This document shows, piece after piece, positions 1 to 35,108 of a stretch of 35,108 bases of DNA. Origin of the DNA: a virus; IMG/VR virus record IMGVR_UViG_3300030104_000578, positions 1 through 35,108 of that record. One strand, written 5' to 3'. Made by a program: the position numbers and the translations under genes. How positions within the stretch are numbered: position 1 is the first letter of the stretch; every line of letters begins with the position of its first letter. A model generated the notes under the pieces. That model worked only from the letters and a program-made list of their open reading frames with translations, was not told the origin of the DNA and searched no databases.

Positions 1-356
1 TCACTGATGCCACCGTTGCCACCGTCACCGTTTCCGTCACCGTTTCCGTCACCGTTTCCGTCACCGTTGCCGTCGTTGTCGTCTGGACCCCCGCCTCCTG
101 AGTTGTCCTTACGACGATCGGGGGGCGCAAACTGCGGGTTCACTGGGTGGACTACTTGATTCGGCTTTATAGCGGACGGCTGCGGAGGCTGCTCTTCTCC
201 GATCGTCGTCGTGCATTGCTTGAAGTTCTTCCCTACGCGCTGATTGCATGAGGGAGACATCTGTACGCCCGTCTTCTTCTTCTTAGAGTCGCAGTCTCCG
301 CAATCACCCCAGCCACAATCGCATCCGCTCTTCTTTTTCTTTCCAACTCGCTTCAT
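1..356 (-). CDS. Partial hypothetical protein, Cys/Lys-rich N-terminus with GNGD repeats
   Basis: The frame opens with ATG at 356, overlapping the TGA of the upstream gene (TGATG), and stays open to the window edge, so the C-terminus is missing; 118 codons are visible. The N-terminus is basic and holds four clustered cysteines (KKKKSGCDCGWGDCGDCDSKKKK), followed by further cysteines, a Pro/Gln-rich linker and a run of Gly-Asn-Gly-Asp tetrapeptides encoded by a 12-bp tandem repeat. I do not recognise a family. The Cys cluster could bind metal, and the acidic DGNGDG run resembles calcium-loop sequence, but both are inference. In T7 order it sits where small lysis and packaging genes precede the large terminase. 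Confidence 0.7.
   Translation of the reverse strand, partial: MKRVGKKKKSGCDCGWGDCGDCDSKKKKTGVQMSPSCNQRVGKNFKQCTTTIGEEQPPQPSAIKPNQVVHPVNPQFAPPDRRKDNSGGGGPDDNDGNGDGNGDGNGDGNGDGGNGGIS
12..74. repeat. 12-bp tandem repeat inside the partial gene
   Basis: ACCGTTTCCGTC is repeated perfectly at 27-38, 39-50 and 51-62, followed by a copy with one mismatch at 63-74; related degenerate units lie at 12-26. On the coding strand it reads as Gly-Asp-Gly-Asn repeats, so copy number can change without breaking the frame. Confidence 0.9.
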
Positions 357-562
357 CACGCTACCTCCGTGTCAACGTTAAACGGAAGCGTCTTAGCCAA
401 GTTGTTCAACGGCTCGCTTGCTTCCAATGTCGCGTCAATGCCGTTGTCTTTAAGAAATGCGCGAGCGACACTAAGCTCTGCGGCTGTCGCTTCGCCTGAC
501 TGAATCTTATGCAGAAGGTCTTCTGCGAGGTGCTTATGCAGCTTTTCGAGGATGTCGTTCAT
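356..562 (-). CDS. Putative small terminase subunit (DNA maturase A-like)
   Basis: This 68-residue, mostly helical acidic protein contains a segment reading LLHKIQSGEATAAELSVARA followed by FLKDNGIDA. I associate this type of sequence with small terminase-type proteins of T7-like and marine podophages. The position after tail fibre and holin-like genes agrees with gene 18 of T7, which is 89 residues. Its product would recognise the DNA concatemer and hand it to the large terminase, which is not in the window. The start at 562 overlaps the end of the holin-like gene by 4 nt (ATGA), indicating translational coupling. Similarity to T7 gp18 itself is weak, so the assignment rests on motif memory and position. 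Confidence 0.5.
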   Translation of the reverse strand: MNDILEKLHKHLAEDLLHKIQSGEATAAELSVARAFLKDNGIDATLEASEPLNNLAKTLPFNVDTEVA

Positions 563-774
563 GACCCCTGACTCCCTACGTAGTTAATGACAAACCCCGC
601 AACAGCACCCGCTGTCGCAGCTACGCCCAGCAGCCAAGACTTCGACTGCTCAAGCTCCCGAAGCCGCTTGTCGTGCCTGTCCAGTTCCTCGTCATGGATA
701 GCTTGTCGTGCGATAAGCGCATCGACTTTCCCTTCAAGACGGCCAAGAGCGATCAGTATCTCGTTATCCATCAA
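559..774 (-). CDS. Holin-like protein: coiled coil plus one C-terminal membrane segment
   Basis: The protein has 71 residues. Residues 1-45 form a charged heptad-like helix (LEGKVDALIARQAIHDEELD), followed by a single hydrophobic segment (WLLGVAATAGAVAGFVINYV) and a short tail. This architecture resembles XhlA-type haemolysin/holin accessory proteins, and the position between tail fibre and small terminase is that of T7 gene 17.5 (holin). Start at 774 (MM) overlaps the preceding gene's stop by 4 nt. A role in inner-membrane permeabilisation at lysis is inferred from topology and location. Confidence 0.55.
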   Translation of the reverse strand: MMDNEILIALGRLEGKVDALIARQAIHDEELDRHDKRLRELEQSKSWLLGVAATAGAVAGFVINYVGSQGS

Positions 775-1394
775 GTTGCCCCGAGCCTCGTGAATGTCAA
801 GTACGTAAGGTTGAACGTTGAGTTGCCTTTCAGGTCCGCTCCTGAGTTACCCGCAGACAGCTTGACCTTGATCTTGTTGTCGCTGACGTTTGTCACGTCA
901 ATCATAGACGACATACAGAGTGTATCGTTTGTCCCTGCCGTTCCCACGGATCCCCAGCTTTGAGCGATCCTGACTTCGGTGCTGCCGCCAGATCCCGTAG
1001 TCGCAAACAAGTCTGCGGCAATCACGGCAACATCTCCGCTGTTCTTAGTGACTCGTCCATGGAACTCAACCAGCCACTTACCTGTCGCAGGAAACGTGAA
1101 CGTGCCGCTGGACTGAGTCAGGTTTGTTCCAACGCCCGTTCCTTGGACAGACGTGTCCGCCTCTTCCCACGTGTTCGCAACGACCGCTTCGGATGTTCCG
1201 ATCGCAAAGTCAACCGTAAGCCTCCACTGGCTGACGTAAGTCGGAAGATAGTGATCGTCAAGGTTTCCGTCAGAGTTGAGGATTGCGACTTTGTTCGCGG
1301 AACCGGACCCCGGCTTTGTTGACGGGTCTGCTGCCGCTTTCTCCGTAGAGACAACGACACCATCAGTCATTCCTGATGTTACTTTAGTTACCAT
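771..1394 (-). CDS. Fibre-like virion protein with C1q/TNF-like beta domain
   Basis: The 207-residue protein begins with a short Ser/Gly-rich region containing AILNSDGNLDDHYLP, a type of linker seen at the start of fibre tips. The rest is beta-rich, with SGTFTFPATGKWLVEFHGRV resembling the G-x-[YF]-x-F-x(3)-G-x-[YW] core of C1q/TNF-like jelly rolls used as phage receptor-binding modules. It directly follows the main tail fibre gene in a separate frame, with Shine-Dalgarno AGGAGGGG before ATG 1394. It is probably an accessory fibre tip or adhesin. The fold is judged by eye only. Confidence 0.5.
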   Translation of the reverse strand: MVTKVTSGMTDGVVVSTEKAAADPSTKPGSGSANKVAILNSDGNLDDHYLPTYVSQWRLTVDFAIGTSEAVVANTWEEADTSVQGTGVGTNLTQSSGTFTFPATGKWLVEFHGRVTKNSGDVAVIAADLFATTGSGGSTEVRIAQSWGSVGTAGTNDTLCMSSMIDVTNVSDNKIKVKLSAGNSGADLKGNSTFNLTYLTFTRLGAT

Positions 1395-1405
1395 GCTGCC
1401 CCTCC

Positions 1406-3457
1406 TTATTGAGCGATTTCTGTTGCTACAAGTGTGACTGGGCCACGTTCGGTCCCATTATCGCCGTCGCCCCCGCGCCCCCTGCCTACCCCCGTCGTCC
1501 CTTGCGAACCGCCATCGGCTCCGGAGGCACCGTGGATGAAGACGAGCTTGTAAGTTATTTGGCTTGTTGTGGCTGGAGAGTCAACGTACGTAAAGCTATA
1601 AAACTGAGGCGTGCTTTCATCTCGGTCAGTGTCGTCAGCGTCATGGACCCCCGGTATGATGCAGTGAAGGTTGTTCATAGATTCTTCGTTTGGGGCGGTT
1701 GCCCCTGTGCCCCAAGGCTGCGTACTCGTGTTGTGAGCGCACCAGAATTTAGACCCCCCTACGGTCCTTTCAAGCTCAATACCTATGTTGTGGCTGCGAA
1801 GACCAAGTATTCCGGTGAAATCAATTTTGATTACGCTGTTTGATCTTTTAGGCGTAATGACCACTTGAACTGCTTCATTAGCATCGTACTCCATCGTATA
1901 GCCATTATACTGGTTCGCCCCGGTCATAATGTAGCCTTCAAAGTCCGCCGGAGTTCTAAAAAACTGCGTCTGGACAGTGGAGCCGGGATAGATAACGGAG
2001 CTTCCTGATCCGCCTTCGACCTGAACGAAGCTGCTGTTTATGTTGACGTTTCCTGTGCTAACCAGCGGGTTGTTGCTACCCAGCGCGAGTGTTCCGCTTC
2101 CGGATACGACGGTAGCCCCAGTGATGTTCGTGGTCCCGTTCAGGTTCGCAGTCGTCCCTCCGGACATCGTCAAGGAACCCGCAGTTACGGACAGACCCGC
2201 AGGGGTCGAGATCAACCCCGTGTTCGTCAGCGTCCCCGAGTTTGCGATGTTTCCCGTGTTCACGAGGCTGCCCGCGTAGTTCACGTAGAACAGGCTGCTG
2301 CCGTTCCTTTGAACGTCCACAGCTTTCGTGCTGTCCGAAGTTGCTGACTGACCCGACACAAGGATCTGACCGTAGTCGTCGTTAGCACTCCCGTTTCTGT
2401 CTTGCCGGATTTCGACACCCGCCGTGTTCCCCGTGCTGTAGTCTCCGACTTCGACCGCGTTCTCCGTAGAAGAGCTTCGGATCTCAGTCTGATTAGCGGC
2501 GGTTCCAACAGCCGTACCGACTTGGAACTTTCCGTCATGCGTAAACGCGGCTTGATTGACAGCGGTAGAACTCTGGACTTCCATCGTGTTCTGGCTAGTG
2601 ACGCCGCCACCCTGCTGAACCTTCATAGCCGGGGCCGCATCGCTGGAAATGAACGGGGCTACCGCTTGGTTTCTTGAGACGCCGAAGTTCCTGACCTGCA
2701 CCTTTTCTGAGTCAGCGATGCTGACCTGACCCAGCAACGTGAGTCGGACGCTGTCATTCGCGTTCTGCGTGATTGTGTAGTCGTCTGCCGGGTGCTGGAG
2801 AACGCCGCCGACTTCCACGAGGAACGTGTTAGCTTCCAGAGATGCGGGGGCTACAGGAAAATCGTAGTACGCATCAGGATCGGATTCAGTGAAATCAGAC
2901 CCAGTCAAAGACCACGATTCCGGACTTGTCAGGCTTTCCAAAGATCCGCCAAGAATTGCCATTGCGTCGTCAACAAACTGCATTGTCGCAACGTGGTGGC
3001 CGACAACCGGAGTGGCTACGTTCTTAATGATCCGACCGCCAGCGTCGTACCTGTCGTCTGTGTCCACAGGAAGAGAGCCTACGCCCTTGTCCTCCTGCTC
3101 TTGGAGACTGAACAGCAACTGCTTGGCTTGGGAGTTCAGGTCGCTCGCCTTCAGGACCGACCCGTCGTTGAACGTCCGCGTCAAGTCGTCGATCGGAGTC
3201 GTTCTTGCAATACGAACTTTGTCCCCGGCCTGCACCGCATACACAGACCCGCCGGATCCGTATTTGTCCGAATCAATCGTTACGGTCAAGCTCGGAGTCT
3301 CAGAGACCGTGATATCCGCAGCAGCAACCGTGTACACGGTCCCCCCAGCAGACGTAATAGCCACGCCGAGGTGCGACGTAAGCAAGTAGTCCAGAGTGAC
3401 GGAAGACCATACGGTCTGACCCGCCGTAGCCGTATAGTCGATGTAACTATTGGGCAT
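1406..3457 (-). CDS. Tail fibre protein (T7 gp17-type N-terminus)
   Basis: A 683-residue trimeric-fibre candidate. Residues 1 to about 150 match the T7 gp17 N-terminal virion-attachment domain: MPNSYIDYTATAGQTVW, then an 'I.RTTPIDDLTRTFNDGSVLKASDLN' type segment, then QLLFSLQEQED. The middle is Gly/Ser/Thr/Asn-rich low complexity with repeated 'LTNTG', 'VNTGN' and 'NINS' strands typical of beta-helical shafts. The C-terminal about 180 residues form a distinct beta domain ending in a Gly-rich patch, likely the receptor-binding tip. T7 gp17 is 553 residues; similarity is confined to the N-terminus, as expected when tips diversify. Shine-Dalgarno AGGAGG lies just before ATG 3457, 11 nt after the gp16-like gene. 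Confidence 0.9.
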   Translation of the reverse strand: MPNSYIDYTATAGQTVWSSVTLDYLLTSHLGVAITSAGGTVYTVAAADITVSETPSLTVTIDSDKYGSGGSVYAVQAGDKVRIARTTPIDDLTRTFNDGSVLKASDLNSQAKQLLFSLQEQEDKGVGSLPVDTDDRYDAGGRIIKNVATPVVGHHVATMQFVDDAMAILGGSLESLTSPESWSLTGSDFTESDPDAYYDFPVAPASLEANTFLVEVGGVLQHPADDYTITQNANDSVRLTLLGQVSIADSEKVQVRNFGVSRNQAVAPFISSDAAPAMKVQQGGGVTSQNTMEVQSSTAVNQAAFTHDGKFQVGTAVGTAANQTEIRSSSTENAVEVGDYSTGNTAGVEIRQDRNGSANDDYGQILVSGQSATSDSTKAVDVQRNGSSLFYVNYAGSLVNTGNIANSGTLTNTGLISTPAGLSVTAGSLTMSGGTTANLNGTTNITGATVVSGSGTLALGSNNPLVSTGNVNINSSFVQVEGGSGSSVIYPGSTVQTQFFRTPADFEGYIMTGANQYNGYTMEYDANEAVQVVITPKRSNSVIKIDFTGILGLRSHNIGIELERTVGGSKFWCAHNTSTQPWGTGATAPNEESMNNLHCIIPGVHDADDTDRDESTPQFYSFTYVDSPATTSQITYKLVFIHGASGADGGSQGTTGVGRGRGGDGDNGTERGPVTLVATEIAQ

Positions 3458-3468
3458 AGGTCCTCCTA

Positions 3469-6400
3469 TTAATCACGGTCAGGTAGACCCGTGTAGTTAG
3501 AGACAAGTGAATCCATCGCCTGCGACACTACAGGCACTCTAGTGAACCAGAGAAGTCTCGTGATATCTCTGATGTCTTTCGTCGTCCATTCATCTTCTGA
3601 GAACATGTTGGCTCCGATCTCTCCGGATACGCCCAAAATTTGTTTCAGTACTCCGCCCGGAACCGTGCCGTCAAAGACACCCGTTCCGAACCCCGTAGTT
3701 CTTTTCGAGGCTCCGAACGGCGCAGTATGGCCTGCCCAGCTAAATCCGGAGTCAATAAGCATTGGGAAGATAGAAGAGTAGCTAGACCGCATGATGCCTG
3801 ACTTCAGCATATTAGAGGAGCTGAGCTGCTCTTCAAAGTAGGCCGCTCTTTCTTCTTCTGGACGAGAGAACGACCTTCCGTAAGTCAGGAGCGTGTACCC
3901 AAGTGCGCCCAGACCGATCGACCCGATCAGGTTCGCGGCTTCCTTAGCATCTGCTCTAGCGATTCCGGCGGCAACCTGCTTGCCTCTTGAGGCCATCATG
4001 AAGACGCGGTACTGAGTGAACATCTTGACTACAGGCCCCTTGTTCATCCAGAGCGGCATCTCCCCGAGGCTCTGCCTTTGGACGGACATGTCCACGCCTT
4101 TTCGGATTGCAAGGGCCAGCATGTCGTAAGCGTGTTGATCTCCGATCTTGTCGAAATCAATGTCCATTACCTTATAGTTACCGAATAGGCCCTTCTTGAC
4201 GGTAACAACGTCGTCGCTTGCCAGAGCCTTGAAAATCCGGGTCGCTTCCTGCTCACTAAGGCCAAGCTCCATGAACCGCTGCTTACCGTTGTTCCAGAAG
4301 CTCTGCTGTAGGACGGGCTTGCCCTCCTTCATCCTGTACGCTTCGTTGACGAACTTCTGGAAGTAAGCCTTGGTTCCCCAGCGTCTTAAGAACGTATCCA
4401 TCGGGATAACACCCAGCGGATTCAGGAGAGCCACTGATCGGCCCATATCCAACGCCTTTCCGAAGATGCTGGTGGAACCCTTATCGATTCCCATGTCATC
4501 CAGTCGCCTGAGGACGTGTTCGCCTCGGATGTAGTCGCCCCCGCATCCTACGAACGTCTCCAGCTCAGCAGCTACGTTATCCAGCAATCGACCAGACTCT
4601 CCTCGAAGCGGTTTTTCTCCACGGAGGCCCATCAGGAAGATGTTCGCAATGTCCTTGATCGCAGGTAGCGCAGTAAGAGAGTTTCGGAATCCGGGCTTAA
4701 CAAGGTTACTAGCTATTTCAGGGAGCTGAGCGATGCCCAAAGCCTGACCGTATATGCCCTGTGCAAACGACTGGGTGCCGATGACGAACTTAAGGGTTCC
4801 TTCACTGGCTTCCCACAGCCTCATGCCGCTTACGCGGCGGTACGCCATTTCAAACGCTTTCTCTGCGTATTCACGATCAGCAGTGTTATCAATTCCTTTT
4901 GCGGCCTGAGCAGCAAACGTGTTTACGCCGACGTTCTCCCAGCTAGAGTCTCCGGTCTCTCTTGCCAGAGCTTTCAAAGCCTTCCGCATTTCCGTCGCAC
5001 CGAAGACTTGATGGGCGTACGCAGAAGTAACTGCCGCGATGTCTCTGTTAAACAGATCGTCGATGTGGACAGCTACGCCGTCGATCGTCGTCTCGAAGTT
5101 CTCATCAAGCTCGTATCGATGCTTCTGGAATCCTCGGAGATGAGGCTCTTCTGATTGTCCGACGACAGCACTTAGAATGTCATCGACAACAGACTCGTCC
5201 AGACCCGCCTCTTCAGCCTCAGCCGCGATCTTAGACCGGAGGTCGTCGATGTTCTTAAGAGTCGATTTCAAGTCCCTGTAGTTCTTAGGGTTAGTACCGA
5301 ACCCGACAATGTTGTCGGCAGCAATCTTTGCCGCTTTTTCGTTGAACTTGACACCAGCCTTGGTTGCCGCGCTTTCCAAGGACAGGAATACGAGCTTCTT
5401 AAGGTTTGCCCTTCCCTTAGCCCCGCCGCCCAGCCTGTTGATCATCTCACTGAAGCCGGTCGGCTTGTATACACGCTTGAAGAACGTCTTCGGATCTGGA
5501 ACGTTGTCACTAAGCATCCCGTTCTTCTGCGCGTAGTTCAGGATCTTTCCGTAGAACGTCCGCAGACCCTTGACACCCTGAGCGATTGCTTCGTTATCGA
5601 AGACTTCATCTCCGCTAGTCAGCGCACGTACGACGGCCTTATCGAAGTCGCCCTTGGTCCCTCCGCTTTCAACAAACTTCCTACGGGCAGCAAAGAGAGA
5701 CTGATTAAGCTCCGTAATCATGTTCTCCGTGTTCTCTCGGACAATCGAGTAGACGTTGACCGCAGATCCTGTACGTCCTTCAAGGAACATGTCCGCGATC
5801 AGGCGATGTACGTCTGACTCTCCTTCCATGCGGACAAGCCGAGAATGGGCAGGGGTAAAGATGTTGTTCAGCCACCTACCGATGGGACCCAAAGGCATTC
5901 CAACGGTCCCGTCTGCGAGCAAAGCAGCTTTTTCTCGCTTACTTTTAGCACCCCCGACAGTTCTTCGGCCCTGCGCCGCCGCTTTCTTAATGACGGCGAC
6001 AAGGTCATCTTCTTCAATGTCGATGATTCTGGATCCGCCCAGCCCCGGACCTCTAGCTACTTCTCTGCCGTCAATAACCAGAATGTCATCATCCGTGTCC
6101 GCAAGAGGGTGAGGATCTGATTCAGCCTTCTTCTTACCCTTGGGAGTGTCCGGCTTCGGCTCGCCCTTCATCATTCCTCTTGGTCCGACAGCTACTGTGC
6201 CTGTCTTCTTATCAAGAAGCATACGGATCGGGACTTCTTCGTAGTCTCCCATCGTCCTGCCGAGCATGGACTCTGCGTCAATATCCAGCGTTCCGCCTTT
6301 GACACCCTGCTTGTACACGTCAAGTTCTTTGGCCGCTTTCCTGAGTTGCTTCCCCAGCTCCTCCGGGTTCTCAATGCCCATCTCTTCCAAAGCAGATATC

Positions 6401-7779
6401 AGTCGATCTCTTTCGACCATGTCCGTTTTCTTAGTGACGTTACCCCCCAGCTTCCACAACGCTTTCTCCGCATTCGTCGCAAATGCGAGCTTAAACTTGA
6501 TCCTTTTGCCGTCCACGACCTTACTGATCGTAGATCCGACTTTTACAGGGATCCGTGCCATCTTTCTTCGGACCCTGCGTGTGCCTGTTTGACCCTGACG
6601 ACGTGCTTCCTGAACGATCCGGTTTCTTAGACCTTTAACAGTGTCTGTCTGGTCTACGGCAAGACCCAGCTTCTTGGCTACTACTCGCAGCTCATCGATG
6701 CTCTTCATTTTGCCGACAGACTCTACAAGCGCGTTCACGGCTTCAGTAGGTGTCGGAGCTTCGGCTCTCCGTGCTTCCATGACCGCAACCCTGAGGTCTT
6801 CTTTAGCCGCTCTGCGTTCGTCGCCCTTCTTCTTTTTGTAACGAGTACGGCCTGCGATACCCAGCCTACGAGCTTCAGCGTCCAACGCTTTGTCGCTCAG
6901 CTTGATCGTGTCATCAGCAATTTCGTCGTCGGACAAGACACGAACTCTGTTGTCGCGTCGAGAAAGAGCGGATGCTCCTTCCGTATCTCCGGCTTTTGCG
7001 GCTACGGAAGCGGCTTCCTCATTTACTGAGTCCTTAATCGCCTTGTTTAATGGTGCTTTGAGACCAGTAAGTCCGGGGAACGCCGCTCCGATACCTCCTC
7101 CCAAGGCTCCTGATGCGCCAAGGGCAATCAACAAGTCCGTATTTGTAAGGCTTTTATCGGCCTCTTTACGGACAAGTTCAAGAGGAACGTCAATGGTCAA
7201 AGACGCGACGCCCGCCCTAAGTGCGCCCCGTATTCTTCTGAACCTAGCCGCTGTTGTCGCCGTACCGGCCAGCACAGACCCTACAGGGCCACCTACTGCT
7301 GTGCCTGCGATACCGGCTCCCAGACCAAGAGCGACCGCTTCGGATCCTGACCCAAACATGACCGCACCAAATCCGACAGCAGCCCCAAGTCCCCCGCCTG
7401 AGAACATCTCCTGTCGTTTACGGAGCGCAGTCCGCACGTCATCTACTTCATGGAGAAACTCAAGAAAGCTCAGGGGTTCATCGTCAATGATGTTTTGACG
7501 GATCTCTGGAGAGAAGTCAGCCATATACTTCTCAGCCATCTCGTCAGTCAGCTCAAATGCAGGATCAGGAGTGAACGAGGGTCCGAACCAGTCTCGCGCA
7601 AGCTCACCAGTAACGGTCTCGTATGTGAAAGCAGTGCCGATCCGCTCCAACACGCCGGGGACTTGCGGTTCGTACGCCTGTTGAAGCTCCCGCCTCGTGA
7701 CAAACTCAGGAGCCTCTCGGTTAATGCTGAAGAGAGACTGGGGTCCCGTGATTAGTCCCGTGTTCTGTTCGTCAGTCAT
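3469..7779 (-). CDS. Internal virion protein D (gp16-like ejection protein)
   Basis: At 1436 residues this is the largest protein in the window and lies exactly where T7 gene 16 (1318 residues) lies. gp16 homologues are ejected into the cell envelope to form a DNA-translocation channel. Residues about 130-180 and 215-240 are Gly/Ala-rich and hydrophobic (GAAVGFGAVMFG, ALGLGAGIAGTAVGGPVGSV), compatible with membrane insertion. The N-terminal lytic transglycosylase domain of T7 gp16 is not visible. Residues about 290-480 contain short helix-extended-helix-like Lys/Arg-rich segments, e.g. ELRVVAKKLGLAVDQTDTVK, resembling SAP/Rho-N-type nucleic-acid-binding motifs. ATG 7779 overlaps the previous stop (TAATG). 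Confidence 0.85.
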   Translation of the reverse strand: MTDEQNTGLITGPQSLFSINREAPEFVTRRELQQAYEPQVPGVLERIGTAFTYETVTGELARDWFGPSFTPDPAFELTDEMAEKYMADFSPEIRQNIIDDEPLSFLEFLHEVDDVRTALRKRQEMFSGGGLGAAVGFGAVMFGSGSEAVALGLGAGIAGTAVGGPVGSVLAGTATTAARFRRIRGALRAGVASLTIDVPLELVRKEADKSLTNTDLLIALGASGALGGGIGAAFPGLTGLKAPLNKAIKDSVNEEAASVAAKAGDTEGASALSRRDNRVRVLSDDEIADDTIKLSDKALDAEARRLGIAGRTRYKKKKGDERRAAKEDLRVAVMEARRAEAPTPTEAVNALVESVGKMKSIDELRVVAKKLGLAVDQTDTVKGLRNRIVQEARRQGQTGTRRVRRKMARIPVKVGSTISKVVDGKRIKFKLAFATNAEKALWKLGGNVTKKTDMVERDRLISALEEMGIENPEELGKQLRKAAKELDVYKQGVKGGTLDIDAESMLGRTMGDYEEVPIRMLLDKKTGTVAVGPRGMMKGEPKPDTPKGKKKAESDPHPLADTDDDILVIDGREVARGPGLGGSRIIDIEEDDLVAVIKKAAAQGRRTVGGAKSKREKAALLADGTVGMPLGPIGRWLNNIFTPAHSRLVRMEGESDVHRLIADMFLEGRTGSAVNVYSIVRENTENMITELNQSLFAARRKFVESGGTKGDFDKAVVRALTSGDEVFDNEAIAQGVKGLRTFYGKILNYAQKNGMLSDNVPDPKTFFKRVYKPTGFSEMINRLGGGAKGRANLKKLVFLSLESAATKAGVKFNEKAAKIAADNIVGFGTNPKNYRDLKSTLKNIDDLRSKIAAEAEEAGLDESVVDDILSAVVGQSEEPHLRGFQKHRYELDENFETTIDGVAVHIDDLFNRDIAAVTSAYAHQVFGATEMRKALKALARETGDSSWENVGVNTFAAQAAKGIDNTADREYAEKAFEMAYRRVSGMRLWEASEGTLKFVIGTQSFAQGIYGQALGIAQLPEIASNLVKPGFRNSLTALPAIKDIANIFLMGLRGEKPLRGESGRLLDNVAAELETFVGCGGDYIRGEHVLRRLDDMGIDKGSTSIFGKALDMGRSVALLNPLGVIPMDTFLRRWGTKAYFQKFVNEAYRMKEGKPVLQQSFWNNGKQRFMELGLSEQEATRIFKALASDDVVTVKKGLFGNYKVMDIDFDKIGDQHAYDMLALAIRKGVDMSVQRQSLGEMPLWMNKGPVVKMFTQYRVFMMASRGKQVAAGIARADAKEAANLIGSIGLGALGYTLLTYGRSFSRPEEERAAYFEEQLSSSNMLKSGIMRSSYSSIFPMLIDSGFSWAGHTAPFGASKRTTGFGTGVFDGTVPGGVLKQILGVSGEIGANMFSEDEWTTKDIRDITRLLWFTRVPVVSQAMDSLVSNYTGLPDRD

Positions 7780-10613
7780 TACGCCCCCGGCCCAACGCTT
7801 CTAAGTCCTCTAGCTTCGTCCCTCGCCTTAGCGGGGTCAGTGGGGAGGAGCTTCATTTCATAGTAATCGCCAGCAGTGGGGACCTTCGGGGTCATCCAGT
7901 TTTCGAGAGCCTCAATAGCTTCGTCATACAGGTCGCCGTCTTCAGGCCCGGTCCTGCTTTTCTGAAGCTCTTCAATAAGAATTTTCATCTGCGCCTTCAG
8001 CTTAGCTTTGGTTTCGACAAAGATTTTTTCTAGCTGCTCAGGAGACTTGGCTTCGACATCGACGAATCGGTTTATGTACTCAACAGTCTGTCCATCAAGA
8101 CCATTAGGATCTTTTCGGGGATCATAGTCAAACACGGAAGTGTTTCCTCGGAACTCGATTCCGGGTTTAAGGATTCCCATGTCCATTCGGTATCCGATAA
8201 AGACGTTGTCAGTTTCGTCCCCCGCCCCCATGGCTTCGTACCTACTAAGGAGTTCCCCACTTTCGGCAGCAAGGAAGTCAGCGATTGAGAAAGGCTCGAT
8301 ATCTCCCGCAGAGTCGCCAATAACGATTTGGATGTTCTTGCCGTCACCTACGTCCGGCAAGTATTCGATGGAGACCCCTAGTTCTTTAAGATTCAACAGG
8401 TTTGCCTGAACGTCTTCAGGAATAAGCGCATTCAGGCGGCCTTCTAGAAGAGCAGTCACGATGACTCCGGGGTCCCCTGAGGATGACTCGTTCACCAGCA
8501 CTCGGGCTACAGGAAGAGTTTCCTGAGGAGGAAGCCGATCCGCCGGGTACCTTCGGTTGCCCATTTTTTCAGTGTCTTTTTCATACTCTTTAATGACCCT
8601 CGTCAACGCTTCTTCAGGAGTCGTGGGTCGCCCTCTAGATTGATCAAGGACGTACCGAGCGTGGGCCATGTCTCGCAGCCTGACCCTGTCGAACTCGCTG
8701 TAAGGCTTCAGTAGCGTATCTCTAGCATCTACGCCTTCCCCGTCAGTGTTCGTGAAGTAACTGCGGATCCTTGAATAGCCTTCAGCCACCATCGCCTGAT
8801 AGCCTGCTCTGCCTCTGAAGTCTGCAATCACTGATGCAGCCTGTTCTACTGTAACCTTGTCCTCTCCGGTCGCCATCGATTGGGCAACGGTGTACAACAT
8901 CCGTGCCTCAGCGTCGTTTTTGAACACCTGAGATCGAAGACTGGGGGTCATCAAAGACAGACCTTCAAAAGTGCTTTCAAAGTTAGTCACCCACGCGGTC
9001 CTCATCGACTCGTACATGACCTGCTCTTCTTCGGTAAGTTTCCGGCCATCGTTGATTGCTTCTAGAATCCTGACTTGCTCTCGGCTTTGGGGATTGATCT
9101 TCAGTCCGCTGGTAAACAACTGAGCCTCAGCACGAGTTATGTTGCCGTGTCCATTAGCGACCTTTGCGATCGCTGCGTGTTCAGTCGCGCCTTGGTCCAT
9201 GAACGTCTGCTTTTCTGCTGACCGGCTCTTAGAAATAGCACGTGCTTCTATCTCTGAGAGACTTACGGATTTAGTCCGTTGACTTGGCTGAAGCTCAGAA
9301 TCGGATGATCGAATATCGACTGTCCAACCTCCGTCCTCTCCTTTACGGTAGGGCTGGGACACGCTGAAGCCTTCAGGCAGGCTATCAACGATGCTTTCAT
9401 ATATGAGGCCAGTACCGTTTGTATCGATCAAGTTTTGGCGCATCATGCCTGCCGCAGGACCCGCTTTAAAAAGCGATACCGCTGAGGAGTCTGAAATAAC
9501 ATCCACAGTGCTTACGACTACGTTGGCTAACGCTTCAGAAGCCGTCATCCCGCCTCGGTTAGTGTGTGCGATATTTGAGTCGATTCTTTTTTGGGCTTCT
9601 CCAAGACGCTGCTTTGCGTAAGGACCATACAACGGAGACCTGTTGTTTTTAGGTCCTGTCTGTACCTTCTTAAGAACTTCGACCGCCAGCGCAGCATACT
9701 CAGGCTCCTGCTCAGCCAGCTCAATGAGCGCATCAACAGTCAGCCGGTTCTTTGCCGAGTACGTCAGAGGCCATTTGTCAGGTCCGAACGCAGTAGCGTC
9801 GTCGTTAATGGCTCCTGAAGTCTGGTCAATAAGACCGCGTTTAATTGATTCCAGAGCTTCTTCTCTAGTGTTTCCCATGGCCGCTGCCGCAGACCGAGTC
9901 ATCATTCTAGGCTGGCTGGAGGCAGCGGACTGCATCATAGAGTACGCGCTCTTTACTCTGTCCTTGATTCCGACTGTGAAGCCCAACGTTGCTTCTTCCA
10001 AAGCCTTCTCGCCCACATACCGCTGCTGATCAACTTTGAACCGCTCTCGGTAGTTGTTCACGCCGTTGTTGAACGCTTTCATGGTCGCGTTCATGTCGCC
10101 GCCAGCGTTCGGCATTGACCTCATAAACGACGCGGATTCCGCAGAGAACCAGTTCAACGCTCCTTCAGTATCCCCAAATGCGGAGTTAGTCATTCGCATC
10201 TCAGGGATGATTGCGTCCGTCTTAGTCTGGAACTCTCTTGCCAACGCTTCTCCGTACGCCCGAGATCGTCCCTTCAGAATGTACGGATTCTCGCTGGGGT
10301 GAGCTTCTCCTGCTTCAACGAGCTTTGCGATGCTCTCGTTGTTCATGTTGAGCTGTTCTGCCAGCTCTTTGAACTTGTCGTATCCAGCCTGCTCCTGCTT
10401 CCCTTGTAGACGTTTCCATGAAAACGCGAGACCCGTCAATGAGTCGCTTAGTCCGCCAAAGGAAGACGACAGCTCGTCCGCAAGCTGGATCATCGGGTCG
10501 ATTGGCGCGATAGTCTGCTCAGGTGCGCCTGATGTTCCGTATTGAATCGTCGTGTCTACGGGGGCTGCCGTAACCTGCGGAGTAGGTGCCGATCTCTGTC
10601 TGTATTGGGACAT
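7779..10613 (-). CDS. Internal virion protein C (gp15-like ejection protein)
   Basis: A 944-residue, largely helical, soluble-looking protein following the gp14-like gene, with no signal peptide or clear membrane segments. Order, size (T7 gp15 is 747 residues) and the Gln/Ala/Glu-rich helical character support a gp15-like inner-core protein that is ejected with DNA and forms the periplasmic tube. The N-terminus has a proline/threonine-rich stretch, then DPMIQLADELSSSFGGLSD, a type of opening I associate with marine podophage internal core proteins. Start ATG 10613 overlaps the gp14-like stop (TGATG), and its Shine-Dalgarno GGAGGAGG lies inside the upstream gene's terminal Gly codons. Assignment is mainly positional. 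Confidence 0.75.
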   Translation of the reverse strand: MSQYRQRSAPTPQVTAAPVDTTIQYGTSGAPEQTIAPIDPMIQLADELSSSFGGLSDSLTGLAFSWKRLQGKQEQAGYDKFKELAEQLNMNNESIAKLVEAGEAHPSENPYILKGRSRAYGEALAREFQTKTDAIIPEMRMTNSAFGDTEGALNWFSAESASFMRSMPNAGGDMNATMKAFNNGVNNYRERFKVDQQRYVGEKALEEATLGFTVGIKDRVKSAYSMMQSAASSQPRMMTRSAAAAMGNTREEALESIKRGLIDQTSGAINDDATAFGPDKWPLTYSAKNRLTVDALIELAEQEPEYAALAVEVLKKVQTGPKNNRSPLYGPYAKQRLGEAQKRIDSNIAHTNRGGMTASEALANVVVSTVDVISDSSAVSLFKAGPAAGMMRQNLIDTNGTGLIYESIVDSLPEGFSVSQPYRKGEDGGWTVDIRSSDSELQPSQRTKSVSLSEIEARAISKSRSAEKQTFMDQGATEHAAIAKVANGHGNITRAEAQLFTSGLKINPQSREQVRILEAINDGRKLTEEEQVMYESMRTAWVTNFESTFEGLSLMTPSLRSQVFKNDAEARMLYTVAQSMATGEDKVTVEQAASVIADFRGRAGYQAMVAEGYSRIRSYFTNTDGEGVDARDTLLKPYSEFDRVRLRDMAHARYVLDQSRGRPTTPEEALTRVIKEYEKDTEKMGNRRYPADRLPPQETLPVARVLVNESSSGDPGVIVTALLEGRLNALIPEDVQANLLNLKELGVSIEYLPDVGDGKNIQIVIGDSAGDIEPFSIADFLAAESGELLSRYEAMGAGDETDNVFIGYRMDMGILKPGIEFRGNTSVFDYDPRKDPNGLDGQTVEYINRFVDVEAKSPEQLEKIFVETKAKLKAQMKILIEELQKSRTGPEDGDLYDEAIEALENWMTPKVPTAGDYYEMKLLPTDPAKARDEARGLRSVGPGA

Positions 10614-11323
10614 CAGTTACCTCCTCCGGGGAAAACGGCGTTTATGTATGCGTCTCCTGTAGAGTCTGCTGCCGCAGCGGCTGAAAGACGGTCTGGAGGA
10701 AGCTGCGCCCGATCTTCAGGCGTGTATAGGTCCATGTACGTTCCTGCCGCACCTGCCGCGACTGATCCGAGGCCGAAGATGAGAGACAGCGGGTTAGGTC
10801 CGGACGGAGCAGTACCAAGCGGAGCCATCGGGTCAGGGTACGACTGCTCAAGTGCGCTCTGTCCCTGAGCCACGATCCCTCGGACCTGCCTGTTTGCCTG
10901 TCGGATCTGCCCTTCGAGGTTTGTCCACACGACTTGCTGAGTCTCCGCGCCCAACCTTTGAGCCTCGTTCTGCAAGGCCCTGACCGTGTTTCCTGACATC
11001 TCATCCCTCGCCACCGCAATCGTCGAAGACGCGCCTCTTGCGTACCTTGCAGACTTCTCTACTTCGGTCATCGCTGCTTGCCTCATCTGGTTCACTCGCT
11101 CCATCATCGCGTTCGTCTTGTCAGTCGTAGATGCTTGGATAGCCGCCGCTTGCCGAAGGTAACGCTCGTTCTTCCAGTTCATCATCCGGATCTTGAAGTC
11201 GTTGTCACGCTTTACTTGTTCGGCAGCTTGACCTGCGGCAGCCTGCTGCCCCATGAAGTTCATGCCAAGTGCCCCCGCAGCGGCTACTCCTCCGACAATC
11301 GCAATCGTTGTGGGTTCACACAT
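10613..11323 (-). CDS. Internal virion protein B (gp14-like)
   Basis: A 236-residue protein (T7 gp14 is 196). The N-terminus is a hydrophobic Ala/Gly-rich segment (IAIVGGVAAAGALGMNFMG) followed by a long Gln/Ala/Arg-rich amphipathic helix to about residue 150, then a Pro/Gly-rich tail with a second Ala/Gly hydrophobic patch (LIFGLGSVAAGAAGTYMD). Small hydrophobic N-terminus plus long helix is the standard look of gp14 ejection proteins, which form the outer-membrane pore. ATG 11323 overlaps the preceding gene by 8 nt with Shine-Dalgarno AGGAGA. Confidence 0.8.
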   Translation of the reverse strand: MCEPTTIAIVGGVAAAGALGMNFMGQQAAAGQAAEQVKRDNDFKIRMMNWKNERYLRQAAAIQASTTDKTNAMMERVNQMRQAAMTEVEKSARYARGASSTIAVARDEMSGNTVRALQNEAQRLGAETQQVVWTNLEGQIRQANRQVRGIVAQGQSALEQSYPDPMAPLGTAPSGPNPLSLIFGLGSVAAGAAGTYMDLYTPEDRAQLPPDRLSAAAAADSTGDAYINAVFPGGGN

Positions 11324-11798
11324 GGCTTCTCCTGTTTTTGTTGATCAAAGCGAACTCGTAAAACGGCATTCCCTCAGGGCCGAACGGGCGTTCTCTAATA
11401 AATGTAAATCCTAACCACTTCACAAACTTGACATGCAGCTCGTTACGCACGTCCATCAAGTTAAACACCATGTCATACGGTGTCATCAGTCTCGGAAGGA
11501 TGTTCTTGCAGAGTCTTAAGAACGCGGTTGGGTGGCGTTCAATCTCTTCCGTACCTAACAGCCAGATACTGCCGAAGTCTGGGATAAGCTCCACGGGAGA
11601 GGTTCCAAGCATCGCAATAGGAAGATCGTCCGCCGTCATCGTGAAGCAGCTAGGCATACTTAGTTCCATCGCATTTGACAGGGCTAAGTACGGATCTACG
11701 GTTCCCGTAGCCTCTATCTCAGAAAGGTCCGCAGGCCGCATATCCGCCGCGATAATCTCTATATCAACGCCTTCTGCTGGTCTGATATCCAGTGACAT
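11316..11798 (-). CDS. Internal virion protein A-like (gp13-like, DUF2833)
   Basis: A 160-residue protein between tail tube B and the gp14-like gene, the position of T7 gene 13 (138 residues). The family is DUF2833. The C-terminal part (FLRLCKNILPRLMT, NELHVKFVKWLGFTFIRE) has the character of a GNAT acetyltransferase-like fold, as is typical for this family. T7 gp13 is needed for morphogenesis rather than being a proven enzyme, so catalysis should not be assumed. Start ATG 11798 overlaps the tail tube B stop (TAATG). Confidence 0.75.
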   Translation of the reverse strand: MSLDIRPAEGVDIEIIAADMRPADLSEIEATGTVDPYLALSNAMELSMPSCFTMTADDLPIAMLGTSPVELIPDFGSIWLLGTEEIERHPTAFLRLCKNILPRLMTPYDMVFNLMDVRNELHVKFVKWLGFTFIRERPFGPEGMPFYEFALINKNRRSHV

Positions 11799-14650
11799 TA
11801 GAACCTCTGGGATGCACGGTTGGTGTAGTAAGACTCAAACTCAACTGACTGAATGTTACTAGGCAACGGTGTAGGGTTCAATATCTCGATCTTTACCGCG
11901 TCTGATTGAGCGAACACGGGGAACCTAAAGTCTCCAGTTTCCGCAGGTACGCTGCCAAGGAACGCTCCCGCGTTCAGAAACCGTCCAGAGAACGGGTACG
12001 TCGAAGTAGTCCCGTCATCGCCTCCGACAATAGGAGTTATTTGAACTGTGAACGACGCGGTCTCGTCAAACACGACAGTCATGTACCTGACTTGATGCCT
12101 TCCTGAGACAATAGCCCTCGCTCCGCCCCCTGACGTGTCCTTAAGGATCGGCTTAGTAAGCTCGCATCTCATCGTGTACGACTTACCGATGTAATATATG
12201 TCCCCGCTAGACGGCTTTTCAGCAATTGTCACATATCCGGGGTCAACAACGATAGGCGACTCAATCGTCGAGACTACTTCGCCGTCCTGAGAGACGACGG
12301 TCATGACCTCGCCTGCTCCAATGGTGTACTTCGGCGTTCCCGTCCTGCCGTCGTCAGTAAGCTGCAAGTCCCACCCGGCTCGTGACGTGTTGTACATGCC
12401 GTTGACCGCAGCTTCTATCTGCTCTGGAGTGCTGCCCAGAGTCCCTAGACTTACCTTCACTCTACGGTCCAGACACGTGACGTACGTAACGTCGTCGTCT
12501 GTCAGTCCGGTCTGGAGGTCCATACGCTCAATGAACGACTTGGTCCCTCTCTGCATGACGATGTACAGCGCGTTCTCGACAAAGTGAATGTCTATAACGG
12601 TGCAGTCGTCAAACGTAAACTTGCACCACGCTGACTGAGCGCGTTGATTGCCCGCGTTGAAGTACTTGTAGATGTAGATCGTGTCCGTAGTAGCCCCCGG
12701 CTTACGGGCAAGTACGGCCAGTATGTCCTCGTGAGTGGACACGGTCAGCTTCTTGACCTCACCCTCAATGTACCGAGGGGCCTGAGAGGACGCTTCAACA
12801 GCGTCAAACTGAATGTCATTCTCTCCGGTCTTGAAGAACTCTCTGATGCCGCTGAACGTCCCCCGGTTAAACGCGAAGAACAGCGAGCGTCCTGCGGGAA
12901 CAGGGTCAACACCGACAGTCACGTCGTAGTTAGTGACTTGGTTAATGATCGCAGTACGGGGGCTTAGGCCGCCTTCGCCTCTGAGAGCAAACTGCGTCCG
13001 TTCAGAGAACAGGATCAGGCGGTCACTAAAAGCCTGAGCTTCTTTAAGCTCGTTAACTTCAGATCCGCCGACAGCCAAGTCAATCACCGAAGTGTCGAGA
13101 AGCTGAGCCACAGTAAGCCGGAAGAAGTTGAAGAACTGAGCCGCTTCACTAAGGATGACGTTCTCACCGCTGAGCAGCGCAAGCCTGTTTCTGTAAAACG
13201 CGATGTTGCTGATCTTATTGCCCGAGAATGTCGGGAACGGGTTAGTAAGGTCGTCCCCGGATTCGCGGTCGGCAAACTTAAACGGACTGTAATCAGAGCC
13301 TAGAGCTGACGTGTAGCTGTTATCCGACTCACTTGTCCGTATATCCGGAGTAGTGCCGTCAGCCCTTTTCACGAGGAACGTTCCGTCTGCCTGCCTGATC
13401 AGAATATGAGGCATCGTGTTGTAGTTCCATCGGAACCTAAGGCCGGGTCCAACGGTCTCTACCCAGACACCTTTGGCAAAGTCGCCGGATCCGTTCGTCT
13501 CAAACTTCACGTAGTAGTCGTCAATATCGTCATCGGGGTTGCCAATCACTTTGACGATAAACCCGTTCTTGCAGACATTCGGCAGTTCACTGAACTCTTG
13601 AACGCTGTCTTTGATGACCCCTACACCATTGCCGCCAAAAGAGTCTTCCGCTGTCAACGTAAAGTCGATAGCCGAGCCACCGGGAAACAGTGGTCCGTTC
13701 GACTTAGCCTTCAGGAAGATGACACTGCCGGACACGCCTGCGTCAACGATTGCGGCTTCTGTTCCGGAACCATCAGTGTCACCCAGCAAAGCGTTCAGTC
13801 CGCCAAACGTGTTACTACCAATAGCCACGGTTTCCGGAGACCCTCCGTTAGCCCCCTTCTTGACGTGAAGCGTCACTCCCAGCTCGTTTTGCAGCTTCTC
13901 CGTCGTATTGATGTCCATGTCAGGAATCACCGCATTCGTGCCGTTTACTAAGATGTTTGCGATCTGCTTGGTTGACGGAGGAGAGGTCTCGTAAGCGTAT
14001 TGTTTGTCATCAGCAGCGTCGGAGGGATCGATATCCTTGACAACAGGCTTGTGCCTCAGCTCTACGAAAGCGTCATGCTCTGCCCCGTCATACCCCACAT
14101 ACTTCAACGTAACTCTGTACGTCGCGCCTGCTCCGTTTTCTCGAATCCAGACAAACCCTTCGTACTCTAGATCCGAGGTCGAACGAGAGTACGGAGTGTT
14201 CACCGTGAGGTCCTGCTGTACGACGATGTCCTTATTCAAGATGAACGTGACATCAGCAATCGTGACGGCTCTGAAGCTGTCCTGAGGAGTAGAAGACCTC
14301 AAGTATGCGTCAGGACCCAAGTCGTATTTGACGATCTTAGCGTCCCCCGTAGTCAGGTCAGTCACGTGGACGCCCGCCGTAGCGGACGACCGATCCTTTT
14401 CGATAGAGACCATGAACTCTTCGGTGCTGTCCCTAGTCACGACGTGCGTAAACGCGGACGACACATTGACGGACGATCCTCCGTCGCTTTTGATCTCACC
14501 TACGTGGTTCGTAGGAGGACGCTTGACCAACCCCCCGACTAGATATGGCACTCCGTTGTCAATAGCCTCAAGCTGATTTGGAAGCCTTTGAGAGTCGGGC
14601 TGTTGAGATACGCCTCCAGCAAAGTTAGGTACTGACGTATTGACCAGCAT
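11798..14650 (-). CDS. Tail tubular protein B (gp12-like nozzle)
   Basis: The N-terminus (VPNFAGGVSQQPDSQRLPNQ, then EAIDNGVPYLVGGLVKRPPT) is the hallmark opening of T7 gp12 homologues, which form the hexameric tail nozzle below the gatekeeper ring. At 950 residues it is longer than T7 gp12 (794); a conserved internal stretch around ISNIAFYRNRLALLSGENV and ILSEAAQFFNFF is also typical. The extra length is probably inserted beta domains. ATG 14650 overlaps the tail tube A stop (TAATG) once the tail tube A frame is corrected. The gene is intact. Confidence 0.95.
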   Translation of the reverse strand: MLVNTSVPNFAGGVSQQPDSQRLPNQLEAIDNGVPYLVGGLVKRPPTNHVGEIKSDGGSSVNVSSAFTHVVTRDSTEEFMVSIEKDRSSATAGVHVTDLTTGDAKIVKYDLGPDAYLRSSTPQDSFRAVTIADVTFILNKDIVVQQDLTVNTPYSRSTSDLEYEGFVWIRENGAGATYRVTLKYVGYDGAEHDAFVELRHKPVVKDIDPSDAADDKQYAYETSPPSTKQIANILVNGTNAVIPDMDINTTEKLQNELGVTLHVKKGANGGSPETVAIGSNTFGGLNALLGDTDGSGTEAAIVDAGVSGSVIFLKAKSNGPLFPGGSAIDFTLTAEDSFGGNGVGVIKDSVQEFSELPNVCKNGFIVKVIGNPDDDIDDYYVKFETNGSGDFAKGVWVETVGPGLRFRWNYNTMPHILIRQADGTFLVKRADGTTPDIRTSESDNSYTSALGSDYSPFKFADRESGDDLTNPFPTFSGNKISNIAFYRNRLALLSGENVILSEAAQFFNFFRLTVAQLLDTSVIDLAVGGSEVNELKEAQAFSDRLILFSERTQFALRGEGGLSPRTAIINQVTNYDVTVGVDPVPAGRSLFFAFNRGTFSGIREFFKTGENDIQFDAVEASSQAPRYIEGEVKKLTVSTHEDILAVLARKPGATTDTIYIYKYFNAGNQRAQSAWCKFTFDDCTVIDIHFVENALYIVMQRGTKSFIERMDLQTGLTDDDVTYVTCLDRRVKVSLGTLGSTPEQIEAAVNGMYNTSRAGWDLQLTDDGRTGTPKYTIGAGEVMTVVSQDGEVVSTIESPIVVDPGYVTIAEKPSSGDIYYIGKSYTMRCELTKPILKDTSGGGARAIVSGRHQVRYMTVVFDETASFTVQITPIVGGDDGTTSTYPFSGRFLNAGAFLGSVPAETGDFRFPVFAQSDAVKIEILNPTPLPSNIQSVEFESYYTNRASQRF

Positions 14651-15251
14651 TAAGTAGTCCTCGTACGGATTGCGTCAGGACGTGCGACGATCCTGTACAT
14701 GTCGTAGTGGTCAAAGATGCTGTGGTCAGCCGTATCTGACTGGAACTCCTTGAGCAGGGCCAGAGCGCGATACTCGTCCTGCTGTGAGAACCGACCATCC
14801 GATCTTGGAAGATACGGGCGGATCGGACAGTGACGTAGTTCTTGAACGGCTCTGGAAGCTCGTCCCAGTCAAACAAGTACGTGACAGTAGCTTTTACGTC
14901 GCTCGTAAACTCGTACGTATTGTCCTTGCGATCAAACAGCTTGTTACCTCGCTGAGTGATGTCTCTTTCGTCGTAGCTCGTTCCGACAGAAGTGATGTCG
15001 ATGTCGATACGAACAACGTTGTCGCCTACAAGGATCTCCTTGGTGTTGGAGTCCGGGCTAAACGACACGTCTCTCTGAGTGTTGAAGTGCCAGCCGTGAG
15101 TCTGGATCTCTCGGTTTACTTCCTTAAGGATGTTACGAGCAATCGCAGCGTCCGCGTTCTTCTGGGCATCCAGAGAGTTGATGGGAGGCTCTCCGACAGC
15201 CGAGAGCATCGTGTTGACTGCTTCAAGTTCAGTGGCTCTGTTAAGTGCCAT
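14650..15251 (-). CDS. Tail tubular protein A (gp11-like gatekeeper), frameshifted as sequenced
   Basis: The start is ATG 15251 (MALNRATELEAVNTMLSAVG) with Shine-Dalgarno GGAGG six nt upstream; the opening and the NREIQTHGWHFNT segment are characteristic of gp11 homologues. The first frame runs well to RIFQDRMVGS and then degenerates into Ser/Thr/Arg-rich sequence ending at 14625. The other frame restores a sensible end (QQDEYRALALLKEFQSDTAD, ending RPDAIRTRTT) and stops at TAA 14650-14652, overlapping the next ATG. One nucleotide is missing, or two are extra, near 14781-14788. The corrected protein is about 200 residues, against 196 in T7. There is no obvious slippery heptamer, so a sequencing or assembly indel or a real mutation is more likely than programmed frameshifting. 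Confidence 0.85.
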
Positions 15252-15270
15252 AGGTTCCTCCCAAAGTATG

Positions 15271-15306
15271 AAAAAGGGGCCGCCCCTGCAAAGCAAGGAC
15301 GACCCC
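15271..15306 (-). terminator. Rho-independent terminator after the capsid gene
   Basis: On the minus strand GGGGTCGTCC (15306-15297) pairs with GGGCGGCCCC (15285-15276) to give a 10-bp stem including two G-U pairs and an 11-nt loop, followed directly by TTTTT (15275-15271). It lies between the capsid and tail tube A genes, the position of the late terminator in T7, where incomplete termination raises capsid transcript levels over downstream genes. Confidence 0.9.
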
Positions 15307-15344
15307 CGAATGGAGACTCATGTCTACCAGTGTAGCAGAATCAA

Positions 15345-16472
15345 TCAGGTGTCGCACTCGATTTCGATGCAGGCCTCTGCACGAAGGACACCGTGGCCCA
15401 TAGCGTACTTAGCCATGATCAGCGTACCGAGGCGATCCATGTAGTACTCAGACTCCATGGACAGATCCATCAGCTTCACCGTACCGACAGCTTCCGTCTG
15501 GAAGACGCAGCCGACAGTATCTCTGAAGTCACCGTCGTAACCCGCATCCGCAACACCTGACACATCGTTGTTGACCGCAGGGTCAGTTGAGATGGCATAG
15601 GTCTGCAAAGTCGGGACGTGGTTGGACTTGAGAATGCGGATGCCGTAAGCCGAGACGATAACACCGGAAGCAATGGAGCCATTGCCGTCGTTGCCGTAGT
15701 CACGGTTAAGCGCATCGTTCTGCTCAGTGACCAGCTTGTAATACTGAGTCGGCGGAAGCAGGCAGTAACGCCCTTCTGAGGGGACGTTCTTTTCATCAAG
15801 AACCTCGGCTGCCGTAGCAAGTCCGTCCAAGATGTGTGCGCCAGTACAGGTCGTCGTAGTAATGTCAGCTACGCCCTGAACAATCTCGTTACCCGCTGCC
15901 GTAGCGTCACCCAAGTTGATCTTACAACCGCCGTACGTCTGACGACCGCCATTCGCAATCGAGTTACCGAAACGGTCAGTAGTGTTACGCGCACCACCAA
16001 TCACGGTCTGAATCAGGTTGCGGTCGGCGGTATAGGCCAACTGTCGCCCGATTTCGGTCGAATAAATGGACCGAACCTCATAGTGATTTTTTGCTTCATC
16101 GATATCCGCGAGGAATGCCGAGGAAGTGAGGACACCGTCGATTGCGATCGTGACCTCAGAGTGAGGCATGTTCGACAGGTACTTGTTCGTACCCGTGAGG
16201 TTGTTGGCACTGCCGTCATCCTCACCTGCAATAGTCTGGTGGAACAGCGATTCACCGGGAGTGTGGTAAGCAGCCGCCGCAACGCCCGTAGTCGGGAACT
16301 GCGCGGACTTACCACTGGTGATCGTACGAACACGATGCAGAGGCATCATGATATTGGACTCTTCAAAAGTGGTGAGAACCTCGCCACTGAAGACCTTCAG
16401 GAACAGGGCATCAACGTCATTTGCAAGGTCAATCTGACCGAGACGTGATGGCTGTGCGCCAAATCCGGGCAT
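15345..16472 (-). CDS. Major capsid protein (gp10-like)
   Basis: A 375-residue HK97-fold capsid protein of the T7 gp10 type (T7 gp10A is 345). Recognisable features are the loop segment FSGEVLTTFEESNIM, HRVRTITSGKSAQFPTTG, and LTSSAFLADIDEAKNHYEVR followed by ADRNLIQTVI. It follows the scaffold and small-protein cassette and precedes a strong terminator. ATG 16472 has a very good Shine-Dalgarno (AAGGAGG, 16487-16481), but that site lies in one arm of an 11-bp inverted repeat in the leader, suggesting translational control. No frameshift product or fused domain is apparent. Confidence 0.95.
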   Translation of the reverse strand: MPGFGAQPSRLGQIDLANDVDALFLKVFSGEVLTTFEESNIMMPLHRVRTITSGKSAQFPTTGVAAAAYHTPGESLFHQTIAGEDDGSANNLTGTNKYLSNMPHSEVTIAIDGVLTSSAFLADIDEAKNHYEVRSIYSTEIGRQLAYTADRNLIQTVIGGARNTTDRFGNSIANGGRQTYGGCKINLGDATAAGNEIVQGVADITTTTCTGAHILDGLATAAEVLDEKNVPSEGRYCLLPPTQYYKLVTEQNDALNRDYGNDGNGSIASGVIVSAYGIRILKSNHVPTLQTYAISTDPAVNNDVSGVADAGYDGDFRDTVGCVFQTEAVGTVKLMDLSMESEYYMDRLGTLIMAKYAMGHGVLRAEACIEIECDT

Positions 16473-16598
16473 TGTATTGCCCTCCTTAGTTAAAAGTTTT
16501 GATTAGAGACAACAATGTGATGGCTGTCTCGGTAACTAAGGAGTCTCAGTTATCCACCGCAGCAGGCCGGGAACCATCGTTCCTCGACATGCCATCAC
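16473..16598 (-). promoter_or_regulatory. Capsid leader with hairpin covering the Shine-Dalgarno
   Basis: CTCCTTAGTTA (minus strand, 16543-16533) is perfectly complementary to TAACTAAGGAG (16492-16482), which contains the capsid ribosome-binding site. Between the arms an inner GAGAC/GTCTC pair (16530-16526 with 16510-16506) can nest. The folded form hides the Shine-Dalgarno. No U-run follows, so it is not a terminator. It is the largest gene-free stretch in the otherwise overlapping structural operon. A late phage promoter would be expected here but I could not identify one by eye. Confidence 0.7.
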
Positions 16599-16847
16599 TT
16601 ACCAAGCACGACACGACCAGTATCTGGCCGAAAACTTGTCCTTGGCAGTAGAGCATTTGTGACGCGCACGGAAAGACTTCCGCCGCGCCGGGTTACTTTT
16701 CTTGATAGTCATGTTCGCATCGCCGAACCGGATGATCTTTTCTTTACCACCCTTGCAGGCTTTGACGACAGACTTCTTGCCGCCCTGCACAGATCTTCTC
16801 GGCTTGTTACAGGGCATGTTCTTCTTGCCGATGCGCCGCTTAGCCAC
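16599..16847 (-). CDS. Small basic Cys-containing protein, conserved aquatic-phage type (DUF5872-like)
   Basis: An 82-residue, very basic protein with the signature KIIRFGDANMTIKKSNPARR followed by KSFRARHKCSTAKDKFSARYWSC, which I recognise from many marine podophages and related phages where it is usually left hypothetical. Four cysteines could bind zinc. Start is GTG 16847, overlapping the preceding TAG (TAGTG). It lies just upstream of the capsid gene within a small-gene cassette, suggesting a virion or assembly role. The function is unknown and the family name is from memory. Confidence 0.75.
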   Translation of the reverse strand: MAKRRIGKKNMPCNKPRRSVQGGKKSVVKACKGGKEKIIRFGDANMTIKKSNPARRKSFRARHKCSTAKDKFSARYWSCRAW

Positions 16848-16993
16848 TACTTCTTCCCTTTAGTAGGCTTCTCATGGCCGTACCCCTTGCCCTTTAGTTC
16901 AAGGTGTTTCTTCATCGTGGTCGCCTTAACAGCCTTCCCCGCTTTAGAGTACATCATGTGGGGAGTGAACTTTTTTCCTATTTTCTTAGCCAT
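16847..16993 (-). CDS. Small basic hypothetical protein
   Basis: A 48-residue protein starting MAKKIGKKFTPHMMYSKAGK, rich in Lys and Gly throughout. Start ATG 16993 overlaps the TAA of the upstream membrane protein gene (TAATG), and its stop overlaps the next start, so it is translated as part of a tightly coupled cassette. A longer in-frame extension exists upstream, but its sequence is the antisense-like Cys/Arg-rich shadow of the neighbouring gene. Function unknown; similar short Lys-rich proteins occur near the capsid gene of aquatic podophages. Confidence 0.65.
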   Translation of the reverse strand: MAKKIGKKFTPHMMYSKAGKAVKATTMKKHLELKGKGYGHEKPTKGKK

Positions 16994-17121
16994 TACTTGC
17001 CCTTGTTGATAAGCCCAAGGAACCAGTCCTTGAAGCACATGCCTGCGACAAATCCGCCGACAGCAACAAGAGCCATGAACCATGCGGTGCCAAAGAAGCT
17101 GGATACGGTAGCGATAATCAT
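16993..17121 (-). CDS. Small single-pass membrane protein
   Basis: A 42-residue protein, MIIATVSSFFGTAWFMALVA then VGGFVAGMCFKDWFLGLINKGK, with one strong hydrophobic segment containing small residues and a positively charged end. ATG 17121 overlaps the upstream TGA (ATGA). It could be a small holin or antiholin, given two other membrane proteins next to it, but no family is recognised with certainty. Confidence 0.65.
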   Translation of the reverse strand: MIIATVSSFFGTAWFMALVAVGGFVAGMCFKDWFLGLINKGK

Positions 17122-17480
17122 TGTTTCTTCTCCAGAAGAATCTGTTTGACGGTCTTGTACGTCCAAGCCGCGCTGATCATGCCCGTGAACACGAGTGCCG
17201 GAGCAAACAGGTAGTGCGAATACCGACTCACGACGTAGTTCAGGACCACGAGCAGTAGTCCGCCAAGAACCGGATACCACCCCTTCTTTCCTGAGGTGAC
17301 AACAAGCAGCACCATCCCGGCTATCAGACACAAGCCGCCGGTTACGGACAGTACCGTCAGTGGTTCCGACTCAGCGGACTCCTTCAACTCCCTAAGAGAA
17401 CTCGAAGAGGACCCGATAGGAACAGTTGTCTGGCATCCGACGAGAAACAGAACCACGAGCATTAAGTACAGGTGGTTCAT
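17118..17480 (-). CDS. Putative lipoprotein with membrane segments
   Basis: A 120-residue protein. MNHLYLMLVVLFLVGCQTTV is a short signal sequence with a lipobox-like LVGC, so Cys16 could be lipidated. After a Ser/Glu-rich stretch come two to three hydrophobic segments (VTGGLCLIAGMVLLVV, VLGGLLLVVLNYVV, FAPALVFTGMISAAW) and a basic tail. A lipoprotein signal combined with later membrane spans is unusual; if the Cys is not processed, it is a polytopic holin-like protein. It is coupled by ATGA overlap at 17480 to the upstream gene. A role in lysis is possible but unproven. Confidence 0.6.
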   Translation of the reverse strand: MNHLYLMLVVLFLVGCQTTVPIGSSSSSLRELKESAESEPLTVLSVTGGLCLIAGMVLLVVTSGKKGWYPVLGGLLLVVLNYVVSRYSHYLFAPALVFTGMISAAWTYKTVKQILLEKKQ

Positions 17481-17686
17481 ACGTCGCTCACATTTTTACG
17501 GATAGTAAAGGCTTTGTTGAAGTGCGAATTAAGCTGGCTCTGAGCTGACCTAATTCGTTGGTCATGCGATTTAATGTCCCGTTCCAGCGTGGCGAGGCGT
17601 GTGTTAACCTTCCAAAGAAACGCAAAAATACCGAGGATAGCCGGACCAGCTATGCTCAGACCTATCGTGACAAGGTGTTCTTCCAT
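17477..17686 (-). CDS. Membrane-anchored coiled-coil protein
   Basis: A 69-residue protein: an N-terminal hydrophobic segment (VTIGLSIAGPAILGIFAFLW) is followed by a charged helix with heptad character (NTRLATLERDIKSHDQRIRS, then AQSQLNSHFNKAF). The order is the reverse of the coiled-coil/TM protein at 559-774, so the two might form a pair. Shine-Dalgarno GGGGAGA precedes ATG 17686. Holin/spanin-like architecture, but no family match. Confidence 0.6.
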   Translation of the reverse strand: MEEHLVTIGLSIAGPAILGIFAFLWKVNTRLATLERDIKSHDQRIRSAQSQLNSHFNKAFTIRKNVSDV

Positions 17687-17725
17687 TGGTCTCCCCTAGA
17701 CAAGCGTCCGAGAGAGTCCTGCACC

Positions 17726-18505
17726 TCACAGGATGTCCGAGTTAGAAAGCCTCGTTTCCACGTCTCTCCGGTACGCAACGTCGTCTCTGTAGCGCGGGTC
17801 TTTCATGGCCGCCGTTAGCTCAGCCAAAGACCTGTAGCCCGTATATGACTGGGCCGCACTCGTGTCTCCTTGGATGATGTTGCCGCTGCGGCCTCCTGAT
17901 GCTTCCCAGCGGGCCTTCAGGCTGCGGACAGCAAACATCATCTGCTCCATGCCCCCCTGAGTCACGGCTTGATCGAACGCGGTCTGATCAGCCTCATCAA
18001 GGTTCTGGCCCGCCCACTCAATCATCTGCGAGTACGCTTCGGACCCGCCGACTTCGTTCTGGACGCTCTGAATCTCAAGCTGAAGAGCCGCTTTCTGACC
18101 TTCAACATGCGCCTCAACGATTTCCCGAGGAAGCCCCCAGTCAACCATCTGCTGCTTAGACTCTTCAGATACGTCCCCAGTCATTTGAAGCTCTTGGCTG
18201 AACTGGGAGAAGTCGTCCCTAGACAAAGGCTGGAGTCCGTCTTCCTGACTTTCCTGAGGCTCTTGCTGAGCCATCCGTCCTTCAAGCTCGGTGTACGCCT
18301 TAGCCATAGCTTCCGGGCTGACAAACTTGTCAGGGAGCCACTCAGGGCGTTCCGGAGCCTGCTCCATCACCGGCTCTTCTACGGGTTGAGCATCTTGCTG
18401 CTGCTGTTCAAGCTCAGCTTGAAGTCCCTGCTGCATCTCAGCTTCACGTGCTGCGCCGTCAGGGTCGCCGTCTTGGACGATCTCGACTTTTTGGTAATCA
18501 CCCAT
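17726..18505 (-). CDS. Capsid assembly scaffold protein (gp9-like)
   Basis: A 259-residue acidic, Gln/Glu-rich helical protein (T7 gp9 is 307). It has RPEWLPDKFVSPEAMAKAYT near residue 55, the usual gp9-family opening, and ends with RSLAELTAAMKDPRYRDDVA then YRRDVETRLSNSDIL, a highly characteristic C-terminus thought to contact capsid. It directs procapsid assembly around the portal and is released afterwards. It lies between a small basic gene and the membrane-protein cassette, two genes downstream of the portal. Confidence 0.92.
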   Translation of the reverse strand: MGDYQKVEIVQDGDPDGAAREAEMQQGLQAELEQQQQDAQPVEEPVMEQAPERPEWLPDKFVSPEAMAKAYTELEGRMAQQEPQESQEDGLQPLSRDDFSQFSQELQMTGDVSEESKQQMVDWGLPREIVEAHVEGQKAALQLEIQSVQNEVGGSEAYSQMIEWAGQNLDEADQTAFDQAVTQGGMEQMMFAVRSLKARWEASGGRSGNIIQGDTSAAQSYTGYRSLAELTAAMKDPRYRDDVAYRRDVETRLSNSDIL

Positions 18506-18507
18506 GT

Positions 18508-18657
18508 TCAGCCTCTCTTTCGCTTCTTAGGCTTCGCAGTTTTCGCCGCATTCTTGAAGTCTTGGTCACTAGGCGCGCCCTTTTCGCCTTTCTTTCGCAT
18601 CTTCTTGCCTGCTTTTTTCTTAGCGTTAATGTTGGCATAAAGCCCTTTTTTAGCCAT
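18508..18657 (-). CDS. Small basic protein of the MAKKGLYANI type
   Basis: A 49-residue gene, MAKKGLYANINAKKKAGKKM then RKKGEKGAPSDQDFKNAAKT, ending in a Lys/Arg cluster. The MAKKGLYANI(N/H)AKK opening is one I recall from small proteins of many aquatic phages, with no assigned function. Start ATG 18657 has Shine-Dalgarno AGGAG at normal spacing, immediately after the portal stop, and its TGA lies 2 nt before the scaffold ATG. Its basic composition suggests nucleic-acid or capsid-interior contact, which is inference. Confidence 0.8.
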   Translation of the reverse strand: MAKKGLYANINAKKKAGKKMRKKGEKGAPSDQDFKNAAKTAKPKKRKRG

Positions 18658-18662
18658 GCTGT

Positions 18663-20180
18663 CTACTCCTGATTCGCTGCACCGGCCATTGCAGGAGCCA
18701 TGGACTGCGCCATCTGCTGCTCCTGTTGTTGCTGTGCCATCTGTTGCAGCTCTTCTTGACTACGTACAAGCCCGTCAGTGTCGATGCCCAGCGCAGACGC
18801 TCGACGAGCCATGTACTCACTAATGTTAATATACTGGCCCAACGCCTCCGGGCCAAGCATCTGAGCGATACCACTGAGATAGATATCGAGACGATTAAGG
18901 TCGTTGCCTCGTCCCAGAGCTTCAATCCCTGTGACAATTGCGGGCTTTATCTTATCCTTCGGGAGTTTCGGCAGTTTCTTCTGCTTCTGCATCCTGTCCA
19001 TCATGCGATTAACGAGGGGGAGCTGGAACTCCATGCTCAGGACGCTGTAGATGCCGCCTAGCTGCCTTTCAATTGACTGCGTGACTAATCTGACTTCCTC
19101 GGCAGTGACACGATCCGCATTACGTATCGTTGATTCAGTAAGGAGGAAGGCATACGAGAGACGGTCATTAATCTGCTGAGTTGCGCTGAGTGCAACACTG
19201 AAATCGTTCGCTTTCTGCGTCTGGAGTACCGATACATCTGCTGCCGTTCCCTCGCGTATTGCGCCGTTCGGACTCTCACTAAGCGTACGCGCTCGCGTAG
19301 TCCCGTTGGGGTTTACCAAGAACAGGACCTTTGCCGAAGCGGCAGCCCCCTCCACGATGGCTTTGGTCAGGCCCTCAAGACTCTGGAGATCTCCAAAGTA
19401 TTGCTCGACGTAACCTCTACCGTAACTCTCTCCGTCTACTCGCATCATCCGAAGAGCGATGAACGGTGACTTGTCCTTGGGGTACTGCTTGTACGTGCTT
19501 TCAATGATCTTACCCTTGACCTCTTGGACGACTTCAATCTTCCCGTTATCCAGCGTTTTCTGCATGGTGTACAGGTCGCACGTTTCTTCCGACGCACCGC
19601 TTTCAGCGTATACGGCTTCTCGGATATCCGCAGGAAGCACCATCGGATCCACGGTCTCTTTCAGGATGATCATTCGAGCGTTGCCTGAAGGGTCCCGCTT
19701 GACGACGTAACGATCCAAGTGAATCACCCGCATGGGGCCTTCGTCGGGCAGGTACAACAGAGCGTTGCCTGTGACGACCAAGTGTCTCAGGGCCTCGAAG
19801 GTTCCCACACGGATGTTGTTCACTTCAATCTCTTTGGCGACAGCTCGTTCAATGTCAGCCAGAGACTTCTCTACTTCGTTCTTGATCGTAGGGTCAACAG
19901 CGTTCATCTTCGCCTTTTCTTCCTCGTCAATCACGAGCCGGAAGAACGGAGCGTTAGGCGGCAGAAGCGACATCAGCAAAGCAGAGCTTAGATTGGAAAC
20001 TCCCCGTGCGCCCGTGGACTGATACGGGGTAGGGAACTTCCGGCTCTTCGTAGAGCCTGAGTCGGGCATGATGGTCGGGATGGTTAGCCTAGAGGAGTCT
20101 CGCGCTCTCTCCAGATAGGAGTAGCGGTCTGACTCGCACTTGGCGTACTGGCCCGCAATCGTGTCCGAGCTGTACGTCAT
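18663..20180 (-). CDS. Portal / head-tail connector protein (gp8-like)
   Basis: A 505-residue protein (T7 gp8 is 536). Typical features are the opening ESDRYSYLERARDSSRLTIP, the conserved GARGVSNLSSALLMSLLPPN then APFFRL segment, and a Gln/Met/Ala-rich C-terminus (MAQQQQEQQMAQSM). It forms the dodecameric ring through which DNA enters and leaves. ATG 20180 overlaps the upstream stop (ATGA). Intact. Confidence 0.95.
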   Translation of the reverse strand: MTYSSDTIAGQYAKCESDRYSYLERARDSSRLTIPTIMPDSGSTKSRKFPTPYQSTGARGVSNLSSALLMSLLPPNAPFFRLVIDEEEKAKMNAVDPTIKNEVEKSLADIERAVAKEIEVNNIRVGTFEALRHLVVTGNALLYLPDEGPMRVIHLDRYVVKRDPSGNARMIILKETVDPMVLPADIREAVYAESGASEETCDLYTMQKTLDNGKIEVVQEVKGKIIESTYKQYPKDKSPFIALRMMRVDGESYGRGYVEQYFGDLQSLEGLTKAIVEGAAASAKVLFLVNPNGTTRARTLSESPNGAIREGTAADVSVLQTQKANDFSVALSATQQINDRLSYAFLLTESTIRNADRVTAEEVRLVTQSIERQLGGIYSVLSMEFQLPLVNRMMDRMQKQKKLPKLPKDKIKPAIVTGIEALGRGNDLNRLDIYLSGIAQMLGPEALGQYINISEYMARRASALGIDTDGLVRSQEELQQMAQQQQEQQMAQSMAPAMAGAANQE

Positions 20181-20506
20181 CCGTAGTTAATCCCCGTCAT
20201 AGGGGCTGCCGAGGGACCAGCAGTCATGCCGACACCGCCGATAAAGGGCTGAGATCCGAACCCTTTGGCGCGTCCAATAGCAAGCATGGACTTACCTGCC
20301 GACTTGTCTCCGCGCTTTTTCCGATCTTGCAGGGCCTTGATCATGACCTTGCGCTGAGCCGCCTTAGCGTTACCGCCTGTAAGCGTCTGCGCTCGCATGA
20401 TCTGACGAGGTGGGACAGGGGCTGGAGCAGGCGGTTCGGGCTTGGGTGGGTCCACTCCAAACCAGTCATCCATAATGCTGTTGCTACCGAAAGGATTGTC
20501 GCACAT
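20177..20506 (-). CDS. Hypothetical protein, Pro-rich N-terminus
   Basis: A 109-residue protein with an N-terminal DDWFGVDPPKPEPPAPAPVP stretch and a basic centre (KAAQRKVMIKALQDRKKRGD), ending in a Gly/Ala/Pro-rich tail. Shine-Dalgarno GGAGCG precedes ATG 20506, and the gene is coupled to the portal by a 4-nt overlap. The short acidic-aromatic N-terminus and the gene's place directly before the portal suggest a virion-associated protein. I do not recognise a family. Confidence 0.65.
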   Translation of the reverse strand: MCDNPFGSNSIMDDWFGVDPPKPEPPAPAPVPPRQIMRAQTLTGGNAKAAQRKVMIKALQDRKKRGDKSAGKSMLAIGRAKGFGSQPFIGGVGMTAGPSAAPMTGINYG

Positions 20507-20515
20507 GTTCGCTCC

Positions 20516-20701
20516 CTACAGGACTGTCTGTTGCTGCTCTTCATATACAGCGTTAAGAAATCTGACCACAGACCTTTGACCAGCGGAAATCCAGATCTCT
20601 CTATCAGTCCATTGAGGATCGGCGCACTGCTCAGGCCATCGTTTGTTCAGCTCTACGATAAGAGCTTCCGGAATCGTCGGGAAATTGCGTTCGTTACTCA
20701 T
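20516..20701 (-). CDS. Small hypothetical protein before the portal block
   Basis: A 61-residue protein reading ERNFPTIPEALIVELNKRWP then EQCADP...ISAGQRSVVRFLNAVYEEQ. The 'P.IP..L...L...FP' opening and 'G.R.V..FL....EEQ' ending occur in short conserved genes at this position in marine podophages, with no known function. ATG 20701 overlaps the DUF1599-like stop (ATGA). It marks the junction between replication and structural modules. Confidence 0.65.
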   Translation of the reverse strand: MSNERNFPTIPEALIVELNKRWPEQCADPQWTDREIWISAGQRSVVRFLNAVYEEQQQTVL

Positions 20702-21039
20702 TCCTTATAGTCATCCTTTTCGGTCTGAGAGTAAGCGTAAAGCAGTACGCTGTAGTTAATTAGGTCCAAAATCGTGTCTTTCAGGGCCTCGTCCTTGGTT
20801 CTGAACTTGTTGTTGTGGGAGAACGTAATCAGACGGGACAGCTTGTCCGTCATCCTGACGAGAAACCCCGTCTTCGTGTCCGTAATCCCTAGCTTCTGAA
20901 CCCTTGTAAAGTTCAAGAACGGGTCACTTGCGTCCTTGCCCCCGCTGTAGTCGTGGTTTTTAGCCTCCATGAGGCTGCGAGCTTCCTGAGTCATCTCTGT
21001 GTGGAGACGTAGGAGGCGGTCTCTGTCTATGGTTTCCAC
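20698..21039 (-). CDS. DUF1599-like protein (nucleotide-modification-associated domain)
   Basis: Using GTG 21039 (Shine-Dalgarno AAGGTG five nt upstream) the protein has 113 residues; an ATG at 21078 would add 13. Residues about 25-45 hold KNHDYSGGKDASDPFLNFTR, the hallmark of DUF1599/Nmad1, and the C-terminus has EALKDTILDLINYSVLLYAY, a typical helical end with a DL..Y motif. Such proteins accompany nucleotide-metabolism or base-modification genes and resemble the MazG/dUTPase-like all-alpha group in helix pattern. No partner modification enzyme is visible. It overlaps the exonuclease gene by 13 nt. Confidence 0.65.
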   Translation of the reverse strand: METIDRDRLLRLHTEMTQEARSLMEAKNHDYSGGKDASDPFLNFTRVQKLGITDTKTGFLVRMTDKLSRLITFSHNNKFRTKDEALKDTILDLINYSVLLYAYSQTEKDDYKE

Positions 21040-21791
21040 AGTTTCACCTTGCCTTTCTTGCGGTCGTATTCGCCCCATCTCAGGATGCGGGCTACGCGGG
21101 CCTGAACCAGAGCTTCTTTTTCGGACAGGCCAGCGTTCGCGTACGCCGCGACTACTTGCTCCCAGTCACATGATTCATCCAGCATTCGAGCTGCCCGCTT
21201 TGGGCCGATCCCCGGACACCCGCTGTAGCCGTCAACAGCGTCTCCGGTCAGCGTCTGAGTCAGGTGCATACGGTCAGCTTCTTCCTTACTGACCTCGACC
21301 ACGCCCTCCTCAGGCTTCTGTGGGTTGTAGTGCAGTCCGGGTATCGTCCTCAGGTCTTTGTCGATCGTGACAATGATCCGGTCTCCGGTCATCCGGCGGC
21401 ACCCTAGCCAGCTTAGTGACTTAGGCATTCCCGCAAGAATCCCAAGAATGTCGTCGCCCTCCAGACTAGGCTCTTCGCATACGGTATAGACAGACCTCGT
21501 GTATTCTTTGAGGGCCGGAAATCCGAGAGGCTTACGCTTCTTCTTTCTGTTGCTTTTATATGTGGGAAGGACATCCTTACGCCAGTTCACCTTGTCGGTG
21601 TAGGCGACGTAGACCTTGTCCGCCTCTAGCTTCTCTTGGATGTCAGCTATCCAGCAGTCAAACCTCTGTGACGCTTCCCGCATGTCGCAGTGAAGAGTCC
21701 AGATGTCATTGCCCCAGTCCCATGCTGTCTCGCAGGCAAGTAAAACTTCGTATATGACGATGTCACCGTCAAGAAGTATATTCCTCGTCAT
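21027..21791 (-). CDS. 5'-3' exonuclease, FEN family (gp6-like role)
   Basis: ATG 21791 with GGAGG upstream gives 254 residues. FEN/PIN-like hallmarks in order: LLDGDIVIYE (Asp8), EGDDILGILAG (metal-binding acidic cluster), TIDKDLRTIPG, and the helix-hairpin-helix region GDAVDGYSGCPGIGPKRAAR. All key acidic residues are present. In T7-like phages this enzyme removes RNA primers and degrades DNA ends during replication and recombination. It is coupled with the DUF1599-like gene and overlaps the small gene upstream by 23 nt. Confidence 0.92.
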   Translation of the reverse strand: MTRNILLDGDIVIYEVLLACETAWDWGNDIWTLHCDMREASQRFDCWIADIQEKLEADKVYVAYTDKVNWRKDVLPTYKSNRKKKRKPLGFPALKEYTRSVYTVCEEPSLEGDDILGILAGMPKSLSWLGCRRMTGDRIIVTIDKDLRTIPGLHYNPQKPEEGVVEVSKEEADRMHLTQTLTGDAVDGYSGCPGIGPKRAARMLDESCDWEQVVAAYANAGLSEKEALVQARVARILRWGEYDRKKGKVKLWKP

Positions 21792-21990
21792 CGGGTGAGC
21801 CTCCGGCCTGTATCGCAATGCGCCCCAGCTCAATTAAGCCGACGCAACTGTGATAAGAACCACTGAAGGCTACCGTAAGATCTTCAGTTTGTCTAGTTCT
21901 CTGAGCAGATCCGAGAACGACAAGCTCGTCGAACCGTTTTTGCAGTTCTTTGATCATCTCGTCACTAGGTACGAATTGTAAGTCAGTCAC
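21769..21990 (-). CDS. Small hypothetical protein
   Basis: A 73-residue acidic protein, MTDLQFVPSDEMIKELQKRF then DELVVLG, with a middle reading AFSGSYHSCVGLIELGRIAI. No family recognised. It lies between the LAGLIDADG endonuclease and the exonuclease, with a 4-nt overlap upstream (ATGA) and a longer overlap downstream, so its reading frame appears to be translated in the operon. Confidence 0.55.
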   Translation of the reverse strand: MTDLQFVPSDEMIKELQKRFDELVVLGSAQRTRQTEDLTVAFSGSYHSCVGLIELGRIAIQAGGSPDDEEYTS

Positions 21991-22364
21991 GAGGCAGCCC
22001 TTTTGGTTGATATTAGCCGAGACTTAATCGACTCACGCATTGCAGACCCCGGCGGATACTTTTGGATACGTGAAAGCAGTATAGCTTGAATGCGCTTATC
22101 AATCAAAAACTCAGCAAGCTCTTCAGATATCAACGCGGCTTGAGGCCCGTAAGCGTTCCAAATAAAAACGACCCTATTTAAGGCCGTTCTCCTGTTAGAG
22201 ACAGAGCATCTGCCCCCAAACACTTCGTACATTTTCTCAATGACGCACCGGCTAGTTGACTCCACCCTGAGGTGAGGCCCTCCTTTGTACATGAAGCAAC
22301 CTTCGCCGTCCACGAGTCCCGCTAAGTACGCAACATCAATGCGTCTCTGCCCAGTTGCTTCCAA
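21987..22364 (-). CDS. LAGLIDADG-type homing endonuclease
   Basis: A 125-residue protein with VAYLAGLVDGEGCFMYKGG at residues about 11-30, a clear single LAGLIDADG motif with the catalytic acidic residue, and later helices (LAEFLIDKRIQAILLSRIQK) typical of the family. Single-motif members act as homodimers. Start TTG 22364 has GGAG seven nt upstream and overlaps the last 29 nt of the DNA polymerase gene, so the endonuclease gene is freestanding and placed against the polymerase end rather than in an intron or intein. It probably cuts alleles lacking it near the polymerase-exonuclease junction. Confidence 0.85.
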   Translation of the reverse strand: MEATGQRRIDVAYLAGLVDGEGCFMYKGGPHLRVESTSRCVIEKMYEVFGGRCSVSNRRTALNRVVFIWNAYGPQAALISEELAEFLIDKRIQAILLSRIQKYPPGSAMRESIKSRLISTKRAAS

Positions 22365-24153
22365 TGCTGTACTCCCCGGTCAACGGACACCTAAACCCTA
22401 GCTCCTCACCGGCCTGCTCCATTGCCCGGACAGCGGCTCTACCCGCAGCCTGAGCGTAGTCGTACCTAGCTTCTAGCTGGATTTCATCATGAATATGGGC
22501 GACTTGCTTGACCTTGTCAAGGTCTCCCATGTTCTCTGTCCTCAATATAGAGTGCAGCAAGCACGTCGCTTTCTTCATCGCAATCGACCCGGCTGACTGA
22601 AGCAGCAGGTTCAACGCGCTGTGCTTTGACCTGACCCTGAGGGTTCGGCCATCGATCGCTTTCAGTACCCCCAGCTTGTCCGCCCTGAACTCGACAGCGT
22701 CCTTCAGCTTCTTAAGCGCAGGCATTCGGTTCAAGAAGACGGTCTTCAGGTGACTCCCGTCACGGGCCGTTCCTCCCACGATCTTCCCAATGCGGGCCGC
22801 CCCCGCGCCATACAGAAGGGCGTACACGAAGACTTTCGCTTGGTCTCTGTTGTCCAGACCTGCCGCCTGCTTATTAATCTCATGGATATCGCCCTCAAGA
22901 ATCGCATCACGATACAGGCCATCGTCATATCGGAACGTGTAGTGAGCGAGACACCGAAGCTCTAGCCCACTCATATCTGCGCCGACCAACCTGTATCCTT
23001 CAGGAGCGCAGAACAAGCTGCGACACTCAAGACCCCAAGGAGCTGACACCCTAGGCACCTGCGCCACGTTCGGCTTGCTATGCGTACACCTAGTGGACAC
23101 GGCACCGCACGGATTGACGCGGCCATAGATTCGACCGTCCTTCTCCAGCTTGATCCACGCCTCTCGTCCCTCAGCCACTTGGCCCAGCCGCTTGCCCAGA
23201 AGCAAGTACTGGATCAGCGGCTTGCATTCAGGATATTCAAGACCTTTAAGAACCGTTTCATCGATCTTTGGGCGACCTTCTGGAGTGAAGTCTTCAGGCT
23301 CCCACCCATGCTTCTCGATGAGACCTTTGGCGATCTGGTCCCGAGAACCGGGGTTAAACGGTATGGTCTTGACGCGCCTTTCCCCGGCCAATAAACGAGA
23401 CCGGATCTTCGCGGGGCAATCCTTCTTCTTGTCATATTTCTCATCAGTCTCCGGGTCGTAGTAGTACAGGGGAGTCTTCATAGGGATGGTCTGTGGAGGG
23501 AACGCCGTCTTCAGTTCCTTCTGTACCTCGTCCTTGGCGGCCAGCAAGGATCCGTGCAGCTCCCTAGCTGCGTCTACGTTGAAACCGATCCCGTTTCTCT
23601 CTTGTTGAGAGATTATGGCCGCGAACTCGTGTTCCAACACAGTGGGGTTTTCAGGCACGTCCTCCGCCTGAATCTTGTTCCATAGAGCAAGAGTAACCCG
23701 AACATCTTGGACACAGTACTCGCCCATCTCATCCGTATACTCGTCCCAGCAGTTGTCCTGCTCACCGTAGTCACCCTTGTGCATCCCGAGCCTGTAGCCC
23801 CATGCTTTCAACGAGTGACGGCCAGCGAACTTCTTCGGGAAGTCAACGTTCTGCCAGTCAGTATTGGCTATGTCAGGCCAGACCATGCGAGACAGAACAA
23901 GCGTATCTCTAACGCAGCCCTCTGGCTCCCACTCAGGGTAGAGCCTCTGGATCGCACGTACGTCGAACTCCTGTATGTTGTGGCCGATAATGACATCAGC
24001 AAGCCGCAGCTCCTCAAGCCCTTCTTCGATCGTGACTAGACGTGGTTCGTCTCCGTTAGTCGAGAGCGCAACGCAGTGAATCTTCTTGAGACCCAATAAG
24101 GTCCGGAAGCACTTGATGGCGTTCGTCTCGATATCAAACACTACAGTGTGCAT
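22336..24153 (-). CDS. Family A DNA polymerase (gp5-like)
   Basis: A 605-residue replicative polymerase (T7 gp5 is 704). The 3'-5' exonuclease domain is complete: VVFDIETN (Asp7, Glu9), IIGHNIQEFD (Asp64) and EYCVQDVRV (about 146-153). Polymerase motif A is GADMSGLELR (about 391-400), motif B is RDQAKVFVYALLYG (about 436-449) and motif C is HIHDE (about 553-557). The residue matching E. coli Pol I position 762 is Tyr, about residue 444, as in T7. A palindrome copy lies 14 nt upstream of ATG 24153. The gene follows the primase-helicase and overlaps the homing endonuclease at its 3' end. Confidence 0.97.
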   Translation of the reverse strand: MHTVVFDIETNAIKCFRTLLGLKKIHCVALSTNGDEPRLVTIEEGLEELRLADVIIGHNIQEFDVRAIQRLYPEWEPEGCVRDTLVLSRMVWPDIANTDWQNVDFPKKFAGRHSLKAWGYRLGMHKGDYGEQDNCWDEYTDEMGEYCVQDVRVTLALWNKIQAEDVPENPTVLEHEFAAIISQQERNGIGFNVDAARELHGSLLAAKDEVQKELKTAFPPQTIPMKTPLYYYDPETDEKYDKKKDCPAKIRSRLLAGERRVKTIPFNPGSRDQIAKGLIEKHGWEPEDFTPEGRPKIDETVLKGLEYPECKPLIQYLLLGKRLGQVAEGREAWIKLEKDGRIYGRVNPCGAVSTRCTHSKPNVAQVPRVSAPWGLECRSLFCAPEGYRLVGADMSGLELRCLAHYTFRYDDGLYRDAILEGDIHEINKQAAGLDNRDQAKVFVYALLYGAGAARIGKIVGGTARDGSHLKTVFLNRMPALKKLKDAVEFRADKLGVLKAIDGRTLRVRSKHSALNLLLQSAGSIAMKKATCLLHSILRTENMGDLDKVKQVAHIHDEIQLEARYDYAQAAGRAAVRAMEQAGEELGFRCPLTGEYSIGSNWAETH

Positions 24154-24167
24154 GATGTCTTCTTTCT

Positions 24168-24182
24168 GTTGGGATTCCCAAC
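24168..24182 (-). promoter_or_regulatory. 15-bp palindrome copy I, before DNA polymerase
   Basis: Perfect GTTGGGAATCCCAAC on the minus strand, between the primase-helicase stop (24184) and the polymerase ATG (24153). The Shine-Dalgarno AGAAAGAAG follows it directly, with 14 nt from palindrome to start. This is the last copy before the late genes. Confidence 0.9.
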
Positions 24183-24183
24183 A

Positions 24184-25779
24184 CTAGGTAGTTGGCACTT
24201 CGATAACTTCAGGAGCGATCCACTCATTGAGACGGCCAGTGTCTCCACTGTACTCAAGGACGGTCGCCATGCCCGTGTCCCCAGCATACCGATTCTTCAG
24301 GACTCTGAGGGCCATCATGCGTGACGTGCTTTCGTCCTGCTGATCACGCTCACATCCGATCACTGCATCACTGAGCTGAGCAATCGCATGAGACCCACGG
24401 AGCTGGCTAAGGCTCGTCGATCCGCCTTCCTCATGCGCCCTACCGTCTGGCCTTCGGAGATGGGACACGAGTACGAGGTGGATGTTTGTTTCCTCCACGA
24501 GCGACCGCAGTTTCGTCATCGTGTTGTCGATGGTCCGGCGTTCGTCTCCTGACTCCAGCGCACTGACGACGATACTCAGGTGATCAAGGAACACGTACTT
24601 GCACTGCATGGCGCGGGCCATGTATCTCACACGTGTCAGCAGGTTAGCTGGATCGATCGAACCCCAGTGGTCGTACAGCACCATGTTGCCCGAGCCGACC
24701 GTAGCGTCAAACGCTTCCTTCTTCTGCTCCATCGTGACACCCTGCTGAGTCCAGAGATGCGGCGGGATGTTCATCCGAAGTCCCATGATGAACTCGCTCG
24801 TCTTCTTGACTGACTCTTCCAGTGCGATGTAGCCCACCTTCTGGTTCATGTCCATCAAGTAGTACGCCAGCTCACGGGCAACGCTTGACTTGCCGATGCC
24901 TGTGCCAGCCGTCAGCGTCACCAGCTCGCCTCCTCGCATACCGAACAGCTTGTCATTGAGCGAGGGCCACGGGTACGGGATCGACGGGACCTGAGTGTCG
25001 TCAGTGATTACGTCCCAAAGCTCCTCGCCCGGTACGACACCATCAGGTCTGAAAGACTTCGCGCTGTATACGGCATCGATAAGCTCCTTGACCTTACCGT
25101 CTACGACGCAATCGTTAGCGTCCTTCAATGGCATCCCTGTAACGATCTTGGCCTTGCCGGGGCTGAGCTGCTGAGCAGCCTCAAGAGCGGCAGCCCTGCC
25201 CTGCGTATCCTGATCAAAGCACAGGACGACACTGTCGAACGACTCAAGCCAGTCAATGTTCTGGGCGATGACCCGAGCAGCCGACTTAGCTCCGTTCGGT
25301 ACGGAGACGACAGGCCACGTCAGGTTAAAGACCTGAGATACGGAAAGCGCATCAAGCTCACCTTCAGTGATGGTCACCATCTTGCCTGACTCTCGCCAGA
25401 GATGTGAGCCGAACAGGGACGCTTTCTTGGGGTCACCCAGCCACTTGAACGTCTTGTCAACGAACCTCAGCTTCTGGGCAACAAGGTTGCCTGACCCGTC
25501 CCTGTAGTTCGCTATCTGAACCGGGCGACCTTCGTAGGTCCCGATGCCGTAGTCGAACTTCTTGCACGTGTCCTCGGATATGCCCCGCTTCTGCAACGGA
25601 GCCACTTCGTAGTCGATTAAACCAGTCACTTTATGAGTCTCTTTCTGTTCTACCGGGTTTCCATCCCCGTGTTCGTAGTAATCACAACCAAAGCAGTACG
25701 CATGATTGTCCGTGTATCTCGCAAGATTATCTTTCGAGCCACATCTTGGACAAGGCTCGTGTCTTAGGAACTCGCTCAA
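24184..25779 (-). CDS. Primase-helicase (gp4-like)
   Basis: The likely start is TTG 25779, with GGAGG nine nt upstream, giving 531 residues (T7 gp4 is 566); the longer frame upstream is Arg/Trp-rich shadow sequence. Domains: zinc-binding CPRCGSKDN...YCFGC (Cys10, 13, 29, 32); TOPRIM primase with TEGELDALS (Glu about 139) and CFDQDTQG (Asp about 189, 191); then a RecA-like helicase with Walker A GTGIGKSS (about 292-299), Walker B-like YVFLDHLSIV and a GSHAIAQLSD region. It primes and unwinds at the fork with the gp5-like polymerase. The 5' end overlaps the RusA-like gene by 53 nt. Confidence 0.95.
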   Translation of the reverse strand: MSEFLRHEPCPRCGSKDNLARYTDNHAYCFGCDYYEHGDGNPVEQKETHKVTGLIDYEVAPLQKRGISEDTCKKFDYGIGTYEGRPVQIANYRDGSGNLVAQKLRFVDKTFKWLGDPKKASLFGSHLWRESGKMVTITEGELDALSVSQVFNLTWPVVSVPNGAKSAARVIAQNIDWLESFDSVVLCFDQDTQGRAAALEAAQQLSPGKAKIVTGMPLKDANDCVVDGKVKELIDAVYSAKSFRPDGVVPGEELWDVITDDTQVPSIPYPWPSLNDKLFGMRGGELVTLTAGTGIGKSSVARELAYYLMDMNQKVGYIALEESVKKTSEFIMGLRMNIPPHLWTQQGVTMEQKKEAFDATVGSGNMVLYDHWGSIDPANLLTRVRYMARAMQCKYVFLDHLSIVVSALESGDERRTIDNTMTKLRSLVEETNIHLVLVSHLRRPDGRAHEEGGSTSLSQLRGSHAIAQLSDAVIGCERDQQDESTSRMMALRVLKNRYAGDTGMATVLEYSGDTGRLNEWIAPEVIEVPTT

Positions 25780-26167
25780 CTCTAGCCACCTCCAATGTGA
25801 TGCCCGCCTCCTCTGAAAACTCCTTCGCCATTGAGGCCCAGACCAACTGGTCATCGTCCTCCCATACGACTCCATTCAAAACGTCGAGAGTCTTGAAGTA
25901 GTTGTCAACGTCCCCATTGGGGGTAGCTCGCTTTGACGTACGGGGCTTCACGACGTGAAACACCGCAGACACGGCAAGACTACCCTCCAAAGGGAACGAT
26001 CGAGGTAGCTTCGCATCCGCAAACAGATCCGCAGCGGTCTTGATGAAAGCCGTATATCGCTTTCCGTAGTAACACCGGCCCGTCCTAGTAAACCTAGGTC
26101 TGGACGCAGGGACGGGGTCAATCGGAATGAATACGGACCATCTGTGAGAGCCTCGGAAGGCTTTCAC
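25727..26167 (-). CDS. RusA-like Holliday junction resolvase
   Basis: GTG 26167, with GAGG upstream and 8 nt after the SSB stop, gives 146 residues, matching RusA-family length (about 120-150). The motifs PVPASRPRFTRTGRCYY near the N-terminus and GDVDNYFKTLDVLNGVVWED then DDQLVWASMAKEF in the middle supply the conserved D-x-D-N-x-x-K and D-D acidic residues used for metal-dependent cleavage. It occupies the place where T7 has endonuclease I (gp3), an unrelated resolvase. Its expected job is to resolve branched replication and recombination intermediates before packaging. The in-frame ATG at 26221 lies within the SSB gene and is less likely. Confidence 0.85.
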   Translation of the reverse strand: MKAFRGSHRWSVFIPIDPVPASRPRFTRTGRCYYGKRYTAFIKTAADLFADAKLPRSFPLEGSLAVSAVFHVVKPRTSKRATPNGDVDNYFKTLDVLNGVVWEDDDQLVWASMAKEFSEEAGITLEVARVERVPKTRALSKMWLER

Positions 26168-26174
26168 TTTGACC

Positions 26175-26780
26175 TCAGAAGTCGAAGTCCTCTTCGACGC
26201 TGGTGCTGCTCGTCTGCTCATTAGCTACAAAGCCCTCGACGACATCGAAGCCCCAGTCATCGCCCACTGACGACCCGGACTCACGAAGTTCGACTACTTG
26301 GACAACCTTCAGGCGCAAGGAGATCCCTGCACCAACCATCGGACTGACGTACGGAACGACTTCACACCCGACAGAGATACGGCTGCCCTGTCCAACCTCG
26401 ACAGACGTTGTATCGATCGGAGCCTTCTTGCTGTCCATGACAATCGGACGCTGCTCCCACCTGTCGTCACCGTTGACACCGATGGCCTTCAGCTTGAACT
26501 TGAAGACCCAGTTGCCGGTCTCGTTGCCGCCATCATCGACCTCTTCAACGAACGGAAGATCAGCTCGCTTCTTGAGGTTCGGCTTGGTCCGCTTCACGTT
26601 CTCGATGTGATCTTTCATCACGTCTTCGATCTGCTTCTTGACAGGCTCGGCATCCGCAGCCGACAGGATCAGGTCAACCTTGTACACGCCGTCCTTGTCG
26701 AACTTAGTGTCAGGCTTTGAGAGGCGCGGCCATCGTGCCGTACCAATCGGGGTGGTCAGTCTCGTGTGCTTACTAGGCAT
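26175..26780 (-). CDS. Single-stranded DNA-binding protein (gp2.5-like)
   Basis: A 201-residue protein (T7 gp2.5 is 232) with an OB-fold-like core; TTPIGTARWPRLSKPDTKFD then GVYKVDL and the YVSPMVGAGISLRLKVVQVV segment are typical of the marine T7-like gp2.5 group. The C-terminus is strongly acidic and ends in Phe (SVEEDFDF), the feature that docks gp2.5 to polymerase and helicase. It directly follows the RNA polymerase gene with an AGGAGA Shine-Dalgarno in an 8-nt gap. Confidence 0.92.
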   Translation of the reverse strand: MPSKHTRLTTPIGTARWPRLSKPDTKFDKDGVYKVDLILSAADAEPVKKQIEDVMKDHIENVKRTKPNLKKRADLPFVEEVDDGGNETGNWVFKFKLKAIGVNGDDRWEQRPIVMDSKKAPIDTTSVEVGQGSRISVGCEVVPYVSPMVGAGISLRLKVVQVVELRESGSSVGDDWGFDVVEGFVANEQTSSTSVEEDFDF

Positions 26781-26788
26781 GAGATCTC

Positions 26789-29194
26789 CTAACTGAAGTA
26801 GTACTTCGATTCTAGAACCTTGGAAACATCGAGTGTACCGACCTCCGGAGTCTCTGGCAAGACGACTCCAGAAGGCAGTAGAGCGGAGAACTGGTTCGTT
26901 AAGTCCTCCATTACGTTCTCTTTGAATATGTCAACAGTAGCCCCACGCACACACTCATTGATGGTGTCAAGGTCACATGCGGTCGTGCTGATGTTGTCGT
27001 GGACAGTCATGAAAGACTTCACATCTCTGTCCAATGCTTTGTTCACAGTAAGGCCAAGTATGCCGCCAAGGCCATCCAAGGAATGGACGAGGTTCGCGCA
27101 GATTCCGTTGATCGTCTTGCGCCTCGACTGCTTGCCGTTTGGTATCCGGAGCCGGTGCTGTCGCATCGTACCGCCGACCATCGTCTTGATGCTGTGCTTG
27201 CCCATGTTCTCGTAATGCATCTTGACAGGGAAGCCCAACGGAGTAACCCAGCGAGGCGTGATGCCGTTGTCAACGAACACCGTAGCACAGGCACGAAGCC
27301 AGTCCATGACGATCCTTGCGGACGCAACGACTTCACCAATCGATTCCCATATAAGCTCAGCAAGATAGTTGCAGGGCGCATAAGTCTCCTCTCCAAACGG
27401 GTTCGTCTTCTTCGGGTCCTTCAGTTGTTCGTAGAACCACTCAGCAGTGTACGTACGGCAACTGTAGAACACGGAGCCGTACACGAGAGTCATCGTCTGA
27501 CGTTTCGTCGTCTTGCGGTTGATCCCGAAAGCGAGCCACTTCGACGCATAAGGACTAGCGTTGTCTCGCTCAAGTTTCTCGATGACAAGATCTGCAACAA
27601 CTTCGTACGGGTCCTGAGGTGCGTCACCCGGCAGCACGTTCGTCGCTCTTGCGCCCACCGTATCTCGAAGCATCAACGTCAGAATCTGTAGTCCTTGAGT
27701 TGTCGCATCAACGCCGCACGGCAACGTCGTGACGAAGCTAGAGCCGTGCAGATGGACACGGTGAATCTCGATACACGCACTCAGGAACTCCCAAGGATCG
27801 TCAGCATCTGCCCATGACATTTCCTTGTTGTTGGGATTCCCAACAGCCTTGATCATGTTCAGGTTCGATTCAGCCCAAGCAATCCGACTTTCGTACGGGT
27901 CCTTGTCGAGACCCCACGATGAAGCGGCTTTGATGTACAGCCATTTGAGACCGCTGTCGTCAATCTTCTTGCCGTCCTTGAATCTCAGAAGACTCTTGAC
28001 GTAGCTCGGCCCTTGGGGCTGCAAGAAGTAAGGCACCGGATATCCGCGACCTCTGAAGTCCAGAGAGTGTGGGTAGTACAGGTCACTGCTGGCGAACTTG
28101 TTGGACAGGTTCAGAACCTTCATGACTTGCAGACGCTTGGACTTCTTACGTTCGTTCTCGAAGTGCTGGCGAGCCGCCGCCTTCCTCCACGCACGTCTCG
28201 CTTCCTCGTTCGTCGCAATGTCGGTCGGCTTGTTCGGGATCGGGTCGTCTTCCATGGACGGCACACCGCCTACGGGAAGATCTTTCTCCCAGCAGAACTT
28301 GACCCAGTCATATACTTCGTGATTGATTCTGTACCCCGTCCTTTGCAGGCCGTTGACGGCACGGTACACGTGTGTCATGTCGCAGCTACCGATGTCTTCG
28401 AGGTACGACTTGTCTCTCGTCTTGACCAGCGCACGGCGACCGAAGCACGTGGCTTGGTAGCCACCGAGATACGGGTTGTTCCAATCGACGGGTCGCTCCA
28501 CCATAGGAAGCCAGACCGGAGCAAGGGAATCCCTGTACTCATGGGAGTCCTTCATCCACTTCAGCAGGTCCTCTGTCGGGCGGATCATCGTGTACGACTT
28601 ACCCTTGGGATCTGCTTTCGTGACGATGTCGATGATGCCCGTGGCCTGCCTCATAAGCTCAATGCAGGTCAGCCCCACGGACGCTGCGTCCTTCCGATTC
28701 CACTGGGGCAGGACAAGCTCGTGGTAATTCGCCGTGTTGTTGATGAACTTGGACTTCGTCTTGTCGCTCTTGTATTTGTCAAGCACACGGTTGATCTGTT
28801 GCCACAGGGCAGGATTGTCTTCCTTGATCGTCCGGAACTTCAGCTCGTCTTCAAGAGTTCGGGCCAGCGTCAACGCCGTACTCGTGATCTTGCGGTCCAC
28901 GGATACGCAATCAAGTACGCACTTCGAGGTCAGAGCAGCGACGACGGGAGCGGGTAGCTGTTCAATGTACTGTAATGCGCGATGCCTACGGCCCGGAGCC
29001 TGCTCAGCCTTAGCTTTCCAACTGTTGATCTCAGATGTCAGCTTATCAATCGACTCTGCAAGTAAGTATTGACCTACTGCCGTGGTTGATTCCAGCTTCG
29101 TTTCCTTGGCTCTCTTGATCTTATGGTAATACCGCTGGCGGCCCATCTCGATCATCTCTTCTTCAAGCCGTCCTTGGCTCAGCTTCTTACTCAC
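26789..29194 (-). CDS. Single-subunit DNA-directed RNA polymerase (gp1-like)
   Basis: GTG 29194, with GGGAGGGG four nt upstream, gives 801 residues (T7 RNAP is 883); the frame extends upstream without stop but only as shadow of the sigma-like gene. Catalytic residues are all present: Asp496 in LPCGVDATTQGLQ, Lys564 and Tyr572 in TTKRQTMTLVYGS, and the HD of TVHDNIS in motif C, with the usual C-terminal LESKYYFS ending like the FAFA end of T7. Residues 451-455 (VGNPN) are encoded by one of the nine palindromes. It should transcribe middle and late genes. The specificity-loop region reads TMRQHRLRIPNGKQSRRKTI, unlike T7, so its promoter cannot be guessed from T7. Confidence 0.97.
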   Translation of the reverse strand: MSKKLSQGRLEEEMIEMGRQRYYHKIKRAKETKLESTTAVGQYLLAESIDKLTSEINSWKAKAEQAPGRRHRALQYIEQLPAPVVAALTSKCVLDCVSVDRKITSTALTLARTLEDELKFRTIKEDNPALWQQINRVLDKYKSDKTKSKFINNTANYHELVLPQWNRKDAASVGLTCIELMRQATGIIDIVTKADPKGKSYTMIRPTEDLLKWMKDSHEYRDSLAPVWLPMVERPVDWNNPYLGGYQATCFGRRALVKTRDKSYLEDIGSCDMTHVYRAVNGLQRTGYRINHEVYDWVKFCWEKDLPVGGVPSMEDDPIPNKPTDIATNEEARRAWRKAAARQHFENERKKSKRLQVMKVLNLSNKFASSDLYYPHSLDFRGRGYPVPYFLQPQGPSYVKSLLRFKDGKKIDDSGLKWLYIKAASSWGLDKDPYESRIAWAESNLNMIKAVGNPNNKEMSWADADDPWEFLSACIEIHRVHLHGSSFVTTLPCGVDATTQGLQILTLMLRDTVGARATNVLPGDAPQDPYEVVADLVIEKLERDNASPYASKWLAFGINRKTTKRQTMTLVYGSVFYSCRTYTAEWFYEQLKDPKKTNPFGEETYAPCNYLAELIWESIGEVVASARIVMDWLRACATVFVDNGITPRWVTPLGFPVKMHYENMGKHSIKTMVGGTMRQHRLRIPNGKQSRRKTINGICANLVHSLDGLGGILGLTVNKALDRDVKSFMTVHDNISTTACDLDTINECVRGATVDIFKENVMEDLTNQFSALLPSGVVLPETPEVGTLDVSKVLESKYYFS
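27830..27844 (-). promoter_or_regulatory. 15-bp palindrome copy H, inside the RNA polymerase gene
   Basis: Perfect GTTGGGAATCCCAAC read in frame as Val-Gly-Asn-Pro-Asn, residues 451-455 of the polymerase. In T7 RNAP the equivalent stretch reads AKSPLEN just before WWAEQDSP, so the palindrome occupies a variable loop beside a conserved block. Confidence 0.9.
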
Positions 29195-29723
29195 GAGTCC
29201 CCTCCCATTTCGCTTTGCACATTCTGAGACGCTGACACGCCCTTGACTCACTGTACCCATGATGGACACCGAGCTGCTTGAGCGTCATACCCCTTGACTT
29301 CATGATCAGGAACCACTGGTCATCGACGGGCAACTCACTGAACCCCGGAAGATCTGGCACTTCAACATCTGCGGGAGCTGCCGGGTCGAAGTTCCAATCA
29401 GGCCACTGAAATACGGGACGAGTAAAGGACCGAGTGTTGTACTTTCCTTTATCCTTGTCGTATTTGCGGATTGTCAGGATAGAGTTGTCCTTGCAGTATT
29501 TCGCATGTACGAAGCTGAACAAGCTGGTACGCAAGAAGGCTGAGATCGGCCCCCTGTTGTAATCGTATTTAGGCATCAGCTTCTCCAGTGTAAGTAAATA
29601 CGCTTCACTCAGCAGGTCATTGAACGTCCATAGCATGAACGACTTACGGCGAACGCCGCACCACAGCTTCACTTCGTCGTACAGGTTAAGAAGTTCGGCG
29701 CGACTCAGGTTCAAGTTTAGCAA
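29187..29723 (-). CDS. Sigma-factor-like protein (regions 2 and 4)
   Basis: Up to 178 residues. Residues about 33-75 (FNDLLSEAYLLTLEKLMPKY, DYNRGPISAFLRTSLFSFVH) follow the sigma-70 region 2 pattern, and residues about 131-172 (LPVDDQWFLIMKSRGMTLKQ, LGVHHGYSESRACQRLRM) follow the region 4 helix-turn-helix. A Pro/Asp-rich linker separates them, as in ECF sigma factors. The start is uncertain: TTG 29723 lies within the integrase 3' end and lacks a clear Shine-Dalgarno; GTG or ATG codons further in are possible. It ends 8 nt inside the RNA polymerase gene. It may redirect host RNA polymerase or be an anti-sigma/decoy; both are inference. Confidence 0.65.
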   Translation of the reverse strand: MLNLNLSRAELLNLYDEVKLWCGVRRKSFMLWTFNDLLSEAYLLTLEKLMPKYDYNRGPISAFLRTSLFSFVHAKYCKDNSILTIRKYDKDKGKYNTRSFTRPVFQWPDWNFDPAAPADVEVPDLPGFSELPVDDQWFLIMKSRGMTLKQLGVHHGYSESRACQRLRMCKAKWEGTRE

Positions 29724-30537
29724 TCGCAGATGTCAGGCTTGCAGGGGTCAGGTGGCTATACCTGAGGGTCGTCTTCAGGCTGTTATGACCAGCAAGCTCT
29801 TTGACAGCGGCGAGAGGGACTCCACGTTGGACGAGGCGAGAACAGAACGTATGACGGCACGTATGGAGAAGCGCACCCTCAAACGGGTGGACTACCCTGA
29901 ACGCTTTGATCTTATCATCGATCTGCTGATTAGTGAAGTCGAACGGCGGCTCACCTGTGCGGCACCATGACCTCCGGAGTCTCAGGATCTCGGCAGCACG
30001 GGCCGTCAACGGAATCGTACGCGGACGCTCCGTCTTCAGTTTCTGCGGGTCGGAAAGCGTGACAGTATTGCATATCGTGTCAACGTCGTCCCACAGCAGG
30101 CTGAGAGCCTCGCCCCTACGCATACCGGTGTCCATCAGAAACAGGAACAGGTCCCTGAGGTCGTGGTCGTCCATCGCATCAGACAGCTCTTGTTCCTCTT
30201 CCTGACTGTAGAACTTCAGACGGCCCGCAGATTCCTTCTGTTTCGGTATCTCAGGCTTCTGAGTGACAACGCCGTGCCTGACCCCGTATTTCAGGATCTT
30301 ACTGACCACGGCCAACTTGCGGTTGATCGTTGCCCCCGTATTGTTCTTCATCCTGAGATGGACAACGAAGTTCTCGATGTCAAACGACGTGATGTCCGCC
30401 AGTTTCTTCTTGTCGCCAAAGTAATCGACGACCTCTTCCATGCGATACTCGGTGGTGCGTCGAGACTTCTGCTGTGACCACTCCATCTTGTGGACGTAGT
30501 CAGCCATATCCCCGACTGTTGTAGGTGCGTTTGTCAT
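29686..30537 (-). CDS. int: Tyrosine recombinase / phage integrase
   Basis: A 283-residue integrase with a SAM-like N-terminal core-binding domain (residues about 5-95) and a complete catalytic domain: Arg140 in TGMRRGEALSLLW, Lys168, His225-x-x-Arg228 in LHTCRHTF, His251 in LAGHNSLKTT and the nucleophile Tyr260 in LRYSHL. It should catalyse site-specific integration, implying a temperate or latent ability, as known for some T7-like cyanophages with int just upstream of the RNA polymerase. Shine-Dalgarno AAAGG precedes ATG 30537, downstream of a conspicuous inverted repeat. The 3' end overlaps the sigma-like gene by 38 nt. Confidence 0.95.
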   Translation of the reverse strand: MTNAPTTVGDMADYVHKMEWSQQKSRRTTEYRMEEVVDYFGDKKKLADITSFDIENFVVHLRMKNNTGATINRKLAVVSKILKYGVRHGVVTQKPEIPKQKESAGRLKFYSQEEEQELSDAMDDHDLRDLFLFLMDTGMRRGEALSLLWDDVDTICNTVTLSDPQKLKTERPRTIPLTARAAEILRLRRSWCRTGEPPFDFTNQQIDDKIKAFRVVHPFEGALLHTCRHTFCSRLVQRGVPLAAVKELAGHNSLKTTLRYSHLTPASLTSAIAKLEPESRRTS

Positions 30538-30560
30538 GTTATGCCTTTCGTAAGAACGCG

Positions 30561-30614
30561 GGTCCCGCCTAGTACTCCGACATCAACCGGAGGCTGTTGT
30601 TACTAGACGGGACC
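30561..30614. repeat. Imperfect inverted repeat upstream of the integrase gene
   Basis: GGTCCCGCCTAGTA (30561-30574) pairs with TACTAGACGGGACC (30601-30614) with one mismatch that becomes a wobble pair in the minus-strand RNA. A second, inner stem CTCCG (30575-30579) / CGGAG (30588-30592) encloses an 8-nt loop. No U-run follows on the transcript, so it is not a standard terminator. It fills most of the 92-bp gap between the DUF932-like gene and int. Candidate attP core, recombinase arm site or leader structure. Confidence 0.7.
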
Positions 30615-30629
30615 ACGCGACTTGGAGGA

Positions 30630-31487
30630 TCAGAAGTCAGCAGCGATCAACGCAGGCTCAGTGTTGGGATTCCCAACGGAGAACCTGTCGTCGATGATGT
30701 CCGCCAGCCGTGCCATGCGACTGGACTGAGTCATCAGTGACGCGCCTCTGTCGTTGCTCGTGAATGCGTTCTCAAGGGACCAGACGTTGCGATCCTTGAA
30801 CTCGGGATGCTCAGGCTCTTCCCAGTGTTCAAGCACACGCATCGTAGCCGAGTTGCCCATCACGTTGGCCTTCGCAGCCTCCATGATGACGTACCTCGCA
30901 TCGTCGTCGGAACACTCGATGTTCTTCCATCGCTCGATGCGGGCAGTTTCAGCCTCTGCGGCAGGCAGGAGATGCGAGACGGCGTTGTCGATCAGCTCGT
31001 AGACATGCTCGAACTGACCCTCACGGTCCCTGTCGATGTTCTTCGTGTGCTTGCGGCGGAACTGAGCTTCTGCGCCCATGAACATACCGTTGCTGCACAC
31101 AGATACGCGACGACCAAGGCCTCCACCGGCTGACTTCGTCATGTCGTAGCTGTTGACGAACCCAGCTTCCCACGTCATCTCTGACGTACTGGGCAGGCCG
31201 GGGTGGGCGATGCCGTAAAGGCTGATGAACCGACCCCACTCACCCTGATCCTTGATCTTCGGGTTCTTCGTGGTCTTGGCGCGGTAGTGCGTCGGATCAG
31301 AGAGCTGAAACCCGTGACGACTGAACGCCTGCTCGATCATGTCCACGTACGTCTCATGAGGCAGGGGCCTCCACGTGTCCGGGCCGAGCTGAGGAACGCG
31401 AATCTTGCGAATCGTGTTCATGTCCACCCGCTCACCCCAGTTCTTCGGATCGAACGGGGTAGGGGCCGTGGGTGCGAGAGTAACCAT
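30630..31487 (-). CDS. DUF932-like phage/plasmid protein
   Basis: ATG 31487 with TTGGAGA upstream gives 285 residues. The central block GFVNSYDMTKSAGGGLGRRV then SVCSNGMFMGAEAQFRRKHT and KNIDRD is the recognisable DUF932 pattern (…S.D.S…V.C.N……RKHT…). DUF932 proteins are common on phages and plasmids, often early genes, with no settled biochemical function. The last 15 residues begin with VGNPN (271-275), encoded by palindrome copy G, so the C-terminus appears built over the regulatory element. The longer frame upstream to 31673 is shadow of the gene above. Confidence 0.75.
   Translation of the reverse strand: MVTLAPTAPTPFDPKNWGERVDMNTIRKIRVPQLGPDTWRPLPHETYVDMIEQAFSRHGFQLSDPTHYRAKTTKNPKIKDQGEWGRFISLYGIAHPGLPSTSEMTWEAGFVNSYDMTKSAGGGLGRRVSVCSNGMFMGAEAQFRRKHTKNIDRDREGQFEHVYELIDNAVSHLLPAAEAETARIERWKNIECSDDDARYVIMEAAKANVMGNSATMRVLEHWEEPEHPEFKDRNVWSLENAFTSNDRGASLMTQSSRMARLADIIDDRFSVGNPNTEPALIAADF
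30663..30677 (-). promoter_or_regulatory. 15-bp palindrome copy G, at the 3' end of the DUF932-like gene
   Basis: Perfect GTTGGGAATCCCAAC, in frame as VGNPN (residues 271-275 of 285) and 125 nt before the integrase ATG. It is the first copy upstream of int. Confidence 0.9.
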
Positions 31488-31540
31488 TTGAAATCTCCAA
31501 GTCTCTGCGAACTCAAGGGTGCCGCAGTAACCCGTGACGT

Positions 31541-31555
31541 GTTGGGAATCCCAAC
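31541..31555 (-). promoter_or_regulatory. 15-bp palindrome copy F, reversed centre
   Basis: On the minus strand this copy reads GTTGGGATTCCCAAC, the only one with the opposite central base. It lies 2 nt after the stop of the ribbon-helix-helix-like gene (31558) and 53 nt before the DUF932-like ATG, and is noncoding. Confidence 0.9.
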
Positions 31556-31557
31556 GA

Positions 31558-31773
31558 TTAGTGCAGCTTGTTCTTATCGTCCTGATAAGACTTGAAGCCA
31601 CGCCTGACAAGGTCCACGAGAACGTCGTGTTCGTCCACGTGCGTCTTCGGGAGACCCATCGCATCATGAACATTCTCGATGTTCTGACGGATGACGGAAA
31701 CCTGCTGTCTGATCTCAGGAGACAGACGGAGGTAGAGACCCTGACGGGACATTTTTCGAGTGCGAGAATCCAT
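31558..31773 (-). CDS. Ribbon-helix-helix-like small protein, candidate regulator
   Basis: ATG 31773 with GAAGGGG upstream gives 71 residues. The pattern RQGLYLRLSPEIRQQVSVIR, then a short insert, then DEHDVLVDLVRRGFKSY, matches an N-terminal beta strand followed by two helices as in MetJ/Arc/CopG-type DNA-binding proteins, whose dimers bind palindromic operators. It is preceded by its own TTGACA/TAAAAT promoter candidate and a terminator-like hairpin, and followed at once by palindrome copy F. This makes it a good candidate to bind the 15-bp palindromes, but the fold is judged by eye. Confidence 0.6.
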   Translation of the reverse strand: MDSRTRKMSRQGLYLRLSPEIRQQVSVIRQNIENVHDAMGLPKTHVDEHDVLVDLVRRGFKSYQDDKNKLH

Positions 31774-31797
31774 TCGTTTACCCCTTCTAAGGTAAGT

Positions 31798-31832
31798 AAA
31801 AGAGCGACACTTGTTCACTGCGGCAGTCGCTC
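31798..31832 (-). terminator. Terminator or attenuator hairpin before the RHH-like gene
   Basis: On the minus strand GAGCGAC (31832-31826) pairs with GTCGCTC (31808-31802), with a 17-nt loop that can form an inner ACTG/CAGT stem, followed by TTTT (31801-31798) and more Ts. It lies between the candidate promoter at 31873-31900 and the gene starting at 31773, so it may end early transcripts or act as an attenuator. Confidence 0.65.
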
Positions 31833-31856
31833 ACCTCCGCCACGAAAGGTCTGATG

Positions 31857-32021
31857 TCAACTCAAGTCATCTATTTTATCAGCCTTGAGTACTGTGTCAA
31901 CAAAGTCGATCTCTGCGTCGGAAAGCATGTGGACATGTTCTGGATTCTCCTTCAGGGAACGTGCGAAACGCTTAGCTGAATCGAGATTGCCCATGCCGAC
32001 ATAGCTTTCGACTAGGATCAT
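31857..32021 (-). CDS. Small hypothetical protein
   Basis: A 54-residue acidic helical protein, MILVESYVGMGNLDSAKRFA then RSLKENPEHVHMLSDAEIDF. ATG 32021 overlaps the upstream TGA (ATGA), indicating coupling; an AAGGAGG at 32052-32058 upstream would suit a CTG start at 32045, which is less likely. No family recognised. The gene's 3' third contains a sigma70-type promoter candidate for the next gene. Confidence 0.6.
   Translation of the reverse strand: MILVESYVGMGNLDSAKRFARSLKENPEHVHMLSDAEIDFVDTVLKADKIDDLS
31873..31900 (-). promoter_or_regulatory. Candidate sigma70 promoter for the RHH-like gene
   Basis: TTGACA (31900-31895), 16-bp spacer, TAAAAT (31878-31873) on the minus strand, inside the small gene at 31857-32021. 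Match is 6/6 and 5/6 to the consensus with the same spacer as the early promoter. It would give the RHH-like gene a promoter independent of the early operon. Confidence 0.55.
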
Positions 32022-32656
32022 TTGGTTCGTGAATATGATACGCAGGATGAGCCTCCTTGCTGGTCTATGAGACCCAAGAACCCGGTCTCCTTGTCATAGT
32101 GATACCGAGGCTCGTCGTCCGAGTGACAAACCTCCCAATCGTCAGCCATCGTCCATGCCATGAACTTAGCTTCGGCGTATTTGATCGCGTCATCCTTGTC
32201 CGCGAACCTGATCAACGTATTCGGGTAACGCTGACCGTCCACAAAGAACACGGGGTAATAGCTGACCGCATCGGACACGGACGTGACCGCTTTCTTGGCA
32301 GCACGTGCCGCGTACTCGTCGTCCACTTTGATGTAACTCATTGTCGTCTCCTTATTCTCGCGCTCCCAACGCTGGAGCATCGTCGTCAATGTTGATCTAG
32401 GTATACATAGAAACGCTGCTATGTCCACGCCGGACATGAATGGCAGCAAGTACTCGTTGGCGATGACGGCTAATCTCATCCGCGCATCGATGGCTGCCGT
32501 CTTTCTCGAATCAAGCATGTCGTCCAAAGTCAGGCCGAGGTTCTTGGCGATCTCCATGACCGAGTCACTGACCCGGCTGCGTAACTCGGCAGGAGTCGGA
32601 GCGATGTCATCGCCAAGGAACCATCGGCCCTCGTTTGGATCGTCAGTTACGAACAA
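32018..32656 (-). CDS. Helix-turn-helix protein with DnaA-domain-IV/TrpR-like segment; internal start
   Basis: TTG 32656 with AAGGAGG six nt upstream gives 212 residues and overlaps the upstream gene by 14 nt; the frame further upstream runs through palindrome copy E. Residues about 52-100 (RKTAAIDARMRLAVIANEYL, LPFMSGVDIAAFLCIPRSTL, TTMLQRWER) resemble the replication-initiator/TrpR-like helical DNA-binding fold, with a helix-turn-helix at about 76-97. At codon 106 an in-frame ATG (32341) is preceded by an ideal AAGGAG (32353-32348), so a 107-residue C-terminal protein may also be made. The C-terminal part has no recognised family. Candidate regulator or replication initiator. Confidence 0.6.
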   Translation of the reverse strand: MFVTDDPNEGRWFLGDDIAPTPAELRSRVSDSVMEIAKNLGLTLDDMLDSRKTAAIDARMRLAVIANEYLLPFMSGVDIAAFLCIPRSTLTTMLQRWERENKETTMSYIKVDDEYAARAAKKAVTSVSDAVSYYPVFFVDGQRYPNTLIRFADKDDAIKYAEAKFMAWTMADDWEVCHSDDEPRYHYDKETGFLGLIDQQGGSSCVSYSRTK

Positions 32657-33395
32657 GCTCGGCCTCCTTGTTGGGATTCCCAACGGCATAACTGTTGGCG
32701 GCGTTGCCATGGACGGTGATTGCGATGCCGGGTACGACTCTGGGCTTGTGACGCATCGCACCTGCACACAGGCCACAGTCAGCGCACGTGACACGGCGGC
32801 CCATCTCCGCTGACGATGGACAGACTAACTCCTGACGTGTCGGCTCCTGACCCTTGGGCATGACACGGAACGTGCGATAGCCGAGGGCCTGAGCATCGAG
32901 GACATCATCGTGAGTCTCGCAGGATGCCATGCATAGATCGGAGATGTCAGGACAATCACGCCACTGATGCGTATACCCCGTGAACGTCTTGACATTGGCG
33001 ATCAATGAACGCCAGACGGACGCAGGGACAGCCGCCGGATCTCCGTACGCACCGAGCCGTACCTTGCGACCTGACACGATCTCGCCAGCCTCGTCAGGAT
33101 CGACGGACTCGTAGTTACCCTTCTGGAATGACCGCCAGACAGACGCAGGACCCATGATGTTGACGTAGCACGTACGCTTGCCGCCGTTGGGCCTGTGGAT
33201 ACAGTCGCCACAGATCGCGTAGTCATCGCCAGACTTCAGAGCCTCACTCGGGTGCGAGTCACGCACAAGGATCCAAGTCTGGAGCATGTCGCCCGTCTTC
33301 GGATTGCTGGAACGCTTGTTGAGACCAGTAAGGATCGCAACGATCGGAGTCACGCCGTCACCGGGAAGATGACTGGGGCCGTCATAGATAATCAT
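32643..33395 (-). CDS. DUF7227-like conserved phage protein
   Basis: ATG 33395 with GAAAGGA upstream gives 250 residues. It has a recognisable conserved phage pattern: GLNKRSSNPKTGDMLQTWIL, GDDYAICGDCIHRPN, TCYVNIMGPASVWRSFQKGN, VRLGAYGDPAAVP, TGYTHQWR and a C-terminal CPSSAEMGRRVTCADCGLC. Paired C-x-x-C motifs suggest zinc binding. The family is widespread in phages and plasmids and has no known function. The last residues VGNPNKEAELVRN include VGNPN (238-242) from palindrome copy E. A 32-codon ORF overlaps its start and may couple translation. Confidence 0.75.
   Translation of the reverse strand: MIIYDGPSHLPGDGVTPIVAILTGLNKRSSNPKTGDMLQTWILVRDSHPSEALKSGDDYAICGDCIHRPNGGKRTCYVNIMGPASVWRSFQKGNYESVDPDEAGEIVSGRKVRLGAYGDPAAVPASVWRSLIANVKTFTGYTHQWRDCPDISDLCMASCETHDDVLDAQALGYRTFRVMPKGQEPTRQELVCPSSAEMGRRVTCADCGLCAGAMRHKPRVVPGIAITVHGNAANSYAVGNPNKEAELVRN
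32670..32684 (-). promoter_or_regulatory. 15-bp palindrome copy E, before the HTH gene
   Basis: Perfect GTTGGGAATCCCAAC at the 3' end of the DUF7227-like gene (in frame as VGNPN) and 13 nt before the TTG start of the HTH gene. An AAGGAGG Shine-Dalgarno follows the palindrome directly. Confidence 0.9.
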
Positions 33396-33480
33396 GGTCA
33401 GTATCCTTTCGTGTGAAATGGCAAAGGCTTGAGGAGGTGGGTAGTTTCTCAGGGTCGGCACTAGCCTGTGGGCTAGACAT
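33382..33480 (-). CDS. Possible 32-codon leader peptide
   Basis: ATG 33480 is preceded by AGGAGG (33491-33486) at five-nt spacing, the best Shine-Dalgarno in the neighbourhood. The frame reads MSSPQASADPEKLPTSSSLC and ends at TGA 33382, overlapping the first codons of the DUF7227-like gene. A CTAGCC/GGCTAG hairpin (33461-33476) lies in its early codons. It may be a translated leader coupling expression of the downstream gene. No family; coding status rests on the ribosome-binding site and overlap. Confidence 0.4.
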   Translation of the reverse strand: MSSPQASADPEKLPTSSSLCHFTRKDTDHDYL

Positions 33481-33557
33481 GTCTGCCTCCTACACTCTCC
33501 TCATTTACGATGCCGTCGCACCGCGCCTCTGCCCCTGCTTGCAAGGCAGGATGTCCG

Positions 33558-33737
33558 TTAGTCGTTCTCCTCAACGGGAGGTAAAGGCGTCAGCCGACCA
33601 AGATGGTCAGGGGAAGAGCTGAGGCCCGTGTAGATGATGAGCTGTCCGTCGTTGTCTTCTCCGATCTCCCAAATGGGAGACCCGAGCATGTCGGAAACAG
33701 CCTTGCAGAGTTCTTCCTTAGTCAGTGCCATTGGCAT
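33558..33737 (-). CDS. Small hypothetical protein
   Basis: ATG 33737 with GGAGG six nt upstream gives 59 residues, MPMALTKEELCKAVSDMLGS then PIWEIGEDNDGQLIIYTGL, ending in an acidic EEND. It overlaps the 3' end of the upstream gene by 20 nt. The LTKEEL…I.ED..GQ..IYTGL pattern looks like a compact alpha-beta protein of the type found in many phages, but I cannot name a family. Confidence 0.65.
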   Translation of the reverse strand: MPMALTKEELCKAVSDMLGSPIWEIGEDNDGQLIIYTGLSSSPDHLGRLTPLPPVEEND

Positions 33738-34218
33738 TGGAGTCCTCCAGATCGATTGGTTCAGAGTTCAGCCAGTCACGGTACACGGCTGCGCCATCGA
33801 CGTACGTGTCACCCTGATGGAAGTGGATGTGAACGTCGGGCCGATCATGGTGATAATCGATGTGGCTGAGGATCGAAGCGCGGGACATCGGTTCTCGAAC
33901 GTGGTTGTGGACATACGTCCAGCCTGACACCCCGACATTACGGAAGTGCCAGAGGTCTCGACGCTTCGGGCTGATGATCGCGTCCTCGTTGTACGAGAAG
34001 ATCGAGATGTGAGTGTAGATGTCAATGTTGAGCATCGGTCGCTCCATTCTGTTGGGATTCCCAACGCTTGCTTGTGCGCCGGGATCGATAGCGTTGATGA
34101 GATCAGCGATCAGACGGGCAGCCCCGCTGACCACCTTGGCGTTGTTGGTCTCAAAGCCTTCTTCATGGACGATCTCTGCGAGTCCGTCCTGAATCTTCTT
34201 CTGATCATTCGTATCCAT
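33718..34218 (-). CDS. Hypothetical protein with palindrome-encoded VGNPN between two parts
   Basis: ATG 34218, overlapping the upstream stop by 14 nt, gives 166 residues. The N-terminal part (1 to about 51) is helical (DGLAEIVHEEGF, AARLIADLINAID); then come VGNPN (52-56) and RMERP, and a second part starting MLNIDIYTHISIFSYNEDAI rich in His and Asp (HIDYHHDRPDVHIHFHQGD). The Met at codon 62 (34035) has its own GGAG six nt upstream, so the C-terminal 105 residues may be made separately. It could be two genes that read through each other because the palindrome has no stop in this frame. No family recognised; the His/Asp cluster might bind metal. Confidence 0.6.
   Translation of the reverse strand: MDTNDQKKIQDGLAEIVHEEGFETNNAKVVSGAARLIADLINAIDPGAQASVGNPNRMERPMLNIDIYTHISIFSYNEDAIISPKRRDLWHFRNVGVSGWTYVHNHVREPMSRASILSHIDYHHDRPDVHIHFHQGDTYVDGAAVYRDWLNSEPIDLEDSNANGTD
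34051..34065 (-). promoter_or_regulatory. 15-bp palindrome copy D, inside the 166-residue gene
   Basis: Perfect GTTGGGAATCCCAAC in frame as VGNPN (residues 52-56) and 15 nt before the internal ATG at 34035. The downstream flank AGAATGGA is shared with copy C. Confidence 0.9.
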
Positions 34219-34621
34219 TGTAGTTGCTCCAGTTATCGAGGGCAGTCTTGAACTTGTCGTGCGACGGATGCTTCTTCGTCCAGCCGTAGTCACACAAGAC
34301 CTCACAGGGTCGCTCGCCCGGAGTGAACATCGTACTGCCGACGTACGAGTCATCGAGAATCCAGACGATCGAGCAGTAATCGGCAGCGAATACGGCATCG
34401 ACAAGACCCTTGAGATTGTCTGGCGCGTTGTCTCCGATGCCGTCGCTGTCGTAGCAGACTTGGTCAGGCTTACAGCCCATCGACAGCAGTACGGTCAGGA
34501 CACTGGCGACAGCTTCGCGCCGTCCGAGGAGTCGAGAGTCACGCTCCAGCTTTTCGCAGATCGGACACTCGGTCTGAGTGATGTCGTATCGCCCGTGAAC
34601 CGGGCATGCGTGAGTCATCAT
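34205..34621 (-). CDS. Hypothetical protein with N-terminal zinc-ribbon-like motif
   Basis: A 138-residue protein starting MMTHACPVHGRYDITQTECP then ICEK, a C-x-x-H … C-x-x-C arrangement compatible with a small zinc ribbon. The remainder includes DSDGIGDNAPDNLKGLVDAV and a C-terminal Trp/Tyr-rich stretch. No family recognised. It starts 16 nt after palindrome copy C and ends overlapping the next gene, so it is part of the first operon from the early promoter, where T7-like phages keep host-takeover genes. Confidence 0.65.
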   Translation of the reverse strand: MMTHACPVHGRYDITQTECPICEKLERDSRLLGRREAVASVLTVLLSMGCKPDQVCYDSDGIGDNAPDNLKGLVDAVFAADYCSIVWILDDSYVGSTMFTPGERPCEVLCDYGWTKKHPSHDKFKTALDNWSNYNGYE

Positions 34622-34637
34622 GAGTCATTTCCATTCT

Positions 34638-34652
34638 GTTGGGATTCCCAAC
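34638..34652 (-). promoter_or_regulatory. 15-bp palindrome copy C, between the first two early genes
   Basis: Perfect GTTGGGAATCCCAAC two nt after the TAA of the first gene (34655) and 16 nt before ATG 34621. It takes up nearly half of the 33-nt intergenic gap and is noncoding. Confidence 0.9.
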
Positions 34653-34654
34653 GA

Positions 34655-34861
34655 TTAGCTGACAACCTTCGTGATATGTCCGTTCTGGACGACGACCGTA
34701 GCGTACCAGCGGTGAGCCTGCGGAAAGTGCGGACCTTCGCAGCAGTGTTGACCGTCTGAAACGTCTGACCCGAACGGACCCGGCTGATGACACGGGACAG
34801 GACCAGCGGCGACAGCTTCTTTCAAAGCCTTCTTCGTCTTGAAGTTTTCATTGGAGTACAT
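34655..34861 (-). CDS. First early gene: small conserved phage protein
   Basis: A 68-residue protein, FKTKKALKEAVAAGPVPCHQ then PGPFGSDVSDGQHCCEGPHF and PQAHRWYATVVVQNGHITKV. The 'KTKKALKEAVAAG … PGPFG … EGPH(F/Y)P..H.WYA…NG.I.KV' pattern is one I recall from short uncharacterised proteins of varied phages. Shine-Dalgarno AAAGG precedes ATG 34861, 22 nt after palindrome copy B and about 80 nt after the early promoter start. Probably an immediate-early protein made by host RNA polymerase; the function is unknown. Confidence 0.75.
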   Translation of the reverse strand: MYSNENFKTKKALKEAVAAGPVPCHQPGPFGSDVSDGQHCCEGPHFPQAHRWYATVVVQNGHITKVVS

Positions 34862-34883
34862 GATGAGTCAACCTTTCGTGAGT

Positions 34884-34898
34884 GTTGGGATTCCCAAC
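34884..34898 (-). promoter_or_regulatory. 15-bp palindrome copy B, in the early leader
   Basis: Perfect GTTGGGAATCCCAAC in the leader of the first early gene, about 50 bp downstream of the -10 box and 22 nt before ATG 34861. It is followed by ACTCACGAAAGG containing the Shine-Dalgarno. Confidence 0.9.
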
Positions 34899-34907
34899 GA
34901 TGTGAAC

Positions 34908-34941
34908 GTGGAACGTAGGCTCGTGCCTACCTCGATTCCAC
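34908..34941 (-). promoter_or_regulatory. 5' hairpin of the early transcript
   Basis: GTGGAA (34941-34936) pairs with TTCCAC (34913-34908), and inside it GTAGGC (34930-34925) pairs with GCCTAC (34920-34915) around an ACGA loop, with a small asymmetric bulge. Transcription from the early promoter should begin near 34941, placing this hairpin at the extreme 5' end, where such structures often protect mRNA. Confidence 0.65.
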
Positions 34942-34956
34942 ACGTATATTATACGT
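34942..34956. promoter_or_regulatory. Second palindrome, over the early -10 box
   Basis: ACGTATATTATACGT is a perfect 7-1-7 inverted repeat centred on the -10 element, with the same geometry as the dispersed palindrome but a different sequence. Part of the symmetry comes from TATAAT itself, so it may be an operator or coincidence. Confidence 0.5.
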
Positions 34957-34975
34957 TATTCGTTTCTTATGTCAA
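34948..34975 (-). promoter_or_regulatory. Early host sigma70 promoter
   Basis: Exact TTGACA (34975-34970), 16-bp spacer, exact TATAAT (34953-34948) on the minus strand, directed at the whole early operon. It is the strongest host-type promoter seen in the window and is where host RNA polymerase would start after DNA entry. The -10 box sits inside a perfect 15-bp palindrome, and 15-bp palindrome copies lie on both sides. Confidence 0.88.
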
Positions 34976-34986
34976 GTCTACAGTTT

Positions 34987-35001
34987 GTTGGGATTCCCAA
35001 C
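34987..35001 (-). promoter_or_regulatory. 15-bp palindrome copy A, upstream of the early promoter
   Basis: Perfect GTTGGGAATCCCAAC 11 bp upstream of the -35 box. It lies outside the transcript of that promoter, which favours a DNA-level function for the element. Confidence 0.9.
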
Positions 35002-35108
35002 GATGCTGGAACTTCTGACGCTGGAACAACTGACGGCGACTACTGTCACGCACTGTCACGATCGCGGAACTCCTGACGGCAGCCACTGTCACGTTTACTG
35101 TCACGCGG
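35002..35108. repeat. Noncoding end region with two interleaved short repeats
   Basis: ACTGTCACG occurs at 35042-35050, 35052-35060, 35085-35093 and 35097-35105. GGAACNNCTGACGGC occurs at 35023-35037 and 35066-35080, with a slightly shorter copy at 35008-35021. The pattern suggests a duplicated block of about 45 bp. No gene is visible. Its position at the early end recalls the short repeat arrays beside the terminal repeats of T7 DNA, but whether this is a true genome end cannot be judged from the window. Confidence 0.75.

Follow-up and report, generated by a model that had tools for sequence, protein, structure and literature searches.

Dispersed palindromes in the early region of a T7-like phage as putative operators and stoperator-like sites of a phage repressor

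What purpose could be served by a short palindrome that recurs, letter for letter, along the early and replication genes of a T7-like phage? The 35,108-nt window analysed here (the whole stretch of DNA) fits the T7-like, Autographiviridae-like pattern, with a single-subunit RNA polymerase (RNAP), T7-type replication genes (DNA polymerase, gp2.5-like SSB and primase/helicase) and its genes on one strand. An initial annotation had likened the repeats to the stoperators of L5-like phages. Our analysis of sequence and genomic context indicates that they are probably operators and stoperator-like sites of a phage repressor that silences the early operons.

All nine copies of GTTGGGANTCCCAAC reported initially were recovered as exact matches, at 24168, 27830, 30663, 31541, 32670, 34051, 34638, 34884 and 34987. 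A search of the 35,108 bases with GTTGGGAATCCCAAC, allowing up to three mismatches, gave no further copy, and the late region (1–24167), in which none had been seen by eye, was likewise empty at this tolerance. The number expected by chance is close to 0, and dinucleotide shuffles yielded 0 for the degenerate 15-mer. About 30 unrelated viral contigs contain a single match to GTTGGGANTCCCAAC each; these look like chance and were set aside.

On the transcribed (−) strand the central base is A in eight of the nine copies, the exception being 31541, and every copy is preceded by a pyrimidine and followed by A, in agreement with the initial description. The same flank bias is present in the dispersed copies of two relatives (L006 and L065) and absent around the repressor-gene sites of three others (L067, L069 and L068). 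The centre itself is not conserved, being flipped in the orthologue of 24168 in L028 and L043 and T in every copy of the L069 and L068 palindromes. Judged on these letters, the palindrome is a dyad-symmetric site with a free centre rather than an oriented element, so the suggestion of oriented sites is not supported. In L006 all four sites are identical to those of the window, with flanks 78–98% identical, and the site of copy 9 is conserved in L028, L041 and L043. L065 carries a different site, GTAGCAASTTGCTAC. A peptide motif was considered as the conserved element and rejected: three in-gene sites of the window encode VGNPN, and their counterparts in L065 read VASCY and, in a different frame, CSNLL. 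Since matching places encode different peptides, selection appears to act on the DNA.

All nine copies and the genes named with them are annotated on the (−) strand. Copy 1 (34987..35001), a putative operator, is 11 nt upstream of the −35 hexamer (TTGACA, 34970..34975) of an early sigma70-like promoter, followed after a 16-nt spacer by the −10 hexamer (TATAAT, 34948..34953); there are 0 mismatches over the two hexamers. Between the promoter and copy 2, the 5′ leader is predicted to fold into a hairpin (GTGGAA..GTAGGC-ACGA-GCCTAC..TTCCAC, 34908..34941); predicted hairpins also occur in most other leaders folded. Copy 2 (34884..34898) lies in this leader, 22 nt before the ATG at 34861 of the first early ORF after the operator pair (34655..34861, 68 aa). 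Copy 3 (34638..34652) is 16 nt before the ATG at 34621, copy 4 (34051..34065) 15 nt before an ATG, and copy 5 (32670..32684), at the 3′ end of a conserved gene (32643–33395), 13 nt before a start. Copy 6 (31541..31555), with its centre flipped, directly follows the gene for a small RHH-like protein (31558..31773), and the L065 palindrome at the counterpart place has a flipped centre as well. Copy 7 (30663..30677) falls within the 3′ end of a gene at ~30630–31488, some 125 nt before the tyrosine integrase gene (29686..30537; PF00589, 6e-22; PHROG integrase). Copy 8 (27830..27844), one of those encoding VGNPN, is inside the RNAP gene (26789..29194, identified by tblastn to phage RNAPs, with 29194 the likely start and the longest ORF reaching 29269). 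Finally, copy 9 (24168..24182) occupies the junction of the primase/helicase and DNA polymerase genes, 14 nt before the ATG at 24153. Five copies (2, 3, 4, 5 and 9) are thus 13–22 nt before a start codon, as had been noted.

Palindromes of this kind are widespread in the clade. About 18 of 21 sampled T7-like records carry their own family of 14–16 bp, in 4–18 copies and in the same region. Counted without the window, some 17 contigs of the clade have a private family, against 0 of 78 shuffled controls, using a detector that recovers 16 copies in a phiC31 control. Altogether 85 of 189 sites are located 3–45 nt before a Shine-Dalgarno sequence and start codon (random expectation 25.4 ± 4.7; opposite strand, 4), and 18 of the 189 have a near-perfect sigma70 promoter (at most one mismatch) 45–130 nt upstream, whereas this is true of 0.5% of random positions. 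L068 and L067, too, have sites upstream of the promoter region. The initial remark that no such system was known from T7-like phages agrees with the cultured ones that we examined, most of them integrase-bearing (MarR-type phages, Pasto, LUZ100, BB8, pelagiphages and roseophages), where no convincing family was found. HTVC200P has four copies of a low-complexity AT motif. A search for RNAP relatives in bacterial genomes found none; of the primase relatives that are more distant and lie in bacterial genomes, most lack a palindrome family, and L204 has one.

Orthologous sites often keep their position while the palindrome sequence is replaced. In a rotation test covering two gene families, the position of copy 7 was occupied in 10 of 10 genomes (0.9 expected) and the site position of the second family in 11 of 12 (1.7 expected). 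The place of copy 5 holds a different palindrome in G010/L065 and in G013, the stretch around copy 8 carries different ones in G013 and G015, and intragenic positions in the DNA polymerase and RNAP genes are common to genomes with different palindromes. Close relatives (G017/G018/G019 and G026/G027) have different sites at the same positions; between G026 and G027, which are 88% identical, 8 of 8 alignable sites are swapped. Even phages whose primase is 95–98% identical differ in the palindromes at matching places and in the candidate repressor gene. These patterns of sequence and position support the view that the palindromes are repeated regulatory DNA sites under selection.

Which protein might read them? 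In genomes with a complete region, sites flank on both sides a gene of 200–300 aa that separates terL from the early promoter (L067, 73–744; L069, 4176 onward; L065, 677–1423). The window is truncated before this gene and lacks it. The late genes of L067 are 77–83% identical to the window in DNA, and the terL of G011 (86% to the window) is 100% identical to that of L067. From its place between the palindromes, this hypervariable gene is likely to encode the repressor. Pfam, NCBIfam, PADLOC and PDB-sequence searches gave no match for the candidates, which are too diverged among themselves to show one family, and a search for relatives with the L067 protein as query gave L067 itself and L069 alone. 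In one permissive test, operator distances of repressor-homologous pairs were only slightly below the others (p = 0.045). The structural model of the 223-aa L067 protein is helical (pLDDT 73), with an N-terminus of low complexity and low model confidence, and Pfam detects no N-terminal CTPase domain. Most of its 10 best structural matches are DNA-binding domains of ParB, Spo0J, KorB, Noc or SopB (Z 5.2–7.3), a moderate match without sequence support, and the model may therefore weakly resemble the ParB/KorB DNA-binding domains.

We propose that the nine palindromes would be sites for one dimeric, phage-encoded DNA-binding repressor. The two that bracket the sigma70-type early promoter would act as operators. 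The others, farther along this transcription unit at gene junctions and in gene interiors, would work like stoperators: with repressor bound, they would halt or obstruct the host RNA polymerase. Expression of the early operon, with its small early genes, integrase, phage RNAP and replication genes, would thereby be silenced, in a lysogen or once repressor accumulates. Bracketing of the repressor gene by the same palindromes would provide autoregulation, each phage line would possess one private repressor/palindrome pair, and immunity of matching specificity would follow from that pair.

The initial annotation had offered the RHH-like or an HTH protein as the binder and tied the sites to a prophage state. 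The RHH gene was undetected in most palindrome-bearing relatives and can therefore hardly be the general binder; its model gives weak fold matches (Z ≤ 4.3), among them TacA2, a MazE-type antitoxin and Reg576. L066, which lacks both integrase and RHH gene, yielded no palindrome in an exact-arm scan; a mismatch-tolerant scan found a third family there, and a link of the palindromes to either gene was abandoned. Tyrosine or serine integrases were undetected in about two-thirds of the bearers, among them near-complete genomes of 39–41 kb (G019, G021, G022, G024, G026 and G027) that also show no ParA. A strict prophage link is thus not upheld and, because integrase is undetected there, lysogeny is not implied for most palindrome-bearing relatives. 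What stands of the stoperator resemblance is the dispersal of sites at early-gene boundaries; the orientation, the RHH or HTH protein of the window as general binder and the strict prophage link are not supported.

These integrase-less genomes, some with sites directly before the RNAP gene, also speak for a lytic early shut-off, in which the same protein–DNA system would end early transcription by host RNAP once the phage RNAP takes over. We regard this as rather unlikely, though the most serious competitor: the window and five relatives carry an integrase, and a private, fast-changing specificity fits competition over immunity and is less expected of an internal timer.

Much less probable is that the palindromes act as RNA, a 6-bp mRNA hairpin bound by a phage protein for translational control or for antitermination like that of lambda nut/boxB. 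N/boxB pairs are likewise phage-specific, sites are located in 5′ leaders and immediately ahead of Shine-Dalgarno sequences, and the palindrome RNA folds as a hairpin. However, the symmetry runs through the centre, the innermost pair being complementary in 95 of 109 odd-length sites (a pairing that the detector itself favours), the early promoter is preceded by copy 1, and the promoter regions of L068 and L067 by sites of their own, several sites are in gene interiors or 3′ ends, and an Rfam search gave no match. That the sites serve as a centromere (parS-like) or as iterons, in the partition or replication of a prophage kept outside the chromosome, seems less probable still: the ParB-like model of the L067 protein, the dispersal of the palindromes and the many relatives without integrase would suit this, but ParA (PF13614) was found in 0 of 21 records, some of them fragments, and the sites lie at promoters and start codons across the early operon instead of being clustered. 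Promoters for the phage single-subunit RNAP, suggested by identical 15-mers repeated before genes in a T7-like phage, are hardly credible, since the late region that would need them has no copy (up to three mismatches) and the sites are perfect palindromes, some intragenic and many downstream of sigma70-like promoters, with sequences that differ between phages sharing a 95–98% identical primase.

If the repressor reading holds, a T7-like clade that mostly lacks integrase might rely on a repressor with dispersed sites and a specificity that is exchanged as a whole, a proposal that we put forward tentatively. Many dispersed operators would then have been rewritten together, or operator and repressor would be in a very fast arms race, and a silenced state would be possible without integration. 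A clade-wide system of this kind would bring to the T7-like group another type of control over lysogeny or early genes. The palindrome families would offer naturally varied repressor/operator pairs in which to study protein–DNA recognition, and they pose a testable question: how a repressor and some ten scattered binding sites change specificity jointly.

Among T7-like phages, LUZ100, Pasto and HTVC019P have a MarR protein next to the integrase, with control proposed near the RNAP promoter (PMC10134795). They resemble the window in that the integrase gene is close to that of the RNAP and that a repressor is proposed; a dispersed palindrome family is absent from each of these cultured phages, and the window gene upstream of the integrase (~30630–31488) has no PHROG match that would mark a MarR module. 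The repressor KorB of plasmid RK2, a member of the ParB superfamily, also acts at dispersed operators; it carries a CTPase clamp domain at its N-terminus, cooperates with KorA and takes part in partition (PMC11790492). The fold suggested for the L067 protein is like its DNA-binding domain, whereas a CTPase domain is not recognised in the 223-aa candidate and ParA is absent from the records searched.

In SPbeta, SPBRE, a repeated element of 15 bp that occurs at many promoters, is bound by one master repressor, MrpR, an inactivated tyrosine recombinase (PMC10516654). The element length and the single repressor (here a candidate) are alike, but the reported SPBRE sites are in promoter regions and those of the T7-like phages extend to intragenic and intergenic places, and the candidate protein is predicted to be helical and HTH-like. 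In phiC31 the repressor sites are conserved inverted repeats, dispersed in many copies (16 TACTCACGTGAGTA-like sites by our detector) and mostly intergenic; unlike those of the window, they extend through the late region, the repressor is much longer (ORF c, 2,052 bp) and the phage has no T7-like polymerase.

In the L5-like (cluster A) mycobacteriophages, the repressor gp71/Rep binds as a monomer to stoperators of 13 bp that are asymmetric and oriented with transcription (PMC9283540, PMC6550527). The T7-like sites differ in being palindromes of 14–16 bp whose centre is free. Sequence searches against known structures gave no match for the candidate repressor, the phage is T7-like with its own RNAP, and even very close relatives differ in their whole set of sites. 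Both systems repeat one short site many times, at an early promoter and at gene boundaries downstream of it, and both appear to pair phage-specific sites with phage-specific repressors, here the candidates described above.

All nine perfect GTTGGGANTCCCAAC copies of the initial annotation (copies 1 to 9, at 34987, 34884, 34638, 34051, 32670, 31541, 30663, 27830 and 24168) were verified in the sequence. A search of the 35,108-base window returned 0 additional copies at up to three mismatches, and shuffled control sequences contained none. The window's genes lie on the minus strand and include a T7-like RNA polymerase (RNAP), a tyrosine integrase and T7-type replication genes. Copies 1 and 2 flank, one on each side, a perfect early sigma70-type promoter on the minus strand (-35 TTGACA, 34975-34970; -10 TATAAT, 34953-34948; 16-nt spacer), with copy 1 located 11 nt upstream of the -35 and copy 2 in the leader, 3' of a stable hairpin and 22 nt before the first ATG. 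The remaining copies occupy gene junctions, gene 3' ends or, at 27830, the RNAP gene itself. Upstream of the promoter, at 35048-35108, are four short direct repeats of CGTGACAGT; short direct repeats also precede the early promoters of the related contigs L065 (about 1495-1580, GTGATAGAC-like) and L066 (94-157, CTGATAG-like).

Related phages carry palindromes of their own. L065, with integrase and RNAP 49% and 54% identical to the window's, has seven exact copies of GTAGCAASTTGCTAC and one with two mismatches in its early region, and L066 has six copies of a third palindrome, CGGGGKATMCCCCG. Eighty relatives were gathered by a primase-based search, and a detector of repeated near-perfect palindromes gave families in many of them and in 0 of 78 shuffled sequences; about 18 of the oriented records, counting the window, have one. 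These include G013 (TCGGAGANTCTCCGA, 12 copies), G014 (CCGGGGANTCCCCGG, 12), G015 (TCGGGGATTCCCCGA, 11), G017 (TCTGTAGNNCTACAGA, 9), G018 (CTTGTCATGACAAG, 15), G019 (CTGGGACGTCCCAG, 10), G022 (TTTACAGNTTGTAAA-like, 12), G026 (TTCTAGTCACTAGAA, 11), G027 (TCTAGGATCCTAGA, 15) and G021 (GTATACCNNGGTATAC-like, 18 by a permissive count, some in the late region). The same detector gave no convincing family in G029 or in eleven other T7-like phages.

Among close relatives the sites appear constrained. In L006, 87% identical to the window over 6.5 kb, four of four alignable copies are identical and their flanks diverged (chance ~0.005, with 27% of all 15-mers unchanged). The copy at 24168 is retained in L028 (83%), L043 (86%) and L041 (98.8%); its central base is flipped in L028 and L043, making the palindrome a true dyad with a free centre. 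The window's exact palindrome also occurs twice in L068 (L034; 266-280 and 365-379, 99 bp apart), a contig with undetectable similarity to the window and a terL of PHROG 2, where the pair flanks TTGACA-17-TATTGT ahead of the first gene (HTH-like, partial), the same layout in another phage.

The main point, judged from sequence comparison, is the exchange of sequences at retained positions. Of 10 genomes, all 10 have a site at -50 to +20 of the 3' end of the window 30630-31488 gene family (expectation 0.88; no more than 5 genomes in 20,000 rotations), and 11 of 12 genomes that lack integrase have one at the RNAP start (expectation 1.67, rotation test), although these counts are not independent events because related phages share positions by descent. 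The window gene (30633-31487; conserved protein) has no PHROG, and a palindrome stands beside it in all ten genomes. In the DNA polymerase gene, G013, G015 and G028 carry three different palindromes at identical codons, and other palindromes occupy the place of the window's in-RNAP copy in G013 and G015. G026 and G027, 88% identical in DNA over 36.8 kb, differ at eight of eight alignable sites; the primases of G017, G018 and G019 are 95-98% identical and their palindromes different.

Of the 189 sites examined in 18 contigs, 85 lie 3-45 nt ahead of a Shine-Dalgarno and start codon (random positions, 25.4 +/- 4.7, maximum 42 of 2,000; other strand, 4), and 18 have a sigma70-like promoter (≤1 mismatch) 45-130 nt upstream (random positions, 0.5%). 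Typically a promoter is followed by a leader, which often contains a hairpin, then by the palindrome, the ribosome site and the gene, with additional copies downstream.

The record is incomplete at one end, judged from its relative L067 (IMGVR_UViG_3300001450_000655), whose DNA is 77-83% identical to the window over several segments within 208-11926 and extends beyond the window's left end. There L067 has terL, three small genes, two window-type palindromes (1029 and 763) and a 223-aa gene (73-744, minus strand) starting directly after a palindrome copy; the arrangement in L069 is the same. The terL of G011, a genome 86% identical to the window through its locus L043, is 100% identical to that of L067. 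Given this arrangement and the terL identity, the window's phage very probably carries an L067-type gene between terL and the early promoter, just beyond the record. The interval separating the terL module from the candidate repressor gene described below contains another inverted repeat, TTGACAATCNATTGTCAA-like (L067 1006, 1053 and 1151; L069 about 3755; L065 about 155). A conserved AATCTGAGACCCTATAAAAGGGAC block, with no other occurrence in the window, follows the last late genes (L067 about 1199-1222, L069 3699-3722, L065 79-102); it may serve as a signal for the phage RNAP or mark a packaging end.

Wherever the region is complete (G013, G014, G015, G017-G019, G021-G023, G026, G027, L065 and L067 among others), a palindrome-bracketed gene of 200-300 aa with Lys/Ala-rich ends, the candidate repressor, lies between terL and the early promoter. 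Homology is detectable in few pairs only (L067/L069, L065/G014, G021/G022, G026/G027, G023/G027). L067 and L069, which have a common palindrome, resemble each other over a putative recognition stretch (GVLHEWA/GVVYEWA). AlphaFold modelling of the L067 protein gave a helical structure (pLDDT 73) with a moderate match to a ParB-type fold, its best 10 fold matches being mostly ParB, Spo0J, KorB, Noc and SopB DNA-binding domains (Z 5.2-7.3); sequence searches with the candidate repressor returned nothing backing this match. Near-complete G020 (L197, L198), palindrome-free by the detector, has just a 129-aa gene at this place and is possibly a natural loss of the system.

Most likely, one repressor per phage would bind all palindrome copies, blocking initiation at the promoter copies and host polymerase at those downstream, so that the early operon, RNAP gene included, would be kept silent; repressor binding, roadblock and immunity are what we infer. 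Among 21 records, a tyrosine integrase is found only in the window, L065/G010, G013, G014, G015 and G028, and serine recombinase and ParA in none. Since most bearers are without this integrase, the palindrome system is, by gene content, independent of it and needs no tyrosine integrase of this type. The integrase-less members may either maintain a silent state without integration, or be virulent, with the system serving early shut-off or exclusion, or have integration genes that were overlooked.

No report of such a palindrome system in T7-like phages was found in the open-access literature searched. The sites had been likened to the stoperators of L5-like mycobacteriophages, and the likeness concerns their dispersed layout and does not make them members of that class: the sites of L5 lack symmetry and are oriented (PMC9283540, PMC6550527), whereas those of the window are dyads with a free centre. 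In phiC31, a phage with dispersed inverted-repeat repressor sites, the same detector lists 16 TACTCACGTGAGTA-like copies (L086), late region included.

Follow-up and report, generated by a model that had tools for sequence, protein, structure and literature searches.

Phage-specific palindrome arrays in an uncultured T7-like phage lineage and a hypervariable early protein as their candidate reader

T7-like phages that carry an integrase are known from the sea. LUZ100, CRP-171, CRP-125 and Bylgja have a MarR-like gene beside the integrase, that of HTVC019P is labelled only as a transcriptional regulator, and a role of the MarR-like gene in the silent state is only proposed, according to the available text of PMC10134795. 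Repressor homologues were sought in T7-like cyanophages and none was found, as stated in the accessible part of PMC8776855. In Cluster A mycobacteriophages, the stoperators of the L5/TipsytheTRex repressor are described in the portions available of PMC9283540 and PMC6550527 as asymmetric 13-mers that are bound by a monomer and lie in one orientation.

We analyzed a 35,108-base viral record, here called the window, which is a T7-like phage contig. Its minus strand carries, in T7-like order, a single-subunit RNA polymerase (RNAP), an ssDNA-binding protein, a primase/helicase, a DNA polymerase, a connector, a capsid and tail genes; the single-subunit RNAP, the T7-type primase/helicase, the connector and the tail proteins are those of the Autographiviridae type. 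A tyrosine integrase is also encoded. We found no close named phage, the RNAP being at best ~35% identical among the named phages listed, and no useful named relatives of a 71-aa protein and its neighbor. A preliminary description of this DNA had drawn attention to the 71-aa protein, viewed as a ribbon-helix-helix (RHH)-like maintenance repressor, and to a palindrome just past its stop codon. This palindrome is an exact 15-bp site (copy F), and it belongs to a real array: GTTGGGAWTCCCAAC occurs in the window as nine exact copies, which are also all the matches obtained when up to 3 mismatches are allowed. At this tolerance 0.68 matches are expected, and nine were reached in 0 of 100 shuffles, arguing against chance or assembly repeats. 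We also rejected the copies as promoters of the phage RNAP, in view of their symmetry and their near-absence from the structural half. Copy F is, as described, the only one of the nine with an A centre on the plus strand, but we do not regard this reversal as a signal; it is probably trivial, because several related arrays lack a uniform centre and the equivalently placed copy in the relative G001 is reversed too. All features of the window are collected in Table 1.

Table 1. Positions of palindrome copies, genes and regulatory elements in the window
Feature	Position	Strand	Remark
palindrome copy	24168..24182	.	between primase/helicase and DNA polymerase genes
single-subunit (T7-like) RNA polymerase	26789..29269	-	palindrome in frame, codon ~451 (VGNPN)
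palindrome copy	27830..27844	.	inside RNA polymerase gene
tyrosine integrase	29686..30537	-	
DUF932-like gene	30630..31487	-	palindrome in frame near 3' end (VGNPN)
palindrome copy	30663..30677	.	inside 3' end of DUF932-like gene
palindrome copy F, GTTGGGAATCCCAAC	31541..31555	.	starts 2 nt past stop of RHH-like gene
RHH-like ORF, 71 aa	31558..31773	-	protein starts MDSRTRKMSRQGLYLRL
small stem TTACC/GGTAA	31778..31795	-	likely Shine-Dalgarno (AAGGGG) in loop and 3' arm; conserved in G001, G014
5'UTR hairpin GAGCGAC/GTCGCTC, then TTTT	31802..31832	-	compensatory change in G014
54-aa ORF, cluster c25	31857..32021	-	holds promoter of RHH-like gene; kept in 8 contigs
sigma70-type promoter TTGACA-N16-TAAAAT of RHH-like gene	31873..31900	-	TG before -10; kept in G001, G014
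palindrome copy	32670..32684	.	inside 3' end of phrog_2554 gene, in frame (VGNPN)
palindrome copy	34051..34065	.	in frame in early ORF (VGNPN)
palindrome copy	34638..34652	.	upstream of early ORF
palindrome copy	34884..34898	.	49 nt downstream of early promoter -10
sigma70 early promoter TTGACA-N16-TATAAT	34948..34975	-	12/12, perfect
palindrome copy	34987..35001	.	11 nt upstream of early promoter -35
GTGACAG-type repeats	35002..35108	-	window end

Using the DUF932-like neighbor as bait, we found relatives in IMG/VR. In these uncultured phages a palindrome of 13-16 bp recurs in 2-15 copies, and its sequence mostly differs from one phage to the next; the largest palindrome family had 3-15 copies against at most 2 in 10 shuffles in each of seven contigs. 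The families include TCGGAGA-S-TCTCCGA (12 copies in G006 and 8 in G010, two of the latter with an altered centre), TCGGGGA-N-TCCCCGA (G007, G009, G017), GTAGCAA-S-TTGCTAC (7 copies in G008), TCTGTAG-N2-CTACAGA (G021, G023) and palindromes like TCTTGTCATGACAAGA (15 copies in G022) or TCTGGGACGTCCCAGA (10 copies in G024), with further families in other relatives. Arrays are concentrated in the early half of the genomes; G016 showed none, but the early region that precedes DUF932 is missing from its contig.

Outside this group, nine named T7-like records contained no palindrome array, and literature searches found no such arrays in print. LUZ100 (L160), alone among the named records, has the 15-bp palindrome GCGCATAAGATGCGC twice (386-400 and 587-601), with copies inside both annotated host promoters, P1 and P2. 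Arrays are also borne by more distant T7-like contigs that were located through their terminase (L134/L133, L122/L125, L119/L120 and L081); these have other sequences, including 13-bp palindromes with a G/C centre, while most of 80 loci showed no repeated palindrome after the terminase, many of them having little sequence there. The large phage contigs L043-L047, with a distant DUF932 relative, have an inverted repeat of their own, AAATCG-N5-CGATTT, in 4-12 copies. The exact palindrome of the window also occurs twice in G012 (L012; 267-281 and 366-380, 99 bp apart), adjoining a small divergently transcribed gene in an apparently unrelated phage; we rejected G012 as a relative since inspection by eye assigns its genes to a different type of phage, and none of them matches the other contigs.

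Many sites lie inside coding sequence, at homologous codons of the RNAP, DNA polymerase and DUF932 genes, where the encoded residues follow the local palindrome. In the window, four of the nine copies are in frame and all read VGNPN. By hand count from the genetic code, this peptide has 256 encodings and only one is a perfect palindrome, indicating that the in-frame copies are held at the DNA level. Codon ~451 of the RNAP carries a site in six contigs (G000, G001, G006, G007, G009, G010; 23 rows) and the peptide there is VGNPN, IGESPI or IGDSPN, in keeping with the palindrome of the contig; IGSDPF is an example of what the other contigs have. The letters of G002 at this codon are those of G000, to which it is near-identical; it was not flagged, no pattern having been set for it. 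Similarly, codon ~129 of the DNA polymerase carries a site in three contigs with three palindromes (G005, G006, G007; 18 rows), and the 3' end of DUF932 does so in 10 of the 14 contigs examined, the site lying a few nucleotides past the DUF932 stop instead in G022-G024.

The sites are also placed with respect to promoters. Among 25 promoter-like sequences from 18 contigs (at least 10/12 matches), 13 have a site 10-80 nt downstream, at observed distances of 14-77 nt, and four have one upstream; at a match of at least 11/12, the downstream fraction is 9/12. Random placement gave 2.1 downstream sites on average compared to the 13 observed, and a control that keeps coding or intergenic status gave a mean of 5.5 and a maximum of 12, with 13 reached in 0 of 2000 trials. 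In the window, sites flank the early promoter on both sides (Table 1). The promoter of the RHH-like gene is an exception, its next site lying a computed ~318 nt away and past the stop; the exception is not general, as a palindrome is found 43 nt downstream of this promoter in G017. Sites located mostly 14-77 nt downstream of strong promoters suggest roadblock, or stoperator-like, control, and this geometry fits a roadblock to host RNA polymerase.

Which protein might read the palindromes? In 9/9 contigs that cover the slot, the terminase block is followed by a first early gene that is flanked by sites and encodes a hypervariable, Lys/Ala-rich protein (191-310 aa as compared). BLAST found no relatives among these proteins except between phages with a common palindrome. 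In G022, G023 and G024, whose palindromes differ, the hypervariable protein is unalignable (at most 24%); elsewhere these phages are 95-97% (DNA polymerase), 89-93% (DUF932) and 85-94% (RNAP) identical. Among 78 protein pairs, the three with a shared palindrome rank highest in similarity, although two of these are simply close relatives; the protein is thus present with the palindrome and varies with it, in a comparison partly confounded by relatedness. G011 and G013, which have the palindrome of the window, encode hypervariable proteins that are 40% identical by MAFFT (30% by BLAST), their terminases being 97% identical.

The one AlphaFold model, of the protein of the sister phage G011 and built from two sequences, is mostly confident over residues 21-150. 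The DNA-binding domains of ParB, Spo0J, Noc, SopB and KorB account for 12 of its 13 best structural rows (Z 5.2-7.5). The best match, Z 7.5 over 111 aa, is weak (Foldseek E 0.67 or worse), and we treat the likeness as a lead because a widespread arrangement can yield Z values of this order. The KorB operator OB is TTTAGCSGCTAAA. At 223 aa, the G011 protein has no N-terminal CTPase domain; a low-confidence tail of ~20 residues precedes the helical, DNA-binding-like fold. Searches by sequence found no ParB among Pfam families at E<=1 for the hypervariable proteins, no relative of the G011/G013 protein in IMG/VR other than G011 itself, no PDB match to the G011/G013 profile, no named-phage match to two other hypervariable proteins, and nothing relevant by phmmer of the G022 and G006 proteins against the PDB. 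In profile comparisons among the hypervariable proteins, the best pair was G011/13 and G022 (E 0.0026) and most others were not significant. We do not rely on two weak library matches, of the G006 protein to ParB-like phrog_1033 (E 0.0024) and of the G022 protein to a phage terminase small subunit (E 0.025). The hypervariable protein is a more likely candidate for the palindrome binder than the RHH-like protein.

The corresponding gene of the window is predicted to lie just beyond position 35108, off the contig. The G011 contig ends with ...TTTTTTTTGCCGCGTGAC just after the hypervariable gene and its terminator, at the same junction as the window end, and the window begins on its minus strand with CCGCGTGACAGTAAACGTGACAG. 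Shared structural proteins are 43-93% identical between the two, so they are sister phages and not one genome, whose contigs probably broke at the same repeats. In several phages, imperfect GTGACAG- or GTGATAG-type repeats occur after a strong terminator and before the early promoter; besides those at the window end, G006 and G008 have them in the stretch that separates the hypervariable gene from the promoter following it. They are possibly an origin or packaging element.

In our preferred reading, to which we give a probability of roughly 0.6, the palindromes would be operators of a phage-specific repression exerted by the hypervariable first-early-gene protein, which would roadblock host RNA polymerase in a T7-like genome. 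The protein would bind as a dimer across the host-transcribed part of the genome, most likely, as the structural model suggests, through a ParB/KorB-type helix-turn-helix domain lacking the CTPase domain. Sites 14-77 nt past strong sigma70 promoters would stop host RNA polymerase once it has initiated, additional ones within early genes and the RNAP and DNA polymerase genes would stop it during elongation, and the hypervariable gene itself would also be under roadblock. Copy F, right past the stop of the RHH-like gene, would shield DUF932, integrase and RNAP. The RHH-like gene could stay expressed in this phage, since no palindrome lies between its own promoter and the end of its ORF; it may be a second, smaller regulator in the slot taken by the MarR-like gene in other integrase-bearing T7-like phages. 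The more specific proposition falls just short of even odds: that the lineage relies on a ParB/KorB-type repressor devoid of a CTPase domain and acting at palindromic roadblock operators, and that immunity specificity shifts by replacement of the repressor gene together with joint rewriting of up to 15 operators, some of them lying in codons of the RNA and DNA polymerases of the phage itself.

The arrays could instead have nothing to do with lysogeny. In both lytic and temperate phages, the hypervariable protein would then act as an early-to-middle switch, turning off host RNA polymerase as soon as phage RNAP has been produced. Arrays and hypervariable gene persist on contigs that lack the integrase cluster, the sites end around RNAP and DNA polymerase, and a DUF932 query found no integrated relative in a one-per-species genome collection; on the grounds of the contigs without integrase and of this search, lysogeny is no more than a possible function. 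However, a specificity that changes from phage to phage is a hallmark of immunity systems and not of housekeeping switches, judging from Cluster A as presented in the available text of PMC6550527, and we lean slightly against the switch.

Two further alternatives turn on the RHH-like gene. The preliminary description was right about its 71-residue ORF and about a TTGACA-N16-TAAAAT promoter inside the preceding gene, which has 11/12 matches. The same promoter is found exactly, at the same place, in G001 and G014, although the surrounding gene has diverged to 47% protein identity in G014; this places it above chance. An attenuator-like hairpin with a T-run had also been proposed. The hairpin stands: its seven pairs are kept in 3/3 sequences (window, G001, G014), and in G014 one pair has switched from A-U to G-C by a double change and another from C-G to U-G. 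The attenuator is less convincing, as only TTTT follows the stem where at least five T are expected, so the element is a weak terminator and termination is doubtful. It escaped a scan restricted to loops of 3-8, and in minimum-energy folds of the whole leader it is not always present, forming when folded alone. A second small stem with the likely ribosome-binding site is invariant in the three sequences. These features support the view that the small protein is regulator-like and that its gene has a conserved sigma70 promoter and a conserved 5'UTR hairpin of its own.

RHH (MetJ/Arc) regulators are dimers that insert a paired strand into the DNA major groove. The proposed RHH fold is plausible but weak: the AF2 model (pLDDT 78.7) has an extended N-terminus and helices at 19-39 and 48-64, with no strand assigned in the monomer. 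This arrangement is compatible with RHH regulators such as those of the CopG/Arc class, MazE and the DNA-binding domain of TraM, from which the protein differs in its longer first helix and in having no significant sequence or structure match. The weak structure matches (Foldseek best TraM, E 2.7; VIA Z <= 3.8) include TraM, TCP and MazE, which we take to be RHH or RHH-like. No Pfam or PHROGs family was matched at E<=1 and no RHH family in a PDB profile search, nor were relatives found in named phages, or in IMG/VR by peptide pattern. Relatives were reached only through gene neighborhood, and a profile from seven RHH-like members matched in 9 contigs. Small proteins of a different family, cluster c38 (87-100 aa), take or adjoin the slot upstream of DUF932 in G018, G019, G020 and G007.

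It is possible, if tentative, that both proteins act, the hypervariable one setting the sites and the RHH-like one binding its own promoter or another sequence as autoregulator or co-repressor (compare KorA/KorB). The presence of two separate conserved regulator-like genes and the lack of a palindrome close to the RHH promoter in the clade of the window are consistent with this; no second repeated motif was identified, however, the RHH-like gene is absent from half of the family, and the G017 palindrome close behind this promoter counts against it.

That the RHH-like protein itself binds the palindromes as a maintenance repressor, the central claim of the preliminary description, is unlikely. 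Its own conserved promoter and hairpin, the palindrome immediately past its stop in G000, G001 and G014 and its plausible topology speak for this role, but neither its distribution nor its covariation fits. No profile match was found in 9/18 array-bearing contigs with the slot covered (G007, G010, G018-G020, G021-G024). At least four unrelated half-sites occur with one and the same predicted DNA-contact strand motif, G-[I/L/F]-[Y/F]-x-R. G006 and G010 have the same palindrome, yet G010 lacks the RHH-like protein, and the slot proteins of G021-G024, which fall outside the RHH-like profile, are by eye 97% identical over their first 75 residues with different palindromes (the near-identical G021/G022) and 93% identical with the same palindrome. 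The best role for the RHH-like protein, we infer, is that of a second regulator, which may be expressed while the sites are bound. Just as improbably, the palindromes would be partition (centromere) or genome-organizing sites of a ParB-like protein, for which the modeled fold similarity to ParB, Noc and SopB and the scattered 13-16 bp palindromes would speak, against the strong link to promoter spacing and the concentration in the early half; nor did a ParA gene come to notice.

Compared with the MarR-like phages, as covered in the text available, the window likewise has a small regulator just upstream of an integrase/RNAP block in a T7-like phage; here the genes are RHH-like and DUF932, with no MarR-like gene recognized, and those phages are without a palindrome array. 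How, or whether, integrase-bearing T7-like phages keep a silent state becomes directly testable with a phage-specific array and a candidate binder, and the arrays form a natural series for asking how many operators change specificity together while some encode essential proteins. The candidate binder differs from KorB (plasmid RK2), ParB and Noc in that 223 aa leave no room for an N-terminal CTPase domain and in having no sequence-level family match. In the model it shares with the DNA-binding domains of KorB, ParB, Noc and SopB a helix-turn-helix with a helical subdomain, and the sites are alike in being palindromes of similar length, many per replicon (parS TGTTTCACGTGAAACA, NBS TATTTCCCGGGAAATA), as far as the accessible text of PMC11790492 and PMC7383237 describes them. 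The arrays resemble Cluster A stoperators, from what is available on these, in having many sites genome-wide, at promoters and away from them (as the relatives' arrays do), and in a specificity that differs between related phages. In contrast to the asymmetric, one-orientation 13-bp site, those described here are perfect palindromes of 13-16 bp, occur in T7-like phages, often lie in coding sequence and would be read by an unrelated protein.

Follow-up and report, generated by a model that had tools for sequence, protein, structure and literature searches.

The window, by which we mean the whole stretch of DNA analysed here, is a 35,108-base contig of an uncultured T7-like phage, kept as virus record IMGVR_UViG_3300030104_000578. 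Its genes lie on the minus strand, with the early end on the right side, and include RNA polymerase, SSB, RusA-like resolvase, primase/helicase, DNA polymerase and exonuclease. The contig belongs with the T7-like phages (Autographiviridae) by a match to phrog_414 (E 2.6e-216) together with SSB, primase/helicase, polymerase and exonuclease. A tyrosine integrase gene adjoins the RNA polymerase gene. Between these two lies a 178-aa gene (29187-29723) that had no PHROG match and a relative only in L022, one of the related loci described below; we take its product to resemble a small sigma factor. Neither a terminase nor a first early gene was seen within the window, and it contains no tRNA. No DNA-level relatives of the window were found among named phages. 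The nearest of these are distant, with one weak match to the DUF932-like protein, and the RNA polymerase was at most 35% identical to those of named phages among the matches listed. The features are collected in Table 1.

Table 1. Features of the early and replication region of the window
Feature	Coordinates	Strand	Basis
Putative operator copy A, upstream of the promoter, 11 bp from -35	34987..35001		exact copy
Sigma-70-type early promoter TTGACA-N16-TATAAT	34948..34975	-	consensus; placed like promoters of relatives
Single-copy palindrome over -10	34942..34956		not conserved
Putative operator copy B, 49 bp downstream of -10, 5' of the window's first gene	34884..34898		exact copy
Putative operator copy separating two small early genes and directly preceding a ribosome-binding site	34638..34652		exact copy
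Putative operator copy within an early open frame, reading VGNPN	34051..34065		exact copy
Putative operator copy within the phrog_2554 gene, at its 3' end	32670..32684		exact copy
Putative operator copy with flipped centre base, ahead of the DUF932-like gene	31541..31555		exact copy
DUF932-like gene, marker of the phage group	30630..31535	-	sequence match
Putative operator copy at the stop codon of the DUF932-like gene, the place conserved best	30663..30677		exact copy
Tyrosine integrase gene	29686..30537	-	sequence match
T7-type RNA polymerase gene	26789..29269	-	phrog_414 match
Putative operator copy within the coding sequence of the phage RNA polymerase	27830..27844		exact copy
Putative operator copy between the primase/helicase and DNA polymerase genes	24168..24182		exact copy

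At the early end we found an exact consensus promoter on the minus strand, with TTGACA at 34975-34970, TATAAT at 34953-34948, a spacer of 16 and all 12 of the 12 consensus bases. No other exact TTGACA-N15-19-TATAAT occurs in the window or among the relatives that were scanned. Copies A and B of one palindrome bracket it at a start-to-start distance of 103 bp. These results bore out the sequence-only reading, which had described the promoter, a copy 11 bp upstream of -35, another about 50 bp past -10 and a spacing of about 100 bp. The same reading had noted a second perfect 15-bp palindrome across the -10 box. This element, ACGTATATTATACGT (34942-34956), is real and differs from the A/B palindrome, but it is present in a single copy and was absent from the other loci save two pieces of the window itself. 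When the 88 bp separating B from A were shuffled 20,000 times, 96 of the shuffles contained some 7-1-7 palindrome, and we regard the one over -10 as probably incidental. Short direct repeats (ACTGTCACG and CTGACG units; 35010-35108) lie immediately upstream of copy A and are cut by the contig end.

The feature first described leaves out seven more exact copies beyond its coordinates. The palindrome GTTGGGA-W-TCCCAAC occurs at nine exact places in the window, from 24168 to 35001 (start positions as in Table 1). Counting both strands and allowing up to three mismatches, we found 18 matches against 0.74 expected and a maximum of 4 in 100 shuffles. All nine copies lie in early and replication genes, and the late-gene region left of 24168 has no copy. 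We considered mobile repeats and ruled them out, as the flanks of the copies are not common beyond a short stretch. A ribosome-binding stretch, GAATGGA, with a start codon follows the palindrome at 34638-34652 and 34051-34065 in the window, at 4145 in L029 and at 763 in L013, as if site and ribosome-binding stretch had been copied together. In the window, the base outside the palindrome was A at +1 in 9/9 copies and at -1 C in seven and T in two (Fisher 0.002, a pattern noticed post hoc); in L059, -1 was T in 12/12 and +1 was mixed. This asymmetry relative to transcription may come from the copying of sites with their flanks, or may mark a direction. A different contig of 61% G+C, L028, carries two copies of the window palindrome 99 bp apart (266-379), close to the beginning of a gene whose small product may be a helix-turn-helix protein.

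Next, we examined a group of 18 phages, made up of the window and 17 viral-contig loci found via the DUF932-like protein; two single contigs are in pieces, L045 with L058 and L054 with L059. At least three copies of one 15-, 16- or 18-bp palindrome were present in 16 of the 18, the exceptions being L047, with one copy in 1.6 kb, and L049, which has none and whose locus starts near the DUF932 gene start. Mismatch limits for the sites were not the same in every analysis. In shuffles of 19 sources, 20 each, there were never more than two copies of any palindrome, and six named relatives likewise had at most two in the stretch compared. We found 12 palindrome sequences across the group. Six are of odd length: GTTGGGA-W-TCCCAAC, TCGGAGA-S-TCTCCGA, TCGGGGA-W-TCCCCGA, CCGGGGA-S-TCCCCGG, GTAGCAA-S-TTGCTAC and CCGCACA-G-TGTGCGG. 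The further types are ATCTGGG-N4-CCCAGAT, TTCGGGTGATCACCCGAA, TCCGGGG-N4-CCCCGGA, TCTGTAG-YR-CTACAGA, TCTTGTCATGACAAGA and TCTGGGACGTCCCAGA.

The places of the sites are kept across these sequences. In 14 of the 18 phages a site lies at -80 to +20 relative to the DUF932 stop, in nine sequence types; L049-L052 lack it. Five loci (the window, L022, L044, L045 and L048) have another, of three types, at codon 447-452 of the RNA polymerase gene, the L022 sites being orthologous to those of the window; here the window reads VGNPN while L044, L045 and L048 read IGESP, with no insertion. Two sites stand just before the RNA polymerase start in L053-L057. The sites of L055 and L056 differ at all six places compared. 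In the alignment of these six places, 631 of 1065 flank columns were identical, a modest share, compared with 78 of 176 site columns; what makes the swap of site evident is that the new sequence is uniform, not that the flanks are nearly identical. The region L059 309-2405 carries ten site copies in 2.1 kb, some 45 bp apart, and is denser than other members.

We then related the sites to promoters. Among the 18 sources, consensus promoters (at least 10/12) numbered 35 on the early-gene strand and five on the other. A site started 1-80 bp after -10 in 13 of the 35 early-strand promoters, a figure that includes the window promoter twice, under two overlapping -10 readings, and corresponds to 12 distinct promoters; 1.48 were expected, and none of 5,000 circular shifts reached 13. 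In eight of the 12 distinct promoters with a site within 80 bp, the site lies 38-56 bp past -10 (about 50 in the window), which is rather far for blocking polymerase binding and suits a roadblock. The spacing of the pair, by comparison, varies from 103 bp in the window to 155 in L058, 230 in L044, 266 in L013 and 279 in L029. The kept element is the downstream site, not the pair. These findings bear on the proposal of the sequence-only reading that paired operators act by looping or occlusion at this one promoter. A and B do bracket the promoter, 103 bp apart; however, seven further copies lie elsewhere in the window and the pair spacing is not kept in relatives, and with nine copies, most far from the promoter and some intragenic, such a two-operator scheme is too narrow. 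We consider local looping or occlusion very unlikely as the account of the array. A further question is whether the sites act as DNA at all. T7 has RNase III sites, and the palindromes might in the same way form RNA hairpins between early genes for transcript processing or stability. The early transcript does take in most of them, and several directly precede ribosome-binding sites. The earlier argument for DNA binding, that copy A cannot be part of this promoter's transcript, does not help here, because L029, L044 and L058 have another promoter and a gene upstream, so that copy A could be transcribed from such an upstream promoter. The DNA-binding role draws its support instead from the centre base. 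In the odd-length types, the centre base pair was W in 30/30 sites of two types and S in 34/34 sites of four types, counts that take in orthologous sites of close relatives, and both orientations occur on the transcript strand in five of the six types. The centres in L051, L054 and L056 are fully palindromic, and there was no Rfam match in window 24000-35108. A centre base that is symmetric between strands argues for a duplex DNA target and against an RNA hairpin, and this sequence pattern points to a duplex-binding dimer and not a hairpin loop. We hold the hairpin explanation to be very improbable.

To look for a protein that might bind the sites, we turned to the early regions of the relatives. 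Nine of them reach far enough upstream (L013, L029, L044, L045 as L058, L046, L052, L054 as L059, L055 and L056). In each of the nine, the first long gene to appear among the first sites encodes a protein of 195-310 aa, which is rich in Lys and Ala in most cases; these proteins were recognised by position, that of L029 is cut by the contig end, and no comparable first gene was recognisable in L050 or L051. L029 overlaps the left end of the window by 74 bp at 97% identity, inside a tandem-repeat stretch, and continues beyond it with a site, a promoter, a second site and a gene start. From the overlap and this continuation, L029 is probably the missing part of the window phage or a close relative, and it probably carries the first early gene missing from the window contig. 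The 12-bp tandem repeat at the contig end (window 22-81), where L029 overlaps, probably explains the assembly break there.

The first-gene proteins are very different from one another. The first-gene stretches of L055 (7070-7975) and L056 (7039-8041) do not align, although the long blocks to either side of them are 82-87% identical. Among the 36 pairs of the nine proteins only L013/L029 was clearly homologous (hhalign P 8e-13); it is also the only pair with a common site type, so that the same-site test rests on that one pair. L054/L055 was marginal (P 0.027; BLAST E 0.001). No known family was matched by these proteins and no PDB sequence match was of use. The L029 protein found only itself as a homologue, that of L055 found only itself in 18 records, and those of L013 and L054 had no homologue in named phages. 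The AlphaFold models were weak (48.8 and 54.9). In the L054 model, residues around 34-84 form a helix-turn-helix-like core (block means roughly 60 to 78), and the best PDB matches of the model were the DNA-binding domains of ParB, KorB and Spo0J at E 0.086 or worse, with VIA Z of at most 6.2 (that of Spo0J), below the trust level for helical proteins; the L013 model gave no ParB/KorB-like structural match. A match of the L044 protein to a ParB PHROG (E 0.0024) was set aside because it falls in the Lys/Ala-rich part. The product of the first early gene, small, very variable and probably of helix-turn-helix type, is the most likely candidate for the site binder. Two other genes of the window were rejected in this role: an 86-aa ribbon-helix-helix-like gene (31558-31818), whose cluster has 5 of 21 sources, fewer than carry arrays, and a 258-aa gene with weak helix-turn-helix matches (32018-32794), with a relative only in L022. 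L052, a member without an integrase, has an early gene with a DnaA helix-turn-helix domain (9136-9465; Pfam E 4.2e-14), with relatives in L050 and L051.

The reading that we prefer, and think rather probable, is that the palindromes form an operator array over the whole early transcription unit for one phage-coded DNA-binding protein, which would repress in the manner of stoperators and whose specificity would have diversified in concert with its sites. The predicted binder is the first early gene product, encoded among the first sites in relatives. Once bound, it would regulate both the promoter of its own gene and the window's early promoter. Sitting about 45 bp past -10, and between and inside early genes including the phage RNA polymerase gene, it would halt host RNA polymerase in much the way that stoperators do in mycobacteriophages. 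Early genes would then not be expressed in a lysogen, nor from a superinfecting phage of the same type, which would amount to immunity. Over the group as a whole, changes in the specificity of the protein would have gone hand in hand with changes in all of its sites. More tentatively, and with some hesitation, we suggest that this uncultured T7-like clade may have a hypervariable immunity built on a regulator cassette of unknown family together with some ten operators at fixed places, partly in conserved genes such as that of the phage RNA polymerase. Cassette and operators would switch specificity jointly, giving about a dozen orthogonal regulator-operator sets with operators of 15, 16 and 18 bp.

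A plain role in lysogeny does not fit every member, since a tyrosine integrase was absent in 7 and present in 4 of 11 relatives and alignment by DUF932 or RNA polymerase found no prophages in sequenced genomes. Immunity or early shut-off is possible in members with and without an integrase. Alternatively, the same array and protein could act positively or as a lytic temporal switch (activation, antitermination or early shut-off) and not in immunity. Members without an integrase keep their arrays, L053-L057 have their two sites just before the RNA polymerase start, and a terminator-like hairpin with a T run can be read between those sites in the L055/L056 alignment (L055 11690-11768, L056 12072-12163). 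The intragenic and promoter-downstream sites, however, make an odd layout for activation, and we consider this alternative unlikely. The likeness of the L054 model to ParB, KorB and Spo0J domains would also suit centromere-like sites and a ParB-like protein that maintain an extrachromosomal prophage. This seems quite improbable: a ParA-type ATPase was found in none of 12 records, several of them fragments, the first-gene proteins had neither a G[EHNQ]RR motif (GERR-type) nor a Pfam ParB match, the L013 model lacks the likeness and the sites follow promoters. That the sites belong to a host regulator we hold to be extremely unlikely; the promoter is of host type, but the site type differs between phages that are 82-87% identical in long blocks, though these phages may not share a host.

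Operator arrays that span a genome and diversify with their repressor are, to our knowledge, known mainly from Cluster A mycobacteriophages, and titles and abstract openings in the literature on related systems, subscription journals being mostly outside this range, hold nothing on an array such as this one. The published outlines of the Cluster A (L5 type) stoperators describe many copies of one site genome-wide, in promoters and between genes, on which one repressor acts at initiation and elongation, with site sequence and repressor diverging together between phage groups (PMC6550527, PMC9283540). The nine exact copies of one site over the early genome of the window resemble this arrangement. 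Cluster A sites, in contrast, are asymmetric, 13 bp long and bound by a monomer, with an orientation tied to transcription, whereas the sites here are perfect 15-18-bp palindromes in a T7-like phage with a first-gene protein of no known family; their centre base flips, yet the outside base is asymmetric in some types. KorB of plasmid RK2 is outlined as a global repressor whose repeated operators lie both close to promoters and at a distance from them (PMC11790492), and the L054 model has a weak fold likeness to KorB/ParB DNA-binding domains. Unlike in the KorB system, no ParB N-terminal domain and no ParA were seen, and the sites are mostly downstream of promoters. By the tests made, the array is a member of neither system. 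LUZ100, the pelagiphages and ProddE, integrase-bearing T7-like phages that are the nearest isolates by RNA polymerase, share the integrase adjoining the RNA polymerase gene and carry MarR-like or CI-like regulators; in 12 records of our group, no MarR-like regulator passed the cut-off and none had a CI-type HTH_3 repressor, and the isolates (0/6) differ in lacking such an array over the stretch compared. If palindromic sites with an unrelated regulator do serve T7-like phages in this way, this would suggest that such arrays have more than one origin, would provide a means of silencing a T7-type early operon, and would supply about a dozen candidate regulator-operator pairs for asking how a repressor and ten sites change together.
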